Of a DNA stretch of 64,000 nucleotides, positions 1 to 64,000 are shown piece by piece. A program made the translations under genes and the position numbers. The stretch's first letter is position 1, and every line of letters begins with the position of its first letter. Source of the DNA: Pseudoxanthomonas kalamensis DSM 18571 (GTDB lineage Bacteria; Pseudomonadota; Gammaproteobacteria; Xanthomonadales; Xanthomonadaceae); NCBI RefSeq assembly GCF_010211745.1, contig NZ_PDWQ01000002.1:372001-436000 (forward strand), in the 5' to 3' direction. A model generated the notes under the pieces. It worked only from the letters and a program-made list of their open reading frames with translations. It had not been told where the DNA came from and made no database searches.

Positions 1-246
1 CACACCCACCACGTCGGCGAGGAAAGCCACTACAAGGCGGTGGTGGTCAGCCCGGTCTTCGCCGGCAAGCGGTTGTTGCAGCGCCACCAGACCGTGTACG
101 CCGCGCTGGAAGGGCTGATGCGCGAAATCCACGCCCTCGCCCTGCATACCTACACCCCAGAGGAATGGGCCGAACAGGGCGCGGCACCGGAATCGCCGCG
201 CTGCCGTGGCGGCGGCCTGCACGACCGGCGCACGCACGGGAGCTGA
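1..246 (+). CDS. bolA: BolA family protein (5' end missing)
   Basis: This is the C-terminal part of a BolA-like protein; the reading frame is open from the first base and ends at TGA 244-246. The visible residues include SHYKAVVVSPVFAGKRLLQRHQ, and RHQ-type residues before a helix that ends in IHALALHTYTPEEW are typical of the BolA fold (class II KH-like). BolA proteins bind monothiol glutaredoxins and [2Fe-2S] clusters and influence morphology and stress responses; that is family knowledge. The last 25 or so residues are Arg/Gly-rich and unlike the family, so the tail may be a lineage-specific extension. A second BolA-type gene (IbaG) lies at 55304-55537. The gene converges on the copper chaperone gene at 324. 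The true start lies outside the window. Confidence 0.85.
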   Translation, partial: HTHHVGEESHYKAVVVSPVFAGKRLLQRHQTVYAALEGLMREIHALALHTYTPEEWAEQGAAPESPRCRGGGLHDRRTHGS

Positions 247-323
247 GCCCCGCACGCACGTCCGGCCGGCGGAAACGGCGGACCGGATTCGGCTCCACCG
301 CCCTGCCGGACCTTCGACGAAGA

Positions 324-785
324 TCAGTGCTGCATGTGCGCGCTGCCGGCGCCCATCTCGCGCACTTCGAACTCCACCGGGATCGCGCCGGCATGTTCGA
401 ACACCAGCGTCACGCTGAAGCGTTCGCCCGCCGTCAATGCATGGGTCGGGCGGATGAACATCAGGTGATATCCGCCGGGCGCCAGCTCGACCTTGCCGCC
501 GGCCGGCACCGCCAATCCGTCGGCCAGCGCGCGCATCCGCATCATCCCGTCCTCGTGGCGCATCTCGTGGATTTCCACCCGTTCGGCGATCCCGCTCTCG
601 GCCCGCAACAGACGATCATCCTTCGTGCCCGTGTTGACCACGGTCAGGAAACCGCCGGCCACCGGCGCCGCCGCCACCGTCGCCCGCGCCCACGCACCTT
701 CGACGCGTACGCCTTGCTTCGGTTCGGCGGAACACGCCGCCGTCGCCAGCAGCAGGGCCATGGCCCAAAACAGCATTCGTTTCAT
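324..785 (-). CDS. Copper chaperone PCu(A)C family lipoprotein/periplasmic protein
   Basis: Protein of 153 aa. The start at 785 gives MKRMLFWAMALLLATAAC, a hydrophobic export signal followed by a cysteine that could be lipidated. The GGGAG about 10 nt upstream supports it over the TTG at 821. The mature part has the PCu(A)C (DUF461) core: a histidine-methionine pair in VEIHEMRHEDG, a following MMRM, and HLMF near the C-terminus, matching the H(M)X10MX21HXM copper site. The family binds Cu(I) in the periplasm and hands it to cytochrome oxidase Cu-A assembly. It is the last gene of the copper cluster that also holds the TonB copper receptor (974-3058), so a role in handling imported copper is a reasonable inference. 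Confidence 0.9.
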   Translation of the reverse strand: MKRMLFWAMALLLATAACSAEPKQGVRVEGAWARATVAAAPVAGGFLTVVNTGTKDDRLLRAESGIAERVEIHEMRHEDGMMRMRALADGLAVPAGGKVELAPGGYHLMFIRPTHALTAGERFSVTLVFEHAGAIPVEFEVREMGAGSAHMQH

Positions 786-810
786 CGCTTTTTCTCCCAT
801 GCTCATGTTT

Positions 811-951
811 TCAAAGTTCAATCACATCGCCGTCCAGCAGGCTCAATGGCCGGCCGGCGTCAATGCGTTGCAACAGGGCCTGACCCAGGAATACCGTCCA
901 GGCCAGCAACCAGACGCCGATGCCGGCAAGGAACAACAGCACGACATTCAT
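811..951 (-). CDS. 46-aa single-span membrane peptide in the copper cluster
   Basis: A small gene of 46 codons plus stop. It starts at ATG 951-949, behind a strong GGGAGGAGG ribosome site 6-10 nt upstream, and ends at TGA 813-811. Residues 2-23 are a hydrophobic segment (VVLLFLAGIGVWLLAW) with no signal cleavage site, followed by a short soluble tail ending in DGDVIEL. It fills the gap between the TonB-dependent copper receptor (stop 974) and the PCu(A)C chaperone (start 785), with 22-25 nt on each side, so it is probably co-transcribed with them. I recognise no family. The ribosome site, position and clean membrane segment argue that it is real; the function is unknown. Confidence 0.65.
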   Translation of the reverse strand: MNVVLLFLAGIGVWLLAWTVFLGQALLQRIDAGRPLSLLDGDVIEL

Positions 952-973
952 CTTCGCCTCCTCCCGTCGCGGC

Positions 974-3058
974 TCAATACTTGAAACCCAGCTTCACCCA
1001 GACGCTGCGACCCGGCTCGTCGATCCGCACCGGCATCGCCGGATAGCCGAAGTCGGCACTGCCGGCCAGGTTCAGATGCTCGCTGTAATCACGGTCGAAC
1101 AGGTTGTCGATGCCGGCGGTCAGCTGCAGCCGGTCGTTGAAGCGGTAACCACCGTTCAATGCCACCGTGACGAAGCCCGCGCTGGAGCCCAGATCCCGGC
1201 CGACCACGTTGCCCTGCCCCACCGCCACCCGGTCCTGCGCATCGACCGCGCGCACCAGCACGCCAGCGGTCCAGCGTGGGCCGTCATAGGCCGCGGTCAG
1301 CTTCGCCTCCAGCGGGGTCATCTGCGGCAATGGCGTGCCGGCGCTGCGGTTCTCGCCCCAGGCCCAGGCCACGCTGCCGCCCAGTTTCCAGTACGCGGCC
1401 GGGCGGAACTCCAGACCCGCCTCAGCACCGTGGATGCGCGCATCGACATTGGCCACCGAGGACATCGAACCCATCATGCCGCCGCTGCTGTAGGTGAACA
1501 GGATGTAGTCGTCGACCCTGCCCGCGTAGGCCGACACCCAGGCATCCAGCCGCTCGCTGCGGTACTGCGCGCCGATGTCGAGCTGGGTGGTCTTCTCCGG
1601 CTCGACGCCGGCGAAAGCGTTGGCCGCACCCATCGGCCCCATGTCCGGCGAGAACAGTTCCCAGTAGTCCGGCATGCGCCCGGTGTGGCCCAGGCCGGCG
1701 TACCAGCCGAAACCGCTGTCGGCGATGTCGTGCTCGTAGCGCAGGAAGCCGCCGGACAGGGTTTTCTCGCGGGTCACGCCGGCGGTCGGGTTGGGCATGC
1801 TCATCATCCCGCCCATGCCCATCATGCTCACGGTGGCTCGATGGTCGCTGACCTCGGCACGGTCGGCACGCGCACCGGCGACCACGCGCTGGCCGGGCGC
1901 CAGCGTCCACGTCGCTTCGGCGAACAGGCCCAGATTGCGGAACTCGGCATCCTCGGACCATGGCAACTCGCGATAGGCGCCGCGGCCCATCGCGCTACGC
2001 TCGCGATGACGGCTGCGCTGCGCATCCACGCCGGCGCTCAGTTCGAACGCGTTCCAGGCCCAGTCCGCCGCGGCCCGCCCCCCTTGGGTACGACGGTCGA
2101 CATTGGACGCCATCGGCATCGGCATGCTGCTCATCGGGTTCGGATCGCGCAGCGTGTAGTTGTCCATCAGGTGATCGGCGTAGTTGTGGAACAGGTTGGC
2201 CTGGACACGTTTCAGCGCACCCTGGAAGCCGCCCTTCTCGAACCGCAGGCCGTAGCTTTCGCGCTTGAACATCGAGCCGTCCATGCCGCGACCGGCATAG
2301 CGCGCCTCGCCGTCGCCGCTGCCGGCGGTGAACTCCAGCACGGTATCGGCATCCGGCGTCCAGCCCAGGGCAAGATCGGCGTTCCACTTCTTCCACTCGG
2401 ACGGCACGCCATCGCCATCGCCGTCGTCGTAGTCGTCAGATTGCGAGCGGTTGGCGCTGAGCCGCGCGTAGCCGAGCGGCGCGCCGACGGTGGCGTCCAG
2501 CACCTGGTCGTTGCGGCCGAAGCTGCCGCCCAGCAGGCTGCCCTGCAGGCGCAGCCCGGCTTCGTCGAAGCGCTCGGTATCGCGCTGGAAGCGCACGGTG
2601 CCGGCCGAGGCGCCCGGCCCCCACAGCACCGTCTGCGGCCCCTTGACCACGGTCAGTCGGTCATAGGTTTCCGGCGCCACATAGCTGAGCGGATTGTCCA
2701 TTCGCGCCGGGCAGGCACCGGGCATGCTGCCGTCGTTGCTGAGCAGGTTCAGGCGCGAACCGAACATGCCGCGCAGCACCGGGTCGCCATTGGTGCCGCC
2801 GTTGCGCAAGGCGGAAAAGCCGGGAATGGTCTTCAGGTAATCGGCGCCGTCGCTGGCCGGCACCGGCTGCCGCGGCAGACGCGGATCGGTAACGAAGGTC
2901 AACGGCGACACCGGCGCGGCAGTCACCACCACGGTGTCGAGGGTTTCGGTCTCGTCGTCGGCAGGTTCGGCGGCCAGGGCAGGGGTGGCCGCCAGAGCCA
3001 GAGCCAGGGCCAGGTTCAGGCGCGACGGCATTGCCGGTACGGCAGGAAAAAAGGTCAT
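974..3058 (-). CDS. TonB-dependent copper receptor (OprC/NosA type)
   Basis: Outer-membrane receptor of 694 aa. The start at 3058 has GGAG 8 nt upstream; the ATG at 3076 lacks one. An export signal (LALALALAATPALA) is followed by the TonB-box-like ETLDTVVVTA, a plug domain with VVKGPQTVLWGPGASAGTVRF, and a 22-strand-type barrel ending in KLGFKY. Several methionine-rich loops fit copper binding: MPMPMASN, MMGMGGMMSMPNP and GGMMGSMSS. The plug also has GACPARMDNPLSYV, as in the TonB-dependent copper receptor subfamily. It should import copper across the outer membrane using TonB energy. It sits between a DUF2946 protein and the PCu(A)C chaperone on the same strand, which supports the assignment. 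Confidence 0.92.
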   Translation of the reverse strand: MTFFPAVPAMPSRLNLALALALAATPALAAEPADDETETLDTVVVTAAPVSPLTFVTDPRLPRQPVPASDGADYLKTIPGFSALRNGGTNGDPVLRGMFGSRLNLLSNDGSMPGACPARMDNPLSYVAPETYDRLTVVKGPQTVLWGPGASAGTVRFQRDTERFDEAGLRLQGSLLGGSFGRNDQVLDATVGAPLGYARLSANRSQSDDYDDGDGDGVPSEWKKWNADLALGWTPDADTVLEFTAGSGDGEARYAGRGMDGSMFKRESYGLRFEKGGFQGALKRVQANLFHNYADHLMDNYTLRDPNPMSSMPMPMASNVDRRTQGGRAAADWAWNAFELSAGVDAQRSRHRERSAMGRGAYRELPWSEDAEFRNLGLFAEATWTLAPGQRVVAGARADRAEVSDHRATVSMMGMGGMMSMPNPTAGVTREKTLSGGFLRYEHDIADSGFGWYAGLGHTGRMPDYWELFSPDMGPMGAANAFAGVEPEKTTQLDIGAQYRSERLDAWVSAYAGRVDDYILFTYSSGGMMGSMSSVANVDARIHGAEAGLEFRPAAYWKLGGSVAWAWGENRSAGTPLPQMTPLEAKLTAAYDGPRWTAGVLVRAVDAQDRVAVGQGNVVGRDLGSSAGFVTVALNGGYRFNDRLQLTAGIDNLFDRDYSEHLNLAGSADFGYPAMPVRIDEPGRSVWVKLGFKY

Positions 3059-3118
3059 GGAAACTCCAAAGCACAAGGGCAGGACCGTGGGTCCTGCAGA
3101 ATCGTCAGGTCTTGTGGT

Positions 3119-3517
3119 TCAGAGCAGGCAGGGCGGGCCGCGCGCGCCCAATCCAAGCAACAGCGCGGCCGGATGCGCCGGCGGCGCGCGGCCTTCCGGA
3201 GCGATCGAACGCCCCGGCAATGGCAACAGGAAAGTCAGCGCCAGCAGGACCGTCGTCACCGACGCCAGCAACGGACAATAGGCGCAGTAATCGCCGCCCA
3301 TCGCTCCCGCCGGCAACGGCTGCTTGCCGGTATCGTCCGGATGCAGCGCATCCAGCCACGACAGGCCATCGGTGGTGCACATGGCGGCCAGCGCATCCAG
3401 GTAGCGCGGGCTGCCGCTTTCCAGCCAACGGCTGACCGACGGTGCCAGCGCCACCAGCAGGATGGCGACCAGCCCCAGACGGGCCATCAGCAACTGGAAG
3501 CGGCGATTGCGGATCAC
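3119..3517 (-). CDS. DUF2946 family protein
   Basis: Protein of 132 aa with an N-terminal hydrophobic segment (residues 9-28, LLMARLGLVAILLVALAPSV), a cysteine in AAMCTTDG, a CAYCP motif near residue 77 and a second hydrophobic stretch (VTTVLLALTFLLPLP). This is the DUF2946 layout, a family commonly encoded beside copper-related TonB receptors and PCu(A)C proteins. Its biochemical role is not known; the paired cysteines suggest metal binding or a disulfide in the periplasm, which is inference. It is the first gene of the copper cluster, 60 nt upstream of the receptor and 9 nt after the transketolase stop, so read-through from tkt is not possible in this orientation order but shared transcription is (tkt lies downstream of nothing else here). 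Confidence 0.8.
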   Translation of the reverse strand: MIRNRRFQLLMARLGLVAILLVALAPSVSRWLESGSPRYLDALAAMCTTDGLSWLDALHPDDTGKQPLPAGAMGGDYCAYCPLLASVTTVLLALTFLLPLPGRSIAPEGRAPPAHPAALLLGLGARGPPCLL

Positions 3518-3526
3518 GCCCGGACT

Positions 3527-5533
3527 TTACCCCGGAATCGCGTCGATGACAGCATGCGCCGCCGCAACCACCGCATCCACGGTAATGCCGAACTGCCTGT
3601 ACAGCTCGCCGGCCGGCGCCGAGGCGCCGAAGTGGTCGATGCCGATCACCGCACCGTCCAGACCGACATAGGCGCGCCAGAAGCCGGTGACACCCGCCTC
3701 GACCGCCACCCGCCGGCGCACCGCAGCCGGCAGCACCGATTCACGGTATTCGGCACTCTGGCGCTCGAACACGTCGGTGGACGGCATCGACACCACCCGC
3801 GCCTTGCCGCCGAACTGCTCGGCAGCCTTGACCGCCAGTTCCAGCTCCGAGCCGGTGGCGATGAAGATCAGCTCCGGCGCGCCGTCGGAATCCTTCAGCA
3901 CGTAACCGCCGCGGGCGATGGCGGCCAGCTGTTCGGCGCTGCGCGGCTGATGGGCCAGGTTCTGCCGCGAAAACACCAGACAACTCGGGCCGTTCTTGCG
4001 CTCGATCGCACAACGCCAGGCCACCGCCGATTCGACCGCGTCGCAGGGACGCCAGACGTCGTTGTTGGGGATGTAGCGCAGGCTGGCCAGGTGCTCGACT
4101 GGCTGATGAGTGGGTCCGTCTTCGCCGAGGCCGATCGAGTCGTGGGTGTACACGTGGATCGCGTGCGCGTGCATCAGCGCGCTCATCCGCACCGCGTTGC
4201 GCGCGTAGTCGCTGAACACCAGGAAGGTGGCGTCGTACGGCAGGAAGCCGCCGTGCAGGGCCAGGCCGTTGCTGATCGCGCTCATCGCGAATTCGCGCAC
4301 GCCGTAGTTGATGTAGTTGGCATCGGCGGCACCATCGGCCACCGGCTTGCTGCCGGACCACAGGGTCAGGTTGGAATGGGCCAGGTCGGCCGATCCGCCG
4401 ACCATTTCCGGCAACAGCGGCGCGAAGGCTTCGATCGCCATCTGCGAAGCCTTGCGCGAAGCCACCACCGGGCCTTCGGCCTGCAATTTGGCGATGTAGG
4501 CATCGGCCGCCGCATCGAAACCTTCCGGCAATTCGGCGTGCGAGCGGCGAACCAGTTCGGCCGCCAGTTCCGGATACTGCGCGGCATAGCGATCGAAACG
4601 CTGCTCCCATTCGCCCTGGCGGAAGCTGCCGGTACCGCCGGCACGCCAGCCGTCGTAGATCGCCTCGGGAATCTCGAACGGCCCGTATTCCCAGCACAGC
4701 GCCTTGCGGGTGGCCGCCACTTCGTCAGCGCCCAGCGGCGCGCCGTGCGAAGACTCCTTGCCCGCCTTGGCCGGCGAACCGAAGCCGATGGTGGTGCAGC
4801 AGCAGATCAGGGTCGGCTTGTCGTCCTGCGCCAGCGCGGCATCGACCGCCGCCTTGATCGATTCGGCATCATGGCCGTCCACGTCGCGGATCACCTGCCA
4901 GCCATAGGCCTCGAAACGCGCCGGGGTGTCGTCGGTGAACCAGCCGGCCGTGTCGCCGTCGATCGAGATATGGTTGTCGTCCCAGAATGCGACCAGCTTG
5001 CCCAGCCCCCAGGTGCCGGCCAGCGAGGCCGCCTCGTGCGAGATGCCTTCCATCAGGCAGCCATCGCCCAGGAATACCCAGGTGCGATGGTCGACGATTT
5101 CCAGTTCGGGCCGGTTGTAGCGTTGCGCCAGCAGCTTCTCGGCGAGGGCGAAGCCGACCGCATTGGCAAAGCCCTGTCCCAGCGGGCCGGTGGTGGTCTC
5201 GACCCCGGGGGTCATGAAGTTTTCCGGATGCCCGGGCGTTTTCGAACCCCACTGGCGGAAGCGCTTCAGCTCCTCGATCGGCAGGTCGTAGCCGGACAGG
5301 TGCAGCAGGGCGTACTGCAGCATCGAGCCGTGGCCGTTGGACAGCACGAAACGGTCGCGGTCGAACCAGCCGGGATTGTTCGGGTTGTGCCGCAGGTAGT
5401 CGTTCCACAGTACCTCGGCAATGTCCGCCATACCCATCGGCATGCCCGGATGGCCCGAGTTGGCGGCCTGCACGGCATCGATGGCGAGGAAACGGACGGC
5501 GTTGGCGAGATCGCGACGGCTCGGCTGGGTCAT
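3527..5533 (-). CDS. tkt: Transketolase
   Basis: A 668-aa thiamine-diphosphate enzyme of the pentose phosphate pathway, which moves two-carbon units between ketose and aldose phosphates. Start at 5533 ([21 protein letters not shown]) fits the family N-terminus; an upstream in-frame ATG at 5740 would add a non-homologous 69-residue leader and is rejected. Visible motifs are the [14 protein letters not shown] substrate/cofactor region, the ThDP site [15 protein letters not shown] with the downstream [10 protein letters not shown], and the middle-domain [17 protein letters not shown]. Length is normal (E. coli TktA is about 663). It is transcribed ahead of the DUF2946 gene with a 9-nt gap, so some co-transcription with the copper cluster is possible. 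Confidence 0.97.
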
Positions 5534-5621
5534 GGCGGCAAGAGGTTCCCCGGGGACGAAAGAAACGGGCGCGGCGGCGCCCGGACCGCCATTGTCCCAT
5601 CCGCGCCCCGATAAGTCATAC

Positions 5622-5651
5622 CGAACCGGCAGGGCAAGCCCGGCCGGTTCG
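5622..5651 (-). terminator. Hairpin after the symporter gene
   Basis: A 9-bp arm CGAACCGGC (5622-5630) pairs with 5643-5651, and inside it GGGC/GCCC (5632-5635, 5638-5641) closes on a two-base AA loop, with one A/G mismatch between the two helices. It starts 12 nt after the stop of the symporter gene on the minus strand. There is no clear U-tract, so it may act as an mRNA 3' stabiliser or a Rho-assisted terminator. Confidence 0.5.
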
Positions 5652-5663
5652 CGGCCATCGCGG

Positions 5664-6983
5664 TCAGCCTTCGACCGGGCCGAGATCGTCGACGTCGTCG
5701 CCGATATGCGCCGGCTCGCCGCGGCCGACGACCACCGCACCGACCAGATCGCCGGTGACGTTGACCGTGGTCCGGCACATGTCGAGCAGGCGGTCCACGC
5801 CCAGGATCAGGCCGATGCCCTCCGGCGGGATGCCGAACATGACCAGGATCATCGCGATCACCGGCAACGAGCCGCCCGGCACCCCGGCCGCGCCGATGCC
5901 GCCCATCACGCACAGCAGCAGCACCATCAACTGCTGGCCCAGCGCCAGCTCGACGCCGTAGAACTGGGCCAGGAACAGCACGGTGATGCCTTCGAACAAC
6001 GCGGTGCCGTTCATGTTGGCAGTGGCGCCCAGCGTGCAGACGAAGCGCGCGACCTGGCGCGGCACGCCCAGGCGCTCCTCGGCCACCATCAGCGAGGTCG
6101 GCAGCGTGGCGCTGGACGAAGAGGTCGAGAACGAGGTCAGGATGGCCGGCTCGGCGCCGCGCCAGAACTTCAGCGGTGACATCCTGCCCACCAGCCACAA
6201 CAGCAGCGGGAACACCACGAAGAAATGCAGACCCAGCGCCAGCAGAACGGTACCGACGAAGCGTGCCAGCTGGATCAGCACGTCGAAACCCAGCCGCGCG
6301 GTAATGCTGAACAGCAACGCCGCCACCGCATAGGGCGCCAGCCGGATCACCCATTCGATCAGCCGCAGGCAGATGTCGTAGACACCTTCGCAGAACTCGA
6401 CGAAATGGTGAGTGCCGTGGGTGCGCAGCACGGTGGCGGCGATACCGAACATCAGCGCGAAGAACATCACCGCGATCAGGTCGCCGCTGGCGGCCGCGGC
6501 CACCGGGTTCTTCGGCACGATGTTGAGCAGGATGTCGATGCCGGACGGCGCATTGCGGCCCTTCTCGGCGATCGCACCACCGTGCTCCATCGCCTGCGAG
6601 ATCAGCAGCGCGCGCTGCTCCTCGGGCAGGCCGATGCCGGGCTGCAGCAGGTTGACCACGACCAGACCGATCATTACCGCGATGGTGGTGACCAGCATGA
6701 TCCACAGCAGGGTCTTGATCCCGATGCGACCGAGCGACTTCGGGTTGCCGATCTCGACCACGCCCAGCACCAGCGCCGAAAAGATCAGCGGAATCACCAG
6801 CATGAACAGCAGGCGCAGGAACAGCTGGCCGATCGGGTCGGCCACGTAGGTGATCAGCGTCTGCAGCCAGTCCGATTGCGCGAACCAGAAGTTGCAGGCC
6901 AGACCGGCCAGGGTGCCAACCACGAAACCGATGGCCATCTTCCAGTGCAGCGGCATGCCGCCGCGACCTTGCTGTTCTGACAT
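5664..6983 (-). CDS. Dicarboxylate/amino acid:cation symporter (DAACS family)
   Basis: A 439-aa inner-membrane transporter of the DctA/GltP (SLC1-like) family. It has about eight hydrophobic helices (first at about residues 12-33). The hallmark regions are [21 protein letters not shown] early, a serine-rich reentrant loop [13 protein letters not shown] near residue 285, the [10 protein letters not shown] signature near 325, and a C-terminal [15 protein letters not shown]. These hallmarks form the substrate and Na+/H+ sites in the family. It should take up C4-dicarboxylates or glutamate/aspartate; the exact substrate cannot be read from the sequence. It is a single gene between the asparaginase and tkt, with a strong hairpin just after its stop. 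Confidence 0.9.
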
Positions 6984-7066
6984 GCGTCTTCCTCGAATGT
7001 CCGGACCGTCAATCCGACCCGATGGCCGAGCTTAGCAAATCGACCGATCGCAGTCGGGTTGGACGT

Positions 7067-8089
7067 TCAGCGGAATATCGCCGTCCCTCGATCGCCATCG
7101 GACTTGAGCCAGCCCCGATTCATGCCACTGGTGCTGAACGGCATGACGATGTTGCCGTCGGCATCCAGTCCGACCGCACCGCCATTGCCCCCCGCATCCG
7201 GGATCACACCGAGGATCACGTGATCGGCGGCTTTTGCGATCGGCTCGCCGAGATAGCCGACCCGCGCACAGATGTCGCGCGCGGCATTGAAGCGGATGTA
7301 GAACTCGCCCCAGCCGGTTCCGGAAATTCCGCAGCGCGCATCCGCCCAGGTGCCGGCACCGATCACCGGCGAATCGCCGATACGGCCCCACTGCTTGCCG
7401 GTCATGCCGCCAGTGGAGGTCCCCGCAGCGATATGCCCGTCCATGTCGAGCGCCACCGCGCCGACCGTGCCGATGTAAGGGTCGTCCAGGTCGATCACCG
7501 GCACCTGCCAGCGTTCGGGCCCGGACAGTCCGGCCTGCCCCTGCTGTTTCTTCAGGAAAAGCTCCAGTTGTTCCTGGCGCAGCGGCGTGTCGAACCAGTG
7601 GTTGTCCACCCGCTGCAACCGAGGTTGCGTATCGGCGAAGCGCTCTGCGCCTTCGCCGGCCAGCATCACGTGGACCGAGTGATCCATCACCGCACGCGCG
7701 GCCAGAATCGGGTTGCGTACCGTGGTCACGCCAGCGACCGCGCCGGCATTCTGGTCGGCGCCGTCCATGATCGAGGCGTCCAGCTCGTGGCCACCCTTGG
7801 CGTTGAACACCGCGCCTTTGCCTGCATTGAAATACGGCGATTCCTCCAGCACCACGATCGCCGCCTGCACCGCGTCGATCGCCTTGCCGCCCGATTTCAG
7901 CACCTGCTCACCGGCATCCAGCGCCTGATCGAGTACCGCGCGGGTGGCGGCAACGTCTTCGGCGCTCATGCGATCCGGCGCCAATGTACCGGCACCGCCA
8001 TGCACCACCAGAGCGTACTTGCCCTGCGCCGGCGCCGCCATCGGCAACGCCAGCCCTGTCAGCAGACAAATCATTGCGAGCTTTCTCAC
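7067..8089 (-). CDS. Isoaspartyl peptidase / L-asparaginase (Ntn hydrolase)
   Basis: Plant-type asparaginase of 340 aa that cleaves L-asparagine and beta-aspartyl peptides after self-processing. I chose the GTG at 8089 because it gives a full export signal (MRKLAMICLLTGLALPMAAPAQG) and has GGAAGG 5 nt upstream; ATG 8074 is the alternative. The catalytic threonine is T208 in IGTVGAVALD, the point of autocleavage. The GTSTGGMTGKQWGRIGDSPVIGAG substrate region follows. The alpha-subunit start ALVVHGGAGT is also intact. The signal suggests a periplasmic enzyme. The gene follows the bat operon on the same strand after a 101-nt gap. A much longer open frame continues upstream to 9184, but that part is the shadow of batD. 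Confidence 0.92.
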   Translation of the reverse strand: MRKLAMICLLTGLALPMAAPAQGKYALVVHGGAGTLAPDRMSAEDVAATRAVLDQALDAGEQVLKSGGKAIDAVQAAIVVLEESPYFNAGKGAVFNAKGGHELDASIMDGADQNAGAVAGVTTVRNPILAARAVMDHSVHVMLAGEGAERFADTQPRLQRVDNHWFDTPLRQEQLELFLKKQQGQAGLSGPERWQVPVIDLDDPYIGTVGAVALDMDGHIAAGTSTGGMTGKQWGRIGDSPVIGAGTWADARCGISGTGWGEFYIRFNAARDICARVGYLGEPIAKAADHVILGVIPDAGGNGGAVGLDADGNIVMPFSTSGMNRGWLKSDGDRGTAIFR

Positions 8090-8190
8090 CCTTCCACTCC
8101 AATGCCGGAAGGCGCCCAGTATGAGCGTTGCGGTACCGGCTATGCCACTTGCAGTGGAGGGTGCAGCGCGACGGCTGCTGTTTCGTTCGC

Positions 8191-9858
8191 TCAGCGCGGA
8201 TACAAAGGCGGCAGCAGCTCCTGCACAGGATCTGGGCGTGTCCGCCATTGCGGGCCTTCGCGGAAGGCTTCGCGCAAGGCCGCGCGCGCGGCGACGCCAT
8301 CGCCGTCCGCCCAACGCACGCGGCGCAGCAATTCGACGGCCTCGCGTTGCGCCGGCAGCGCCAGTATCGACAGCAGCGCATCCAGATCCGGCGCCGGCGG
8401 TGTGGCCATGCCGCGCAGTACCTCGCCTACATCGTCCAGGCTGCCGGTATCCAATGCGCGGCGCAGATCGGCGATGCCATGGGTCGGCCGCGCCGGCTCG
8501 CGCGGCACTGGACTCGCAGTGTCCGACCCCGCAACACCACCGCCACGCAGGCGCAATGCCCAGACCAGGGTCGCCAGCCACAGCATCCCGAACAGCGCCG
8601 CCAGCCACAGCCACAACCGTGCCCATCGGGAAGGCGCCATCGCCACCGCCGGCATGGCGGCGCCGGTATCGGCCGTCTGCATCGCGGCATTCGGCTGCGG
8701 CGATGTGGCGAAGGTGCCTGTGCCCGGCGCCACCGGCAACCGCAACGCTGGCAGGTGTGCGCTCCTGGCCGCGCCGGCGCGGACATCCCACCACTTCATT
8801 TCCAGCGCCTGCAGGTCGATCATGCCCGCCGTGGCCGGCACCAGCGAATAGCGTCGTGTCAGTTTCACCTGCGGTTCGCCATCGACGAAACTTTCGCTGT
8901 AGTCCGGCGGATCGGCAAACACCTGCAGCCCCGGCGCCGACGGCGAGGGTAGTTCCGGCAATTGCGAGCGAGTCGCGCCAACTGCCGTCGCCTCCACCAC
9001 CAGGCTTGCCGCTTCGCCGGCGCGCAGGTTCTGCGGCACCGCCGTGTAGCGCAGTTGCAGGTTGCGTAGCGGCAGCCACGGCTGCGGCGCGTCCTGCGGC
9101 TGCGGCTTCACTTCCAGCCGCTGGCTGGCGCCGCTGGCACGCAGGATGCCGCGCCCGCCGCCACCGAGCATGTCGTCGATCCATCCGCCGGCGCCACGGC
9201 CTTCGAAACGCGGCGCTGGCAGGGTCAGCGGTCCGCTGCGCTCGGGCACCAGCAGATAGTGGCGCTCCAGCACCTGGTAGCTGCGCCCGCCAACGTCGCG
9301 TGCATACTGCGTGTCGTCACCGACCCGTTGCAGCGAAGCCCCGTCCGGCGCATCCAGATCCAGTTCGCCGGAAACCAGCGGGGTGGCGTAATACAGTCGC
9401 ACGGTGACACCGACCGATTGCTGCACGTATGGCTCGCGCGCGCCGACCTCGGTTTCCAAGAATGCCGCACCGCCGCGTTGCGCGGACGAACGTCCCGTGG
9501 CGGCCACCTTCACCGTCAACTGCAGCGGCCGCGTCCACTCGCTGCCGACGCGCAGGGTCGGAATGTCCAGCACGCCTTCACGCCGCGGTACCAGAGTGAC
9601 CGCGAACAGCACGCGGGTCTTCATGCCGCCGTTGCCCATCTCGACCTGGCGGCTGCTGGAACGGTCAACGATCTCGAAATCGCCCTGCAGCGGCGAGAAA
9701 TCCGGCGTGGCCGTGGTCTGGTCGGTCTCGACATTGAGCACCACCGCCTCGCCAGCAGCAACCGGATTGCGATCCAGCCATACGCGCGGCTCGGCCACGG
9801 CCGCCGTCGAGAACAGCGCCAGCGCAAACGCCAGGCAGGCGCGCCATCGCATCGTCAT
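8191..9858 (-). CDS. batD: BatD family protein (oxygen-tolerance operon)
   Basis: A 555-aa protein with an export signal (MTMRWRACLAFALALFSTAAVAEP), an Ig-like beta-rich periplasmic region, and a transmembrane helix near residues 405-425 (LWLWLAALFGMLWLATLVWAL) followed by a cytoplasmic tail. This is the BatD layout (called oxygen tolerance protein BatD in Bacteroides work). The biochemical role is unknown; Bat proteins are thought to act as a membrane complex with VWA proteins and a MoxR ATPase. Its start overlaps the BatB/C stop by 4 nt (ATGA), so translation is coupled. It is the last gene of the six-gene operon. Confidence 0.88.
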   Translation of the reverse strand: MTMRWRACLAFALALFSTAAVAEPRVWLDRNPVAAGEAVVLNVETDQTTATPDFSPLQGDFEIVDRSSSRQVEMGNGGMKTRVLFAVTLVPRREGVLDIPTLRVGSEWTRPLQLTVKVAATGRSSAQRGGAAFLETEVGAREPYVQQSVGVTVRLYYATPLVSGELDLDAPDGASLQRVGDDTQYARDVGGRSYQVLERHYLLVPERSGPLTLPAPRFEGRGAGGWIDDMLGGGGRGILRASGASQRLEVKPQPQDAPQPWLPLRNLQLRYTAVPQNLRAGEAASLVVEATAVGATRSQLPELPSPSAPGLQVFADPPDYSESFVDGEPQVKLTRRYSLVPATAGMIDLQALEMKWWDVRAGAARSAHLPALRLPVAPGTGTFATSPQPNAAMQTADTGAAMPAVAMAPSRWARLWLWLAALFGMLWLATLVWALRLRGGGVAGSDTASPVPREPARPTHGIADLRRALDTGSLDDVGEVLRGMATPPAPDLDALLSILALPAQREAVELLRRVRWADGDGVAARAALREAFREGPQWRTRPDPVQELLPPLYPR

Positions 9859-11624
9859 CGTCCTTCCCTCCGCCGGCGTTCGTGTTCCAGCCGGAATTTC
9901 TCCCGAAGCAGGCCGCCCGGATCATCGGGTACGCGCCGCAACCAGGCATCGACCGCCTGCCGCTGCTCGCGCTGCTCGGCGGTTTCGTTGTCCGCTTCGA
10001 CCACCGCTTGCGCCTGTTGCGGCTTGCCTTCCTCGTCGGTCATGGCCTGACGCATGCGTTCGCGCTGCGCCGCGTCGGCCTGCTGTTGCGACTGCGCATC
10101 CTGCGCCTTCGCGGACGACTCAGATTGCGGTTTGCGATCGGCTGACTCCGGTGTCTGCTGCCGGGACTGCGTCGATGGATCCTGCTCCTGCTGCGATGGC
10201 GACGAGCCGGAAGTTTCAGGCTTCTGTCCCGGTTGCGGCTTCGACGACGAATCCTGTTGCTTGCCACCTGCCTGCCCTTGCCGCCCCTGCTTTCCGTCCT
10301 GCCCCGATTGCGGTTGCGCGTCCGGATTCTGTTCCGATTGCTGCTTGCGCGCGGCCTGCACCGCCGCGCGATTGGCCTTCGCGTCTTCCATGTCCGGCTG
10401 CCGCTTCAATGCCTCGTCGTAGGCAGCGATGGCCGGGTCGTAGTGGCCCTGCTTGGCCAGCGCGTTGCCCAGGTTGTAATAGCCGTCGGCCGTGTCGATA
10501 CCCTCGAACTGTTGTTGCGCGGCTGCGTAATCGCCCTCGCGATAGGCCCTGGCGCCTTCGACCAGGCGTCCGTGCTGCACCTGATCGGCACGCCGCCACC
10601 AGCCGCCTTCGGCGGCCTGCGCCGGAAGCGCCAACGGCAACAGCACGCACAACGCCAGTACCGTCATCCCGCCACGGCGGAACAGCGGCAATGCCAGCAG
10701 CAACAGCGGCAGCAGCAGCCAGTAGCCTTCGTCCTGCCAGGCCAGGCCGCCTTGCCCACGCGCGGTCGATGCCGCTTCGCGCGGCTGCAGCACATCGAGC
10801 GCCTGCAGGTCGGCATCGTCCGCCGTCAGCGTCCGATAGCGTCCACCGCCGGCCGTGGCCAGCGCCTGCAACGAACCCGTATCCAGCCGCGCCTGCTCGA
10901 TTGCGCCCGCGCGTGCGCGGTAGGCGCTGCCGGTCGGCGTGCCGATCCCCAGTACCGAGACCCGTGTGCCCTGCTGCCACGCTTCGACCGCGGCGGCTTG
11001 CGCGGCCGCGTTCGCCTGGTCGGTCAATAACAGGATGTCGCCATGCTCGAATCCGGCTTGCTGCAGCAACCGTTGCGACCACGCGATGGCCGCGGCCGGA
11101 TCCTGACCGTCGACCGGCATCACGTCCGGATCCAGTGCGTCGAGGAACAGCGCTACATTGCCGGCATCGTCGGTCAGCGGTGCCACCGTGTACGGCTCGC
11201 CGGAATAGGCCACCAGAGCCACCTGCCCGCCTTCGCGCGCACGCAGCAGGTGCGACAGCTTGGCGCGTACCTGCGCCAGCCGCGACGGCGGCAGGTCGTT
11301 GGCACTGATGCGGCTGGACAGATCGACGGCGATCACCAGCGGCGAACGCGCCTGCCACAGCGGCTGTTCGCTCTGCCTCCAGCTCGGCCCCGCCAACGCC
11401 AGCACTGCCAGCACGATGCAGACCGATGCGAGCCACGGGCCATTGCGCCCCGGCTTGCCGCCATCGTCCAGCAGATGCGGCAACAGATGCGCATCGACCG
11501 ATTCGCGCCAGACGGCGGCCCGCTGCGCGCGCCGGCGCGCCCACAGCCAAATCACAGGCAATGCCAGCAGCGCCCACAACCAGTGCAGGCGCAGGAAATG
11601 CAGGGCATCCCACCAGACGCTCAT
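9855..11624 (-). CDS. BatB-BatC fusion: VWA domain plus TPR protein
   Basis: Protein of 589 aa starting at 11624, overlapping batA by 4 nt. Domains in order: two N-terminal membrane segments (about 9-27 and 65-80), a von Willebrand A domain (about 93-280), membrane segments at 301-335, TPR repeats (about 355-420; YYNLGNALAKQGHYDPAIAAYDEALKRQPD), a Gln/Ser/Pro-rich low-complexity stretch (425-540) and a conserved-looking basic end. It joins what are separate BatB and BatC genes in some bacteria. The MIDAS site reads DLSSR (D101) where DxSxS is expected, so metal binding may be lost. It lies between batA and batD in the operon. Confidence 0.88.
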   Translation of the reverse strand: MSVWWDALHFLRLHWLWALLALPVIWLWARRRAQRAAVWRESVDAHLLPHLLDDGGKPGRNGPWLASVCIVLAVLALAGPSWRQSEQPLWQARSPLVIAVDLSSRISANDLPPSRLAQVRAKLSHLLRAREGGQVALVAYSGEPYTVAPLTDDAGNVALFLDALDPDVMPVDGQDPAAAIAWSQRLLQQAGFEHGDILLLTDQANAAAQAAAVEAWQQGTRVSVLGIGTPTGSAYRARAGAIEQARLDTGSLQALATAGGGRYRTLTADDADLQALDVLQPREAASTARGQGGLAWQDEGYWLLLPLLLLALPLFRRGGMTVLALCVLLPLALPAQAAEGGWWRRADQVQHGRLVEGARAYREGDYAAAQQQFEGIDTADGYYNLGNALAKQGHYDPAIAAYDEALKRQPDMEDAKANRAAVQAARKQQSEQNPDAQPQSGQDGKQGRQGQAGGKQQDSSSKPQPGQKPETSGSSPSQQEQDPSTQSRQQTPESADRKPQSESSAKAQDAQSQQQADAAQRERMRQAMTDEEGKPQQAQAVVEADNETAEQREQRQAVDAWLRRVPDDPGGLLREKFRLEHERRRREGR

Positions 11625-12628
11625 GGCCAGCGCCCCGGACGGATGAAGGCCAGCACCGCCAGCAGCATCGCCGCTGCCAGCGGCCACGGATACAGCTCGA
11701 TGCGCGGGCGCACTGCCTTGCCCGGCTGCGTCACCGGCTCGATCCGGTCCAGTTCGTCGTAGATGCCGACCAATTCCGCCGTGTCGCGGGCGCGGAAGAA
11801 TTGACCACCGGTCGTCTGCGCGATCTTCTGCAACGTCGCCTCGTCGATCTCGTCGTTGCCGCCCACCGGCAGCGCCAGACCGAACAGCGACAACGCGCCG
11901 CTGCCGCCGAAGCCGATTGTATGCACGCGCACGTGTTCGGCACGCGCCAGTTCCGCCGCTTTCAGCGGATCGAGCATGCCTGCCGTGTTGACGCCGTCGG
12001 TCAGCAGGATCAGTACACGCTGTCCTTTCTTCTGTTCGCGCAGACGCTTGACCGCCAGGCCGATGGCGTCGCCGATCGCGGTCTCGCGCCCGGCCAGACC
12101 GGTCACGCTGTCGCGCAGCTGCTCGCGCACCGAGTCGCGATCCAGCGTCAGCGGAGCCAGGGTATAGGCGCGCTGTCCGAACACCAGCAGGCCGACACGA
12201 TCACCCTTGCGCCGGTCGAGGAAATCGGCGAGCACGGCCTTGGCCGCCGTCAGCCGCTCCACCGCGCGGCCGCCCAACTCCATGTCCGGCTCACTCATGC
12301 TGCCGGACAAATCAATCGCCAACATCAGGTCGCGACCGCTGTGCGGCGGCACCACCGCTTCGCCCAGCCGCTGCGGGCGTGCAGCCGCTGCGCACAACAG
12401 CAGCCACGCCAGCGCCGCCAGCAACGGCACGCCGAGCCGCCGAGCCGTTCCGCCCGCTTCGACGATGTGGCGCAGGCGTTGCCCGTACGGCACCTTCAGC
12501 GCGGCACCGGCCGGCTTGCGCGCCGGCAACAGCCACGCGACTAGCCACGGCAACGGCAAGGCGCACCACGCCCACGGCCAGGCGAAGCCGCCGGAGAATT
12601 CGTGCAACCGGAGCAGCCACTCGCTCAT
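11621..12628 (-). CDS. batA: BatA-type VWA domain membrane protein
   Basis: A 335-aa protein with two N-terminal membrane helices (about 17-34 and 67-82), a von Willebrand A domain and a C-terminal membrane helix (about 312-328). The MIDAS metal site is intact: DLSGS at 106-110, with the later T and D positions in LLTDGVNTAG. BatA/Aerotolerance proteins present a VWA domain in the periplasm or cytoplasm near the membrane and partner with MoxR ATPases; substrates are unknown. Start and stop overlap the neighbouring genes by 4 nt each (ATGA), so the operon is tightly coupled. Confidence 0.88.
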   Translation of the reverse strand: MSEWLLRLHEFSGGFAWPWAWCALPLPWLVAWLLPARKPAGAALKVPYGQRLRHIVEAGGTARRLGVPLLAALAWLLLCAAAARPQRLGEAVVPPHSGRDLMLAIDLSGSMSEPDMELGGRAVERLTAAKAVLADFLDRRKGDRVGLLVFGQRAYTLAPLTLDRDSVREQLRDSVTGLAGRETAIGDAIGLAVKRLREQKKGQRVLILLTDGVNTAGMLDPLKAAELARAEHVRVHTIGFGGSGALSLFGLALPVGGNDEIDEATLQKIAQTTGGQFFRARDTAELVGIYDELDRIEPVTQPGKAVRPRIELYPWPLAAAMLLAVLAFIRPGRWP

Positions 12629-13080
12629 CGCCGACCAGCCATCAACTGCAGGAATTTCACACGCGCCAGCGGAACGAATGCCTGCAGCTGCCCGTCATCC
12701 ACGTCCGGTCGAAACGGCCCGTCCAGCAGGATGCGGCCGACCCCGGCGCTGAAGTCGTGCCCGCCTTCCTCGCCGTCGAGGAAACGCAACCAGTCCTCGC
12801 CTTCCAGCGCATCCGTCCCGGCGCGCGCGCGGCGCGATGCACGACGCAGCAATTCCGATGCCGCCGCCACCGCCTGTGCGCCATGCACCGCAGCGACGAT
12901 CGCATCGAAATGCCGTTCCCAGGCGAGTTGCCGCTGACGGCGTCGATGCCGCCACCACAATCCAAAGACGGCCAATGCCAACAACGCAACGGCCAGCCAC
13001 CACCAACCCGGCGCCGGCGGCCACCAGGCCGGCGCGGCGGTCACGTGAACATCCCGCAGGATCAGTTCACCGTTCTGCAT
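12625..13080 (-). CDS. DUF4381 domain membrane protein
   Basis: A 151-aa protein starting at ATG 13080, which overlaps the TGA of the DUF58 gene (TGATG). One membrane helix (about residues 25-42, WWWLAVALLALAVFGLWW) is followed by a very basic RHRRRQRQ turn and a helical cytoplasmic part. This is the DUF4381 form found between DUF58 and BatA genes in many proteobacterial MoxR operons. Function unknown; it probably joins the Bat membrane complex (inference from position). An upstream start at 13224 would only extend into the DUF58 gene and is rejected. Confidence 0.82.
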   Translation of the reverse strand: MQNGELILRDVHVTAAPAWWPPAPGWWWLAVALLALAVFGLWWRHRRRQRQLAWERHFDAIVAAVHGAQAVAAASELLRRASRRARAGTDALEGEDWLRFLDGEEGGHDFSAGVGRILLDGPFRPDVDDGQLQAFVPLARVKFLQLMAGRR

Positions 13081-13991
13081 CAGGCCACCTGCGGCTGCGC
13101 TCGGGCCAGCAGGGGTAACCAGGATTCGCTTGCGGCATCGGTCGGCAAGGCCATTGCCCGCACCCCGCAGCGCGACAGTGCGCCGATCGCCGTTTCCAGC
13201 CCGTGCACGAATTCCTGATCCCACTCACGCCGCTGGGCGCCGCCGGCCAGATCCAGGCGGACGCGTTCGCCATCGGACAGGAAAGGCAGCACCGATGCGG
13301 GCGGCGCCAGTTCCAGCGGGTCGGTCAGCAACAACGCGATCACCTCGGCATGCGCCGCCAGCCCCGACCAGCGCGCCGCAGGCACCGTGGCAATGCTGTG
13401 CGGATCGGCCAGCACCACCAGCCGCGAGCCCGGACGCAACAGACGCTGGGCGTGTTCGACCGCCACCGCCAGGCCATCGTCCCGCACCGGCGGTTGCGAG
13501 TACCAGCGCACCAGCGCATCCAGTACGCGCAATGCGCCGCGCGCGCCGGCGGCCGGCGGAATCGGTGCTTCGCTGCGACACCCCCGCAGGGCCGCGATGC
13601 GGTCGCCGTCGCGCACGGCAGCCCAGGCCGCGACCGCGCCCGCACGCGCCGCCTGCACGGACTTGAAGCGCTCGCGGGTGCCGAAGTACAGCGACGGCGT
13701 GGTATCGGCCAGCAGCAGGGTCAGACGATCGCGTTCCGCGTGGTAGAGCTTGGTATGGGTCCGTCCGCTGCGGGCGGTCACCCGCCAGTCGATATGGCGC
13801 ACATCGTCCCCGGCGACATATTCACGCGATTCGGCGTATTCCATGCCACGGCCCCGGTGCGGCGATGGCGCCGCGCCGACCTGGCCGTAGCGTCCGCGCC
13901 GGGCCGGTGGCCGGCGCTGGGCAATGGCGCGCAACGCCACCAGTTCGCTCAGCGCGGGACGGATACCGTTATTGGCCGTGTCCTTCATCAT
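13080..13991 (-). CDS. DUF58 domain protein
   Basis: A 303-aa cytoplasmic protein with the DUF58 signature REYVAGDDVRHIDWRVTAR at about residues 56-74 and a VWA-like C-terminal half (LVVLADPHS). DUF58 proteins are nearly always encoded directly after a MoxR AAA+ ATPase and are assumed to be its partner. Here the gene follows moxR by 14 nt and overlaps the DUF4381 gene by one base. The role of the complex is unknown, though some DUF58/MoxR pairs are linked to envelope stress or metal insertion. Confidence 0.9.
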   Translation of the reverse strand: MMKDTANNGIRPALSELVALRAIAQRRPPARRGRYGQVGAAPSPHRGRGMEYAESREYVAGDDVRHIDWRVTARSGRTHTKLYHAERDRLTLLLADTTPSLYFGTRERFKSVQAARAGAVAAWAAVRDGDRIAALRGCRSEAPIPPAAGARGALRVLDALVRWYSQPPVRDDGLAVAVEHAQRLLRPGSRLVVLADPHSIATVPAARWSGLAAHAEVIALLLTDPLELAPPASVLPFLSDGERVRLDLAGGAQRREWDQEFVHGLETAIGALSRCGVRAMALPTDAASESWLPLLARAQPQVA

Positions 13992-14005
13992 GCGCCCGTC
14001 CGCGC

Positions 14006-15013
14006 TCAGGGCAGCGGAACCTTTTCGACCAGCGCCGCAACCAGGCGGTCGCCGTCCCAGCCTTCAGCCGTCGCTTCATAGCTGGGCAGAACCCGGTGCC
14101 GCAACACGTCCGGCGCGATTGCGCGCACGTCCTCGGGAGTAACGTAGTCGCGACCGGCAAGCCAGGCGCGCGCGCGCGCGCAGCGCTCCAGCGCGATCGA
14201 GCCGCGCGGGCTGGCGCCCCAGGCGATCCGTGCGGCCAGCGTCGGGTCGTACCGCTGCGGATCACGCGAGGCCAGCACCAGTTCGACCAGATAGCGCTCC
14301 AGTTGCGGCGCCAGATGCAGGTCCAGCACCTCGCGGCGAGCGGCGAACACGTCCTCCAGCGGGATCCGCGCCATCACCGCTGCCGCCGGCTGCAGCGTCT
14401 GCCGGGCCTGTTCACGGGCCAGCCGCAGGATTTCGGTTTCGGTTTCCGCCTCCGGGTAGCCGATCCGCACGTGCATCAGGAAGCGGTCCAGCTGCGCTTC
14501 CGGCAGCGGGAACGTGCCCTCCTGCTCGATCGGATTCTGCGTGGCCATCACCAGAAACAGCTTCGGCAACGGCCAGGTCTTGCCGCCGACGGTGACCTGT
14601 CGCTCGCCCATCGCTTCCAGCAGGGCCGACTGCACCTTGGCCGGCGCGCGGTTGATCTCGTCGGCCAGCACGATCGGGTGGAACACGGGTCCGGGCTGGA
14701 ATTCGAAACGCCCTTCCTGCGGCCGCCATACCTCGGTGCCGGTCAGGTCGGCCGGCAGCAGATCGGGGGTGAACTGGACGCGAGCGAAATCCGCTTCCAG
14801 TCGCGACGCCAAGGCGCGGATCGCGGTGGTCTTGGCCAGGCCGGGTGCGCCTTCCACCAGCAGATGGCCATCGGCCAGCAGAGCAATCAGCAGGCGCTCG
14901 ATCAGCGCCGCCTGGCCGACGATGATTTCGCCCAGCTCATCGCGCAATCGAAGGAAAGCCTGGTGCAGGCGGCTTTCGGCAACCTGTCCGGTGACAGGGG
15001 AAGAGACATCCAT
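14006..15013 (-). CDS. moxR: MoxR family AAA+ ATPase
   Basis: An AAA+ ATPase of 335 aa with Walker A GAPGLAKT (55-62), Walker B IVLADEINRA (about 114-123), sensor 1 ATQNP and the MoxR motif PLPEAQLDRFLMHVRIGYP. Start ATG 15013 (MDVSSPVTGQ) is chosen over 15097, whose extra 28 residues are not family-like. MoxR ATPases act as chaperones that remodel VWA-domain partners. It is the first gene of the moxR-DUF58-DUF4381-batA-batB/C-batD operon. The ribosome site is weak (ACGGG). Confidence 0.92.
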   Translation of the reverse strand: MDVSSPVTGQVAESRLHQAFLRLRDELGEIIVGQAALIERLLIALLADGHLLVEGAPGLAKTTAIRALASRLEADFARVQFTPDLLPADLTGTEVWRPQEGRFEFQPGPVFHPIVLADEINRAPAKVQSALLEAMGERQVTVGGKTWPLPKLFLVMATQNPIEQEGTFPLPEAQLDRFLMHVRIGYPEAETETEILRLAREQARQTLQPAAAVMARIPLEDVFAARREVLDLHLAPQLERYLVELVLASRDPQRYDPTLAARIAWGASPRGSIALERCARARAWLAGRDYVTPEDVRAIAPDVLRHRVLPSYEATAEGWDGDRLVAALVEKVPLP

Positions 15014-15114
15014 GGGAGTACCCGTCGGGGATGAACGTCGATTTGACCCGATTGCCGCACAATGGTTCAAGCGGCAACAGTCATGCCCGACAGGCATTCA
15101 GCCCGCAGAAACCG

Positions 15115-15140
15115 AAAGGGCCGTCCGAAGACGGCCCTTT
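15115..15140 (-). terminator. Intrinsic terminator after pilQ
   Basis: A perfect 11-bp stem, AAAGGGCCGTC (15115-15125) against 15130-15140, with a CGAA loop. On the minus strand it begins 25 nt after the pilQ stop and ends in TTTCGGTTT, a short interrupted U-tract. It separates the pil operon from moxR, which is read on the same strand. Confidence 0.8.
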
Positions 15141-15165
15141 CCAGAACTCATGGCCAGCCCCGAGA

Positions 15166-17061
15166 TCAGCGCTTGGCGACCTGCAGAACCTTGGGGGTGA
15201 TGAAGATCAGCAACTCGGCCTTGTTCTTCTGCCGGCCCTTCTTCTTGAACAGGTTGCCTAGGAACGGTATATCGCCCAGGAACGGCACCTTGGAAATGCT
15301 GGTGCGGTCGGTGAACTCGTACACGCCGCCGATCACCACAGTCTGGCCATCTTCCACCAGTACCGCGGTATTGATCTCACGCTTGTCCAGGATCGGCACA
15401 GTACCGAAGTTGACCAGGGTGATGTATTCCCGGACCTCGTCCTTCTTGACATTCAGATTGAGGAATACGCGCCCGTCATTGGTAATGGTCGGGGTAACCC
15501 GCAGTTCCAGCACCGCTTCCTTGAATTGTACATTCGGTGTAGCCGCACTACCTGCGGTGCCGCCGGTAATGGTGACGTAACCAATTTCCTGACCCTGCTT
15601 GATCACGCCCTCGCGCTGATTGGCCGTGACAATGCGCGGATTGGAAATGACTTCGCCGCGACCTTCTTCCTGCAGCGCAGACAGCTCCAGATCCAGATTG
15701 AAGTTCTGCCCCAGCAAGGTGTAAGCAATACTGGCGGCCGGATTGGTGATGAAGCCTGCAGCAGGCAGGTTGACGTTCAATCCATCCGGAACGACATGCA
15801 GATTGTCCTGGGAGATCGAGACGCTGTCCTCGACATCGCCGGTAATAATGGCTGTGTTGTCGCCGTACTGCTTGCGGCCTGCGATACCGAACCTGGCGCC
15901 AAGGTCGCGAGCGAAGGTATCGGTCGCAATGACGATGCGACCTTCGATCAGCACCTGGTCGACCGGGCGATCGATCACGCCGATCAGTTCACGCATCTGC
16001 GCGACTTTCTTCGGAATGTCGCTGATCATCAGGGTGTTGGTGCGCTCGTCGGCAACGATCCGACCACGCGGCGACAGGAAGCCGTTCTCGAACTGGTTGC
16101 TGCCACTGCCACCACCGCCGCCGCTGCCCTGATTGCCAATGCCCTTGGCCTCGGTCAACGCCTTGAAGATTTCGGTGGCACTGTGATAGTTGATCTGGAC
16201 GTAATCGGTGATCAGATCCTGACGGTTCTCGATCGCGATGCGCGCGTCTTCCTTGTCCTGTTCGAACTTGGCGAGTTCCGGCTGCGGTGCCACCCAGATC
16301 ACGCCACCGTCGCGGCGCTTGTCCAGGCCCTTGGCGCGCAGGACGATCTCCAGCGCTTGGTCCCAAGGCACGTTGACCAAGCGCAGGGTCACGTTGCCCT
16401 GCACGGTATCGGAGGCCACGATGTTCAGTCCCGACTCTTCCGCGATCAGCTGCAGCACGGTACGCACCGGTACATCCTGGAAGTTGAACGTGACCGGTCG
16501 CCCCTTGTAGGTGCGATTGCTGGCAGCCGCGCTGGTGGCCGCAGATGTCGCCGTGGCGACCGACGACCCGACCGCAGGCTGGGCAGCAGCAGGCAGGATT
16601 TCCACCACGTATTCGTTGCCGCTCTGGTAGGCCAGCGATTCGATGCTGCCCTTGGTGTTCAGCACCAGGCGTGTGCCACGGCCGTTGGCAAGCGCGTCGA
16701 TCCGCTGCACCGGCGTGGCGAAATCGACCACGTTGAGCGGACGCTGCAACGACGCCGGCAGACTGGCATTGCCGACATCGACAATCACCGAGTCGCCCTG
16801 ATTGCGCAGGTCGGGGGCGGCGCCGTTGCCGTCGAAGCGCAGAATCAGGCGTCCGGCGCCGTCCTGGCCTCGTTTGAAGTCGATGGCCGACACCTGCAAC
16901 GGGGCCGACGCCTGGCTTCCCGCCTGCGCTGGAGTCACGGGGGTCGCGGCGGCGACGGTACCGGTTGCGGCAAACAATCCGATCGCCAGTCCCAGGCCGC
17001 AGGCCCGGACCCGGGTCCGATGCCGTGCAAGACGCAGGCTGAGAACATTCAAAGCGGTCAT
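15166..17061 (-). CDS. pilQ: Type IV pilus secretin PilQ
   Basis: Outer-membrane secretin that forms the pore for the type IV pilus. Start ATG 17061 has AGGGG 8 nt upstream; an ATG 18 nt earlier (17079) overlaps the pilP stop but lacks a good ribosome site. The 631-aa protein has an export signal, an AMIN domain (about 55-150; binds peptidoglycan), an N0/secretin-TonB short domain (VTFNFQDVPVRTVLQLIAEESGLNIV), N1 domains broken by a Gly/Ser-rich stretch near residue 325, and a secretin core with NPRIVTANQREGV and VEDGQTVVIGGVY, ending in LLIFITPKVL. It is the last gene of pilMNOPQ and is followed by a clear terminator. Confidence 0.97.
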   Translation of the reverse strand: MTALNVLSLRLARHRTRVRACGLGLAIGLFAATGTVAAATPVTPAQAGSQASAPLQVSAIDFKRGQDGAGRLILRFDGNGAAPDLRNQGDSVIVDVGNASLPASLQRPLNVVDFATPVQRIDALANGRGTRLVLNTKGSIESLAYQSGNEYVVEILPAAAQPAVGSSVATATSAATSAAASNRTYKGRPVTFNFQDVPVRTVLQLIAEESGLNIVASDTVQGNVTLRLVNVPWDQALEIVLRAKGLDKRRDGGVIWVAPQPELAKFEQDKEDARIAIENRQDLITDYVQINYHSATEIFKALTEAKGIGNQGSGGGGGSGSNQFENGFLSPRGRIVADERTNTLMISDIPKKVAQMRELIGVIDRPVDQVLIEGRIVIATDTFARDLGARFGIAGRKQYGDNTAIITGDVEDSVSISQDNLHVVPDGLNVNLPAAGFITNPAASIAYTLLGQNFNLDLELSALQEEGRGEVISNPRIVTANQREGVIKQGQEIGYVTITGGTAGSAATPNVQFKEAVLELRVTPTITNDGRVFLNLNVKKDEVREYITLVNFGTVPILDKREINTAVLVEDGQTVVIGGVYEFTDRTSISKVPFLGDIPFLGNLFKKKGRQKNKAELLIFITPKVLQVAKR

Positions 17062-17075
17062 CGTGTATCCCCTAA

Positions 17076-17615
17076 TCATTGATCTTCAAGCGCGATGGCG
17101 GCCGGACGCTCCAGCCAGCCCCCCGCTCCATCCGGTACCAGTTCAACAAGCTCGATGCGATCTTCGTGCACGCTGGTGACACGACCGTCGCTCTGTCCCA
17201 GGTATACGCCTGGGCGCACCCGGTAGGTCACCTTGTCCGGCGCCATCACCAGGGCCACAAGCCCACCACCACTTCCGATGGTGCCCACCATGTCGAGGCT
17301 GTCCAGCGGATACTGCTCCAGCGTTTCCTTGCGCCGGTTCGGGTCCGGACGCGGACCGCTACTGTCGGCGTTGTTCCATGCATCGCTGAACGGATCGCGC
17401 ATGTCCTGCGCCGCGTATTCGAAAGTCTCGAATTGCTGCATGACCGGCAACGGATCCAGCGGTGGTGCAGGCCGCGCACGCACGTCCTCCACCCACTTGC
17501 GCAGGTTCGGCGCATCGCCCGGTGTACTGGTGATGCCGCGACCACAGCCCGCCAGCACCAGTATCGCAAGCACGGGCAGCGCGATGCGGGTCATTCGGGA
17601 AGCCTGATTCATCAT
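17076..17615 (-). CDS. pilP: Type IV pilus lipoprotein PilP
   Basis: A 179-aa inner-membrane lipoprotein linking the PilNO subcomplex to the PilQ secretin. It has a signal with lipobox LVLAGC (cysteine near residue 24) and the PilP fold with DPF (RDPFSDAW) and YPLDSLDMVGTI, then a beta-rich domain (VALVMAPDKVTYRVRPGVYLG). A run of six G residues sits 8-9 nt before ATG 17615; a GTG at 17621 that overlaps the pilO stop is the alternative. Stop overlaps the 17079 ATG of pilQ. Confidence 0.95.
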   Translation of the reverse strand: MMNQASRMTRIALPVLAILVLAGCGRGITSTPGDAPNLRKWVEDVRARPAPPLDPLPVMQQFETFEYAAQDMRDPFSDAWNNADSSGPRPDPNRRKETLEQYPLDSLDMVGTIGSGGGLVALVMAPDKVTYRVRPGVYLGQSDGRVTSVHEDRIELVELVPDGAGGWLERPAAIALEDQ

Positions 17616-17617
17616 GC

Positions 17618-18280
17618 TCACTTGCCCCCCTTGTTGCCGGCCGCGGCATCCGCTGCCGCCTTCTCCTGCGCGGCCGTCTCTTCCTCGTCCAGATAGCGAT
17701 AGGTCTTCACCGTGCCAGACAGCTCGAGCATGCCCGCGTTATTGCCATCCTTGGGCTGCAGGGAAATATCGTGCATGGTCAGGATGACCACGCGCGGCAG
17801 CGAGGCCACGCCGCTGACGAAGGCGCCGAACTGGTGGTAGCTGCCGACCATGCGCAGGGCGATCGGCTTTTCGGCGTAGAACTCTTTCGGCGACTCCGGG
17901 CCGGGCTGGAACAGCTCGTTGCTCAGGCCGCTCGACAAGGCCGTCTGCGAGACATCGACGATCAGGTCGGGCATTTCGGTCTTGCTGGGCAGCTGACGGA
18001 GCATCTGCTGCAACACCTGCTCCATCTGCGCCAGCTGCTGCTTCAGCGGCTCCAGATTGGCGGCACGCCCGGCCTTGTCTTCGAAGTCCCGACGCAGCTG
18101 GGTTTCCTTGCCCTCCAGGCTTGCCAGCTCTTCGCTCTTGCCCTTGATCAGCAGGAACCAGGCCATCACCAGAATGAACAAGCCGACCAGCACGCAGAAC
18201 ACGATCTTGGCGTTGCGCGGCCAGTCGCCGATGTTGTTGAAGTCCAGGTCGCTGACCTTGAAAGGTTTCTTCTGGCTCAT
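17618..18280 (-). CDS. pilO: Type IV pilus assembly protein PilO
   Basis: A 220-aa bitopic inner-membrane protein that pairs with PilN to form the pilus alignment subcomplex. One membrane helix (about residues 26-45, KIVFCVLVGLFILVMAWFLLI) is followed by a coiled coil (48-95) and a ferredoxin-like domain (DLIVDVSQTALSSGL..., YHQFGAFVSGVASLPRVVIL). The C-terminus is Ala/Lys-rich. It overlaps pilN by 4 nt. Confidence 0.95.
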   Translation of the reverse strand: MSQKKPFKVSDLDFNNIGDWPRNAKIVFCVLVGLFILVMAWFLLIKGKSEELASLEGKETQLRRDFEDKAGRAANLEPLKQQLAQMEQVLQQMLRQLPSKTEMPDLIVDVSQTALSSGLSNELFQPGPESPKEFYAEKPIALRMVGSYHQFGAFVSGVASLPRVVILTMHDISLQPKDGNNAGMLELSGTVKTYRYLDEEETAAQEKAAADAAAGNKGGK

Positions 18281-19049
18281 GACGCCGGCTCCGTTTCAGT
18301 GGCCGGCGCGGTCGCCGGGTCGGCTTCCGGTTGCGCCGGTGCGCTGGCAGGCGTCGATTCCGTGTCGGCCGGTGTCGATGCAGGCGCATTCGCCGGAGCC
18401 GCTTCCTGCGCCGCCGGCATGACTTCGACCACTTGAGTGTCCCCGGATGCCCCGTCGGCAGCGGCCGCTTCCGCGTCGTTGGGGGTGGCCAGGCGAACCT
18501 GCAGGGTGAAGGTATACGGCAACGCCCGGGCAAAACCGGCCGCCGCACCCTTCGCGTCGCCGGGCGCCTTGGCTTCGATGATGGCCAAGTCGGGCTTGGT
18601 CATCCAGCCGGAAGATTCCAGGTTGCGCATGTAGCTGCTGACCCGCGCATTCGACTGCGCGCGGCCTTCGATGGTCAGCACCTCGCCTTCCTGTTTCAGG
18701 TTGGTCAGGGCGACGCCGTCCGGAATGGTGCGTACCAGAGAATCGAACAGGTGCACCATCTGCGAGCGATTGGCCTGCAACTCTTCGATGACCTTCTTGC
18801 GCGCCAGCAAGCGGTCCTTCTGCTTGTCCAGCGTCTCGATTTCGGCGATCTGCGCATCGAGCTTGGTGATCTCGCTGGTCAAGAACTGGTTGCGTCCCTC
18901 CTGGCCACTGATCTGGGCACCGTAGTAGAGCCACAGCAGGATCGCGAGCGCGACGCCGGCCAGCGCCGCGAAGCCGAGCATGCCGTAGAACTCTTTCTGT
19001 CGGGCCGCTCGCCGTTCCGCGCGCCAGGGGAGCAGATTGATCTTTGCCA

Positions 19050-19050
<1 letters not shown>
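18277..19050 (-). CDS. pilN: Type IV pilus assembly protein PilN
   Basis: A 257-aa bitopic protein starting with MAKINLLPWR, the conserved peptide that docks in PilM. It has a membrane helix (about 27-44), a coiled coil (45-95) and a ferredoxin-like domain. The last 65 or so residues are an unusual Ala/Pro/Glu/Thr-rich tail (from about residue 190) that is not part of the family core and is probably disordered in the periplasm. The start overlaps the pilM stop (TGATG). Confidence 0.94.
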
Positions 19051-20150
<1,100 letters not shown>

Positions 20151-20270
20151 TCAGTCTTGTTATCGGTATCTAGAGCATATCCTACGGCACTCGCGGTGTT
20201 TCGTCCCGGGTGTGCCGCTTGTCACATTTGTTTAGAGATGCAGGCCAAGTGTTTGTTTCCCCCGGAATCG

Positions 20271-20299
20271 TTACTGGCTTGCCGGCCCTAATCTATACT
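20271..20299 (+). promoter_or_regulatory. Possible promoter for the PBP1a gene
   Basis: TATACT at 20294-20299 is a good -10 element (5 of 6 to consensus), 35 nt before the ATG of the PBP1a gene. The hexamer 17 nt upstream, TTACTG (20271-20276), is a poor -35. The call rests mainly on the -10 and position. Confidence 0.3.
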
Positions 20300-20334
20300 C
20301 CGCCGCTGTCAATTGTGCAATCGGAACCGTACGG

Positions 20335-22770
20335 ATGCCCCGTTTCCGCCGCCTGCTGCGCTGGGCGATCTACCTCTTCATCGCCTTCGCGCTGATCGCC
20401 GCAATCGGGCTTGGCATCCTGTATTACGTGGTTTCCTCCAAGTTGCCCGAAGCGGATATCCAGTCGCTGCGGGATGTCCAGCTGCAGGAGCCGCTGTACA
20501 TCTACGCCCGCGACGGCCGGCTGATCGGCCTGTTCGGCGAAACCCGCCGCTATCCGGTGGATATCGATCAAGTCCCCGAGCAAGTCAAACGCGCTTTCAT
20601 CGCCGCGGAGGACAGCACCTTCTATCAGCACAAGGGCGTCGATCCCAAGGGCATCGCCCGTGCAGTCTGGCAGATCGTCAGCCGCAAGGAAGGCCGGGTA
20701 GCCGGCGGCAGCACGATCACCCAGCAGGTGACCCGCCAGTTCTTCCTGAGCTCGGAGTACAGCTACACCCGCAAGCTGGCCGAAATGATGCTGGCGATGC
20801 GGATGGAGAAGGAACTGGGCAAGGACGAGATCCTCGGCCTGTACCTGAACAAGAGCTTCTTCGGCAACCGCGCCTACGGCGTGGCCGCCGCCGCCGAGTA
20901 CTACTACGGCAAGTCGCTGGACCAGCTGACCACCGCCGAAACCGCCACCCTGGTCAGCACACTGAAATTCCCCTCCACCGGCAATCCGATCAGCAATCCG
21001 GCGCGCAACCACGAGCGCAGCCTGTACGTGATCGAACGCATGCGGGAAGACGGCTACCTGACCCCGACCGAAGCGGCCACGGCCAAAGCCGAAGCCATGC
21101 ATGCCAGACCGCACGAGCGCGAAATCGAGGTCTACGCGCCCTACGTGGCCGAAATGGTCCGCCAGGAGATGATCGCCCGCTACGGCGGCGACGTGCTGAC
21201 CAAGGGCTACCACGTCACCACCACGATCGACCCGACCACCCAGGCGGCGGCCGACACCGCGGTCCGCGATGGCCTGTCGCTGTACGACCACCGCCATGGC
21301 TGGCATGGGGTGGAGCAACACTTCGACGTGCCGGCCGATGCCGACGCCACGGCCTTGGCACGCCTGCTGAACGGCATCCCGACCCAGGCCGACATGCTGC
21401 CGACCGTGGTCACCCGCGGCGATGGCGACGGGGTGGTCGTGGTCGCCGCCGATGGCCGCGAAATCGCCCTGCCCGCCGCCGCCAGCCGCTGGACCGGGCG
21501 CACGCCGGCCGCCCTGCTCAAGCGCGGCGATCTGGTACGGATCCGCCCCGGCAAGAACGAGGGCGACTACCTGATCGACCAGATCCCGGCCGCGCAGGCC
21601 TCGCTGGTCTCGCTGGAAGCCAACACCGGCGCCATCCGCGCCATCATTGGCGGTTACAGCTTCGCCGGAAACGAATTCAACCGCGCCACCCAGGCCCGGC
21701 GCCAGCCCGGCTCCAGCTTCAAGCCGTTCGTGTACGCCGCCGCCTTCGACAAGGGCTTCAACCCGGCCTCGATCGTGCTCGACGCCCCGGTGGTGTTTCG
21801 CGACCGTCGCGGCCGCATGTGGCGGCCGCAGAACGACGGTGGCGGGTTCTCCGGACCGATGCCGCTGCGCGAGGCGCTGGTGCGCTCGAAGAACCTGGTT
21901 TCGGTCCGCCTGCTGGACGGGATCGGTGTCGATTTTGCCCGCAAGTACATCAGCCAGTTCGGCTTCGAGGAATCCGAGCTGCCGCCCAACCTGTCGATGT
22001 CGCTGGGCACCGCCTCGCTGACCCCGCTGTCGATGGCGCGCGGTTATGCCGCCTTCGCCAACGGCGGCTCGCGCATTACCCCGTGGCTGATCGACGAGGT
22101 CAAGGACCGCGACGGCAGCGTCATCTTCAAGGAAGTCCCGGCCGTGGCCTGCCGCAGCTGTGGCGGCCATGCCGGCAGTTCGGCGACCAGCAGCGTCGTC
22201 GACGGTTTCAACTTCGGCCCGACGCAATCGGCCGCTCCCAAGCCCGAGGCCGCGCCCTCGCCGGAAAGCGCGCCGCAAACCGCAGGAAACGACCCCGCGA
22301 CCGCCGAAACCACCACCGCCCCGCGTGCGATCGACGAACGTACCGCCTACCAACTGGTGTCGATGATGCGCGACGTGGTGCTTCGCGGCACGGCGACGGC
22401 GGCACGGGTACTGAACCGCGAGGACGTCGGCGGCAAGACCGGTTCCACCAACGACTACCGCGATGCCTGGTTCGCCGGGTTCGGCGGCCCCTATGCCACC
22501 GTGGTCTGGGTCGGCAAGGACAATTTCCGCAGCCTCGGCCGCGGCGAGTACGGCGGCCGCGCCGCGCTGCCGATCTGGATCGACTACATGCGGGTGGCGC
22601 TGAAGGATCAGCCGGTGGCGCAGAATGAACCGCCGCAAGGCATGGTCGAAGTGACGGTCAACGGCAAGACCGAATGGGTCAAGGTCGAAGACGCCGACCG
22701 CATGCACGACGACGACAGCTTCTACGACGAGGATGTCTTGCCCGACGAGGAGGCGTTCGACATCTTCTGA
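20335..22770 (+). CDS. mrcA: Penicillin-binding protein 1A
   Basis: Class A bifunctional peptidoglycan synthase of 811 aa. It has one N-terminal membrane helix (about 11-33), a GT51 glycosyltransferase domain with catalytic E92 in [12 protein letters not shown] and GGSTITQQ, and an OB-like insert. The transpeptidase domain carries S460-S-F-K463 (PGSSFKPF), S518-K-N and K701-T-G-S. Before the KTGS box is a CRSCGG pair and a roughly 70-residue Ala/Pro-rich insert, as in other gammaproteobacterial PBP1a proteins. The C-terminal tail is very acidic. Divergence from pilMNOPQ is a classic arrangement in Pseudomonas and Xanthomonas. Confidence 0.96.
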
Positions 22771-22848
22771 TCCGGAAGGAATCGTCCTTCCCCGGACCGA
22801 TACGGGTTTCCTGTAGAGTCGATCAAGGCCTCCGCAGGGGACATCGAC

Positions 22849-23502
22849 ATGCATCGCGCCCGCCAACATGCCGAGACGCGGACCCGCGAGCGTCGGCGAC
22901 GACTGGCCCACGAAGCCGCACGATTGATGGCCGAGGGCGGGTTCCGCGACTTCCACCAGGCCAAGCTCAAGGCCGCCAGCCGGCTGGGCATCCACGACGA
23001 TGCCTCGCTGCCGCGCAATCGCGAGATCGAGGACGCCCTGCGCGAATACCAGCGCCTGTTCTTCGGCGACGCGCAGGTTTCCGCCTTGCGCATGCGCCGC
23101 GAAGCCGCCCTGCACGCGCTGGAGTTCCTCGCCCGTTTCGAGCCGCGGCTGGTCGGCCCGGTGCTGGACGGCACCGCCGATGCGCGCTCGCCGGTGCAGT
23201 TGCACCTGTTCGCCGACGACGCCGATGCGGTGCCGCGCTTCCTCGACGAACACGGCATCCCGGCCGAATCGCGCAGCCGCCACGTCCGTCTGGACCGCAA
23301 CCGGGAAACCGACCTGCCGGTCTGGCGGTTCTCCGCCGACGGCATCGGTTTCGACCTGCTGGTCCTGCCGCGCGACGCCCTGCGCCAGGCGCCACTGTCC
23401 GCCGTGGACGAAAAGCCGATGCGCCGGGCCTCGGTAGCCCAGCTGCGGGAATTGCTGGCCGAGGACGAGATCGAAAACTACCTGGACGTGCCGTCCGCCT
23501 GA
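22849..23502 (+). CDS. Conserved protein of unknown function
   Basis: A 217-aa soluble protein with no signal or membrane segment. The start has AGGGGA 8 nt upstream. The first 100 residues are a strongly basic helical region (RTRERRRRLAHEAARLMAEGG), followed by a mixed alpha/beta part (VLDGTADARSPVQLHLFADDADAVPRFLDEHGIP) that recalls a nucleotidyltransferase-like core (GT...D), though I cannot assign it. It ends with an acidic helix. It follows mrcA by 78 nt on the same strand and ends at a bidirectional hairpin. I do not recognise a named family. Confidence 0.75.
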   Translation: MHRARQHAETRTRERRRRLAHEAARLMAEGGFRDFHQAKLKAASRLGIHDDASLPRNREIEDALREYQRLFFGDAQVSALRMRREAALHALEFLARFEPRLVGPVLDGTADARSPVQLHLFADDADAVPRFLDEHGIPAESRSRHVRLDRNRETDLPVWRFSADGIGFDLLVLPRDALRQAPLSAVDEKPMRRASVAQLRELLAEDEIENYLDVPSA

Positions 23503-23510
23503 AACGACGA

Positions 23511-23530
23511 CGCCCCGCCGAAGCGGGGCG
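23511..23530. terminator. Bidirectional terminator between 22849-23502 and gltA
   Basis: A perfect 8-bp GC stem CGCCCCGC (23511-23518)/GCGGGGCG (23523-23530) with a CGAA loop lies between two converging genes, 8 nt after one stop and 31 nt after the other. U-tracts are weak on both sides. Confidence 0.7.
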
Positions 23531-23561
23531 CCATCCTGATCAACCGCAACAACCCGCAGGC

Positions 23562-24860
23562 TTAGCGGTCGCCGGCGCCCTTGTAGTCGCGCACGTCGTA
23601 ACCGGTGTAGATCTGCCGGGGGCGACCGATCTTCATTTCCGGATCGACCTGCTGCTCCAGCCAGTGTGCCACCCAACCGGCGGTGCGGCCGATGGCGAAC
23701 ATGACCGTGAACATCTCGGTCGGGATCTTCAGCGCCTTGTAGATGATGCCGCTGTAGAAATCGACGTTGGGGTAAAGCTTGCGCTCGACGAAGTATTCGT
23801 CCTTCAGCGCGGCCTCTTCCAGCTTCATCGCCACTTCCAGCAGCGGATCGTCCACGCCCAGCTCGCCCAGCACCTTGTGGGTCATCTCGCGGATGATCTT
23901 GGCGCGCGGGTCGAAGTTCTTGTAGACGCGGTGGCCGAAGCCCATCAGGCGGAACGGATCGCTCTTGTCCTTGGCCCGGGCCACGGCGGTTTCGACCTTG
24001 TCCGCGGTGCCGATCTCATCGAGCATCTTCAGCACCGCTTCGTTGGCGCCGCCATGCGCCGGGCCCCACAGCGCGGTGATGCCGGCGGCCACCGAGGCAT
24101 ACGGATTGGCACCGGTCGAACCGACCAGCCGCACGGTCGAGGTGGAGGCGTTCTGCTCGTGGTCGGCGTGCAGGATGAACAGCAGGTCCAGCGCCTTGGC
24201 CACCACCGGATTCATTTCCAGCGGCTCGCTCGGCAGTTCGAACATCATGTGCAGGAAGCGGTCGACGTAGCCGACGTTGTTGCGCGGGTAGCGGATCGGC
24301 CAGCCGATCGAGTAGCGGTAGGCCGCAGCGGCCAGGGTCGGCACCTTGGCGATCAGGCGGATCGCGGCCAGCCGACGCTGCTCCGGATCCTCCAGGTCGA
24401 GGGTGTCGTGGTAGAACGCCGACAGCGAAGCGACGCTGGCGGCAAGCATCGCCATCGGGTGCGCGTCGTAGTTGAAACCCTGCAGGAAGTTCTTCAACTT
24501 CTCGTGCATCATCGTGTGATGCGTGACCTCGTTCTCGAAAGCCGAGAACGCTTCCTTGCTTGGCAGCTCGCCATTCATCAGCAGATAGGCCACCTCGAGG
24601 AAATTCGAGTGCTCGGCCAGTTGTTCGATCGGGTAGCCGCGGTACAGCAGCACGCCCTTGTCGCCGTCGATGTAGGTCACCGCGGACTTGCAGCTCGCCG
24701 TGGCGGTGAAGCCGGAGTCGTAGGTGAACAGGCCGGTTTCCTTGGTCAGCCTGGAAATGTCGACGCAATCGTTGCCCAAGGTGGGCTTGAGCACCGGCAA
24801 CGCCACCGCCTTGTCGCCGGCGGTCAGGGTCACCTGATCGAGTGCTTTGGAATCGGACAC
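23562..24860 (-). CDS. gltA: Citrate synthase (type II)
   Basis: A 432-aa enzyme that condenses acetyl-CoA and oxaloacetate to citrate. The GTG at 24860 ([12 protein letters not shown]) is preceded by AAGGAG 6-7 nt upstream; the ATG at 24905 has none. Catalytic regions are present: [31 protein letters not shown] and the active-site aspartate in YPNVDFYSG. The length and the [19 protein letters not shown]-terminal domain fit the large, NADH-sensitive hexameric type of Gram-negatives. It is a single gene with its own promoter region and a leader hairpin. Confidence 0.97.
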
Positions 24861-24913
24861 AGCATGCTCCTTCGTGGGGGGCGCCGGGCACGCGACCTGA
24901 CGCATGACGGGAG

Positions 24914-24949
24914 CCCGCGGCGGTCCCGCGGGTACTGTGAATTATCGCA
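24914..24949 (-). promoter_or_regulatory. gltA extended -10 promoter and 5'-end hairpin
   Basis: On the minus strand TGC-GATAAT (GATAAT at 24946-24941) is an extended -10 element; no -35 hexamer is seen at the right distance. Transcription would begin near 24934. A perfect 7-bp stem CCCGCGG/CCGCGGG (24914-24920 with 24926-24932) with a 5-base loop would then sit at the extreme 5' end of the roughly 75-nt leader. Such hairpins can protect mRNA ends; that role is inferred. Confidence 0.45.
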
Positions 24950-25035
24950 TACGCGCCAGCGCGCCGCGGCTGCGCAAACGCGTCTTCGGAGGCGAATCCG
25001 ACTAAAGGACGAGCCGCGCGAAAGCACAAACGGAA

Positions 25036-25058
25036 ACGGCCGCGCTAGGCGCGGCCGT
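25036..25058 (-). terminator. Intrinsic terminator after rpmE2
   Basis: A perfect 10-bp stem, ACGGCCGCGC (25036-25045) with 25049-25058, and a TAG loop. On the minus strand it lies 35 nt after the rpmE2 stop and is followed by TTTCCGTTT. Confidence 0.8.
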
Positions 25059-25093
25059 CGAGTCCGAAGCATTTCACCACGCTGTCGCGGCGA

Positions 25094-25339
25094 TTACTTC
25101 TGCTGGTAACGACGCTGGAACTTGTCGATGCGCCCGCCGGTGTCCACGACCTTGTGCTTGCCGGTGTAGAACGGGTGGGAGGCGGAGGAAATTTCCACCT
25201 TGACCAGCGGGTACTCGTTGCCGTCCTCCCAGGTCGTGGTTTCCTTGCTGGCAAGGGTCGACCGGGTCAGGATCTTGAAATCCGAAGTCACGTCGTGGAA
25301 GACGACTTCGCGGTATTCGGGATGGATGTCGGCCTTCAT
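25094..25339 (-). CDS. rpmE2: 50S ribosomal protein L31 type B
   Basis: An 81-aa ribosomal protein starting [16 protein letters not shown]. It lacks the zinc-binding CxxC of the type A (C+) form and has the longer type B form with FKILTRSTL and [20 protein letters not shown]. The C-minus form replaces the zinc protein when zinc is scarce in many bacteria. It is followed by a strong terminator, 69 nt downstream of the nucleoside hydrolase. Confidence 0.95.
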
Positions 25340-25407
25340 GGCGGCACCAGATGTGCGAAGGGAAGCCCAGCATTGTAACCAAAGCCCCTGGCGCGGCGCA
25401 AGCCGGC

Positions 25408-26352
25408 TCAGGTCGCGGCCAGCGCCTCCCGGATCAGGCCCTCGAAACGGTCGCGGTCGTAGCGCAGCAGGATCTCAGGCCCGGCCTCCGTCCCCTCGGC
25501 CTCGTGCCGCCAGTCGACCAGGCTGGCGCCGCGGCCGTGGCCGCCCTGCAGTTCGATCACCAGCGGCCGCCGCACCCGTTCCAGCGCGCCCTCCGGCTGC
25601 AGCGCCAGCGCCATGCCCAGGGCATCGGCGGCGTACCAATATTCGCCCCGGCGATCCAGCGACCACAGCCGGGTTTTCTCGGAGATGGCAGCGTAGAAGC
25701 GCGCCTGCGGGGTATCGGCCCGCAGCCACTCCTCGACCCGTTCGTGCAACAGGCCATGAGCCAGGGTGGCCTCCCAGTCGGCCAGTTCGATGGCGCTGCC
25801 GAAGGCCTGGAACACCAGATGCGCGGCTTCCGGGTCGAAATAGAAGTTGAACTCCGCCGCCGCGGTGATGTTGCCGTGCGCGGTGACCGCCCCGCCCATC
25901 ACCACCAGCCGGGCCACCCGCTGCGGCAGGCTCGGGTCCAGCTTCAGCGCCAGCGCGATGTTGGTCAGCGGCCCCAGCGCCACCAGCAGCAGGCGCCCGG
26001 CGTGCTGGTGCGACAAGCGCAGGATGGCCAGCGCGGCATGTTCGGCCTCGGCCTGCCGGGCCGGCGGCGGGTAACCGACATCGCCGAACCCGTCCTCGCC
26101 GTGCACGTAACCGGCGTCCGGGGCCGGATGCAGCAGCGGCGCCGGCGCGCCGGCGAACACCGGAATGTCATCACGGCCGGCCACTTCGCACAGCTTCAGC
26201 GCGTTGCGCACGGTATGGGCCAGGCCGACATTGCCGGCAGCGATGCTCAACCCGACCACCCGGTGGCGCGGGTCGTTGAAGGCCATCAGCAGGGCCAGCG
26301 CGTCGTCCACGCCGGGGTCGGTATCGATCAACAGCGGAATGCGTTCGTCCAT
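25408..26352 (-). CDS. Nucleoside hydrolase (inosine-uridine preferring family)
   Basis: A 314-aa enzyme that hydrolyses the N-glycosidic bond of nucleosides. The calcium-binding DTDPGVDDA motif (about 10-18) and the [39 protein letters not shown] and C-terminal ADALGMAL regions are all in place. Substrate preference cannot be read. It follows recG by 24 nt on the same strand and is probably co-transcribed with it. Confidence 0.93.
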
Positions 26353-26376
26353 TCGCCCATTATGCGCGAAGCGGTT

Positions 26377-28482
26377 TCAGGCCCCGGCATAGCGGGCCGC
26401 GCCACCGACCCAGCGGGCGACGATGCGGTCGGCCTGCTGCGGCGCCTCGGCCAGCAGGCGGTCGGCCAGCGCGTGCACCTGCGGCAACAGGCCGGCGTCG
26501 CGGCCGAGGTCGGCGATGCGGAAATCGGCCAGCCCGGTCTGGCGAGTGCCCAGCAACTCGCCGGGACCGCGCAGTTCCAGGTCCTTTTCGGCGATCACGA
26601 AGCCGTCGCTGGTCTGGCGCAGGGTATCCAGCCGCTGCCGCGCCATCTGCGACAACGGCGGCTGGTACAGCAACACGCAGGTCGAAGCCGCCGCGCCGCG
26701 CCCGACCCGGCCGCGCAACTGGTGCAACTGCGCCAGGCCCAGCCGCTCGGCGTTCTCGATGATCATCAGCGAGGCATTGGGCACGTCGACGCCGACCTCG
26801 ATTACCGTGGTCGCCACCAGCAGATCGATCTCACCACGGGTGAAGGCCTGCATGGCGGCCTGCTTGGCCGCGGCCTTCATCCGCCCGTGGACCAGAGCGA
26901 TGCGCAACTCCGGCATTGCCGCATCCAGTTGTTCGAAGGTGGTCTGCGCGGCCTGGGCGACCACTTCGTCGGATTCGTCGATCAGGGTGCATACCCAGTA
27001 GGCCTGGCGGCCTTCGCTGCAGGCGGCGCGGATGCGTTCGACCAGTTCCGGCCGACGCTCGGCGGCCAGCGCCACCGTCTGCACCGGGGTGCGTCCGGGC
27101 GGCAACTCGTCAATCGCCGATACATCAAGATCGGCATAGGCGGTCATGGCCAGGGTGCGCGGGATCGGGGTAGCGGTCATCACCAGCTGGTGCGGCACCG
27201 CGCCGCCGCCGGCCGCGCCCTTGTCGCGCAAGGCTAATCGTTGCTGCACGCCGAAACGGTGCTGCTCGTCGACGATGGCCAGGGCCAGATCGTGGAACAC
27301 CACCGCCTCCTGCATCAGCGCGTGGGTGCCGACCACGACCTGCGCCACGCCAGAAGCCACGTCCTCCAGCGCCTTGGCGCGCGCCTTGCCGGTCACCTTG
27401 CCGGCCAGCCAGGTCACCTGCACGCCCAGTGGCTGCAACCACGCGTGCAGGTTGCGCAGGTGCTGCTCGGCCAGCAATTCGGTCGGCGCGGCCAGCGCGA
27501 CCTGCCGCCCCTGCTCAACCGCCAGCATCGCCGCCAGCGCGGCGACCACGGTCTTGCCGGAACCGACATCGCCCTGCACCAACCGCAGCATCGGCAACGG
27601 CTTGGCGAGGTCGGCGCATACCTGTTCGAACACCCGCCGTTGCGCCGCGGTCAACCGGAACGGCAACGACTGCTCCAGCCGGCGTGCCAGCACGCCGTCG
27701 CCGGCCAGCACCGGCGCGCGATGCCGCTGCAGGGCGATCCGCTGCCGACGCAGGCTCAACTGGTGCGCCAGCAATTCCTCCAGCGCCAACCGGCGCTGCG
27801 CCGGATGCTGGCCGGTCAGCAACGCGGACACGTCGGCATCGAGTGGCGGACGATGCAGTGTCAGCACGGCCTCGCGCAGCGAAGGCAGCCGCAACGCATC
27901 CAGCACGTCCGCCGGCAGCAGCTCCAGCGAGGCCTCGTCGGGCAGGCGATCCAGCGCCTGCGCCACCAGCCGGCGCAGACTGACCGGGCCGATGCCCTCG
28001 ATCGCCGGATACACCGGGTCCAGCGCCTCGCCCAGGTCTTCGCCACCCTCTTCGTCCAGCACCCGATAGCTGGGGTGGACGATCTCCAGTCCGTGCTGGC
28101 CCGGGCGCGGCGTGCCGTAGCAACGCACCCGTGCGCCGACGCGGAACTGGTTGACCTGCTGCGAACGGAAGTGGAAGAAGCGCAGGACCAGGGTTGCCTG
28201 CGAATCGTCGGCGATCGCCACCCGCAACATCGGCCGGTAGCGGAAGCCGCGTTCGACCGCTTCCACCCTGCCCTCGACCTGTACTGTCTCGCCCGCCCGC
28301 AGTTCGGCAATCGGCGTCAGCCGGGTGCGGTCCTCGTACTGCCGCGGCAGGTGCAGCCACAAATCCTGCAGGGTCAGCAGGCCGCGCGCGGCCAGCTTCT
28401 CGGCCACCCGCGGGCCAACGCCCTTCAGCGAGGCGATGGGGATGCGGGCCGCCTCGTCGTGCCCGGAACCGGCTTGCGACAT
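26377..28482 (-). CDS. recG: ATP-dependent DNA helicase RecG
   Basis: A 701-aa branch-migrating helicase that rescues stalled replication forks. Start ATG 28482 (MSQAGSGHDEAARIPIASLKGVGPRVAEKL) is preferred to 28494; neither has a strong ribosome site. It has the N-terminal wedge/OB domain (VEGRVEAVERGFRYRPMLRVAI), Walker A GDVGSGKTVVA, the DEQH box (AIVDEQHRFGVQQR), TATPIPRT, and QLRGRVGRGAAASTCVLLY in helicase domain 2. Length is normal. Confidence 0.96.
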   Translation of the reverse strand: MSQAGSGHDEAARIPIASLKGVGPRVAEKLAARGLLTLQDLWLHLPRQYEDRTRLTPIAELRAGETVQVEGRVEAVERGFRYRPMLRVAIADDSQATLVLRFFHFRSQQVNQFRVGARVRCYGTPRPGQHGLEIVHPSYRVLDEEGGEDLGEALDPVYPAIEGIGPVSLRRLVAQALDRLPDEASLELLPADVLDALRLPSLREAVLTLHRPPLDADVSALLTGQHPAQRRLALEELLAHQLSLRRQRIALQRHRAPVLAGDGVLARRLEQSLPFRLTAAQRRVFEQVCADLAKPLPMLRLVQGDVGSGKTVVAALAAMLAVEQGRQVALAAPTELLAEQHLRNLHAWLQPLGVQVTWLAGKVTGKARAKALEDVASGVAQVVVGTHALMQEAVVFHDLALAIVDEQHRFGVQQRLALRDKGAAGGGAVPHQLVMTATPIPRTLAMTAYADLDVSAIDELPPGRTPVQTVALAAERRPELVERIRAACSEGRQAYWVCTLIDESDEVVAQAAQTTFEQLDAAMPELRIALVHGRMKAAAKQAAMQAFTRGEIDLLVATTVIEVGVDVPNASLMIIENAERLGLAQLHQLRGRVGRGAAASTCVLLYQPPLSQMARQRLDTLRQTSDGFVIAEKDLELRGPGELLGTRQTGLADFRIADLGRDAGLLPQVHALADRLLAEAPQQADRIVARWVGGAARYAGA

Positions 28483-28540
28483 GCCGACAAGCATGCAGGC
28501 TGGCCCCGGCGGATGCCAGCCCGCCGGAACCCGGCCACGA

Positions 28541-30979
28541 TCAGAACGAGACGCTCAGCTCCGCCCCGAGCTGACGCGGCGCCGATATCGAAGCGAACGG
28601 CGTGCCCAGCACCGAGGCGCTGATGTTGTTCACCCCGGTCACGTACTGCTTGTCGAACACGTTGTTGCCGTACACACCCAGGCCCCAGACGCCGTCGGCC
28701 GAGGTCCATTGCACGCGCACGTCGGTGCGGTTCTGCGCCTCGTTGACGTTGAAGTTGGGGCTGCTCTGGCAACTGCCCTGGGTCTGCGATTCCGCGTTGC
28801 AGCGACCTTTGCCGCGGTAGGCATGCAGCAACGAGAGGCTCAGGTCGCCCGCATCCCCCAGGTTGAAGGTGTAGCTGCCACCCAGCGACAACGACAGATA
28901 CGGTTCGCCAGTCGGATCACCGGAAACGTCGGTGCCGTTGATCATGGCGTCCTTGTAGGTCGAATCGATGAAGGCGCCGGACAGGTTCAGGTCCAGCCCC
29001 TGCACTGGCCGCCAGTGCATGTCCAGATCCACACCCCAGGCTTGCAGATCGCTGGTATCGATCAGGTAACGTGGCACTGCCGAACCGGCGGTGCTGGTAT
29101 CCAGGTAGATCGACTGCCGGTCCTTGTAGATGTAGTAGTAGGTGGACGCGTTGAGCGACAGCTTCTGCTCCGGGAACACGGTCTTGATGCCGAATTCGGC
29201 GTTCCACACTTCCTCGTTGTCGAAGTACGACAGCGGCTGCACGCTGTTGTAGCCACCGGCCTTGTAACCCTTGGCCAACGAGGCGAACACCATGGTGTCG
29301 TCGCTGAGCGCGTAGTCGATCACGAAACGCGGACTGATATCGGTCCAGGAGTCCTTCTTGCCGACCTTGACCCCTTCCAGTTCACCGAAGGCGAATACGA
29401 AATCTTCCTGGAACATCTCGGCCGCCACCGGCAGGCCCATCGACTGCAACAGGGCGAAGAACCCGGCCTGGTCCAGCGCCGCCAGCGTGTAGTCGAACGT
29501 CTCCGCTTCGCGCGGGCCGTTGTACCAGGAGAACTCCTTGCGGTCGTGGGTCAGGCGCAGGCCGAAAGTCAGGTTGAGCCTGTCGTTGACGTGCCAGATG
29601 ACGTCGCCGAACGCGGCCAGCGCCTGCGCGTCGCCCTGGTTGATCATGCTTTCGGTCCAGGTATGGCCCAGCATGGTGAACGGAATGCCCTGGCCTTGCA
29701 GGATCTGGTCGATCAGCGCGATGGCGTCGATCGGCCCGCCCAGCATCTGCAGGTTGGACATCCCCGTGCCGAGGCTGTCGGTCAGCAGGCGAGTATCGCT
29801 GGTCTGGTCGGCCTCCTCCTTGAACCAGCTGACGCCGGCCACCCAGTCGAAACTGCCGGCCACGCCGTTGAACTTGAATTCCTGGTAGTAGCTGCGGTTG
29901 CTCTCGATGTTGGCAGTATCGAAGTACAGGTTGGGGCGGTTGCTGCCGTCCTCGTCCTCGCGGTTGACGGTATCGAAGTCGCGCAATGCAGTGGTCGACA
30001 GCAGGGTGCCCCAGGAAAAATCGTGGGTGACCTGCAGGGTGACGCCGTTGAAATTGCGCGATTCCTCGTTGCCGATCACGTCGTTGTACACCGGTGCATC
30101 CAGCGGATTCAGGTACGTGGCCGGATCGGCCGGATACGGCGCGACCGACGGATACGGATCCAGCGCCACCAGCCCGATCGCCGGACGCGCCTTCTGGTTG
30201 ATGCTTTCATGGTCCCATGACAGGTTCAGCGTGGTCGCATCGCCCAGTTCCGAGCGCCAGGCCGCACGGGTCGCCCAGCTGTCCTCGGGGTTGAGCTTGG
30301 CGCCGCTGCCGGCGTCGGTCAGCCAGCCGTCGCTGTGGTTGCTCAGCGCGCTGAAGCGCAATGCGTGGCGATCACCGAACGGGATGTTGACCAGACCGGA
30401 CAGATATTCGCGCCCATCCTCGCCGAAGCGCAGTCGGGCGTTCGCCTCGAACGCGCTTCCGGGCTTGTTGGTGATCAGCGACACCGCGCCGGCGGCGCTG
30501 TTGCGGCCGAACAGCGTGCCCTGCGGCCCCTTCAGCACCTCGATCCGCTCAATGTCGTTGAACGCCAGCATGGCACCACCGGTGCGCGCCGAATACACGC
30601 CGTCGATGTACACGCCCACCGGCGGATCGGTGCCGATGCCGAAATCGCCGACCGAGATGCCGCGGATCGCGTAGCGCGGCTGGGTCGGGCTGCCATCGGA
30701 CACCACCAGGCCGGGCACGAAGTCGGCCAGGTCGCCGATGTCGTTGGCGGCGACGCGGTCAATCGTCTCGCCGTTGACCACCTGGATGGCGATCGGCACG
30801 TCCTTCAGTTCCTGTTGACGGCTCTGCGCGGTCACGGTGACGGTGTCCAGCGTGGCGGCATCGTCCTGCGCTTCGGCGGTCGCCTGTTGCGCCAGTGCCG
30901 ATCCGGCGGCGCTGAGCAGGCAACTGGCCAGCAGGGCGCGGCGCAGGCCGATTGCCAATTCGCGTTGATGCAAGTTCAT
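28541..30979 (-). CDS. TonB-dependent outer-membrane receptor
   Basis: An 812-aa receptor. Start ATG 30979 has GGGAGGG 4-10 nt upstream. There is an export signal (LLASCLLSAAGSALAQQ), a TonB-box-like TLDTVTVTA, a plug with YAIRGISVGDFGIGTDPPVGVYIDGVY and EVLKGPQGTLFGRNSAAGAV, and a barrel ending in LGAELSVSF. Late loops carry two cysteines (GRCNAESQTQGSCQ). The VTAQSRQQELKDVPIAIQVV lead-in is common in receptors for non-siderophore substrates such as lipids or aromatics, but the substrate is unknown. It is the last gene of the beta-helix/cytochrome/receptor operon, 29 nt after the cytochrome. A longer open frame up to 31594 is the cytochrome shadow. Confidence 0.92.
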   Translation of the reverse strand: MNLHQRELAIGLRRALLASCLLSAAGSALAQQATAEAQDDAATLDTVTVTAQSRQQELKDVPIAIQVVNGETIDRVAANDIGDLADFVPGLVVSDGSPTQPRYAIRGISVGDFGIGTDPPVGVYIDGVYSARTGGAMLAFNDIERIEVLKGPQGTLFGRNSAAGAVSLITNKPGSAFEANARLRFGEDGREYLSGLVNIPFGDRHALRFSALSNHSDGWLTDAGSGAKLNPEDSWATRAAWRSELGDATTLNLSWDHESINQKARPAIGLVALDPYPSVAPYPADPATYLNPLDAPVYNDVIGNEESRNFNGVTLQVTHDFSWGTLLSTTALRDFDTVNREDEDGSNRPNLYFDTANIESNRSYYQEFKFNGVAGSFDWVAGVSWFKEEADQTSDTRLLTDSLGTGMSNLQMLGGPIDAIALIDQILQGQGIPFTMLGHTWTESMINQGDAQALAAFGDVIWHVNDRLNLTFGLRLTHDRKEFSWYNGPREAETFDYTLAALDQAGFFALLQSMGLPVAAEMFQEDFVFAFGELEGVKVGKKDSWTDISPRFVIDYALSDDTMVFASLAKGYKAGGYNSVQPLSYFDNEEVWNAEFGIKTVFPEQKLSLNASTYYYIYKDRQSIYLDTSTAGSAVPRYLIDTSDLQAWGVDLDMHWRPVQGLDLNLSGAFIDSTYKDAMINGTDVSGDPTGEPYLSLSLGGSYTFNLGDAGDLSLSLLHAYRGKGRCNAESQTQGSCQSSPNFNVNEAQNRTDVRVQWTSADGVWGLGVYGNNVFDKQYVTGVNNISASVLGTPFASISAPRQLGAELSVSF

Positions 30980-31008
30980 CACTCCCTCCCAGAAGCGTGG
31001 TATTTCGG

Positions 31009-32193
31009 TTATCCGTTCGTGTCGTCGGCGGAAATCCTGTCCGCCGCCATATCGTCGCAACTGCTGCGCTGGGCCTGGATCCAGGCATTGATCAGTTCCA
31101 CGCCCTCGCGATGGGTCACCGAGCGACCGACCTCCGGCATCATTTCGCCCGGGTCGGTGCTCTGCATGCGGAAGCTGAGGATCGACGCCGCGGCATCGCC
31201 CGGCTCGATATCGTGTCGGCGGTTGCCAGTGCCGCGACCGGCAGCGATCGGCAGCTTGCAGAAGCCCAGCTTGTGGCGGTCCTCGGTCCGCGCATCCAGG
31301 AACAAACCCGACGTAATGGCCGCGCCGGTGGGGCTGTGGCAATGGCCGCAGTTGATGTCCAGATAAGCGCGCGCGCGCTGTTCGAGGCTGGCGTGGCCGG
31401 CATCGGCGGCGTCGGCATTGCGCGGCGCCTGCGCCGGATCGGGCGCGCCGCTCAGGTAGCCGATGCGGGTCAGATGGGTCAACTGGTTCTCGCGGCCGTC
31501 GGCATAGTCGAAGTCGCGGTTCAGGTGCCTGGCCCTGGGCCCGATCGGCGACAGCAACCGCGAACGATTGTCGGTGATGTGGCAGCCGCCGCACTGGTTC
31601 TGGTCCGGCACCTGGTAAGGCAGGGCCTCGCGGCTGCCATCGGCGGCGACCAGCTCCAGGTCAACCAGATCGCCGGTGCGCTTGAGCACCGCGTCGGTTT
31701 GGGCGTCGTTCCATACGTACGGCAGCGCGATCCAACCGTCCTGACGATGCACCAGCAGGCGCGTCTCGACCAGCCGCACCTTCGACAGCTCGAGGCTCTC
31801 GCCTTTCAGCACGCTGTCCGACGGCGGCCTGCGCGCCACCGACTTGCCGTCCCAGGCCTGCCCCGCCGGCAGCGGGTAGTAGAAGGTCTTGCTGATGATG
31901 GTGCCGACCGGGAAGTCGAAGGCCTCGTAATCGCGGTACTGCGCCGAGCTGCCTTCCGGCATCCAGATCGTCCGCAGCTTGTGCGCGTAATCGGTGAACA
32001 GCGGCGTGTTGAGGTCGTACGGAACCACGCCGGCATTCAGGCGCAGGCGTCCCTGCTCGACATCGAGCACATGCCAGTCGCTCAGTTTCGGCGGCATGCC
32101 ATCGGCGAAGAAGTTCACCGAAGGCTGGCGGCCGCACCCGGCCAGCAGCATCAGCAACAGCAGCGCTGCGGCCAGACGCACGCGATCAACCAC
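31009..32193 (-). CDS. Diheme c-type cytochrome lipoprotein (SO2930 family, TIGR03806-like)
   Basis: A 394-aa exported protein. Signal and lipobox end at LLAGC (C20). There are two heme-c sites, CGGCH (201-205) and CGHCH (282-286), with MMPEVG near residue 351 as the likely axial methionine region. The N-terminal 190 residues are beta-rich with no heme. This matches the uncharacterised SO2930/HNE_0200 family, which is known to pair with a beta-helix protein family; the next gene upstream is exactly that. The GTG start at 32193 lies 8 nt inside the end of the beta-helix gene; a GTG at 32181 is the alternative. The protein should pass electrons in the periplasm; its donor is unknown. Confidence 0.9.
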   Translation of the reverse strand: MVDRVRLAAALLLLMLLAGCGRQPSVNFFADGMPPKLSDWHVLDVEQGRLRLNAGVVPYDLNTPLFTDYAHKLRTIWMPEGSSAQYRDYEAFDFPVGTIISKTFYYPLPAGQAWDGKSVARRPPSDSVLKGESLELSKVRLVETRLLVHRQDGWIALPYVWNDAQTDAVLKRTGDLVDLELVAADGSREALPYQVPDQNQCGGCHITDNRSRLLSPIGPRARHLNRDFDYADGRENQLTHLTRIGYLSGAPDPAQAPRNADAADAGHASLEQRARAYLDINCGHCHSPTGAAITSGLFLDARTEDRHKLGFCKLPIAAGRGTGNRRHDIEPGDAAASILSFRMQSTDPGEMMPEVGRSVTHREGVELINAWIQAQRSSCDDMAADRISADDTNG

Positions 32194-33412
32194 GCTTCAG
32201 GTCCACGGCCGGCAGTCTGGGCAGGTCGCAGGCGAACGGTGCGGCGTCCTTGTTCGGGTTCTTGTAGCCGCCGGGGCCATCGGCGTCGATCACGCCGCTG
32301 ACGTCGCGCAGGCAGATTTCCGGGCCGACCGCCTGGTCATCGACCTTGCGGTCGGCGTTGTAGTAGCCGTCCCACAGCACGTCGGGCAGGCTGCCGCGCA
32401 GGCCGTACAGCGCGATCCTCAGCGCCTTCAGGTCCAGGCCGTCGGGCGAATCTCCGCCACCGGACAGGGTGTTGCCGTGCACGTAGACGCGCTCGGGATA
32501 CGGGTCGAAGCTGTCGGACGTGGTCGAGTCCTTGTAGCCGGTCGAATACACGCTGGAGATGATGATGTTGGCGGTGGCGTTGTCGCGGATCTCGTTGTCG
32601 AAGATCTCGATGTCGTCGTTGGAATTGACCACCACCCCGGAACCGGCCGGCACGCTGGCCACCGGCGTGCCTTCGGCGCCGAAGTTCTCGTGATTGTTGG
32701 CCACCACCTGGTTGTCGTAGACGCGGATGTTGCCGCCCTGCTGCGACAGCCCGGGCATGTTGAATACCAGGATGCCGCCGGTGTTGCCGGTGGCGACGTT
32801 CTCGTACACGTCGGCGTTGCGGGTGTTCTCGACCTCGATCCCGGCCACGTTCTGCTCGGCACGGTTGCGACGGACGATGACGCCGTCGGACTGGCCGACA
32901 TAGATGCCGGCGTCGGAAGCACCGATCGCCACGCTGTCCTCGATCAGCACGTTCTTTGTCAGCACCGGATACAGCCCGTAGCCGCCGTTGTCGGTGCTGG
33001 GGCCACCGGTCCATTCGACCTTGACCTTGCGGATGGTGATGTTTTCCGACTCGCTGATCTTCAGGCCGTCGCCGCGCGAATCCTGGATGGTCAGGTCTTC
33101 GATCAGGAAATCGTCGCCGTTGACCAGCAGGCCCTCGGCGCCGGCCTTCTGCCCCTTGAAGCTCAGCACGGTCTGGTCCATACCGGCGCCGCGCAGGGTC
33201 ACCCCGCTGGCGCGCAGGGTCAGGCTGCGGTCGAAACGGTAGGTGCCGGCCGGAATCTCGATGACGTCGCCCGGCTTGGCGTCGAGCAGGCGCTCGTGCA
33301 GTTGCTGGGCGTAATCGGCATCGCCGCTCGCGGCCGGTGCCTGGCCGGCGGATTCGGGCTTGCAGGCAGCCAAGGCCAGCAGCAGACCGATCGTCAGGAT
33401 GTTGCGTTGCAT
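32186..33412 (-). CDS. Parallel beta-helix repeat lipoprotein (TIGR03805-like)
   Basis: A 408-aa lipoprotein: the signal ends in LALAAC (C17). Start has GGGAGG 6-11 nt upstream. After a short linker, repeated turns of a right-handed beta-helix run from about residue 45 to 310 (VTLRGAGMDQTVLSF, FLIEDLTIQDSRGDGLKI, ITIRKVKVEW, VLIEDSVAIGASDAGIYV, VIVRRNRAEQNVAGIEV, DVYENVATGNTGGILV). The C-terminal 90 residues have two cysteines (PEICLRDV, APFACDLP). This fold often binds or cleaves polysaccharides, but this family's role is unknown. It is the first gene of the operon and overlaps the cytochrome by 8 nt, so the two are almost certainly made together. Confidence 0.88.
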   Translation of the reverse strand: MQRNILTIGLLLALAACKPESAGQAPAASGDADYAQQLHERLLDAKPGDVIEIPAGTYRFDRSLTLRASGVTLRGAGMDQTVLSFKGQKAGAEGLLVNGDDFLIEDLTIQDSRGDGLKISESENITIRKVKVEWTGGPSTDNGGYGLYPVLTKNVLIEDSVAIGASDAGIYVGQSDGVIVRRNRAEQNVAGIEVENTRNADVYENVATGNTGGILVFNMPGLSQQGGNIRVYDNQVVANNHENFGAEGTPVASVPAGSGVVVNSNDDIEIFDNEIRDNATANIIISSVYSTGYKDSTTSDSFDPYPERVYVHGNTLSGGGDSPDGLDLKALRIALYGLRGSLPDVLWDGYYNADRKVDDQAVGPEICLRDVSGVIDADGPGGYKNPNKDAAPFACDLPRLPAVDLKRG

Positions 33413-33557
33413 GTCGTCCTCCCGAAATGCGGCGACCGCGCGGCCACCATACGCCAGCGAATACTGGAAACCCGCAGTTTTGCCGCAGGGCCGCGTGCAA
33501 CATAGGGCGGAACCGGCATACTAGGGGGGGCAAAGCGGACAAGCTGGAGGGGCCAGC

Positions 33558-34604
33558 GTGGATCAGCACATCGAAGCGGGCAACGACCGGCGTCTGGTCG
33601 CGGCCAATCTGCCGACCAATATGCTGTGCAGTCTGGTGCTGCTGGCCGAGGAACAGGGAATCGATTGCCAGCCCTGGTTCGCCGGCCTGCGCCTGAGTCC
33701 GGGCGAAACCTGCGACCCGCAAGTCCGCGTGTCCTACCGCCAGGCCGCCACCGTCATCCGCCGCGCCCTGCGCAGCCTGCCGGCGCCGGCGCCCGGGCTG
33801 GCAATCGGGGCCAGGCAGAACGGCAGCAACTTCGGCCTGCTCGGCCTGGCGATGCGGATGGCGCGCGATTTCGGCGAGGCGGTGCGGATCGGCCTGGACT
33901 TCCAGCAGAACCAGGGCCCGCTGCTCGACCTGCGGCTGGACGATGTCGACGGGCAACACGTGGCGGTCACCGCCACGCCGCCGCTGAAGGTACCGGAGAT
34001 CCTGCCATTCCTGTGCGAGGAAATGTTCTCCAGCCTGCTGATGCTGGCGCGCGAACTGACCGACTCACGCTTCGCGCCCACGCGGGTCGAACTGGCCTAC
34101 CCGGCGCCGGCGCATGCCGGGCAGTATCGGGAGCTGTTCGGATGCCCGGTGCTGTTCGATCAGTCCCACAACCGGCTGGTGCTGGAACGGCGCTGGCTGT
34201 CGCTGCCGTTTCCGCACCACAACCCGGTCAGTTCGCGACAGGCGCTGGCGATGTGCCAGGCGCAGATGGCCACGACCCAGGGCAACGCCGGGGAAACCAT
34301 CGCCGCGGTCGAGCGTCAGCTGCGTCCGCGCCTGCGCGAGAACCCGAAGATGGACGACATCGCCACCCGCCTGCACCTGAGCGGACGCACCCTGCGCCGG
34401 CGGCTGGCGGAAGAAGGCCAGTGCTACAGCGACATCCACGACCGCGTGCGCACCGAACGTGCGCTGGAACTGCTGGAGAACCACAAGCTGGGCATCGCCC
34501 AGGTTGGCAGCCAGCTGGGCTTCAACGATGCGCGCGAGTTCCGCCGCGCCTTCAAGCGCTGGACCGGGCACACACCCAGCCAGGCGCGCACGCTGGCAAA
34601 TTGA
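33558..34604 (+). CDS. AraC family transcriptional regulator
   Basis: A 348-aa regulator. The GTG at 33558 has GGAGG 7-11 nt upstream. The first 240 residues form the Arabinose_bd/OruR-type ligand domain (SYRQAATVIRRAL, FGLLGLAMRMARDFGEAV), and the C-terminal 85 are the AraC double helix-turn-helix (MDDIATRLHLSGRTLRRRLAEEG..., LGIAQVGSQLGFNDAREFRRAFKRWTGHTPSQAR). It diverges from the beta-helix/cytochrome/receptor operon across a 145-nt gap, so it probably controls that operon in response to a small, perhaps imported, ligand. That is inference from position. Confidence 0.92.
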   Translation: MDQHIEAGNDRRLVAANLPTNMLCSLVLLAEEQGIDCQPWFAGLRLSPGETCDPQVRVSYRQAATVIRRALRSLPAPAPGLAIGARQNGSNFGLLGLAMRMARDFGEAVRIGLDFQQNQGPLLDLRLDDVDGQHVAVTATPPLKVPEILPFLCEEMFSSLLMLARELTDSRFAPTRVELAYPAPAHAGQYRELFGCPVLFDQSHNRLVLERRWLSLPFPHHNPVSSRQALAMCQAQMATTQGNAGETIAAVERQLRPRLRENPKMDDIATRLHLSGRTLRRRLAEEGQCYSDIHDRVRTERALELLENHKLGIAQVGSQLGFNDAREFRRAFKRWTGHTPSQARTLAN

Positions 34605-34625
34605 TCGCGGCGCCGGGAACGGACC

Positions 34626-35009
34626 TCAGCCCAGCACCATCGTCGCTTCGACTTCGAAGCCCACGCCCTTGGGCAGGGCCGCGACCTGGATCGTCGAGCG
34701 TGCCGGATACGGCGCCTGGAAGTATTCCTGCATCACCGCATTGACCGCGGCGAACTCGCCCAGGTCGGTAAGGAACAGGCCGAGGCGGACGATCCGGTCG
34801 AGCGAGCCACCGGCCGCCTCGGCCACCGCCTTCAGGTTGTCGAAGGCGCGCCGCGCCTGCGCGTCGATGCCGCCGGCGACCACCTCGCCGGTCGCGGGGT
34901 CGAGCGGAATCTGTCCGGAGAAATACACCGTGTCGCCGACCCGCACCGCCTGCGAATACGGGCCAATGGCGGCCGGAGCCTGTTCGGTGTGGACGATCTG
35001 CTTGCTCAT
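34626..35009 (-). CDS. ridA: RidA family enamine/imine deaminase
   Basis: A 127-aa protein that hydrolyses reactive enamine/imine intermediates made by PLP enzymes. Start ATG 35009 has GGAG 9-12 nt upstream. The hallmark residues are present: AAIGPYSQAV, YFSGQIPLDPATGEVV, and the arginine of PARSTIQVAALPKGVGFEVEATMV. It converges on the araC gene with a 21-nt gap and follows spoT by 84 nt. Confidence 0.95.
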   Translation of the reverse strand: MSKQIVHTEQAPAAIGPYSQAVRVGDTVYFSGQIPLDPATGEVVAGGIDAQARRAFDNLKAVAEAAGGSLDRIVRLGLFLTDLGEFAAVNAVMQEYFQAPYPARSTIQVAALPKGVGFEVEATMVLG

Positions 35010-35093
35010 GCTGGGCACTCCGGAAGCTGGCTCTGAAACTTGGCATTCTACCGGCGTCCCGCCATCCGTGACCGCCCTTGCCTGCGCGTGCGC

Positions 35094-37265
35094 CTACAAC
35101 TGCCGGCGCACGCCGCTGACCACATGCAGGCGGCGCAGGCGGCGCATGACCTCGGCCAGGTGGTTGCGGTCGCGGACCTGGATCGAGAAGCGCAGCACCG
35201 CCGCGTGCATGTCGCGCTCGAGGTATTCGACGCGGTCGATGTTGGACTGGCTCTGCGCCACCGCCGCGGCCACCTGCGCCAGCACCCCGGTGCGGTTCTC
35301 CACGTCGATCAGCAGCGCGGCGTCGAAATCGCCGCTGACGTTCGGGTCCCAGGCAATCGGCACCCAGCGGTCCGGCGACTTGCGGAACTCGGCCACGTTT
35401 GGGCAATCCAGCCGGTGCACGACCACGCCCTTGCCGGCGGTGTGATAGCCCATGATCTCGTCGCCGGGGATCGGCAGGCAGCACTGGGCGAAGCTGACCA
35501 CCCCGCGCTCGCTGCCGGTGATCAATATCTTTTCCTGCGAATGCCGGGACTGGCTGCCACTGCGCAGTTCGGCGTAGGCGGTCAGCGCCTGCGCGGCCTG
35601 CGCCGGCATCCAGTTGCCCAGCGCCACGTCGGCCAGCAGCGCCTCCAGTCGCGGATAGCGGTGCTCGGCCAGGAACGCCTCCAGCCGCTGCTGCGGCAGC
35701 CGCTCCAGCGAGCTGTCCAGTTCTTCCAGCGCGCTGTCCAGCATGCGGTGGCCCAATTGCACCGCGTACTCGTGCTCGAGCTGCTTGAGCTGGTGGCGGA
35801 TCGCCGTGCGCGCCTTGCTGGTGACGACGAATTCCAGCCACTGCGGCTTCGGCGTGGCCGACTTGGCGATGATGATTTCCACGCTCTGTCCGCTGACCAA
35901 CTTGGTGCGCAGCGGCGCCAGCTTCTTGTCCACCCGCGCGGCCACTGCCCGGTTGCCGATGTCGGTGTGCACGGCATAGGCGAAGTCGAGCGCGGTGGAA
36001 TTGCGCGGCAACGACAGGATCTTGCCCTTGGGCGTGAACACGTAGACCTCGTCCGGGAACAGGTCGACCTTGACGTTGTCGAGGAATTCCAGCGAAGAAC
36101 CGGCGGCGCGCTGATTCTCGATCAGTTCGACGATCCAGGCATGAGCGCGGCTCTGCGCGCTGTTCGGCGCCTCCGCACCGAACTTGTAGCTCCAGTGCGC
36201 GGCGATTCCGCGTTCGGCGATCAGGTCCATTTCCTCGGTGCGGATCTGCACCTCGATCGGCGAACCGTACGGGCCGAACAGCACCGTGTGCAGCGACTGG
36301 TAGCCGTTGGCCTTGGGAATGGCGATGAAATCGCGGAAACGCCCGTCCAGCGGCTTGTACTGCGCATGCACCGCGCCCAGCGCGTGGTAGCAGTCCGGCA
36401 CCGAGCCGACCACCACCCGGAAACCGAACACGTCCATGACCTGGTCGAAGCTCTTTCCTTCCGCATGCATCTTGTTGTAGATGCTCCACGGGGTCTTGAT
36501 CCGGCTGATCAGGCGATGGTCGATGCCTTCCTTGGCCAGGCTCTGCGACAGCTGCACCTCGATCTGCGCCATCGCCTCGCGCCGTACCACCGGCCGGCTG
36601 CGGATGTGCTTGTCGATGACCGCATGCCGCCACGGGAACATCGCACGGAAGCTGAGGTCCTGCAGTTCCGACTTGACCAGGTTCATCCCCAGCCGCTGGG
36701 CGATCGGCGCGTAGATGTCCAGCGTCTCGCGCGCAATGCGCCGGCGCGCGTCCGGACTCTGCGCGCCCAGCGTGCGCATGTTGTGCAGGCGGTCGGCCAG
36801 CTTGATCATGATCACGCGCAGGTCGCGCGACATCGCCAGCAGCATCTTGCGGAAGCTTTCGGCCGCGGCCTCCTGGCGGTCGCGGAACTTCAGCTTGTCC
36901 AGCTTGGTGACGCCCTCGACCAGCTCGGCGACCGTCTCGCCGAACTCGGCGACGATCTCGGCATGGGTCAGCGGGGTGTCCTCGATGGTGTCGTGCAGGA
37001 TCGCCGCGATCAGCGTTTCGGTATCCAGCCCCAGTTCGGCCAGCACCCCGGCCACCGCCACCGGATGGGTGATGTACGCCTCGCCGGACTTGCGCAACTG
37101 GCCCTCGTGCGCGGCGGCGCCCACTTGCCAGGCCCGTCGCAGCTGCGCCAGCTGCTCGGCGGACAGGTAGGACGCGGCGCGCTCCAGCTTGCGGACGTAC
37201 TCGGGCACGCCCTCCGGTTCGGAAGCATGCGGCGGCACGGCGTTGGCGGAACGGCCCGGACTCAT
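35094..37265 (-). CDS. spoT: Bifunctional (p)ppGpp synthetase/hydrolase SpoT
   Basis: A 723-aa stringent-response enzyme. The hydrolase HD domain has H53 and HDTIEDT (91-97), followed by the synthetase domain with SRIKTPWSIYNKM and FIAIPKANGYQSLHTVLFGP, TGS (DEVYVFTPKGKILSLP), a helical/zinc-finger region with CCLPIPGD, and a C-terminal ACT domain (FDAALLIDVENRTGVLAQ). Both catalytic halves look intact. It follows rpoZ on the same strand, the common rpoZ-spoT order, but a hairpin (37335-37357) separates them. Confidence 0.97.
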   Translation of the reverse strand: MSPGRSANAVPPHASEPEGVPEYVRKLERAASYLSAEQLAQLRRAWQVGAAAHEGQLRKSGEAYITHPVAVAGVLAELGLDTETLIAAILHDTIEDTPLTHAEIVAEFGETVAELVEGVTKLDKLKFRDRQEAAAESFRKMLLAMSRDLRVIMIKLADRLHNMRTLGAQSPDARRRIARETLDIYAPIAQRLGMNLVKSELQDLSFRAMFPWRHAVIDKHIRSRPVVRREAMAQIEVQLSQSLAKEGIDHRLISRIKTPWSIYNKMHAEGKSFDQVMDVFGFRVVVGSVPDCYHALGAVHAQYKPLDGRFRDFIAIPKANGYQSLHTVLFGPYGSPIEVQIRTEEMDLIAERGIAAHWSYKFGAEAPNSAQSRAHAWIVELIENQRAAGSSLEFLDNVKVDLFPDEVYVFTPKGKILSLPRNSTALDFAYAVHTDIGNRAVAARVDKKLAPLRTKLVSGQSVEIIIAKSATPKPQWLEFVVTSKARTAIRHQLKQLEHEYAVQLGHRMLDSALEELDSSLERLPQQRLEAFLAEHRYPRLEALLADVALGNWMPAQAAQALTAYAELRSGSQSRHSQEKILITGSERGVVSFAQCCLPIPGDEIMGYHTAGKGVVVHRLDCPNVAEFRKSPDRWVPIAWDPNVSGDFDAALLIDVENRTGVLAQVAAAVAQSQSNIDRVEYLERDMHAAVLRFSIQVRDRNHLAEVMRRLRRLHVVSGVRRQL

Positions 37266-37334
37266 GCCCGAAGCCTATGCCAGCGCCGGATGGACGGCAA
37301 CGCCGGCCGCCGCCGCCGGGCTTCGCAAACGCGA

Positions 37335-37357
37335 ACGGCCCGCATCAGGCGGGCCGT
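37335..37357 (-). terminator. Hairpin between rpoZ and spoT
   Basis: A perfect 9-bp stem, ACGGCCCGC (37335-37343) with 37349-37357, and a 5-base loop, 28 nt after the rpoZ stop. The minus-strand tail TTCGCGTTTGCG is only a weak U-tract, so some read-through into spoT is likely. Confidence 0.6.
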
Positions 37358-37385
37358 CCTTGATCGGGCAAATGCGGTGCCGGGA

Positions 37386-37685
37386 TCAATCGTCGTTCTT
37401 CGACATGTCCTCGTCGGCGACCACTTCGGCGGCGGCCCATTCCATCGCCTCGCGCTCGGCACGCTCGCGTTCGGCCTTCTCGACCTGCTCGATCAAGTCG
37501 TCATCGATGCTGCGCGCGGCGATCTCGCGCAGCGCCAGCACGGTCGGCTTGTCCTCGGATTCGCTGTTGTCCAGGGTCGGCTCGACGCCGTTGGCCAGCT
37601 GGCGGGCGCGCTTGGCGGCCATCATGACCAGCTCGAAACGGTTGTCGACGACTTCCAGGCAATCTTCTACGGTGATGCGGGCCAT
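37386..37685 (-). CDS. rpoZ: RNA polymerase omega subunit
   Basis: A 99-aa subunit that helps assemble RNA polymerase and forms part of a ppGpp site. It starts [30 protein letters not shown] and has the conserved [15 protein letters not shown]. The C-terminal 30 residues are charged. It has a strong promoter of its own (37739-37767) and comes just upstream of spoT. Confidence 0.96.
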
Positions 37686-37738
37686 GCGGGCTCCCGGCGG
37701 CCGGCCGGCCGCGCGACAAGTAAAGGGAAAGGGCGCGG

Positions 37739-37767
37739 ATTGTAGTCCGGGAAGCCTCCCGGGGCAA
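37739..37767 (-). promoter_or_regulatory. rpoZ sigma-70 promoter with palindromic spacer
   Basis: On the minus strand TTGCCC (37767-37762) and TACAAT (37744-37739) are 17 bases apart, a good sigma-70 promoter. A start near 37732 leaves a leader of about 47 nt. The spacer is a palindrome, CCGGGA-AGCC-TCCCGG (37747-37762), a possible operator or a hairpin-prone element. Confidence 0.7.
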
Positions 37768-37826
37768 GCAGTCCCTTTTCAATCAGCCACTTGCAGGGCT
37801 TTCCGATGCCTGCGGCCGGGCCCGGC

Positions 37827-38441
37827 TCAGCCGTCCAGCAGGGTCCGGATCAGCCCAGCGTGACGCTCGGCCTGCCGCGTCCGGCGCAGGCGGCTGGCGG
37901 TAAAGATCGCCTGCATCTCGTCCACCGCGCGTTCGAACACCTCGTTGACGATGACGAAGTCGAACTCGCCATAGTGCGACATCTCCTCGCGGGCATTGGC
38001 CATGCGCCGGGCGATCACGTCCTCGCTGTCCTGGCCGCGCTTGCGCATGCGTTGCTCCAGCGCGTCGCGCGACGGCGGCAGAATGAACACCCCGACCGCG
38101 TCGGGCACCTTGGCCTTGACCTGCTGCGCGCCCTGCCAGTCGATCTCCAGCAGCACGTCCTTGCCGGCGGCCAGCTGCGGCTCCAACGACTGCCGCGCCG
38201 TGCCCTTCCAGTCGCCGTGGACACGCGCGTACTCGAAAAAATCGCCGGCATCGATCATGCGCCGGAACTCGTCCTCGCCGACGAAGTGGTAGTGCTCTGC
38301 ATGCCGTTCGCCGGGGCGCGGCGCGCGCGAAGTGAAGGAGATCGACAGCGCGATCTGCGGGTCGCGCGCCAGCACCGCGTTGACGATGCTGGATTTGCCG
38401 GCGCCCGACGGCGCGGCGACGATGTACAGGGTTCCGCGCAT
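37827..38441 (-). CDS. gmk: Guanylate kinase
   Basis: A 204-aa enzyme that phosphorylates GMP to GDP. The second ATG (38441) gives MRGTLYIVAAPSGAGKSS, which matches the recalled Xanthomonas start; ATG 38447 overlaps the yicC stop. P-loop APSGAGKSS, the GMP site SFTSRAPRPGE and EHYHFV, and lid residues RMRKRGQDSEDVIARR are present. It follows yicC directly. Confidence 0.96.
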   Translation of the reverse strand: MRGTLYIVAAPSGAGKSSIVNAVLARDPQIALSISFTSRAPRPGERHAEHYHFVGEDEFRRMIDAGDFFEYARVHGDWKGTARQSLEPQLAAGKDVLLEIDWQGAQQVKAKVPDAVGVFILPPSRDALEQRMRKRGQDSEDVIARRMANAREEMSHYGEFDFVIVNEVFERAVDEMQAIFTASRLRRTRQAERHAGLIRTLLDG

Positions 38442-38443
38442 GT

Positions 38444-39304
38444 TCATTCGATGTTCTGCGCCTGCTCGCGAATCTGGTCGATCAGCACCTTCAGCTCGAC
38501 CGCGATGTTGGTGGTGCGCACATCGACCGACTTGGAACCCAGAGTGTTGGCCTCGCGGTTGAATTCCTGCAGCAAGAAGTCGAGCCGGCGGCCGACCGGC
38601 CCGCCCTGCTTCAGCACGCGGCGGATCTCGGCGACATGGCTATCCAGGCGATCCAACTCCTCATCCACGTCCAGCTTCTGCAGCCACAGCACCAGTTCCT
38701 GCTCGACCCGGCCGGGATCGGCGTCCTGGGCCAGGTCGGCCAGCCTGGCCTGCAGCTTCTGCCGCTGGCCGCTGCGAATGTCGGGGATCAGTTCGCGCAC
38801 GGCGGCTGCCTGCGCGGCGATACCGTCCACGCGTTCGGCGATTGCCGCGGCCAGCTTGCCGCCCTCGCGTTCGCGCGCGGCGAGGAACTGGTCGAGCAGT
38901 TCGTCCAGCAAGGTGAATACCGCCGCCTGCAGCGCATCGGCATCCAGCGCCCGGCTCTGCAACAGGCCGGGAAACTGCAACAGGCCGGCCAGGTCGGTCT
39001 GCACGCCGGGAAAGCGCGCCGCCAGGTCCAGCGACAGTTCGGCCAGTTGCGCGACCCGGGCCGGGTCCAGCCGCAACGCGGCGCCGCCATCGCCCATGCG
39101 CAGGCGCAGGCTGAAATCCAGCTTGCCGCGATTGACACGCGCGGCGATGCGTTCGCGCAGCTGCGGCTCGAATACGCGCAACTCCTCCGGCAGCCGCAGA
39201 CCGAGTTCGAGGAAGCGGTGGTTGACCGAGCGCAGTTCGCCGACCAGTGCGTCGCCTTCGATGGCGCGCTCGACGGCGGCGTAGGCGGTCATGCTGCGGA
39301 TCAT
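38444..39304 (-). CDS. yicC: YicC/YloC family endoribonuclease
   Basis: A 286-aa protein with the YicC signature MIRSMTAYA at the N-terminus, RSVNHRFLELGLRLPEELR, and the C-terminal DUF1732 part GRRLDFLLQEFNREANTLGSKS. The E. coli protein is an endoribonuclease implicated in turnover of small RNA. GGGA lies 7-10 nt upstream of the start. A long open frame upstream to 40672 is a shadow of rph/rdgB. Divergent from rph by 66 nt. Confidence 0.93.
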   Translation of the reverse strand: MIRSMTAYAAVERAIEGDALVGELRSVNHRFLELGLRLPEELRVFEPQLRERIAARVNRGKLDFSLRLRMGDGGAALRLDPARVAQLAELSLDLAARFPGVQTDLAGLLQFPGLLQSRALDADALQAAVFTLLDELLDQFLAAREREGGKLAAAIAERVDGIAAQAAAVRELIPDIRSGQRQKLQARLADLAQDADPGRVEQELVLWLQKLDVDEELDRLDSHVAEIRRVLKQGGPVGRRLDFLLQEFNREANTLGSKSVDVRTTNIAVELKVLIDQIREQAQNIE

Positions 39305-39370
39305 GCGGTTTCCCGATCGGTGGCGCGGAAGCGAATGGTAACCTAGCGCGCCCCGTTGCCGGATTTCCGC

Positions 39371-40096
<726 letters not shown>

Positions 40097-40107
40097 GCAC
40101 CCGCGCG

Positions 40108-40701
40108 ATGAAACTGGTCCTGGCCTCGTCCAATGCCGGCAAGCTGGCCGAATTGCGCGAACTGCTGGCCGACGACGGCATCGAACTGGTCGCGCAGGGC
40201 GACTTGGGCGTGGACGATGCCGAGGAAACCGGGCTGAGCTTCGTCGAGAACGCGCTGCTGAAGGCGCGGCATGCCGCACGCGCGACCGGGCTGGCGGCGA
40301 TCGGCGACGACTCCGGCCTGTGCGTGGATGCGCTGGGCGGTGCGCCGGGCCTGTATTCGGCTCGCTACGCCGGCACCCACGGCGATGCGCAGGCCAATAT
40401 CGACAGGTTGCTGGAGCAGCTGCGCGACGTGCCGGAAGACGGACGCACGGCGCAGTTCCATTGCGTGCTGGTACTGGTCCGCCATGCCAAGGACCCGCGC
40501 CCGCTGATCGCCGAAGGCGAATGGCGCGGGCGCATCCTGTCGGCGCGCAGCGGCGAAGGCGGCTTCGGCTACGACCCGGTGTTCTTCGACCCGGCACATG
40601 ATTGCTCTGCCGCGCAGATGCCTTCGGCGCTGAAGAACTGCCTGAGCCACCGCGGACAAGCGCTGGCGGCATTGAAGCTCAAGCTGGCGCACCTGCAGTA
40701 G
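40108..40701 (+). CDS. rdgB: XTP/dITP diphosphatase (RdgB/HAM1)
   Basis: A 197-aa house-cleaning enzyme that removes ITP, dITP and XTP from the nucleotide pool. Motifs: [63 protein letters not shown] and [11 protein letters not shown]. The usual TAAEL-type stretch before SHR reads [12 protein letters not shown], a small change. The stop codon TAG (40699-40701) lies inside the left arm of a REP-like inverted pair. Confidence 0.95.
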
Positions 40702-40764
40702 CAGCGGCGCAAGCCGCGAGAGGCTTTCATGGGAAAGCTCCATCGCGGCTTACGCCACTCCTAC
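40698..40764. repeat. REP-like inverted pair (REPIN) between rdgB and hemW
   Basis: Two 22-bp arms, 40698-40719 and 40743-40764, are inverted copies matching at 19 of 22 positions; each holds an AAGCCGCGA end and a GTAG(C/G)AG outer end. The 23-nt centre has GCTTTC/GAAAGC, so the whole unit folds into one long hairpin. The sequence resembles the GTAGGAGCGGC...GCCGCGA REP family of Pseudomonas and Xanthomonads. It supplies the rdgB stop codon and ends 10 nt before the hemW ATG. Confidence 0.75.
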
Positions 40765-40774
40765 AATGGCCGCC

Positions 40775-41944
40775 ATGCTGATCCCGCCGCCGCTGTCGCT
40801 GTACGTGCACCTGCCCTGGTGCGTGCGCAAATGCCCGTACTGCGATTTCAATTCGCACGAAGGGCGCGGTCCGCTGCCGTTCGCCGAGTATGTCGATGCG
40901 CTGATCCGCGACCTGGATTTCGACCTGCCGCTGGTCTGGGGCCGCAGCGTGCACAGCGTGTTCTTCGGCGGCGGCACCCCCAGCCTGTTCCCGGCCGAGC
41001 AGATCGACCGCTTCCTGCAGGCGGCCAGCAACCGGCTGCGTTTCGCTCCCGACTGCGAAATCACCTTGGAGACCAACCCCGGCACCGCCGAGCACGGCCG
41101 CTTCCACGACTATCGCCGCGCCGGGGTCAACCGGATCAGCTTCGGCATCCAGAGTTTCGACGATGGCTGCCTGCGGCGGCTGGGCCGCATCCACGACAGC
41201 GCCGAAGCCGGGCACGCGGTGAAACTGGCCCAGGACGCCGGCCTGGACAACCTCAATCTGGACCTGATGTACGCCCTGCCGGAACAGACCCTGGCGATGG
41301 CCGAGGCCGACCTGGAACGCGCCTTCGCCCTGCAGCCGGCGCACGTCTCGCACTACCAGCTGACGCTGGAGCCGAACACGCTGTTCTTCGCCCGCCCGCC
41401 GCAGGACATTCCCGACGAGGATGCCGCCTGGGACATGCAGGAGCGCTGCCAGCAGCGGCTGGCCGATGCCGGTTATGCGCAGTACGAGACCAGCGCTTAC
41501 GCCCGCCCCGACCGCCAATGCGCGCACAACCTGAACTACTGGCGCTTCGGCGACTACCTCGGGATCGGCGCCGGTGCCCACGGAAAACTCACATTAGGCA
41601 GCGAGCAGACGATCCTGCGCCGCTGGAAGCTGAAGCACCCGACCCGCTATCTGGCCGCGGCCGGCAGCGACGAAGCCCTCGGTGGCGATGAGCGCATCGC
41701 GCCGGAGCAGCGCCCGTTCGAATACATGCTCAATGCCCTGCGCCTGAATACGGGCTTCGACCTATCCGATTTCGAGCGCCGCAGCGGCTGTGGCCGCGAC
41801 CTGATCGCTGGCGAACTGGCTACCGCCATCGCGCGCGGCTGGCTGCGCCGCGCCGGCGATCAGGTCGCTCCCACGGCGCTGGGCCGGCGGTTCGCCAACG
41901 ATGTCATCTCGCTGTTCCTGGCGGCAGGCACACAGGAGCGGTAA
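40775..41944 (+). CDS. hemW: Radical SAM heme chaperone HemW
   Basis: A 389-aa radical-SAM protein, once called a coproporphyrinogen III oxidase. Start ATG 40775 gives MLIPPPLSLYVHLPWC, close to recalled relatives; ATG 40766 is the alternative. The [4Fe-4S] motif CVRKCPYCDF (C16, C20, C23), FFGGGTPSLF, ITLETNPGT and SFGIQSFDD are present. HemW binds heme and delivers it to respiratory enzymes in the studied cases. Its leader lies in the REP unit, which may affect expression. Confidence 0.94.
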   Translation: MLIPPPLSLYVHLPWCVRKCPYCDFNSHEGRGPLPFAEYVDALIRDLDFDLPLVWGRSVHSVFFGGGTPSLFPAEQIDRFLQAASNRLRFAPDCEITLETNPGTAEHGRFHDYRRAGVNRISFGIQSFDDGCLRRLGRIHDSAEAGHAVKLAQDAGLDNLNLDLMYALPEQTLAMAEADLERAFALQPAHVSHYQLTLEPNTLFFARPPQDIPDEDAAWDMQERCQQRLADAGYAQYETSAYARPDRQCAHNLNYWRFGDYLGIGAGAHGKLTLGSEQTILRRWKLKHPTRYLAAAGSDEALGGDERIAPEQRPFEYMLNALRLNTGFDLSDFERRSGCGRDLIAGELATAIARGWLRRAGDQVAPTALGRRFANDVISLFLAAGTQER

Positions 41945-42036
41945 GTCACATTACTGGCCACCATTCCCCCCTCGGCAGCGGCCGGATTCAGCCGGAATAT
42001 GTTAAATAGACTCAAGGGGACAAGCCGCAGCATTTC

Positions 42037-44478
42037 ATGCCGACCAATCAACCACCAAACCGCCCGGCGCCGGCCGAGATTCCGAAACCGGTACGGAAAA
42101 TCCTTGATGCGTACTCGACGACGGTTTCGACCGATCTGAGCGAGCGCATCAACGGTACCCTGACCGAACTCGAGCACCAGCTGTTCAAGTTGGCCGAACG
42201 GGCGCACAACAACGACCGTCAGGCCGAGTTGATGGCCAACCTGCATGCGTTGCGGCTGCACCGCAGCAACCTGCTGCCGAACATGCTGGCGACGCTGGAC
42301 GCGCAGCTGGCAACGATCCGCGAACTGCCGGCCCAGCCCGACAACGTCGATGCCGACCCGATCGAATACCGGACCCTGACCCTAGTCGAAGACGCGACCA
42401 TGGACCTGGAGATCGCCCTGCGCGAAATCGTCCGTCGCCACGAGACCCGGGCGCATACCCCGCTGTACCTGCTGGGTCAGCGCTTCGGCGTGCTGGCCGC
42501 GCAACCGGCCTTCTCGGCCACCCGCATTCCGGCCGGCCCGCAATCGCTGGCCAATGCCCTGCGCGATTCGATCCCGGTGCTGCAGCTGGATCTGGAATCG
42601 CAGCTGCTGCTGTTCCGGGTGTTCGAACAGCGCGGCATGGCCGAGTACGCCGGCTGGATCGACGCTCTCAACGAACTGCTCGCCGAACAGGGCGTGCTGC
42701 CCGGGCTGATCTACGCCCCGCAACGCAGCCGGACCCCGCAAGCCGCACGTCCGCGGGGGTCCAACAAGGCGCCGGCAAGCGCCGGAACCCATGCCGCCGA
42801 CGGCAACCGGCCGATGACCGGCTGGCACGGACAATCCTCGCCCTCGGCCTGGACCCCGCTGACCTCACCCGCGGGCGGCGCCCGTCCGGGCCCGGCCTCC
42901 GCACCTTCCGCCCCCGCCGCGGACATGACCTCCTTCGCCACCCTGCAGCAACTGCTGTCCGGACGGCGCGCCGCCACTGCGCAGGCAGGCGGCGGCGTGA
43001 GTAATGCTGGAGGCGGTACGACTGGTGGTGGTGCGGGCGGCACGGCTGGTGGCGCCGTCAGTGTTGGCGGCGGTGGCACCGGCGGAAGCGGTGGTGGCAA
43101 TGCCAGCGATCTTGCCGGCAGCGGCGGTGGAGTGGCCTTCGATGGCTCCGAGGGTTCGGCCGCCGATGGCGCGCTCGCCATTCCGACCCGGGAGGTGCTG
43201 ACCACGTTGCGCGCGTTGCAGGCGCAGCCGGTGCGCATGGTGCCCGGGCAGCGCCACCGCAGCCTGCGCGACGTGCAGGCCGGCTTGCTGCAGCAGATGC
43301 GCGAGCAGCACGGCCCGCAGGCGACGATGGTGCAGGAGGACGCGGACACCTTCGAGCTGCTGGACCTGCTGTACAACGAAGTCGAGCGCGAAGTGCGCCG
43401 CGACGCACCGGCGGTCGAACTGCTGGTCCGCCTGCAGGTACCGATGGCGCAGGCCGCGCTGAACGACCGTTCGTTCTTCATCCGCCCGCAGCACCCGGCG
43501 CGCGAACTGGTCAACTCGGTGGCCGAATCCGGCGCCAACTGGCTGGACGAAGAAGAGGTCGATCCGATCCTGGTGCGCAAGCTGCAGGACGCGGTCGACC
43601 GGGTCGTGGCCGAATACACCGGCGAGGGCGAGGAGGTCTTCGAACAGGCCAACCGCGACATCCAGGACCACATGCAGGCGCAGGCGCGGCGCGCCGAGAT
43701 TACCGAGCGCCGCCATGTCGAGGCCGCGCGCGGCAAGGACCGGCTGGAAATCGCCCGCCGCCGCGCCGCCGAAGCGATCGACTCGGCGCTGGAAGGCAAG
43801 CAGCCGCAGAAGTTCGTGCAGACGCTGATGCAGCAGGCCTGGGCCGACGCCCTGACCCTGACCCTGCTGCGCAACGGCGAAGGCTCGCCCGAGTGGACCC
43901 AGGTCAAGCAGGTGACCGAGCGCATCGCCGAGGCCGCCACCGCCGAGGACGCCGCCGCCAACGACCCCGAGCTGGCGCCGCAGATCGAAACCGCGCTGAC
44001 CCAGGTCGGCTATCACGGCGACGAAGCCGCGGCCATCGCCGGCCGCCTGTCCGGCAGCGACAACGACGAAGGTCTGTCGCGCACCGAACTGGCGGCGAAG
44101 CTGAAGGAAAAGACCCGGCTTGGCGAGCAGGTCGCCAGCAAGCCGCAGAAGCTTCCGGAGCGCACGCCGCAGGAAGAAGAGTGCTACCGCTACCTGCGCA
44201 CCCTGCCGTTCGGCACCTGGTTCGAGTTCGTCAGGAACCAGCAGGGCGACGTGACCCGGCAGCGGTTGTCGTGGTTCAGTCCGATCACCGACAACGCCCT
44301 GTTCGTCAACCAGCGCGGCCAGCGGATCGGCGAGCAGTCGCTGGACAGCCTGGCGCGGCTGATGGCGCGCGACCAGGCGCGGGTGGTCACCCAGGACAAG
44401 GGCCGTCTGATCGACCGTGCCTGGCAGGCCACGTTGCGCACACTGAAGCAACTGGCCGGCGGAGGAGACGAGGCATGA
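42037..44478 (+). CDS. DUF1631 family protein
   Basis: An 813-aa cytoplasmic protein with three parts. The first (about 1-235) is helical with many Leu heptads. The second (about 240-385) is disordered and very Gly/Ala/Ser-rich, with runs such as GGGTTGGGAGG. The third (about 390-810) is helical and charged with a beta-rich C-terminal domain (TWFEFVRNQQGDVTRQRLSWFSP...). That C-terminal part resembles a PilZ-like fold that follows in the next gene. DUF1631 is widespread in gammaproteobacteria; its role is unknown. The stop overlaps the PilZ gene by 4 nt, so the two are translated together. A link to c-di-GMP is inference from that. Confidence 0.85.
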   Translation: MPTNQPPNRPAPAEIPKPVRKILDAYSTTVSTDLSERINGTLTELEHQLFKLAERAHNNDRQAELMANLHALRLHRSNLLPNMLATLDAQLATIRELPAQPDNVDADPIEYRTLTLVEDATMDLEIALREIVRRHETRAHTPLYLLGQRFGVLAAQPAFSATRIPAGPQSLANALRDSIPVLQLDLESQLLLFRVFEQRGMAEYAGWIDALNELLAEQGVLPGLIYAPQRSRTPQAARPRGSNKAPASAGTHAADGNRPMTGWHGQSSPSAWTPLTSPAGGARPGPASAPSAPAADMTSFATLQQLLSGRRAATAQAGGGVSNAGGGTTGGGAGGTAGGAVSVGGGGTGGSGGGNASDLAGSGGGVAFDGSEGSAADGALAIPTREVLTTLRALQAQPVRMVPGQRHRSLRDVQAGLLQQMREQHGPQATMVQEDADTFELLDLLYNEVEREVRRDAPAVELLVRLQVPMAQAALNDRSFFIRPQHPARELVNSVAESGANWLDEEEVDPILVRKLQDAVDRVVAEYTGEGEEVFEQANRDIQDHMQAQARRAEITERRHVEAARGKDRLEIARRRAAEAIDSALEGKQPQKFVQTLMQQAWADALTLTLLRNGEGSPEWTQVKQVTERIAEAATAEDAAANDPELAPQIETALTQVGYHGDEAAAIAGRLSGSDNDEGLSRTELAAKLKEKTRLGEQVASKPQKLPERTPQEEECYRYLRTLPFGTWFEFVRNQQGDVTRQRLSWFSPITDNALFVNQRGQRIGEQSLDSLARLMARDQARVVTQDKGRLIDRAWQATLRTLKQLAGGGDEA

Positions 44479-44825
44479 GCCAGGACCAGCGCCGCGCGAT
44501 CCGCCACGATGTCCGCCAGCCGGTCCCGGTGACCGACACCATGACCGGCGATACCGTCGGCTTCGTCGCCAACATCTCCGAAACCGGCATGCTGCTCAAC
44601 GCCGGCACTGCCCTGCGCGAGGACGCGCTGTACCAGCTGCACTTCCGGCTGCACGACAACGGCGGCAAGGAGTACGCCTTCAACGTCGGCTCGCATCTGC
44701 TGTGGCTGAGCGCGGCCAACACGCCGGGGCAATACTGGGCCGGCCTGCATTTCATCGCCATCAGCGACGAACAGATCGAATCGCTGCGCCGCTGGTCGGC
44801 ATCGATGGCCAACAAGGCCGGCTGA
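44475..44825 (+). CDS. PilZ domain protein (c-di-GMP binding)
   Basis: A 116-aa single-domain PilZ protein. The start ATG 44475 overlaps the DUF1631 stop (ATGA). The c-di-GMP site is visible: the basic RRAIRHDVRQ near the N-terminus and the NISETG (D/NxSxxG) motif at about 36-41. The rest is a beta barrel ending in YWAGLHFIAISDEQ. PilZ proteins read c-di-GMP and act through partners; the coupled DUF1631 protein is the obvious candidate. Confidence 0.9.
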   Translation: MSQDQRRAIRHDVRQPVPVTDTMTGDTVGFVANISETGMLLNAGTALREDALYQLHFRLHDNGGKEYAFNVGSHLLWLSAANTPGQYWAGLHFIAISDEQIESLRRWSASMANKAG

Positions 44826-44895
44826 ACGCGCGACACCTGCGCGGCGCTGCAGCGGTGCCGCCGCTGCGGCAGAATGACGGCTCTTCCGTTCATCG

Positions 44896-46242
44896 ATGCC
44901 GTCCATGACCGCCGCCAGCAGCGCCGACCCGGGCGCCCTCTATCCCGACCATCTTGCCGCCCTGTGCCGGCATGCCGACGAAGCCCTGGCGCGCGGCGGC
45001 TTCGACCATCTGCTGGTGCCCAGCGGCTCCCTGCACTACCAGCTCTATGACGACCGCGACTATCCCTACGCGGTCAATCCGCAGTTCAAGTACTGGTTGC
45101 CGCTGACCCGGCTGCCGGACAGCTGGCTGGTCTATACCCCGGGCCGCAAGCCGACCCTGATCTACCACCAGCCGTTCGACTACTGGCACGTGGTGCCGCA
45201 AGCGCCGGGCGGATGGTGGCTGGAACACTTCGATGTCCACGTCATCCGCACGCCGGAGCAGGCGTTGCCGCTGCTGCCGGGGCCGGCCGCGCGGTGCGCC
45301 ATCCTCGGCGAGGCGCAAAGCGCCTTGGGCGAATACATCCCCAACAACCCGGAAGCGGTCGTCCAGTACCTGGAATACCGGCGCTCGTACAAGACGCCTT
45401 ACGAACTGGCGTTGATGCGGCAGGCACAGCGGCTGGCCGTGCGCGGACATCGCGCCGCCGAAGCCGCCTTCCGCGACGGCGCCGGCGAATTCGACATCCA
45501 CATGGCCTACTGCGCCGCGGTTGGCCAGGACGCGAACGACCTGCCGTACGGCAACATCGTCGGCCTCAACGAACACGCCGCGGTACTGCACTACATGGAT
45601 CGCGATACGAGCGCACCGGCGCAGTCGCGCAGCTTCCTGATCGACGCCGGCGCCAGCGCCTGCGGCTACGCCAGCGACATCACCCGCACCCATGCCCGCG
45701 ACCGCGGCGGCGAGTTCCAGGCCATGATCGATGCCGTGGACGCCGTGCAGCAGGCGCTGGGGCGCGCGGTCCGTGCCGGCACCGACTACAAGCGCCTGCA
45801 CCTCGACGCTCATCTGGCGTTGATGGGGGTGCTGAAGGACTTCGGCGTGCTGCGGGTGTCACCCGAGGCCGCGCTGGAAACCGGCGTCAGCGCCGCCTTC
45901 TTCCCGCACGGGCTGGGCCATCCGATCGGCCTGCAGGTGCACGACGTGGCCGGCTTCGCCGCCGACGACCGCGGCGGCCGCATCGAGCGCCCGCCCGGCC
46001 ACCCCTACCTGCGCATGACCCGGGTGCTGGAGCCGGGCATGGTGGTCACCATCGAGCCGGGCATCTACTTCATCGACATGCTGCTGGAGCAAGTCAGGCG
46101 CAAGGGCCACGGCGACAGTATCGACTGGGATCGCGTCGAAACCTTCCGCCCTTGCGGCGGCATCCGCATCGAGGACGAGGTGCTGTGCACCGACGCCGAG
46201 CCGGAGAACCTGACCCGCCCGGCCTTCGCCGAAGCGGCCTGA
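44896..46242 (+). CDS. pepQ: Xaa-Pro dipeptidase
   Basis: A 448-aa M24 metallopeptidase that cleaves Xaa-Pro dipeptides. The pita-bread fold metal ligands are all present: DAGASACGYASDITRTHA (two Asp), HGLGHPIGLQVHDV (His), TIEPGIYF (Glu) and CGGIRIEDEVL (Glu). The N-terminal creatinase-like domain has YAVNPQFKYWLPLTRLPDSW. Length fits PepQ (about 443). The end is 12 nt from the converging hda gene. Confidence 0.94.
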   Translation: MPSMTAASSADPGALYPDHLAALCRHADEALARGGFDHLLVPSGSLHYQLYDDRDYPYAVNPQFKYWLPLTRLPDSWLVYTPGRKPTLIYHQPFDYWHVVPQAPGGWWLEHFDVHVIRTPEQALPLLPGPAARCAILGEAQSALGEYIPNNPEAVVQYLEYRRSYKTPYELALMRQAQRLAVRGHRAAEAAFRDGAGEFDIHMAYCAAVGQDANDLPYGNIVGLNEHAAVLHYMDRDTSAPAQSRSFLIDAGASACGYASDITRTHARDRGGEFQAMIDAVDAVQQALGRAVRAGTDYKRLHLDAHLALMGVLKDFGVLRVSPEAALETGVSAAFFPHGLGHPIGLQVHDVAGFAADDRGGRIERPPGHPYLRMTRVLEPGMVVTIEPGIYFIDMLLEQVRRKGHGDSIDWDRVETFRPCGGIRIEDEVLCTDAEPENLTRPAFAEAA

Positions 46243-46254
46243 CCGGCTTCGCGA

Positions 46255-46965
46255 TCAACCGGCGTCGGCCACGCCCAGCACCTGCTTCAGGAACGGCACG
46301 GTGACCCGCCGCTGCGCCGCCAGCGATGCGCGGTCCAACCGATCCAGCAGGCCGAGCAGCGACCCCGGATCGCGCGCGGTGCGGACCAGCAGCCATTCGA
46401 CCGCCGCATCCTCCAGCACCAGTCCGCGACGCTGCGCGCGACCGCGCAACAACGCGCGGCGGCCTTCGTCGTCCAGCGGCTGCAGCCGGATCCGCGCGCA
46501 CTGCGACAGCCGCGAGCGCAGGTCGGGCAGTACCAGGGGCAGCGCATCCGGCGCCGCGTCCGCGGTGTACAGCAGGCCGATGCCGGTATCGTGGGCGCGG
46601 TTGTGCAGGTCGAACAGCGCAACCTCGTCGTCACGACCGCCGACGACATGCTGCAGACCGTCCAGCACCACGACTTCGTTGCCGGCCACGGCCTGCAGCG
46701 CGTCGGCCACGCGCCCGGCGGCGGCCTGCAGCGGCAGGTAGGCGACCCGGCGACCGGCCTGCTCGGCGGCGGCGCAGACCGCCAGCGCCAGATGGGTCTT
46801 GCCGCTGCCGGCCGGCCCGTACAGGTAGCAGGCACGGGGATCGGTCTCGACCGCCAGCGCGCGCAACTGCGCCAGCGCGCCCGGAGGCGGCGACAGGAAG
46901 GTTTCGAATCGCTGCTCCGGCGGATATCGCAAGGCCAGCGGCAACTGCGGCGTGGGGCTGCCCAT
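46255..46965 (-). CDS. hda: DnaA regulatory inactivator Hda
   Basis: A 236-aa DnaA-like AAA+ protein that, with the DNA clamp, converts DnaA-ATP to DnaA-ADP. The clamp-binding peptide QLPLAL is at residues 7-12, Walker A is GPAGSGKTH, and the Walker B region reads VVVLDGLQHV. The sensor residues lie in the YTADAAPDALPLVLPDLRSRLSQC block. It lacks the DnaA DNA-binding domain, as Hda does. It lies 8 nt after the AI-2E-type permease gene. Confidence 0.92.
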   Translation of the reverse strand: MGSPTPQLPLALRYPPEQRFETFLSPPPGALAQLRALAVETDPRACYLYGPAGSGKTHLALAVCAAAEQAGRRVAYLPLQAAAGRVADALQAVAGNEVVVLDGLQHVVGGRDDEVALFDLHNRAHDTGIGLLYTADAAPDALPLVLPDLRSRLSQCARIRLQPLDDEGRRALLRGRAQRRGLVLEDAAVEWLLVRTARDPGSLLGLLDRLDRASLAAQRRVTVPFLKQVLGVADAG

Positions 46966-46973
46966 GGAGCCGG

Positions 46974-48173
46974 TCAGGCGTCCTCACCCTCGTTCGGCGA
47001 CCCGGCTTCGGCATCGGTCAGCGGGTCGATATTCGCGCCTTCCGGCGATCCGGCGGACGCCAGCGCCGTGGCCGGCTGCGCACCGGCGTACAGCCGGCTC
47101 TGCGTGTAGCGCTCGTGCGCATAGCGCAGCAGCACGTTGGAAACCGCCGCCACCGGCAGCGCCAGCAGCATGCCGAGGAAACCGAACAGCTGGCCGCCGG
47201 CCATGATCGCGAAGATCACCGCCATCGGGTGCAGGCCAATGCGGTCGCCGACGATGCGCGGAGTCAGCACGTAGCCTTCCAGCATCTGGCCGACGACGAA
47301 GACCACGCCGACCAGCGCCAGCAACTGGATGTCCACGCCCTTGGCCTGCACCAGCGCCGCCAGCAGACCCAGCACGATACCGGTCGCCGTACCCAGATAG
47401 GGCACGAAGCTGATCAGGCCGGCGATGATGCCGATCAGCAGGCCCAGCTTCAGCCCGACCAGCGACAGGCCGATGGCGTAGATCGCGCCCAGCGCCAGCA
47501 TCACCAGGAACTGGCCGCGCAGGAACGCGCCCAGCACCTCGTTGGATTCGGATGCCAGCCGCGACGCCGTGCCGATGTGGTCGCGCGGGATCATCGCCGC
47601 GACCCGTTCGACCAGCAGGTCCCAGTCGCGCAGGAAATAGAACGCCAGGATCGGCAGCAGCACGACGTTGGCGATCCAGGCCAGGAAGGCGAAACCGGAG
47701 CTGGACAGGTAACCGAACACCGCGGTGGCGATGCCGCCGGCCTGCTTCCAGTGGCTGCGGATCAGTTCGATCAACTTGTCGCTGTCGAACCAACCGGCCA
47801 GGGTGTAGCCGGTCCGCTGCTCCAGCCAGGGCAGCGCGGTGCCGACGAACCAGTCGCGGTACCCGGGCAACGCGTTGATCAGGGTCGAGACCTGCCGCTC
47901 CAGCATCGGCACCAGGATCACCAGCACCAGCGCCAGCAGCACCACCATCAGCAGATAGACCAGGGTCACCGCCATCGTCCGCGAACGACCGGCGCGCTGC
48001 AGGCGGTCGACCAGCGGGTCGCCCAGCCAGCCCAGCAGCGCCGCCATCGCGAACGGGGTCAGGATCGGCGCCAGCAGCCAGACGATCCAGCCGGCGACGA
48101 ACGCCACCAGCCCCCATTGCAGGCGCTTGAGGAAGCGGGCGATGTCGGCATTGGCGTCGGTGGTCTCGCTCAT
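46974..48173 (-). CDS. AI-2E family transporter (PerM/YdiK/TqsA type)
   Basis: A 399-aa permease with about seven or eight hydrophobic helices, starting at ATG 48173 (MSETTDANADIAR); the longer open frame to 48266 adds unlike sequence. It has the family features: LAPILTPFAMAALLGWLGDPLVDRLQR, LLGLLAALVQAKGVD and LTPRIVGDRIGLHPMAVIFAIMAGGQLFGFLGMLLALPVAA. The 35-residue tail is acidic and Pro/Ser-rich. Substrate unknown; the name comes from one member that exports AI-2. It is followed by hda. Confidence 0.9.
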   Translation of the reverse strand: MSETTDANADIARFLKRLQWGLVAFVAGWIVWLLAPILTPFAMAALLGWLGDPLVDRLQRAGRSRTMAVTLVYLLMVVLLALVLVILVPMLERQVSTLINALPGYRDWFVGTALPWLEQRTGYTLAGWFDSDKLIELIRSHWKQAGGIATAVFGYLSSSGFAFLAWIANVVLLPILAFYFLRDWDLLVERVAAMIPRDHIGTASRLASESNEVLGAFLRGQFLVMLALGAIYAIGLSLVGLKLGLLIGIIAGLISFVPYLGTATGIVLGLLAALVQAKGVDIQLLALVGVVFVVGQMLEGYVLTPRIVGDRIGLHPMAVIFAIMAGGQLFGFLGMLLALPVAAVSNVLLRYAHERYTQSRLYAGAQPATALASAGSPEGANIDPLTDAEAGSPNEGEDA

Positions 48174-48198
48174 CGGCGGCAGGTTCCTCGTGCGGTTC

Positions 48199-49293
48199 TC
48201 AGTACAGCCGGTATTCCGGGGTCGGCGTCGGTTCGCCCTCGGCCAGCTCGGCGACCGGTACTTCAACCAGTACCGCCGGGTCCACGCTGCTGCGGAACCC
48301 GTTCAGACCCGACAGCAGTTCCAGTTCCAGTTCCAGTCGTCCCGGCGTCGCCTGCAGCGGACGGATCCCGCGCACCACGCTCATCTTCTGCAGGGTACCG
48401 CTCAGGCGCAGGTAATCGTCGGTCGAATCGATACCGGTGAAGGCGACCCGATACTTGCCGGCCGTGCCGACCCCGCCCGCCTTGCGGTAACGCTTGATCA
48501 GCGCATCGGCCGCGCCATCGGCGCCCGACACCATCGCCCGGCGCGCGTCGCTGTCGCTGGCCGACCATTTCGACAGCACCTTGCCGTTGTCGACGAACAC
48601 CCAGTCCGCGCGCCAGCCACCGCCGCTGCGGTACAGCTTGCCGATCAGCTGCATCGGCGGCTGGTAGCGCGAGGACGCGCGCGCCACGGCGGCGGTGTCC
48701 TGGCGCCAGATCGCCCCGACCAGCGCCTGTTCGGCGGCGTTGCCCGCCGGCAGGCCGAGCCGGTAGCCGCGCTCGATGGCCCGACTCAGCAGCGGGCGCA
48801 CCGCATTGGCCTGCTTCAGCGCGGCCAGTCGCGGCCCGCTGCCGTCGTCGATCGCCAGCCAGGCCACCGGCTTCGGTCGCGGCTGCGGCCAGACCGGCAG
48901 CCCGAGCACGCCAGCCAGGGCATCGACTTCGGTCGGCTTGAAGCGCGCCACCAGCATGGTGCGGTAGGTCGGCGCGCCGCCGGGCGAGCTGCCCTGGTCC
49001 TGGCGGAAGTCGTAGCTGTCGATGTAATCGCGCGCCCGGCGCAGTTCCTGGGCGACGCCGGGGCGACCCATCGCGTTGCGGTCGCCACTGATCTTGCCCA
49101 GCACCACGCCCAGCGCGCGCGCCATGCCGCGCTCCAAGTCGGTATCGCTCTGGCTGGCGACCGGGACTTCGGCCTCGTACACGCCGCTGGCGCCGGCGCG
49201 GTCGCCTTCGGTCCGCAGTCCGCTCTGCGCCCAGGCCAGGCCGGCAAACAGGGTCAACGCGAATACGGTCAGCGGAACGGCGATACGGCGCAT
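48199..49293 (-). CDS. DUF2066 domain exported protein
   Basis: A 364-aa exported protein with a signal MRRIAVPLTVFALTLFAGLAWAQ. The mature part has the DUF2066 pattern: EAEVPVASQSDTDLERGMARALGVVLGKISG, then RTMLVARFKPTEVDAL and a C-terminal GIDSTDDYLRLSGTLQKMSVV. The role is unknown. It lies 26 nt upstream of the AI-2E-type permease gene on the same strand and diverges from purM by 161 nt. Confidence 0.85.
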   Translation of the reverse strand: MRRIAVPLTVFALTLFAGLAWAQSGLRTEGDRAGASGVYEAEVPVASQSDTDLERGMARALGVVLGKISGDRNAMGRPGVAQELRRARDYIDSYDFRQDQGSSPGGAPTYRTMLVARFKPTEVDALAGVLGLPVWPQPRPKPVAWLAIDDGSGPRLAALKQANAVRPLLSRAIERGYRLGLPAGNAAEQALVGAIWRQDTAAVARASSRYQPPMQLIGKLYRSGGGWRADWVFVDNGKVLSKWSASDSDARRAMVSGADGAADALIKRYRKAGGVGTAGKYRVAFTGIDSTDDYLRLSGTLQKMSVVRGIRPLQATPGRLELELELLSGLNGFRSSVDPAVLVEVPVAELAEGEPTPTPEYRLY

Positions 49294-49454
49294 CTTGCTT
49301 CCTTGGGCCAGACGAAACGCCGGAAATCCACGTTCCCGGCAAGCGGGAATTGTTGCCCGAACCGGCTTCCGGCGCCACCGCCGGCCGCGGCGAGCGGGTG
49401 ATCGGACGGCGATTCCCTTAGAATTCCGTCCTCGCCCGCACCCATGCCGATGCC

Positions 49455-50513
49455 GTGAACCAGCCTTCCTCCCCCGCCCCGGGCGGCATGACCTACCGCG
49501 ACGCCGGCGTCGACATCGATGCCGGCAACGAGCTCGTCGAACGCATCAAGCCGCTGGTTCGACGCAGCTTCCGGCCCGAGGTGATGGGCGGTCTGGGCGG
49601 TTTCGGCGCGCTGTTCGACCTGTCCGGCAAGTATCGCGAACCGGTGCTGGTGTCGGGTACCGATGGCGTCGGCACCAAGCTCAAGCTGGCCCAGCAGCTG
49701 GGCCGCCATGACAGCATCGGCATCGACCTGGTCGGCATGTGCGTCAACGACGTGCTGGTGCAGGGCGCCGAGCCGCTGTTCTTCCTCGACTATTTCGCCA
49801 CCGGCAAGCTGGACGTGGACACCACGGTAGCCGTGGTCGGCGGCATCGCCCGCGGTTGCGAGTTGTCCGGTTGCGCGCTGATCGGCGGCGAAACCGCCGA
49901 GATGCCCGACATGTACGGCCCCGGCGAGTACGACCTGGCCGGCTTCTGCGTGGCCGCGGTGGAGAAATCCGAGCTGCGCGACGGCTCGGCGGTGCGCGCG
50001 GGCGACGTGCTGATCGGCATCGGTTCCAGCGGCCCGCATTCCAACGGCTATTCGCTGATCCGCCGCATCTACGACGCCGCTGGTCGGCCCGCCGACCTGG
50101 ACATCGGCGACGCGACGCTGGCCGACGCGCTGATGGAACCGACCCGGCTGTACGTCAAACCGGTGCTGGAGCTGCTGCGCGGTGCCCACGGCGCGGCCAT
50201 CCACGGCATGGCCCACGTCACCGGCGGCGGCCTGACCGAAAACATCATCCGGGTGGTCCCCGACGGACTGGGACTGGAGATCGACGCCTCGTCGTGGACG
50301 CTGCCGCCGGTGTTCGACTGGCTGCAGCGCGAAGGCCGGGTCGCCGACAACGAGATGTGGCGCACCTTCAACTGCGGCATCGGCTTCGTGCTGGTCGCCG
50401 ACGCCAGCCACATAGCTGCCATCGAAGTCGAACTCGAGCGACTGGCGCTGCCGCACTGGCGGATCGGCCAGGTCGTGCCCTCGACAACCGGCGAGCGGGT
50501 GCGAATCGGCTGA
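49455..50513 (+). CDS. purM: Phosphoribosylformylglycinamidine cyclo-ligase
   Basis: A 352-aa AIR synthase of purine biosynthesis. GTG 49455 gives [25 protein letters not shown], similar in length to E. coli PurM; ATG 49488 is an alternative start. Motifs: [79 protein letters not shown] -10-like TAGAAT lies at 49419-49424. The next gene is 7 nt away, and purN comes only after two membrane-protein genes. Confidence 0.97.
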
Positions 50514-50520
50514 TCCGGCC

Positions 50521-51141
50521 ATGGCTCGCGGAAAACGCCTGATCCTGGTCGCGACCTGGGTGGTGTTCGCCATCACCTGGATCAAGCCGCTGTGGCCTCT
50601 GGAACAGGCGTTGCACAGCAGCCTGACCGTGGTCGGCCTGGTTTGGCTGCATCTGCACGATCGCCGCTGGCCGATGCGGATCGGCGACTTCGCCCTGGTC
50701 TGCGGCTTCATCGTCATGCACTGCATCGGCGCGCGCTGGATGTATTCCAACGTCCCTTACGAGCAGTGGCTGCAAAGTCTGCTGGGCTGGTCGCCCGGAC
50801 AAGCCTTCGGCTGGCAGCGCAATCAATTCGACCGCCTGATCCACTTGCTGTACGGCCTGTGCCTGGCGCCCGCCCTGGTCCACTGGCTGTGCCAGCGTTG
50901 GCGGTCGCTGTCATTGCGTCAGGCGTTCGCGCTGATGCTGATGCTTATCATGTGCAGCAGCCTGGTCTACGAGTGGCTGGAGTGGGTGATCGCGCTGCTG
51001 CTGTCGCCGGAAGCGGCCGAGTCCTACAACGGTCAGCAGGGCGATATCTGGGATGCGCACGCCGACATGCTGCTGGCCACTATCGGCGCAGGACTGACCT
51101 ATCCTTTCCTGCAGCACCGTTTCCCCGGATACCGCGATTGA
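50521..51141 (+). CDS. DUF2238 (YjdF-type) membrane protein
   Basis: A 206-aa inner-membrane protein with five or six helices. It starts MARGKRLILVATWVVFAITW and shows the DUF2238 signatures HCIGARWMYSNVPYEQW, NQFDRLIHLLYGL, EWLEWVIALLLSPEAAESYNGQQGDIWDAHADMLLATIGA. Function unknown. It is wedged between purM (7-nt gap) and another membrane gene that starts in its stop codon (TGATG). Confidence 0.9.
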   Translation: MARGKRLILVATWVVFAITWIKPLWPLEQALHSSLTVVGLVWLHLHDRRWPMRIGDFALVCGFIVMHCIGARWMYSNVPYEQWLQSLLGWSPGQAFGWQRNQFDRLIHLLYGLCLAPALVHWLCQRWRSLSLRQAFALMLMLIMCSSLVYEWLEWVIALLLSPEAAESYNGQQGDIWDAHADMLLATIGAGLTYPFLQHRFPGYRD

Positions 51142-51581
51142 TGTCTGCCCCGCCCCCGCTGCCCGCCCCGCACGCCAACGCGATGCCGCCTTCGCGCGAC
51201 GCCGCGGACCTGCGCACGCTGTCGATCCTGTTCCACGTGTACAACGCCCTGCAGTTGCTGGGCGTGTTGCTGATCGGCGGCCTGCTGGCCCTCGGCATCG
51301 GAATCGAACGCAGCAAGAACCTGACCGGACAAACATCGGAACAGGCGATCGGCGGGCAGATCCTGATCGGCATCCTCACCGTCGTGATCGTGCTCTCGCT
51401 GGTCATGCTGGTGCTGAAGTTCATCGTCGCCCGCGATCTGGCGCGGCATCGTCGCCACGGGCTGTGCCTGGCTGTTTCCATCCTGATCTGCCTGGACTTG
51501 CCGCTGGGCACCGCCCTGGGCATCTATGCCCTGGTCGTGCTGAACCGGCCTTCGGTCAAGGCGCTGTTCGGAACGCGCTGA
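51141..51581 (+). CDS. Small membrane protein of unknown function
   Basis: A 146-aa protein with a Pro/Ala-rich first 25 residues, then three or four hydrophobic helices (about 34-52, 72-93, 108-133) joined by basic turns such as ARDLARHRRHG. It resembles small integral membrane proteins found in many proteobacteria, but I assign no family. The ATG overlaps the DUF2238 stop by one base and purN starts 4 nt after its stop, so it is translated as part of the same mRNA. Confidence 0.8.
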   Translation: MSAPPPLPAPHANAMPPSRDAADLRTLSILFHVYNALQLLGVLLIGGLLALGIGIERSKNLTGQTSEQAIGGQILIGILTVVIVLSLVMLVLKFIVARDLARHRRHGLCLAVSILICLDLPLGTALGIYALVVLNRPSVKALFGTR

Positions 51582-51585
51582 CGGC

Positions 51586-52248
51586 ATGACTTCGCGTCTC
51601 GCCGTCCTCGTCTCCGGTCGCGGCAGCAACCTGCAGGCGTTGCTGGACGCCATCGCCGCCGGCACCCTGGATGCGGAAGTCGTCGGCGTGTTCTCCAACC
51701 AGCCGGCCGCGCCGGCCCTGCAACGGGTCGCCGAACCGCTGCGCTGGTCGGCCGAACCGAAAGCGTTCGCCGACCGCGCCGCCTTCGACCGCGCGCTGGC
51801 CGATGCAGTCGCGGCCACCGCGCCGGACTGGGTGATCTGCGCCGGCTACATGCGCATCCTGGACAGCGCCTTCGTCGAACGCTTCCGTGGTCGCCTGTTG
51901 AACATCCACCCTTCGCTGCTGCCGAAATACCGCGGCCTGCACACCCACCGGCGAGCGATCGAGGCCGGCGACGCCGAACACGGCGCCAGCGTGCATTTCG
52001 TGGTCCCGGAGCTGGATGCCGGCGCGGTGATCGCACAGGTTCAGGTGCCGCTCATCCCGGGCGACCGCGAGCACGACCTGGCCCTGCGCCTGCTGCCGCG
52101 CGAGCACGCCCTGCTGGTGGCGGTAGCGCGGCTGGCCGCCGACGGCCAGATCGCCGAAAGTGGCGGCGCGGTCCTGCTGGACGGTCAGCCCCTTTTCAGC
52201 CCGCTGCGCCTAGATTCCGCCGGAAACCTTTGCCGTCGTAGCGATTGA
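51586..52248 (+). CDS. purN: Phosphoribosylglycinamide formyltransferase
   Basis: A 220-aa enzyme that formylates GAR in purine biosynthesis. It starts MTSRLAVLVSGRGSNLQALLDA. The catalytic residues stand in NIHPSLLPKYRGLHTHRRAIEAG (Asn, His) and the Asp of VPELDAGAVIAQ. Length is typical. It lies 4 nt after the unknown membrane gene and is followed by the first DUF3108 gene 2 nt later. Confidence 0.96.
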   Translation: MTSRLAVLVSGRGSNLQALLDAIAAGTLDAEVVGVFSNQPAAPALQRVAEPLRWSAEPKAFADRAAFDRALADAVAATAPDWVICAGYMRILDSAFVERFRGRLLNIHPSLLPKYRGLHTHRRAIEAGDAEHGASVHFVVPELDAGAVIAQVQVPLIPGDREHDLALRLLPREHALLVAVARLAADGQIAESGGAVLLDGQPLFSPLRLDSAGNLCRRSD

Positions 52249-52250
52249 AC

Positions 52251-52973
52251 ATGCCGTTTCCGCGTCCCGCCATCCACTTCGCCGCCGTCCTGCTGGCCCT
52301 GGCCAGCGGCAGCGCCTGCGCGCTGGAACCGTTCAGCGCCCGCTACCTGGCCTTCAACGAAGGCAAGCAGGCCGGCGAAGCCACCCTGCAGGTCGTGCAG
52401 GAAGCCAACGACCGCTGGCGGATCAACCTGAACGTGCGCGGCAATCGCGGCCTGGCCGGCCTGCTGCGGCTGAATGCCGACCAGAGCACGGTTTTCCAGC
52501 TGGAAGACGATCGCTTCCGTCCGCTCGAACAGAGCACGGTCAAGCATGCGCTGTTCACCGGCCGCAAGGTCAGCGGCCGTTACGACTGGAACGCGCACCT
52601 GGCCCATTGGGAAGGCGACATCAGCAAGAAGCGCCGCGACCCGGTGCCGTTGCGCGACGGCGACCTGAGCACCTTGCTGATGAATCTGGCGGTGATCCGC
52701 GATGCGCAACCGGGCGCCACGCTGGACTACCGCGTGGTCGACAACGGCCGCGCGCGCGAATACCGCTATGCGGTCGCCGCCGACACCGAGATCGTCCAGG
52801 CGGACGACGAGCTGAGTTACGATGCCATGCGCGTGGCGCGCAGCAACGGCGGCAACGACGACACGATATTCTGGGTCGCCAGCGGCGTGCCGACCCCGGT
52901 CCGGATCCTGCAGCGCGAAGACGGCCAGGACGGACTGGACCTGCGGCTGGTCGATTACCAAGGAGTGCAATAA
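52251..52973 (+). CDS. DUF3108 domain exported protein (copy 1)
   Basis: A 240-aa exported protein; the signal is MPFPRPAIHFAAVLLALASGSACAL. Start ATG 52251 is preferred to TTG 52245. The mature part is beta-rich, with ARYLAFNEGKQAGEATLQV, DYRVVDNGRAREYRYAV and RILQREDGQDGLDLRLVDY. DUF3108 has no known function. The downstream gene is a clear paralogue (ILQREDGKDSIDLRI), so this is a tandem duplication. Confidence 0.88.
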   Translation: MPFPRPAIHFAAVLLALASGSACALEPFSARYLAFNEGKQAGEATLQVVQEANDRWRINLNVRGNRGLAGLLRLNADQSTVFQLEDDRFRPLEQSTVKHALFTGRKVSGRYDWNAHLAHWEGDISKKRRDPVPLRDGDLSTLLMNLAVIRDAQPGATLDYRVVDNGRAREYRYAVAADTEIVQADDELSYDAMRVARSNGGNDDTIFWVASGVPTPVRILQREDGQDGLDLRLVDYQGVQ

Positions 52974-52976
52974 GCC

Positions 52977-53663
52977 ATGTTCCCCGCACCGCGCCGCGGC
53001 CTGCCCCTGATCGTCGCCGCCCTGCTTGCGCTCGCCAGCGCGCCGGCGCTGGCCATCGAGGCCTTCACCGCCGATTACCAGGCCAGCTACATGGGCCTGC
53101 AGGCCGACGGCAGCATGTCGCTGTCGCCGCAGGCCGGCGACCAGTGGCAGTACACGCTGGAAATCCGCAACAACCTGGGCGTGCTCAGCCAGAGCACCCG
53201 CTTCGACGTGGTCGATGGCCAGTACCGCCCGCTCAGCAGCCTGGACAAGACCCTGCTGCTGGTGAAGCGCAAGACCGTGGAAACCACCTACGACTGGAAC
53301 CAGCGCCAGGCGACCTGGAGCGGCGACGTCAAAGCCGACCGCGCCGGCCCTGCAGCCCTGCGCAACGGCGACATGGACGCGCTGCTGATCAACCTGGCCG
53401 TGATCCGCGACCTGGCCGCCGGCAAGCCGCTGAAGTACCGCATGGTCGAGAACGGCCGCGTTTCGCCGATGTCCTATCAGGTGTTGGGCAAGGAAACCAT
53501 CAGCGTGGCCGGCAAACAGGTCTCGGCGACCAAGCTGTCGCGCACCAGCGGCCGCCGCGAAACCGTGGTCTGGGTGGCCCCGGACCTGCCGGCGCCCGCA
53601 CGCATCCTTCAGCGCGAAGACGGCAAGGACAGCATCGACCTGCGCATCCGTTCCTGGAACTGA
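52977..53663 (+). CDS. DUF3108 domain exported protein (copy 2)
   Basis: A 228-aa exported paralogue of the gene just upstream. Signal: LPLIVAALLALASAPALAIE. Shared landmarks are TYDWNQRQATWSGD (copy 1: RYDWNAHLAHWEGD), LRNGDMDALLINLAVIRD (LRDGDLSTLLMNLAVIRD), and RILQREDGKDSIDL. The start lies 3 nt after the copy 1 stop. It converges on the EF-hand gene with a 10-nt gap. Confidence 0.88.
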   Translation: MFPAPRRGLPLIVAALLALASAPALAIEAFTADYQASYMGLQADGSMSLSPQAGDQWQYTLEIRNNLGVLSQSTRFDVVDGQYRPLSSLDKTLLLVKRKTVETTYDWNQRQATWSGDVKADRAGPAALRNGDMDALLINLAVIRDLAAGKPLKYRMVENGRVSPMSYQVLGKETISVAGKQVSATKLSRTSGRRETVVWVAPDLPAPARILQREDGKDSIDLRIRSWN

Positions 53664-53673
53664 CGGCGGACGA

Positions 53674-53981
53674 TCACTCGGGGTCGCCGGCAAACGTGGT
53701 CTTGCACTCGACCCGGATCGTCTCGCCGCCGCGGCGCCAGTAATAGGTCTTGCAGGTACGCGGGCCGTCTTCGTTTTTCCTGACGCTGACCGCGTAGAAC
53801 GCCTGCGCGATCTCGCCGCCGGTGACGGTGCCGTCCCCGTCCCAGTCCATCTGTTCGCTGCGCATGCCGCTGATGCCGGCCGCATCGGTGAAATACAGCC
53901 AGGCCAGCGCGATCAGCAGCAGGCTGGACAGCGCCAGCCAGACCCGCACCCGCCTGGACGACGAATTGCGTGCCGGCGACA

Positions 53982-53982
<1 letters not shown>
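53674..53982 (-). CDS. Small membrane-anchored EF-hand protein
   Basis: A 102-aa protein with one membrane helix (about 12-32, VRVWLALSSLLLIALAWLYF) and a single EF-hand-like loop DWDGDGTVTGGE (about residues 47-58; Ca2+ ligand positions D, D, D, E). The remainder is short and has two cysteines (TCKTYY, VECKTT). Start ATG 53982 overlaps the murA stop (TGATG), so it is translated with murA. I know no studied role. Confidence 0.82.
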
Positions 53983-55537
<1,555 letters not shown>

Positions 55538-55550
55538 AAGGCTTTCCTAA

Positions 55551-55570
55551 TAGAATGGCCGGCCATTCTA
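55551..55570. promoter_or_regulatory. 20-bp perfect palindrome in the kdsD/ibaG divergent region
   Basis: TAGAATGGCC (55551-55560) is followed by its exact reverse complement. Each end is TAGAAT, a -10-like hexamer (5 of 6 to TATAAT), so the site carries two outward promoter elements. Starts near 55563 and 55558 would leave a 28-nt leader for kdsD and a leader of about 20 nt with AGGAAAG for ibaG. No -35 hexamers are evident at 17 nt. A dimeric regulator could also bind here. Confidence 0.5.
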
Positions 55571-55590
55571 CCCTCAGCCGCGCCGCGCCC

Positions 55591-56598
55591 ATGTCCCGCA
55601 ACCTTCCGCCCGCCGATGCCCCCAGCGATGCCAGCCTGGCATCCAGCGGCCAGCGCGTGATCGGGCTGGAAGCCGAGGCCCTGCAGGCGCTGCAGGCGCG
55701 CATCGACGGCGCGTTCTCGGCCGCCTGCCGGCTGATCCTGGGCGCCCGCGGGCGCGTGGTCACCACCGGCATGGGCAAGTCCGGGCACGTGGCCCGCAAG
55801 ATCGCCGCGACCCTGGCCTCCACCGGCACACCGGCCTTCTACGTGCATCCGGGCGAAGCCGGCCACGGCGACCTGGGCATGATCACCGACGCCGACGTGG
55901 TGCTGGCGCTGTCGTATTCGGGCGAGTCGGACGAACTGCTGACCCTGCTGCCGGTGCTCAAGCGCCAGGGCAATCGGCTGATCGCGATGACCGGCCGCGC
56001 CGGCTCCACCCTGGCGCGCGAGGCCGACGTGCATCTGGACGTGGCGGTGCCGGCCGAGGCCTGCCCGATGGATCTGGCCCCGACCAGCAGCACCACCGCC
56101 AGCCTGGCGATGGGCGATGCGCTGGCGGTGGCCCTGCTGGAAGCGCGCGGCTTCGGGCCGGACGACTTCGCCCGCTCGCATCCCTCCGGCAGCCTGGGGC
56201 GGCGCCTGTTGCTGCACGTGTCCGACGTGATGCACGACGGCGACGACATCCCCGCCGTGCCGCTCGGCGCCAGTCTGGCCGAAGCGCTGGTGGAAATCAG
56301 CCGCAAGCGTCTGGGCCTGACCGCGGTGGTCGACGGCGAAGGCCGGCTGCACGGCATCTTCACCGACGGCGACCTGCGCCGCACGCTGGATGCCGGCTCC
56401 ACCGACATCCACGCCACCCGCATCGACGCGGTGATGACCCGCGACCCGGTCACCATCGGCGCACGCCAGCTCGCCGCGGAAGCCGCGCACCTGCTCGAGG
56501 AGCGCAAGATCGGCAGCGGCCTGGTCGTGGTCGACGACGCGGGCAAGGTGATCGGCGCGCTCAACATTCATGACCTGTTGCGTGCCCGCGTGGTGTAA
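55591..56598 (+). CDS. kdsD: D-arabinose 5-phosphate isomerase
   Basis: A 335-aa isomerase that makes arabinose 5-phosphate for Kdo synthesis. The start at 55591 (MSRNLPPADAP) is preferred since 55555 lies inside the palindrome. The SIS domain has TTGMGKSGHVARKIAATLASTG and FYVHPGEAGHGDLGM (catalytic His) and the C-terminal half has two CBS domains (about 205-335, VSDVMHDGDDIPAV and VMTRDPVTI). It opens the kdsDC-lptCAB-rpoN string. Confidence 0.96.
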   Translation: MSRNLPPADAPSDASLASSGQRVIGLEAEALQALQARIDGAFSAACRLILGARGRVVTTGMGKSGHVARKIAATLASTGTPAFYVHPGEAGHGDLGMITDADVVLALSYSGESDELLTLLPVLKRQGNRLIAMTGRAGSTLAREADVHLDVAVPAEACPMDLAPTSSTTASLAMGDALAVALLEARGFGPDDFARSHPSGSLGRRLLLHVSDVMHDGDDIPAVPLGASLAEALVEISRKRLGLTAVVDGEGRLHGIFTDGDLRRTLDAGSTDIHATRIDAVMTRDPVTIGARQLAAEAAHLLEERKIGSGLVVVDDAGKVIGALNIHDLLRARVV

Positions 56599-56645
56599 CC
56601 GGGCCTGTGAATCCCGAACGCCCACTCCCCTCACCCGCCGACACG

Positions 56646-57194
56646 ATGCCCCATTCCCATCTCCACGACCTGAGCGAAGACCTGCTGCAACGCGCCGCCC
56701 GCGTTCGCCTGGCCTGCTTCGACGTGGACGGCACCCTGACCGACGGCCGTCTGCTGTTCGACAGCGAGGGCCGCGAAAGCAAGTCCTTCCACGTCGCCGA
56801 CGGCCAAGGCCTGGCCCAGCTGCGCCACTTCGGCGTGCGCGTCGCCTTCGTCACCGCCCGCGACAGCCGAGTCGCGCGTCTGCGCGGCGAGGAACTGGGC
56901 GCCGAGGTCCATGCCGGCGCCAAGGACAAGCTGGCCTGCGTGCGCGAACTGTGCGAGCGCCACGGGCTGGCGCTGGAACAGGTCAGCTTCATGGGCGACG
57001 ACCTGCCCGACATCCCGCCGATGCGCCATGTCGGCCTGAGCGTCGCCCCGGCCAACGTGCACCCGTGGACGCGCCCGCACGCGCGCTGGATCACCCGCGC
57101 GGCCGGCGGCGAAGGCGCGGCGCGCGAACTGTGCGATCTGCTGCTGGCCGCACAGGGACACGTGCCGGCGTTGCTGGCGGAGCTGGAACGATGA
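56646..57194 (+). CDS. kdsC: 3-deoxy-D-manno-octulosonate 8-phosphate phosphatase
   Basis: A 182-aa HAD phosphatase that yields Kdo. Start ATG 56646 (MPHSHLHDLSEDLLQRAA) fits relatives; a GTG at 56607 is also in frame and cannot be excluded since neither has a clear ribosome site. HAD motifs: CFDVDGTLTDG (nucleophile D26), FVTARDS, and KDKLACV with MGDDLPD. It overlaps lptC by 4 nt (ATGA). Confidence 0.94.
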   Translation: MPHSHLHDLSEDLLQRAARVRLACFDVDGTLTDGRLLFDSEGRESKSFHVADGQGLAQLRHFGVRVAFVTARDSRVARLRGEELGAEVHAGAKDKLACVRELCERHGLALEQVSFMGDDLPDIPPMRHVGLSVAPANVHPWTRPHARWITRAAGGEGAARELCDLLLAAQGHVPALLAELER

Positions 57195-57754
57195 ACTGGC
57201 GCCTGCTGCTCGGGCTGGGCCTGCTGCTGGCCGCGATACTCGGCGGCTGGTCGGCCTGGAAACACCGCGACCAACCACAGCCGCAGGTGATGCAGACCGG
57301 CCGCCCCGATTACGTGATGCGCGATTTCGAGATGATCGTGCTGGACGATGCCGGCAGCGAATCGCTGAGCCTGCGCGCGCCGCTGATGGAGCGCGACCCC
57401 AACGACCACACCTACACCATCGCCACCCCGCTGTTCCTGATTCCGGACGACGAGGGCCGCAACTGGGAATTGCGCGCGGACAGCGGCTGGGCCAGCGCCA
57501 AGGGCGACGAGGTCAAGCTGAAGGACGATGTCATCGGCACCAGTCCGCCCGGTTCCAGCCTGACCGGCACTTTCGAAACCGCGTACCTGGACGTGCTCCC
57601 GCGCGAGAATCTGGCCCGCACCGATGCCGCCGTGACCCTCACCCAGCCCGGTTCTATACTCAAAGGCGTGGGGTTCGAAATCCACACCAAGACCAAGCGT
57701 TACGCATTCAAATCCAAGGTCCGATCCCGTTATGAGCCCCACGCCGCGCGTTAG
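57191..57754 (+). CDS. lptC: LPS export protein LptC
   Basis: A 187-aa bitopic inner-membrane protein that takes LPS from LptBFG and passes it to LptA. One N-terminal helix (about 5-21, LLLGLGLLLAAILGGW) and a beta-jellyroll periplasmic domain (DYVMRDFEMIVLDDAG..., TYTIATPLFLI). It overlaps lptA by 23 nt. Confidence 0.92.
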   Translation: MNWRLLLGLGLLLAAILGGWSAWKHRDQPQPQVMQTGRPDYVMRDFEMIVLDDAGSESLSLRAPLMERDPNDHTYTIATPLFLIPDDEGRNWELRADSGWASAKGDEVKLKDDVIGTSPPGSSLTGTFETAYLDVLPRENLARTDAAVTLTQPGSILKGVGFEIHTKTKRYAFKSKVRSRYEPHAAR

Positions 57755-58279
57755 CGCCCTCCTGTTTCTGTCGCTGCTGGCCGCCGGTGGCGCCTGGGCC
57801 AAGTCCTCCGACCGCAACCAGCCCATCCTTCTGGATTCGGATACCCAGGAAGGGACGATGGACGGCAACAGCACGGCCGTGTGGCAGGGCAATGTCACGC
57901 TCAAGCAGGGCACGCTGGAAATTTCCGCCGCCCGCGCCGAACTGGCGCAAAGCAATGGAGACCCGTCGCGCGCCGTGTTCACCGGCAAGCAGGTGCAGTT
58001 GAAGCAGCAGATGGACGATGGCAGCTGGATGAACGCCGCCGCCGATCGCATCGACTACGACATGAACACCGAGGTCATCATCCTGACCGGCAACTATTCG
58101 CTGAAGTCCCCGCGCGGCTCGCAATCCGGCCAGCGGCTGGTCTACGACACCCGTTCCGGCAACATGCAGGCCGGCGGCGACGGCTCGCGGGTCAAGACCG
58201 TGATCCTGCCGCGCGGCGCGCGCGGGCAGACCAAGGTCGGCGAACCTAGCCCCGTGCCCGCCAACGGGGACACGCCCTG

Positions 58280-58280
<1 letters not shown>
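57732..58280 (+). CDS. lptA: LPS transport periplasmic protein LptA
   Basis: A 182-aa periplasmic bridge protein for LPS. Signal [23 protein letters not shown], then the OstA-like fold ([64 protein letters not shown]). It begins inside lptC and its stop overlaps the lptB start. Confidence 0.94.
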
Positions 58281-58999
<719 letters not shown>

Positions 59000-59053
59000 G
59001 GACTCGCTACGCCCGGCCCCTGGCCGTGGACCGATGCGGATCCGGACGACGGA

Positions 59054-60499
59054 ATGAAACCACGCCTCCAGACATCGCTGGGACAGCAACTGGTCATGAC
59101 GCCGCAGCTGCGTCAGGCCATCCGCTTGCTGCAGATGTCCACCACCGAGCTGGAAGCCGAACTCACCGAGGCGGTGGAGACCAATCCACTGCTGGACTGG
59201 GCCGAGAACGGCGACGACGACTTCGACAGCGATGGCGGTGCAAACGCCGAGCCTGCTGCGGATGCCGACACCGCCGACGAATCCCGCGAACGTGCGGACG
59301 ACGACTGGGGCACCCCCGACGACGGCCCCTGGTCGATGGAAGGCGGCGGTCGCGGCGGTTCCTTCGACGACGACGACATGGGCAGCGCCGCCGAACGCGT
59401 GGCCAAGGCCGATAGCCTGCAGGACCATCTGCTGTGGCAGTTGCAGCTGTCGCACCTGTCCCCGCGCGACCTGAGCATCGGCGCGACCCTGATCGACGCG
59501 CTGGACGAGGACGGCTACCTGCGCGAACCGCTGGACACCATCGCCCAGGCCCTGCAGCCGGAGATCCGCGCCGACGAGGACGAGATCCTGGCCGTGCTGC
59601 ACCAGCTGCAGCGCTTCGACCCGGTCGGCGTGGCCGCGCGCAGCCTGGGCGAATGCCTGCGCGTGCAGCTGGCCGGCTACGATGACGACACCGCCGGCAA
59701 GGCCGCGGCCCTGCGGATCGTCGACGACGGCCTGCTGGAACGATTGCCGCGCAGCACCGCGGCCGGCCTGGCCGGCGAGATGAAGCTGGCGGCCGAGGAA
59801 GTCGAAGCCGGCATCGCCCTGCTGCGCTCGCTGGACCCCAAGCCCGGCGCGCAGATCGGCGAACTGAGCCACGACACCTATGTGGTCCCGGACTGCGTGG
59901 TCTGGCGGCACAACGGCGTCTGGCGCGCCGGGCTGTCTTCCAGCTCGCTGCCCAAGGTCTCGATTCACCGCGGCTACGAACAGATGATCCGCCAGTGCAG
60001 CGACAGCGATGCCAGCTACCTGCGCGGGCACCTGCAGGAAGCGCGCTGGCTGCTGAAGAGCCTGGAAGCGCGCGGCGAGACCCTGCTGAAGGTGATGCAC
60101 TGCCTGCTGCACCAGCAGGCCGGCTTCCTCGAATTCGGCGAACAGGCCCTGCGCCCGCTGACCCTGCGCGAAGTCGCCGCCGAAGTCGGCCTGCACGAAT
60201 CGACGGTTTCACGCGCGATCGCCCGCAAGTTCGTGCGCACGCCGCGTGGAACCTTGCCGCTGCGGTCGTTCTTCGCCTCCGGCGTCGGCACCGAAGGCGG
60301 CGGCGAGGCCTCCAGCACCGCGATCCAGTCGATGATCCGCAAGCTGATCGAGGAAGAAAACCCGCGCAAACCGCTGTCCGACGCCAAGCTGGCCGATCTG
60401 CTGAAGGCCTCCGGGGTACCGGTGGCGCGCCGCACCGTGGCGAAGTATCGTGAGGCCATGGACATCCTGTCCTCGCACGAGCGCGTGCGGATGGCCTGA
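59054..60499 (+). CDS. rpoN: RNA polymerase sigma-54 factor
   Basis: A 481-aa sigma factor for enhancer-dependent promoters. Region I (MKPRLQTSLGQQLVMTPQLRQAIRLLQMST) binds enhancer activators, region II (about 48-115) is acidic and low-complexity, and region III has the core-binding part, a helix-turn-helix (REVAAEVGLHESTVSRAIARKFVRTPRGTLPLRSFFA) and the RpoN box ARRTVAKYRE near the C-terminus. It follows lptB, the common order. Confidence 0.97.
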   Translation: MKPRLQTSLGQQLVMTPQLRQAIRLLQMSTTELEAELTEAVETNPLLDWAENGDDDFDSDGGANAEPAADADTADESRERADDDWGTPDDGPWSMEGGGRGGSFDDDDMGSAAERVAKADSLQDHLLWQLQLSHLSPRDLSIGATLIDALDEDGYLREPLDTIAQALQPEIRADEDEILAVLHQLQRFDPVGVAARSLGECLRVQLAGYDDDTAGKAAALRIVDDGLLERLPRSTAAGLAGEMKLAAEEVEAGIALLRSLDPKPGAQIGELSHDTYVVPDCVVWRHNGVWRAGLSSSSLPKVSIHRGYEQMIRQCSDSDASYLRGHLQEARWLLKSLEARGETLLKVMHCLLHQQAGFLEFGEQALRPLTLREVAAEVGLHESTVSRAIARKFVRTPRGTLPLRSFFASGVGTEGGGEASSTAIQSMIRKLIEEENPRKPLSDAKLADLLKASGVPVARRTVAKYREAMDILSSHERVRMA

Positions 60500-60517
60500 C
60501 CGGAAAGCGGTTCCGGT
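60499..60517 (+). terminator. Short hairpin at the rpoN stop
   Basis: A 7-bp perfect stem ACCGGAA (60499-60505)/TTCCGGT (60511-60517) with a 5-base loop, overlapping the last base of the rpoN stop codon. There is no U-tract, so it is at best a weak attenuator before hpf. Confidence 0.3.
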
Positions 60518-60558
60518 GCGCCGACGGAGCGTTTAACCAGATTCCAACGGCCGATGGC

Positions 60559-60572
60559 GGCACACTGTCGGC
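60559..60572 (+). promoter_or_regulatory. Weak sigma-54-like site before hpf
   Basis: GGCAC at 60559-60563 and GC at 60571-60572 keep the GG-N10-GC spacing of sigma-54 promoters, but the -12 half is CGGC where TTGC is expected. It lies about 100 nt before the hpf start, directly after rpoN. Confidence 0.2.
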
Positions 60573-60669
60573 CCGACCTTTCGACAAAGGAGGAACCTCG
60601 ACCCCAAACCCGTTGTCCCAGACCCTGCCGCGTAGCTCGCGGCTACCTTTATCTGTCAGGAGGCACACC

Positions 60670-60987
60670 ATGCGTATCGAGACCTATGGCCAGCAGATGG
60701 AAGTCACCCCTGCCCTGCGGGAGTATGTGGAAACCAAGCTGGGTCGATTGGGCAAGCACTTCGAACAACCGCTCGAGGTCCGAACGCAACTGGGCATCCG
60801 CAAGCCCGACCACGTCGCCGAAGCGACCCTCTCGGTCTCCGGCGCCACCCTGCACGCCGACGCCAGCGCACAGACCATGTACGCGGCCATCGACATCCTC
60901 GCCGACAAGCTCGACCGCCTGCTGATGAAACACAAGCGCAAGAAGCTCGACCAGGCGCGCAGCGGCAAGGTCGAAATCCTCGGCTGA
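60670..60987 (+). CDS. hpf: Ribosome hibernation promoting factor HPF (short form)
   Basis: A 105-aa ribosome-dimerising factor. Start ATG 60670 is 8 nt after AGGAGG. It has the HPF/YfiA fold: MRIETYGQQMEVTPALREYVETKLGRLGKHF and DMYAAIDILADKLDRLL-type helix with the basic end HKRKK. Short form; no long-HPF C-terminal domain. The 170-nt leader after rpoN holds a hairpin and a weak sigma-54-like site. hprK follows directly, with no ptsN between them. Confidence 0.94.
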   Translation: MRIETYGQQMEVTPALREYVETKLGRLGKHFEQPLEVRTQLGIRKPDHVAEATLSVSGATLHADASAQTMYAAIDILADKLDRLLMKHKRKKLDQARSGKVEILG

Positions 60988-61065
60988 TCTCCGCTTTCCC
61001 CTGCCATCCGGCGCGGCCTTTGCCTGCGCCGGACGGCTTGCGCAGGCAACGACCCTGCCCGCATC

Positions 61066-62025
61066 ATGCCGGCTATGGATAGCAGCATCACCGCGCGCGA
61101 ACTGTTCGACCAGCAGAAAGAGAAGCTGTCCCTGCGCTGGCTGGCCGGGCAGAAGGGCGAGAAACGCAGCATCGAGTCCGGCGATACCGTATCGCGGCGG
61201 CCGTCGCTGGCCGGCTACCTCAACACCATCTATCCGAACAAGGTGCAGATCCTCGGTACCGAGGAACTGGCTTGGCTGGATTCGCTGGATTCGCGCATCC
61301 GCTGGGAAACCATCGAGAAGATCATGCGCTACCGGCCGCTGGCGCTGGTGATCAGCAAGAACCAGTCGTGCCCGGAAGACCTGCGCGAGGCGGCCGAGGA
61401 ATCCGACACCCCCTTGTGGGTATCGCCGAATCGCGGCCACGAACTGTTCAACCACATCTCCTACCACCTGGCGCGCACGCTGGCGCCGCGGGTCACCCTG
61501 CACGGGGTGTTCATGGAGATCTATTCGATCGGCGTGCTGATCACCGGCGAATCCGGATCGGGCAAGAGCGAGCTGGCGCTGGAACTGCTCAGCCGCGGCC
61601 ACCGCCTGGTCGCCGACGATGCCCCCGAATTCACCCAGATCGCCCCCGACGTGCTGGACGGCACCTGCCCCGAACTGCTGCAGGACCTGCTGGAAGTGCG
61701 TGGCTTGGGCGTGCTGAACGTGCGCGAGATGTTCGGCGACACCGCGGTCAAGCGCAACAAGTACCTGCGCCTGATCGTGCACCTGACCAAGCCGATGACC
61801 GAACCGCACGCGCACGGCTACGAGCGCCTGACCGGCGATTCCGGCACCCGCCACGTGCTCGACCTGGACGTGCCGCTGATCACCCTGCCGGTGATGCCGG
61901 GCCGCAACCTGGCCGTGCTGACCGAGGCCGCCACCCGCCTGCACATCCTGCGCACCAAGGGCATCGACCCGGCCGCCATGTTCATCGCCCGCCACAGCAA
62001 CCTGCTCGAACGCAGCGCGCCATGA
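61066..62025 (+). CDS. hprK: HPr kinase/phosphorylase
   Basis: A 319-aa bifunctional kinase that phosphorylates Ser46 of HPr. Start [14 protein letters not shown]-terminal domain, then conserved H146 in LHGVFMEI, Walker [10 protein letters not shown] (161-169), LVADDAPEF, and the HprK signature [15 protein letters not shown]. In proteobacteria it tends to sit with rapZ, EIIA and HPr, as here. It overlaps rapZ by 4 nt. Confidence 0.95.
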
Positions 62026-62927
62026 CCACCTCGGCCGCCGACGAGGAGCACGTCCCGCGCACGCCGGCGCCATCGGTGGTCATCGTCAGCGGCCTGTCCG
62101 GCTCGGGCAAGTCGGTCGCCCTGCGCACGTTCGAGGACCTGGACTTCTACTGCGTCGACAACCTGCCGGTCGAGCTGCTGCCGGCCTTCGTGCGCAGCCT
62201 GATGCGCGACGACCAACTGCCGCAGAAGATCGCGGTCGGCATCGACGTGCGCAACCGCCACAGCGACCTGAGCAAGCTGGCGCAATGGCGGGCGGCGGTC
62301 ACCGAGCTCGGCTTCGATCCCCGCCTGCTGTTCTTCGACGCCAACGACGACGCCCTGTTGCGGCGCTACGCCGATACCCGCCGCCGGCACCCGCTTGCCC
62401 GCCTCGGCCTGTCACTGCGCGAGGCGATCGGCCTGGAACGCGAGGTCGTCCAGCCGTTGCGCGACGAGGCAGACACCGTCATCGACACCAGCGCGCTGAA
62501 CGTGCACCAGCTGCGCCGGCGCATCGTCGCCGAATTCGCTCCGGGCAGCGGCACCGCGCTGTCGCTGCTGTTCGAGTCCTTCGCCTACCGCCGCGGGGTG
62601 CCGACCGACGCCGATTTCGTGTTCGACGCCCGGGTGCTGCCCAATCCGCACTGGCATCCGGAATTGCGTCCGCTGAGCGGGCGCGATACGGCGGTCCGGG
62701 AATTCCTCGACGCGCAGCCGGAAGTGGCCGAATACGTCGAGCAGGTCAGCCAGTTCCTCGATACCTGGCTGCCGCGCCTGCGCGGCGAGACCCGCAGCTA
62801 CGTCACCATCGCCTTCGGCTGCACCGGCGGCAAGCACCGTTCGGTGTACCTGGCCGAGACCCTGGCCGCGCACGCGCGCGAGCTGGGCTGGGAGGACGTG
62901 GCCACCTTCCATCGCGAACAGGACTGA
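62022..62927 (+). CDS. rapZ: RNase adapter RapZ
   Basis: A 301-aa protein with Walker A GLSGSGKS (24-31), [16 protein letters not shown], and C-terminal [17 protein letters not shown]. In E. coli it guides RNase E to the GlmZ small RNA and senses glucosamine-6-phosphate; whether that holds here is unknown. It overlaps hprK (ATGA). A longer open frame from 61272 is the hprK shadow. Confidence 0.95.
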
Positions 62928-62967
62928 TCGCTACCCGGATTTCACGCCAGTCTGCTAACTTCCGGGC

Positions 62968-63360
62968 ATGGCTTGTGGCATCCTCCTGATTACCCATCCC
63001 GGCGTGGGCGCCTCGATTCTGGCGGTCGCGCAGGCGCTGCTGAAACAGCTGCCGCTGAAGGCGGAAGCCTTCGAGGTGCCGCTGGACGCCGACCTCGACC
63101 AGCTGCTGCCGCAGGCCTCGGCCGCGATGCGCAAGGTCGATGGCGGCGACGGCGTGCTGGTGCTGACCGACCTGTACGGCGCCAGCCCCAGCAACCTGGC
63201 CCGGCGGCTGGCGCAACTGGGCACGCCGGTACGGCGTGTTTCGGCGTTGAGCTTGCCGATGCTGCTGCGGGTGATGAACTATTCGGAACAGAACCTGGAA
63301 GAACTGCCGGCCACCGCCGCGGCCGGCACCCGCAACGGAGCCGTCATCGACGATGCTTGA
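62968..63360 (+). CDS. PTS EIIA component, mannose family
   Basis: A 130-aa EIIA(Man)-type domain. It starts MACGILLITHPGVGASIL with the phospho-accepting H10 and has VLTDLYGASPSNLARRL. No EIIB or membrane EIIC lies in the window, so the protein is probably a regulatory phosphate acceptor for HPr. It overlaps ptsH by 8 nt. Confidence 0.92.
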   Translation: MACGILLITHPGVGASILAVAQALLKQLPLKAEAFEVPLDADLDQLLPQASAAMRKVDGGDGVLVLTDLYGASPSNLARRLAQLGTPVRRVSALSLPMLLRVMNYSEQNLEELPATAAAGTRNGAVIDDA

Positions 63361-63622
63361 GCGTGAACTGATCGTATCCAACCGCCTGGGACTGCACGCC
63401 CGCGCCACCGCCAAGCTGGTGCAGGTGCTGGCGCCGTTTCGCTGCAACGCCACGCTGGCGGCCAAGGGGCGCGAGGTCAACGCCAAGAGCATCATGGGCG
63501 TAATGCTGCTGGCCGCCGGCCAGGGCACGCCGGTGACGGTGCGCATCCAGGGCGAGGACGAAGCCGTGGCGATGGACGCGGTGGCCAGCCTGTTCGAGCG
63601 CCGCTTCGACGAGGACAGCTGA
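63353..63622 (+). CDS. ptsH: Phosphocarrier protein HPr
   Basis: An 89-aa HPr with H15 (NRLGLHARA), the EI-phosphorylated site, and S46 in NAKSIMGVMLL, the HprK target. Both sites are intact and in the right places. It lies between EIIA(Man) (8-nt overlap) and EI (3-nt gap). Confidence 0.97.
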   Translation: MLERELIVSNRLGLHARATAKLVQVLAPFRCNATLAAKGREVNAKSIMGVMLLAAGQGTPVTVRIQGEDEAVAMDAVASLFERRFDEDS

Positions 63623-63625
63623 CGC

Positions 63626-64000
63626 ATGCGGCTGCAGTTTTCCGGGCACGGCGCCGCGCGCGGCAGCGCACTGGGACGGGCCCGTGTCAGGCAGCCGCAC
63701 GCGCTCGAGGTCGCCGAACAGCAGATCGCCGCCAGCGCGGTCAGCCCCGAACTCACACGCCTGCATGCGGCAGTGGACGCCACCCGCGGCGAAATGCGCG
63801 CGCTGCGCGAAAAGCTGCACGGCGCGCTGGCCAGGGAGGTCGGCGAATTCCTCGACCTGCACGCCTTGCTGCTGGACGACCCCGAACTGCTGCACGGCCT
63901 GGACGAACTGATCCGGGTCGGGCGCTACAGCGCCGACTATGCGCTGCGCCTGCAGCGCGACCGGCTGGCGGCGGTGTTCGAGGGCATGGACGACGCCTAC
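63626..64000 (+). CDS. ptsI: PTS enzyme I (3' end outside window)
   Basis: The first 125 residues of enzyme I, from ATG 63626 to the window edge. It starts MRLQFSGHGAARGSALGRARV and continues with EFLDLHALLLDDPELL, the HPr-binding helical domain of EI. The phospho-histidine lies beyond the edge. Completes the EI-HPr-EIIA relay with HprK and RapZ. Confidence 0.93.
   Translation, partial: MRLQFSGHGAARGSALGRARVRQPHALEVAEQQIAASAVSPELTRLHAAVDATRGEMRALREKLHGALAREVGEFLDLHALLLDDPELLHGLDELIRVGRYSADYALRLQRDRLAAVFEGMDDAY

Follow-up and report, generated by a model that had tools for sequence, protein, structure and literature searches.

Right-handed beta-helix proteins of the TIGR03805 family and diheme c-type cytochromes of the SO2930 family (TIGR03806) usually occur as a pair, for which our open-access literature search found no published function. 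PMC4837345 lists SO_2930 and SO_2931 among the Shewanella c-type cytochromes that are extracellular or in the outer membrane. The account of Pseudomonas sphBC in PMC11893366 describes an SphR-responsive periplasmic oxidoreductase and cytochrome lipoprotein for sphingosine. The locus described here would resemble that system in having an AraC-family regulator induce a periplasmic oxidising enzyme and a cytochrome lipoprotein for a lipid; as presented there, however, SphC is a predicted FMN-linked oxidoreductase rather than a beta-helix protein, and the sphBCD operon has no receptor. Our two proteins exceed the curated TIGR03805 and TIGR03806 cut-offs and keep the usual gene order, but they sit in a four-gene cassette with a receptor, an AraC regulator and an operator, and we propose a P460-like domain in the cytochrome that departs from TIGR03806 as described. 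New here are the operator, natural fusions of the pair, aldehyde dehydrogenase and FadL neighbours, and the P460 likeness of the cytochrome N-terminal half.

The window is the 64,000-nt stretch of Pseudoxanthomonas kalamensis DSM 18571 that we analysed (NZ_PDWQ01000002.1, positions 372,001 to 436,000), GC-rich DNA in which genes were called with a caller trained on homologues. Synteny marks recG (26377..28494, minus strand) and ridA (34626..35018, minus strand) as the left and right edges of an insertion slot. Between them, an operon on the minus strand begins with the beta-helix lipoprotein gene (32186..33412), continues with that of the diheme cytochrome lipoprotein (31009..32193), and ends with that of an 812-aa TonB-dependent receptor (28541..30979) matching PF07715 and PF00593 over cut-off. 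The regulator gene diverges from it (33558..34604, plus strand); its product has a PF12625 ligand-binding domain (146.1 bits) and an AraC helix-turn-helix (HTH_18, 64.4 bits), both over cut-off, and its nearest NCBIfam models, QhpR, GliR and CypR, each fall below their own cut-offs. All four reading frames are open, and the families, layout and spacings agree with those given in an earlier note on this DNA: a divergent AraC gene, a 29-nt gap between receptor and cytochrome, and an 8-nt overlap between cytochrome and beta-helix genes. The overlap depends on a GTG start at 32193, because the alternative GTG at 32181, the gene caller's choice, would abolish it. By eye, both proteins of the pair carry lipobox-like N-terminal stretches (LLAGC, LAAC).

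The set is conserved among the closest relatives, a sample of 79 loci from the same order (one present in duplicate). All 79 have the beta-helix gene ahead of the cytochrome gene; in 73 the receptor lies directly 3' of the pair, and 74 have an AraC gene within the stretch. Outside the order, the beta-helix gene is directly upstream of the cytochrome gene in 33/37 loci and the other four are fusion loci, so that the pairing given in the earlier note is confirmed in both groups. Receptor and regulator stay with the pair inside the order and not outside it, where conservation is limited to the pair: of the 37 loci that carry the pair, separate or fused, one has a receptor directly downstream and none has an AraC gene adjoining it. 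Absence of receptor or regulator from most relatives, which the earlier note had named as counting against its reading, is thus seen only outside the order. The receptor tree is at odds with the beta-helix grouping. In six of six cassette-free genus members checked, ridA and recG are adjacent, which indicates that the cassette is present or absent as a unit.

We identify an imperfect direct repeat of GKCCGNTTTGCCC half-sites, approximately 22-23 bp apart, at 33504..33540 (minus strand), upstream of both divergent starts (91 nt from that of the beta-helix gene, 17 nt from that of araC), as the likely DNA switch of the cassette. The footprint was derived from 19 aligned regions, followed by per-locus scoring. 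Its left half (at least 13 of 16 positions) lies upstream of the beta-helix gene in 75/80 regions from the order and in 0/33 others, and we consider a shared operator very likely. The pattern has a single site in this genome. Of 38 genomes from the genus, 25 carry both the site pattern and TIGR03806 and nine carry neither; 26 have the pattern and 28 have TIGR03806. This genome set gave one extra weak match, in G1017. Within the loci, apart from the sites before the beta-helix gene, a weaker site precedes a PF03283 gene in locus L026, and one match falls within coding sequence in L049 and its duplicate L173. The conserved operator and the empty site together argue for one regulated cassette.

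The beta-helix protein scores 434.6 bits against the NCBIfam TIGR03805 cut-off of 141.5, adjoining the TIGR03806 gene. It resembles NosD and the AlgE/PL6 right-handed beta-helix proteins in its matches to PF05048 and PF13229 and in its nearest folds, AlgE4 (best), RbmB and PL6 lyases. Unlike these, it falls below the NosD cut-off (NCBIfam, 41.6 bits against 300), and TIGR03805 proteins adjoin or are fused with a cytochrome in the loci examined. Across 66 beta-helix sequences, K118, W134, Y145, Y148, D167, Y171, Q174, E193 and E195 are invariant (66/66), no His is conserved above 50%, and no His or Cys above 60%. Epimerases such as mannuronan C5 epimerase presumably need a catalytic His, and an identity as mannuronan epimerase or PL6 enzyme was dropped given the His result.

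Natural beta-helix/cytochrome fusions occur in loci L141, L172 and L180, and the L141 family has the fusion in 30/30 loci fetched from its 72 matching genomes; the cytochrome parts of the L172 and L180 fusions are below the TIGR03806 cut-off. These fusions suggest, with good confidence on our part, that the two lipoproteins associate in a single complex. The predicted fusion structure has a pTM of 0.59, a value from which we draw nothing on domain docking. In L178 and L179, the cytochrome module (below cut-off) is fused instead to GSDH-type PQQ propellers.

The cytochrome reaches 398.7 bits against the NCBIfam TIGR03806 cut-off of 313.3, has two CxxCH motifs (CGGCH, residues 201-205, heme 1; CGHCH, 282-286, heme 2), and matches no Pfam family at E<=0.001. 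Conservation was read from sets of 43 and 97 sequences: Lys102 and Glu143 are invariant (97/97), Met352 is invariant in the C-terminal cytochrome c part carrying heme 2, and no distal Met or His is conserved at heme 1. We propose that the N-terminal half is probably a P460-like domain. It shares collinear LRxI, FPxGTxxxK, GW and CxxCH motifs with cytochrome P460 and cytochrome c'-beta (PF16694), and by eye its invariant Lys and Glu fall in corresponding strands. Against P460, this half gave an hhalign score of 33.6 (best of 100 column shuffles, 24.0), and 33.2 once CxxCH was removed on either side (best of 200 shuffles, 21.1). The C-terminal half, used as a control, scored 24.9 and 26.1, above shuffles, from 10-11 columns, so CxxCH alone yields about 25. 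K102 aligned with the P460 motif Lys in the profile comparison, a residue we take to be Lys70, and would lie at the probable heme cross-link position; E143 aligned to the P460 Glu with a narrow profile and was shifted with a wide one.

Further searches bear on this likeness, most of them against it. A P460 model run over 1790 locus proteins placed cytochromes at ranks 1-10, with scores of 8.4 bits at most and three of the ten spanning just the CxxCH stretch. Two of four cytochromes tested match Pfam P460 at E 0.025 and 0.33, both below cut-off (best of the four 15.4 bits; gathering cut-off 27 bits), whereas the window cytochrome has no match even at E<=10. None of the single P460 sequences was significant against the cytochrome model (best E 0.88), and the cytochrome profile found four weak matches among PDB sequences, all of them either cytochromes c or a probable cytochrome c peroxidase. 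The predicted structure (pLDDT 92.2) has strands in P460-matching order by eye, and differs from P460 in an extra hairpin before CxxCH and a second cytochrome c part; Foldseek against the PDB returned nothing at E<=0.001 and no P460 among the matches listed at E<=10 (50 of 329). As heme 1 lacks a conserved distal Met or His and sits in a P460-resembling domain, the role of mere electron carrier that the earlier note gave the cytochrome is unsupported, and we read the protein as an enzyme that includes an electron relay.

We think it unlikely that the cytochrome is an electron acceptor only, with the beta-helix protein as the enzyme, or as carrier of an unknown cofactor, in the PQQ propeller's place. 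One cytochrome module joined either to GSDH propellers or to beta-helices would fit this, as would the invariant Lys, Asp, Glu, Gln and Tyr of the beta-helix and its polysaccharide-enzyme folds, but the beta-helix sequences lack His or Cys at the conservation noted above, we know of no redox cofactor in that fold, and heme 1 would be odd for a pure electron carrier.

Neighbouring genes give hints of the substrate. In 37/79 loci of the order the receptor gene is followed by one for an aldehyde dehydrogenase (gaps up to 357 nt), and a FadL-type protein is nearby in 27/79, which together point to a hydrophobic substrate yielding an aldehyde. FadL lies 69 nt upstream of the L172 fusion, and a VolA/Pla-1 phospholipase about 4 kb from that of L141. 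In Dyella, a 1051-aa protein of an upstream aldehyde dehydrogenase cluster is PutA-like by eye, and aldehyde dehydrogenases were therefore counted only directly downstream of the receptor. The named Pseudoxanthomonas loci examined have neither gene within seven genes on each side. Outside the order, the pair mostly lacks receptor, AraC and FadL, so the lipid theme may fit just some families, and no common partner stood out in a neighbourhood search for a substrate gene. We put a hydrophobic substrate at a little under an even chance and, more tentatively, suggest that an aldehyde may be the product. RoxA-type rubber oxygenase, presumably a diheme enzyme with an aldehyde product, is a candidate likeness.

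A heme-based system that detoxifies or binds NO, peroxide or hydroxylamine, its receptor importing unrelated cargo such as an iron chelate, seems improbable to us. P460 and c'-beta proteins are described as oxidising hydroxylamine or binding gases (PMC11928373), the receptor's best NCBIfam models are siderophore and heme receptors, below cut-off, and a receptor-free pair occurs in Pseudomonas-like and sphingomonad-like loci; yet the single operator before the operon, the aldehyde dehydrogenase and FadL neighbours, and the receptor's retention in the order argue against it. Least probable is a carbohydrate module in which the beta-helix binds or cleaves a receptor-imported polysaccharide and the cytochrome oxidises sugar ends: its polysaccharide-enzyme folds and the pectinacetylesterase-type PF03283 gene, which has the weaker operator-like site in L026 and adjoins AraC in L023, are outweighed by the lack of the conserved epimerase His, FadL and phospholipase neighbours that point away from sugars, and, besides PF03283, no carbohydrate enzyme seen by eye in 16 loci, most neighbours unscanned.

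We judge about evenly balanced the case for a cassette under AraC control that catabolises or detoxifies a hydrophobic, probably lipid-like compound. The four genes are probably a switchable module for uptake of an oily compound and its oxidation outside the inner membrane. The AraC protein would bind the conserved direct repeat between its own gene and the beta-helix gene and switch on the three-gene operon; the receptor would carry the compound across the outer membrane, and the beta-helix lipoprotein may hold or position it. Substrate or oxidant would react at the N-terminal P460-like heme, where the distal side is putatively open and Lys and Glu are conserved, the C-terminal His/Met cytochrome c part would take electrons away, and a possible aldehyde product may be finished by the dehydrogenase found after the receptor in many relatives. 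A broader proposal, which we regard as rather doubtful, is that TIGR03806 is a new class of periplasmic heme enzyme, in which a P460-type, possibly lysine-cross-linked heme is joined to a built-in cytochrome c relay and a beta-helix or PQQ propeller serves as the docking partner; such enzymes would apply P460 chemistry to a lipid-like organic substrate far outside the nitrogen cycle.

A regulator with apparently one operator offers a direct reporter for finding its inducer, and spectroscopy of the P460-like heme domain would test the cytochrome's nature. If true, P460-type heme chemistry would reach organic compounds, in a family found over the TIGR03806 cut-off in 37 of the 398 sampled genomes of the phylum.

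The four genes form a real, conserved cassette that looks to be served by a single operator. Family scans bear out the earlier note's account of genes, positions and families, with scores over the cut-offs: a TonB-dependent receptor (28541-30979, minus strand; TonB plug and barrel), a diheme cytochrome (31009-32193, minus; TIGR03806, 398.7 bits), a beta-helix gene (32186-33412, minus; TIGR03805, 434.6 bits) and an AraC regulator (33558-34604, plus; PF12625 and AraC HTH). The cassette is flanked by recG on one side and ridA-spoT-rpoZ-gmk on the other, and its closest named relatives are Pseudoxanthomonas. We called genes in 120 loci, comprising the best 80 of 500 named relatives and 40 from class and phylum samples, 4 of these 40 falling below the TIGR03806 cut-off. 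Within the Xanthomonadales, the beta-helix gene immediately precedes the cytochrome in 79/79 loci; the receptor is directly downstream in 73/79 and anywhere in the stretch in 77/79; and AraC adjoins the beta-helix gene in 58/79, occurs anywhere in 74/79 and is divergent in 36. Some order loci with a missing gene (L013, L039, L043) lie at contig ends. Outside the order, 37 of 41 loci hold the cytochrome or a fusion, and among these 37 the receptor is directly downstream in 1 and anywhere in 3 (same gene cluster), while 3 carry an AraC gene from the matching cluster at any position. The beta-helix/cytochrome pair is thus general, and receptor and regulator accompany it in the order; the proposed co-conservation of all four genes holds there and fails beyond it. 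In L161 (6172-7695) the gene immediately upstream of the pair encodes a TPR-repeat protein of cluster c111; another member of c111 is found a few genes away from the L038 cassette (4818-6230).

TIGR03806 occurs in 28/38 genus genomes, 39/149 family genomes (33 over cut-off), 39/369 class genomes (7 over) and 46/398 phylum genomes (37 over), these samples overlapping. We inspected the insertion slot in 6 of the 10 genus members without TIGR03806. Because ridA adjoins recG in all six, with a gap of ~0.1-0.2 kb in five and ~0.65 kb (room for a possible small gene) in L252, the cassette is gained or lost as one unit in the genus.

Alignment of 19 upstream regions identifies a conserved block between araC and the beta-helix gene, GKCCGNTTTGCCCCCC, with a second, looser copy ~22-23 bp further on. 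We interpret this repeat as a dedicated regulator's operator, which AraC would bind. Its left half matches at least 13/16 positions in 75/80 order regions, window included, and scores 10-11 in the remaining five (L013, L022, L028, L058, L069); 0/33 regions outside the order reach 13/16 (best score 12). Out of a maximum of 32, the full-length consensus scores 15 to 32 within the order and up to 19 outside. Dyella and Rhodanobacter keep the block before the beta-helix gene although their araC shares that gene's strand and sometimes lies kilobases away, so it is not merely an araC leader. A stricter two-half-site model, trained on the same sites, places a site before the beta-helix gene in 45/80 order loci. 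Its background in base-shuffled sequence is 0.10 per Mb, and at other places in the loci it detects a weaker site (L026:5214) upstream of a PF03283 (pectinacetylesterase-type) gene in Dyella marensis and one within coding sequence in a locus present in duplicate (L049/L173). The PF03283 gene is a possible second regulon member. A PF03283 gene also adjoins AraC in Tahibacter soli (L023:5987-7384). The operator pattern occurs in 26/38 genus genomes, 25 of them with TIGR03806; three have TIGR03806 without the pattern, one (G1010) the reverse, and nine neither. It matches once in the window's own genome. The window AraC matches the GliR model below its cut-off; GliR, too, is described as using GC-rich motifs over or upstream of the -35 (PMC8151288).

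The receptor was probably replaced in situ, with the other cassette genes left as they were. In the receptor tree the window groups with L002-L004 and P. dokdonensis (L020), separate from the Stenotrophomonas receptors and from most others of Pseudoxanthomonas; the beta-helix tree instead unites the window and L002-L004 with 13 of those other strains (support 93/87). Constraining the receptors of these 17 as one group, chosen after the trees were seen, is rejected (AU p 2e-7). The receptor's surface exposure would make such an exchange unsurprising.

Electron carriage, the role first proposed for the cytochrome, is probably only half of its job. Residues invariant in 97 non-redundant cytochromes include K72, R74, K102, E143, R145, W154 and both CxxCH (window numbering). 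M352 is the one invariant Met, and no further Met, nor any His outside the two CxxCH, is at least 90% conserved in this set; heme 2 therefore appears to be His/Met-ligated and heme 1 to be open. The N-terminal half appears similar to cytochrome P460, short of membership. The cytochrome profile matches 23 P460 sequences at 82% probability (E 1.1e-5, 37 columns). The N-terminal half scores 33.6 (column shuffles at most 24.0, n=100; reversed P460 12.9), and a relaxed alignment extends over 129 columns, through CxxCH. A wider profile gives 32.8 (shuffles at most 22.7, n=200), and deleting CxxCH on both sides gives 33.2 vs at most 21.1 in 200 shuffles. CxxCH by itself is worth ~25, since the C-terminal control scores 24.9 and 26.1 over 10-11 columns. 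Cytochromes fill ranks 1-10 when a P460 model is run over 1790 proteins (115 cytochromes), at low scores (8.4 bits at most), seven covering the strand region and three CxxCH only. The reversed search ranks P460 proteins higher than background (Mann-Whitney p 6e-6), with none individually significant (best E 0.88) and no match for 4/23. K102 aligns with the P460 motif Lys, and E143 with the P460 Glu by the narrow profile only; N. europaea P460 is described with Lys70 as cross-link and Glu96 as distal carboxylate (PMC11928373). The P460 family PF16694 weakly matches 2/4 cytochromes tested (E 0.025 and 0.33) and, in the Pfam scan, not that of the window. With the structure model (pLDDT 92.2, pTM 0.88), Foldseek returns nothing at E<=0.001, and P460 is absent among the 50 matches listed; because this stands against it, we name the half P460-like, not P460.

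An aldehyde dehydrogenase lies directly downstream of the receptor on the same strand in 37/79 order loci (the spacing runs from -1 to 357 nt and is 13 nt or less in 15/37), and a FadL-type protein within the stretch in 27/79. FadL is 69 nt upstream of a beta-helix/cytochrome fusion in L172, and a VolA/Pla-1 phospholipase ~4 kb from another in L141; in the window neither aldehyde dehydrogenase nor FadL is beside the cassette. These neighbours suggest a hydrophobic substrate, oxidised to an aldehyde. The cassette parallels the Pseudomonas SphR/sphBC system, described as an AraC-family regulator with a periplasmic oxidoreductase and cytochrome lipoprotein for sphingosine, in which SphR is reported dispensable for growth (PMC11893366).

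For the beta-helix protein we favour substrate holding; a rival view makes it catalytic. Its nearest folds are AlgE4, RbmB and PL6 enzymes, but in 66 sequences His conservation nowhere exceeds 50%, nor that of Cys 60%. Invariant residues in this set are K118, D167, Q174, E193, E195 and several Tyr. Fusions indicate that beta-helix and cytochrome, where separate, probably form a complex. They are a single protein in L141, L172 and L180; the L141 family has 72 matching genomes of 116 searched, and in 30/30 loci fetched from these the fusion is a single open frame, 877-908 residues long and with two CxxCH. L141 itself (7623-11566) has the fusion followed by a second, separate cytochrome copy, to which an AraC gene belonging to the same cluster is convergent. 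In L178 (7925-9955) and L179 (6483-9959) the cytochrome module is fused instead to a GSDH-type PQQ propeller, so it works with two kinds of partner. This suggests that TIGR03806 may be a swappable electron-handling or heme-enzyme module.
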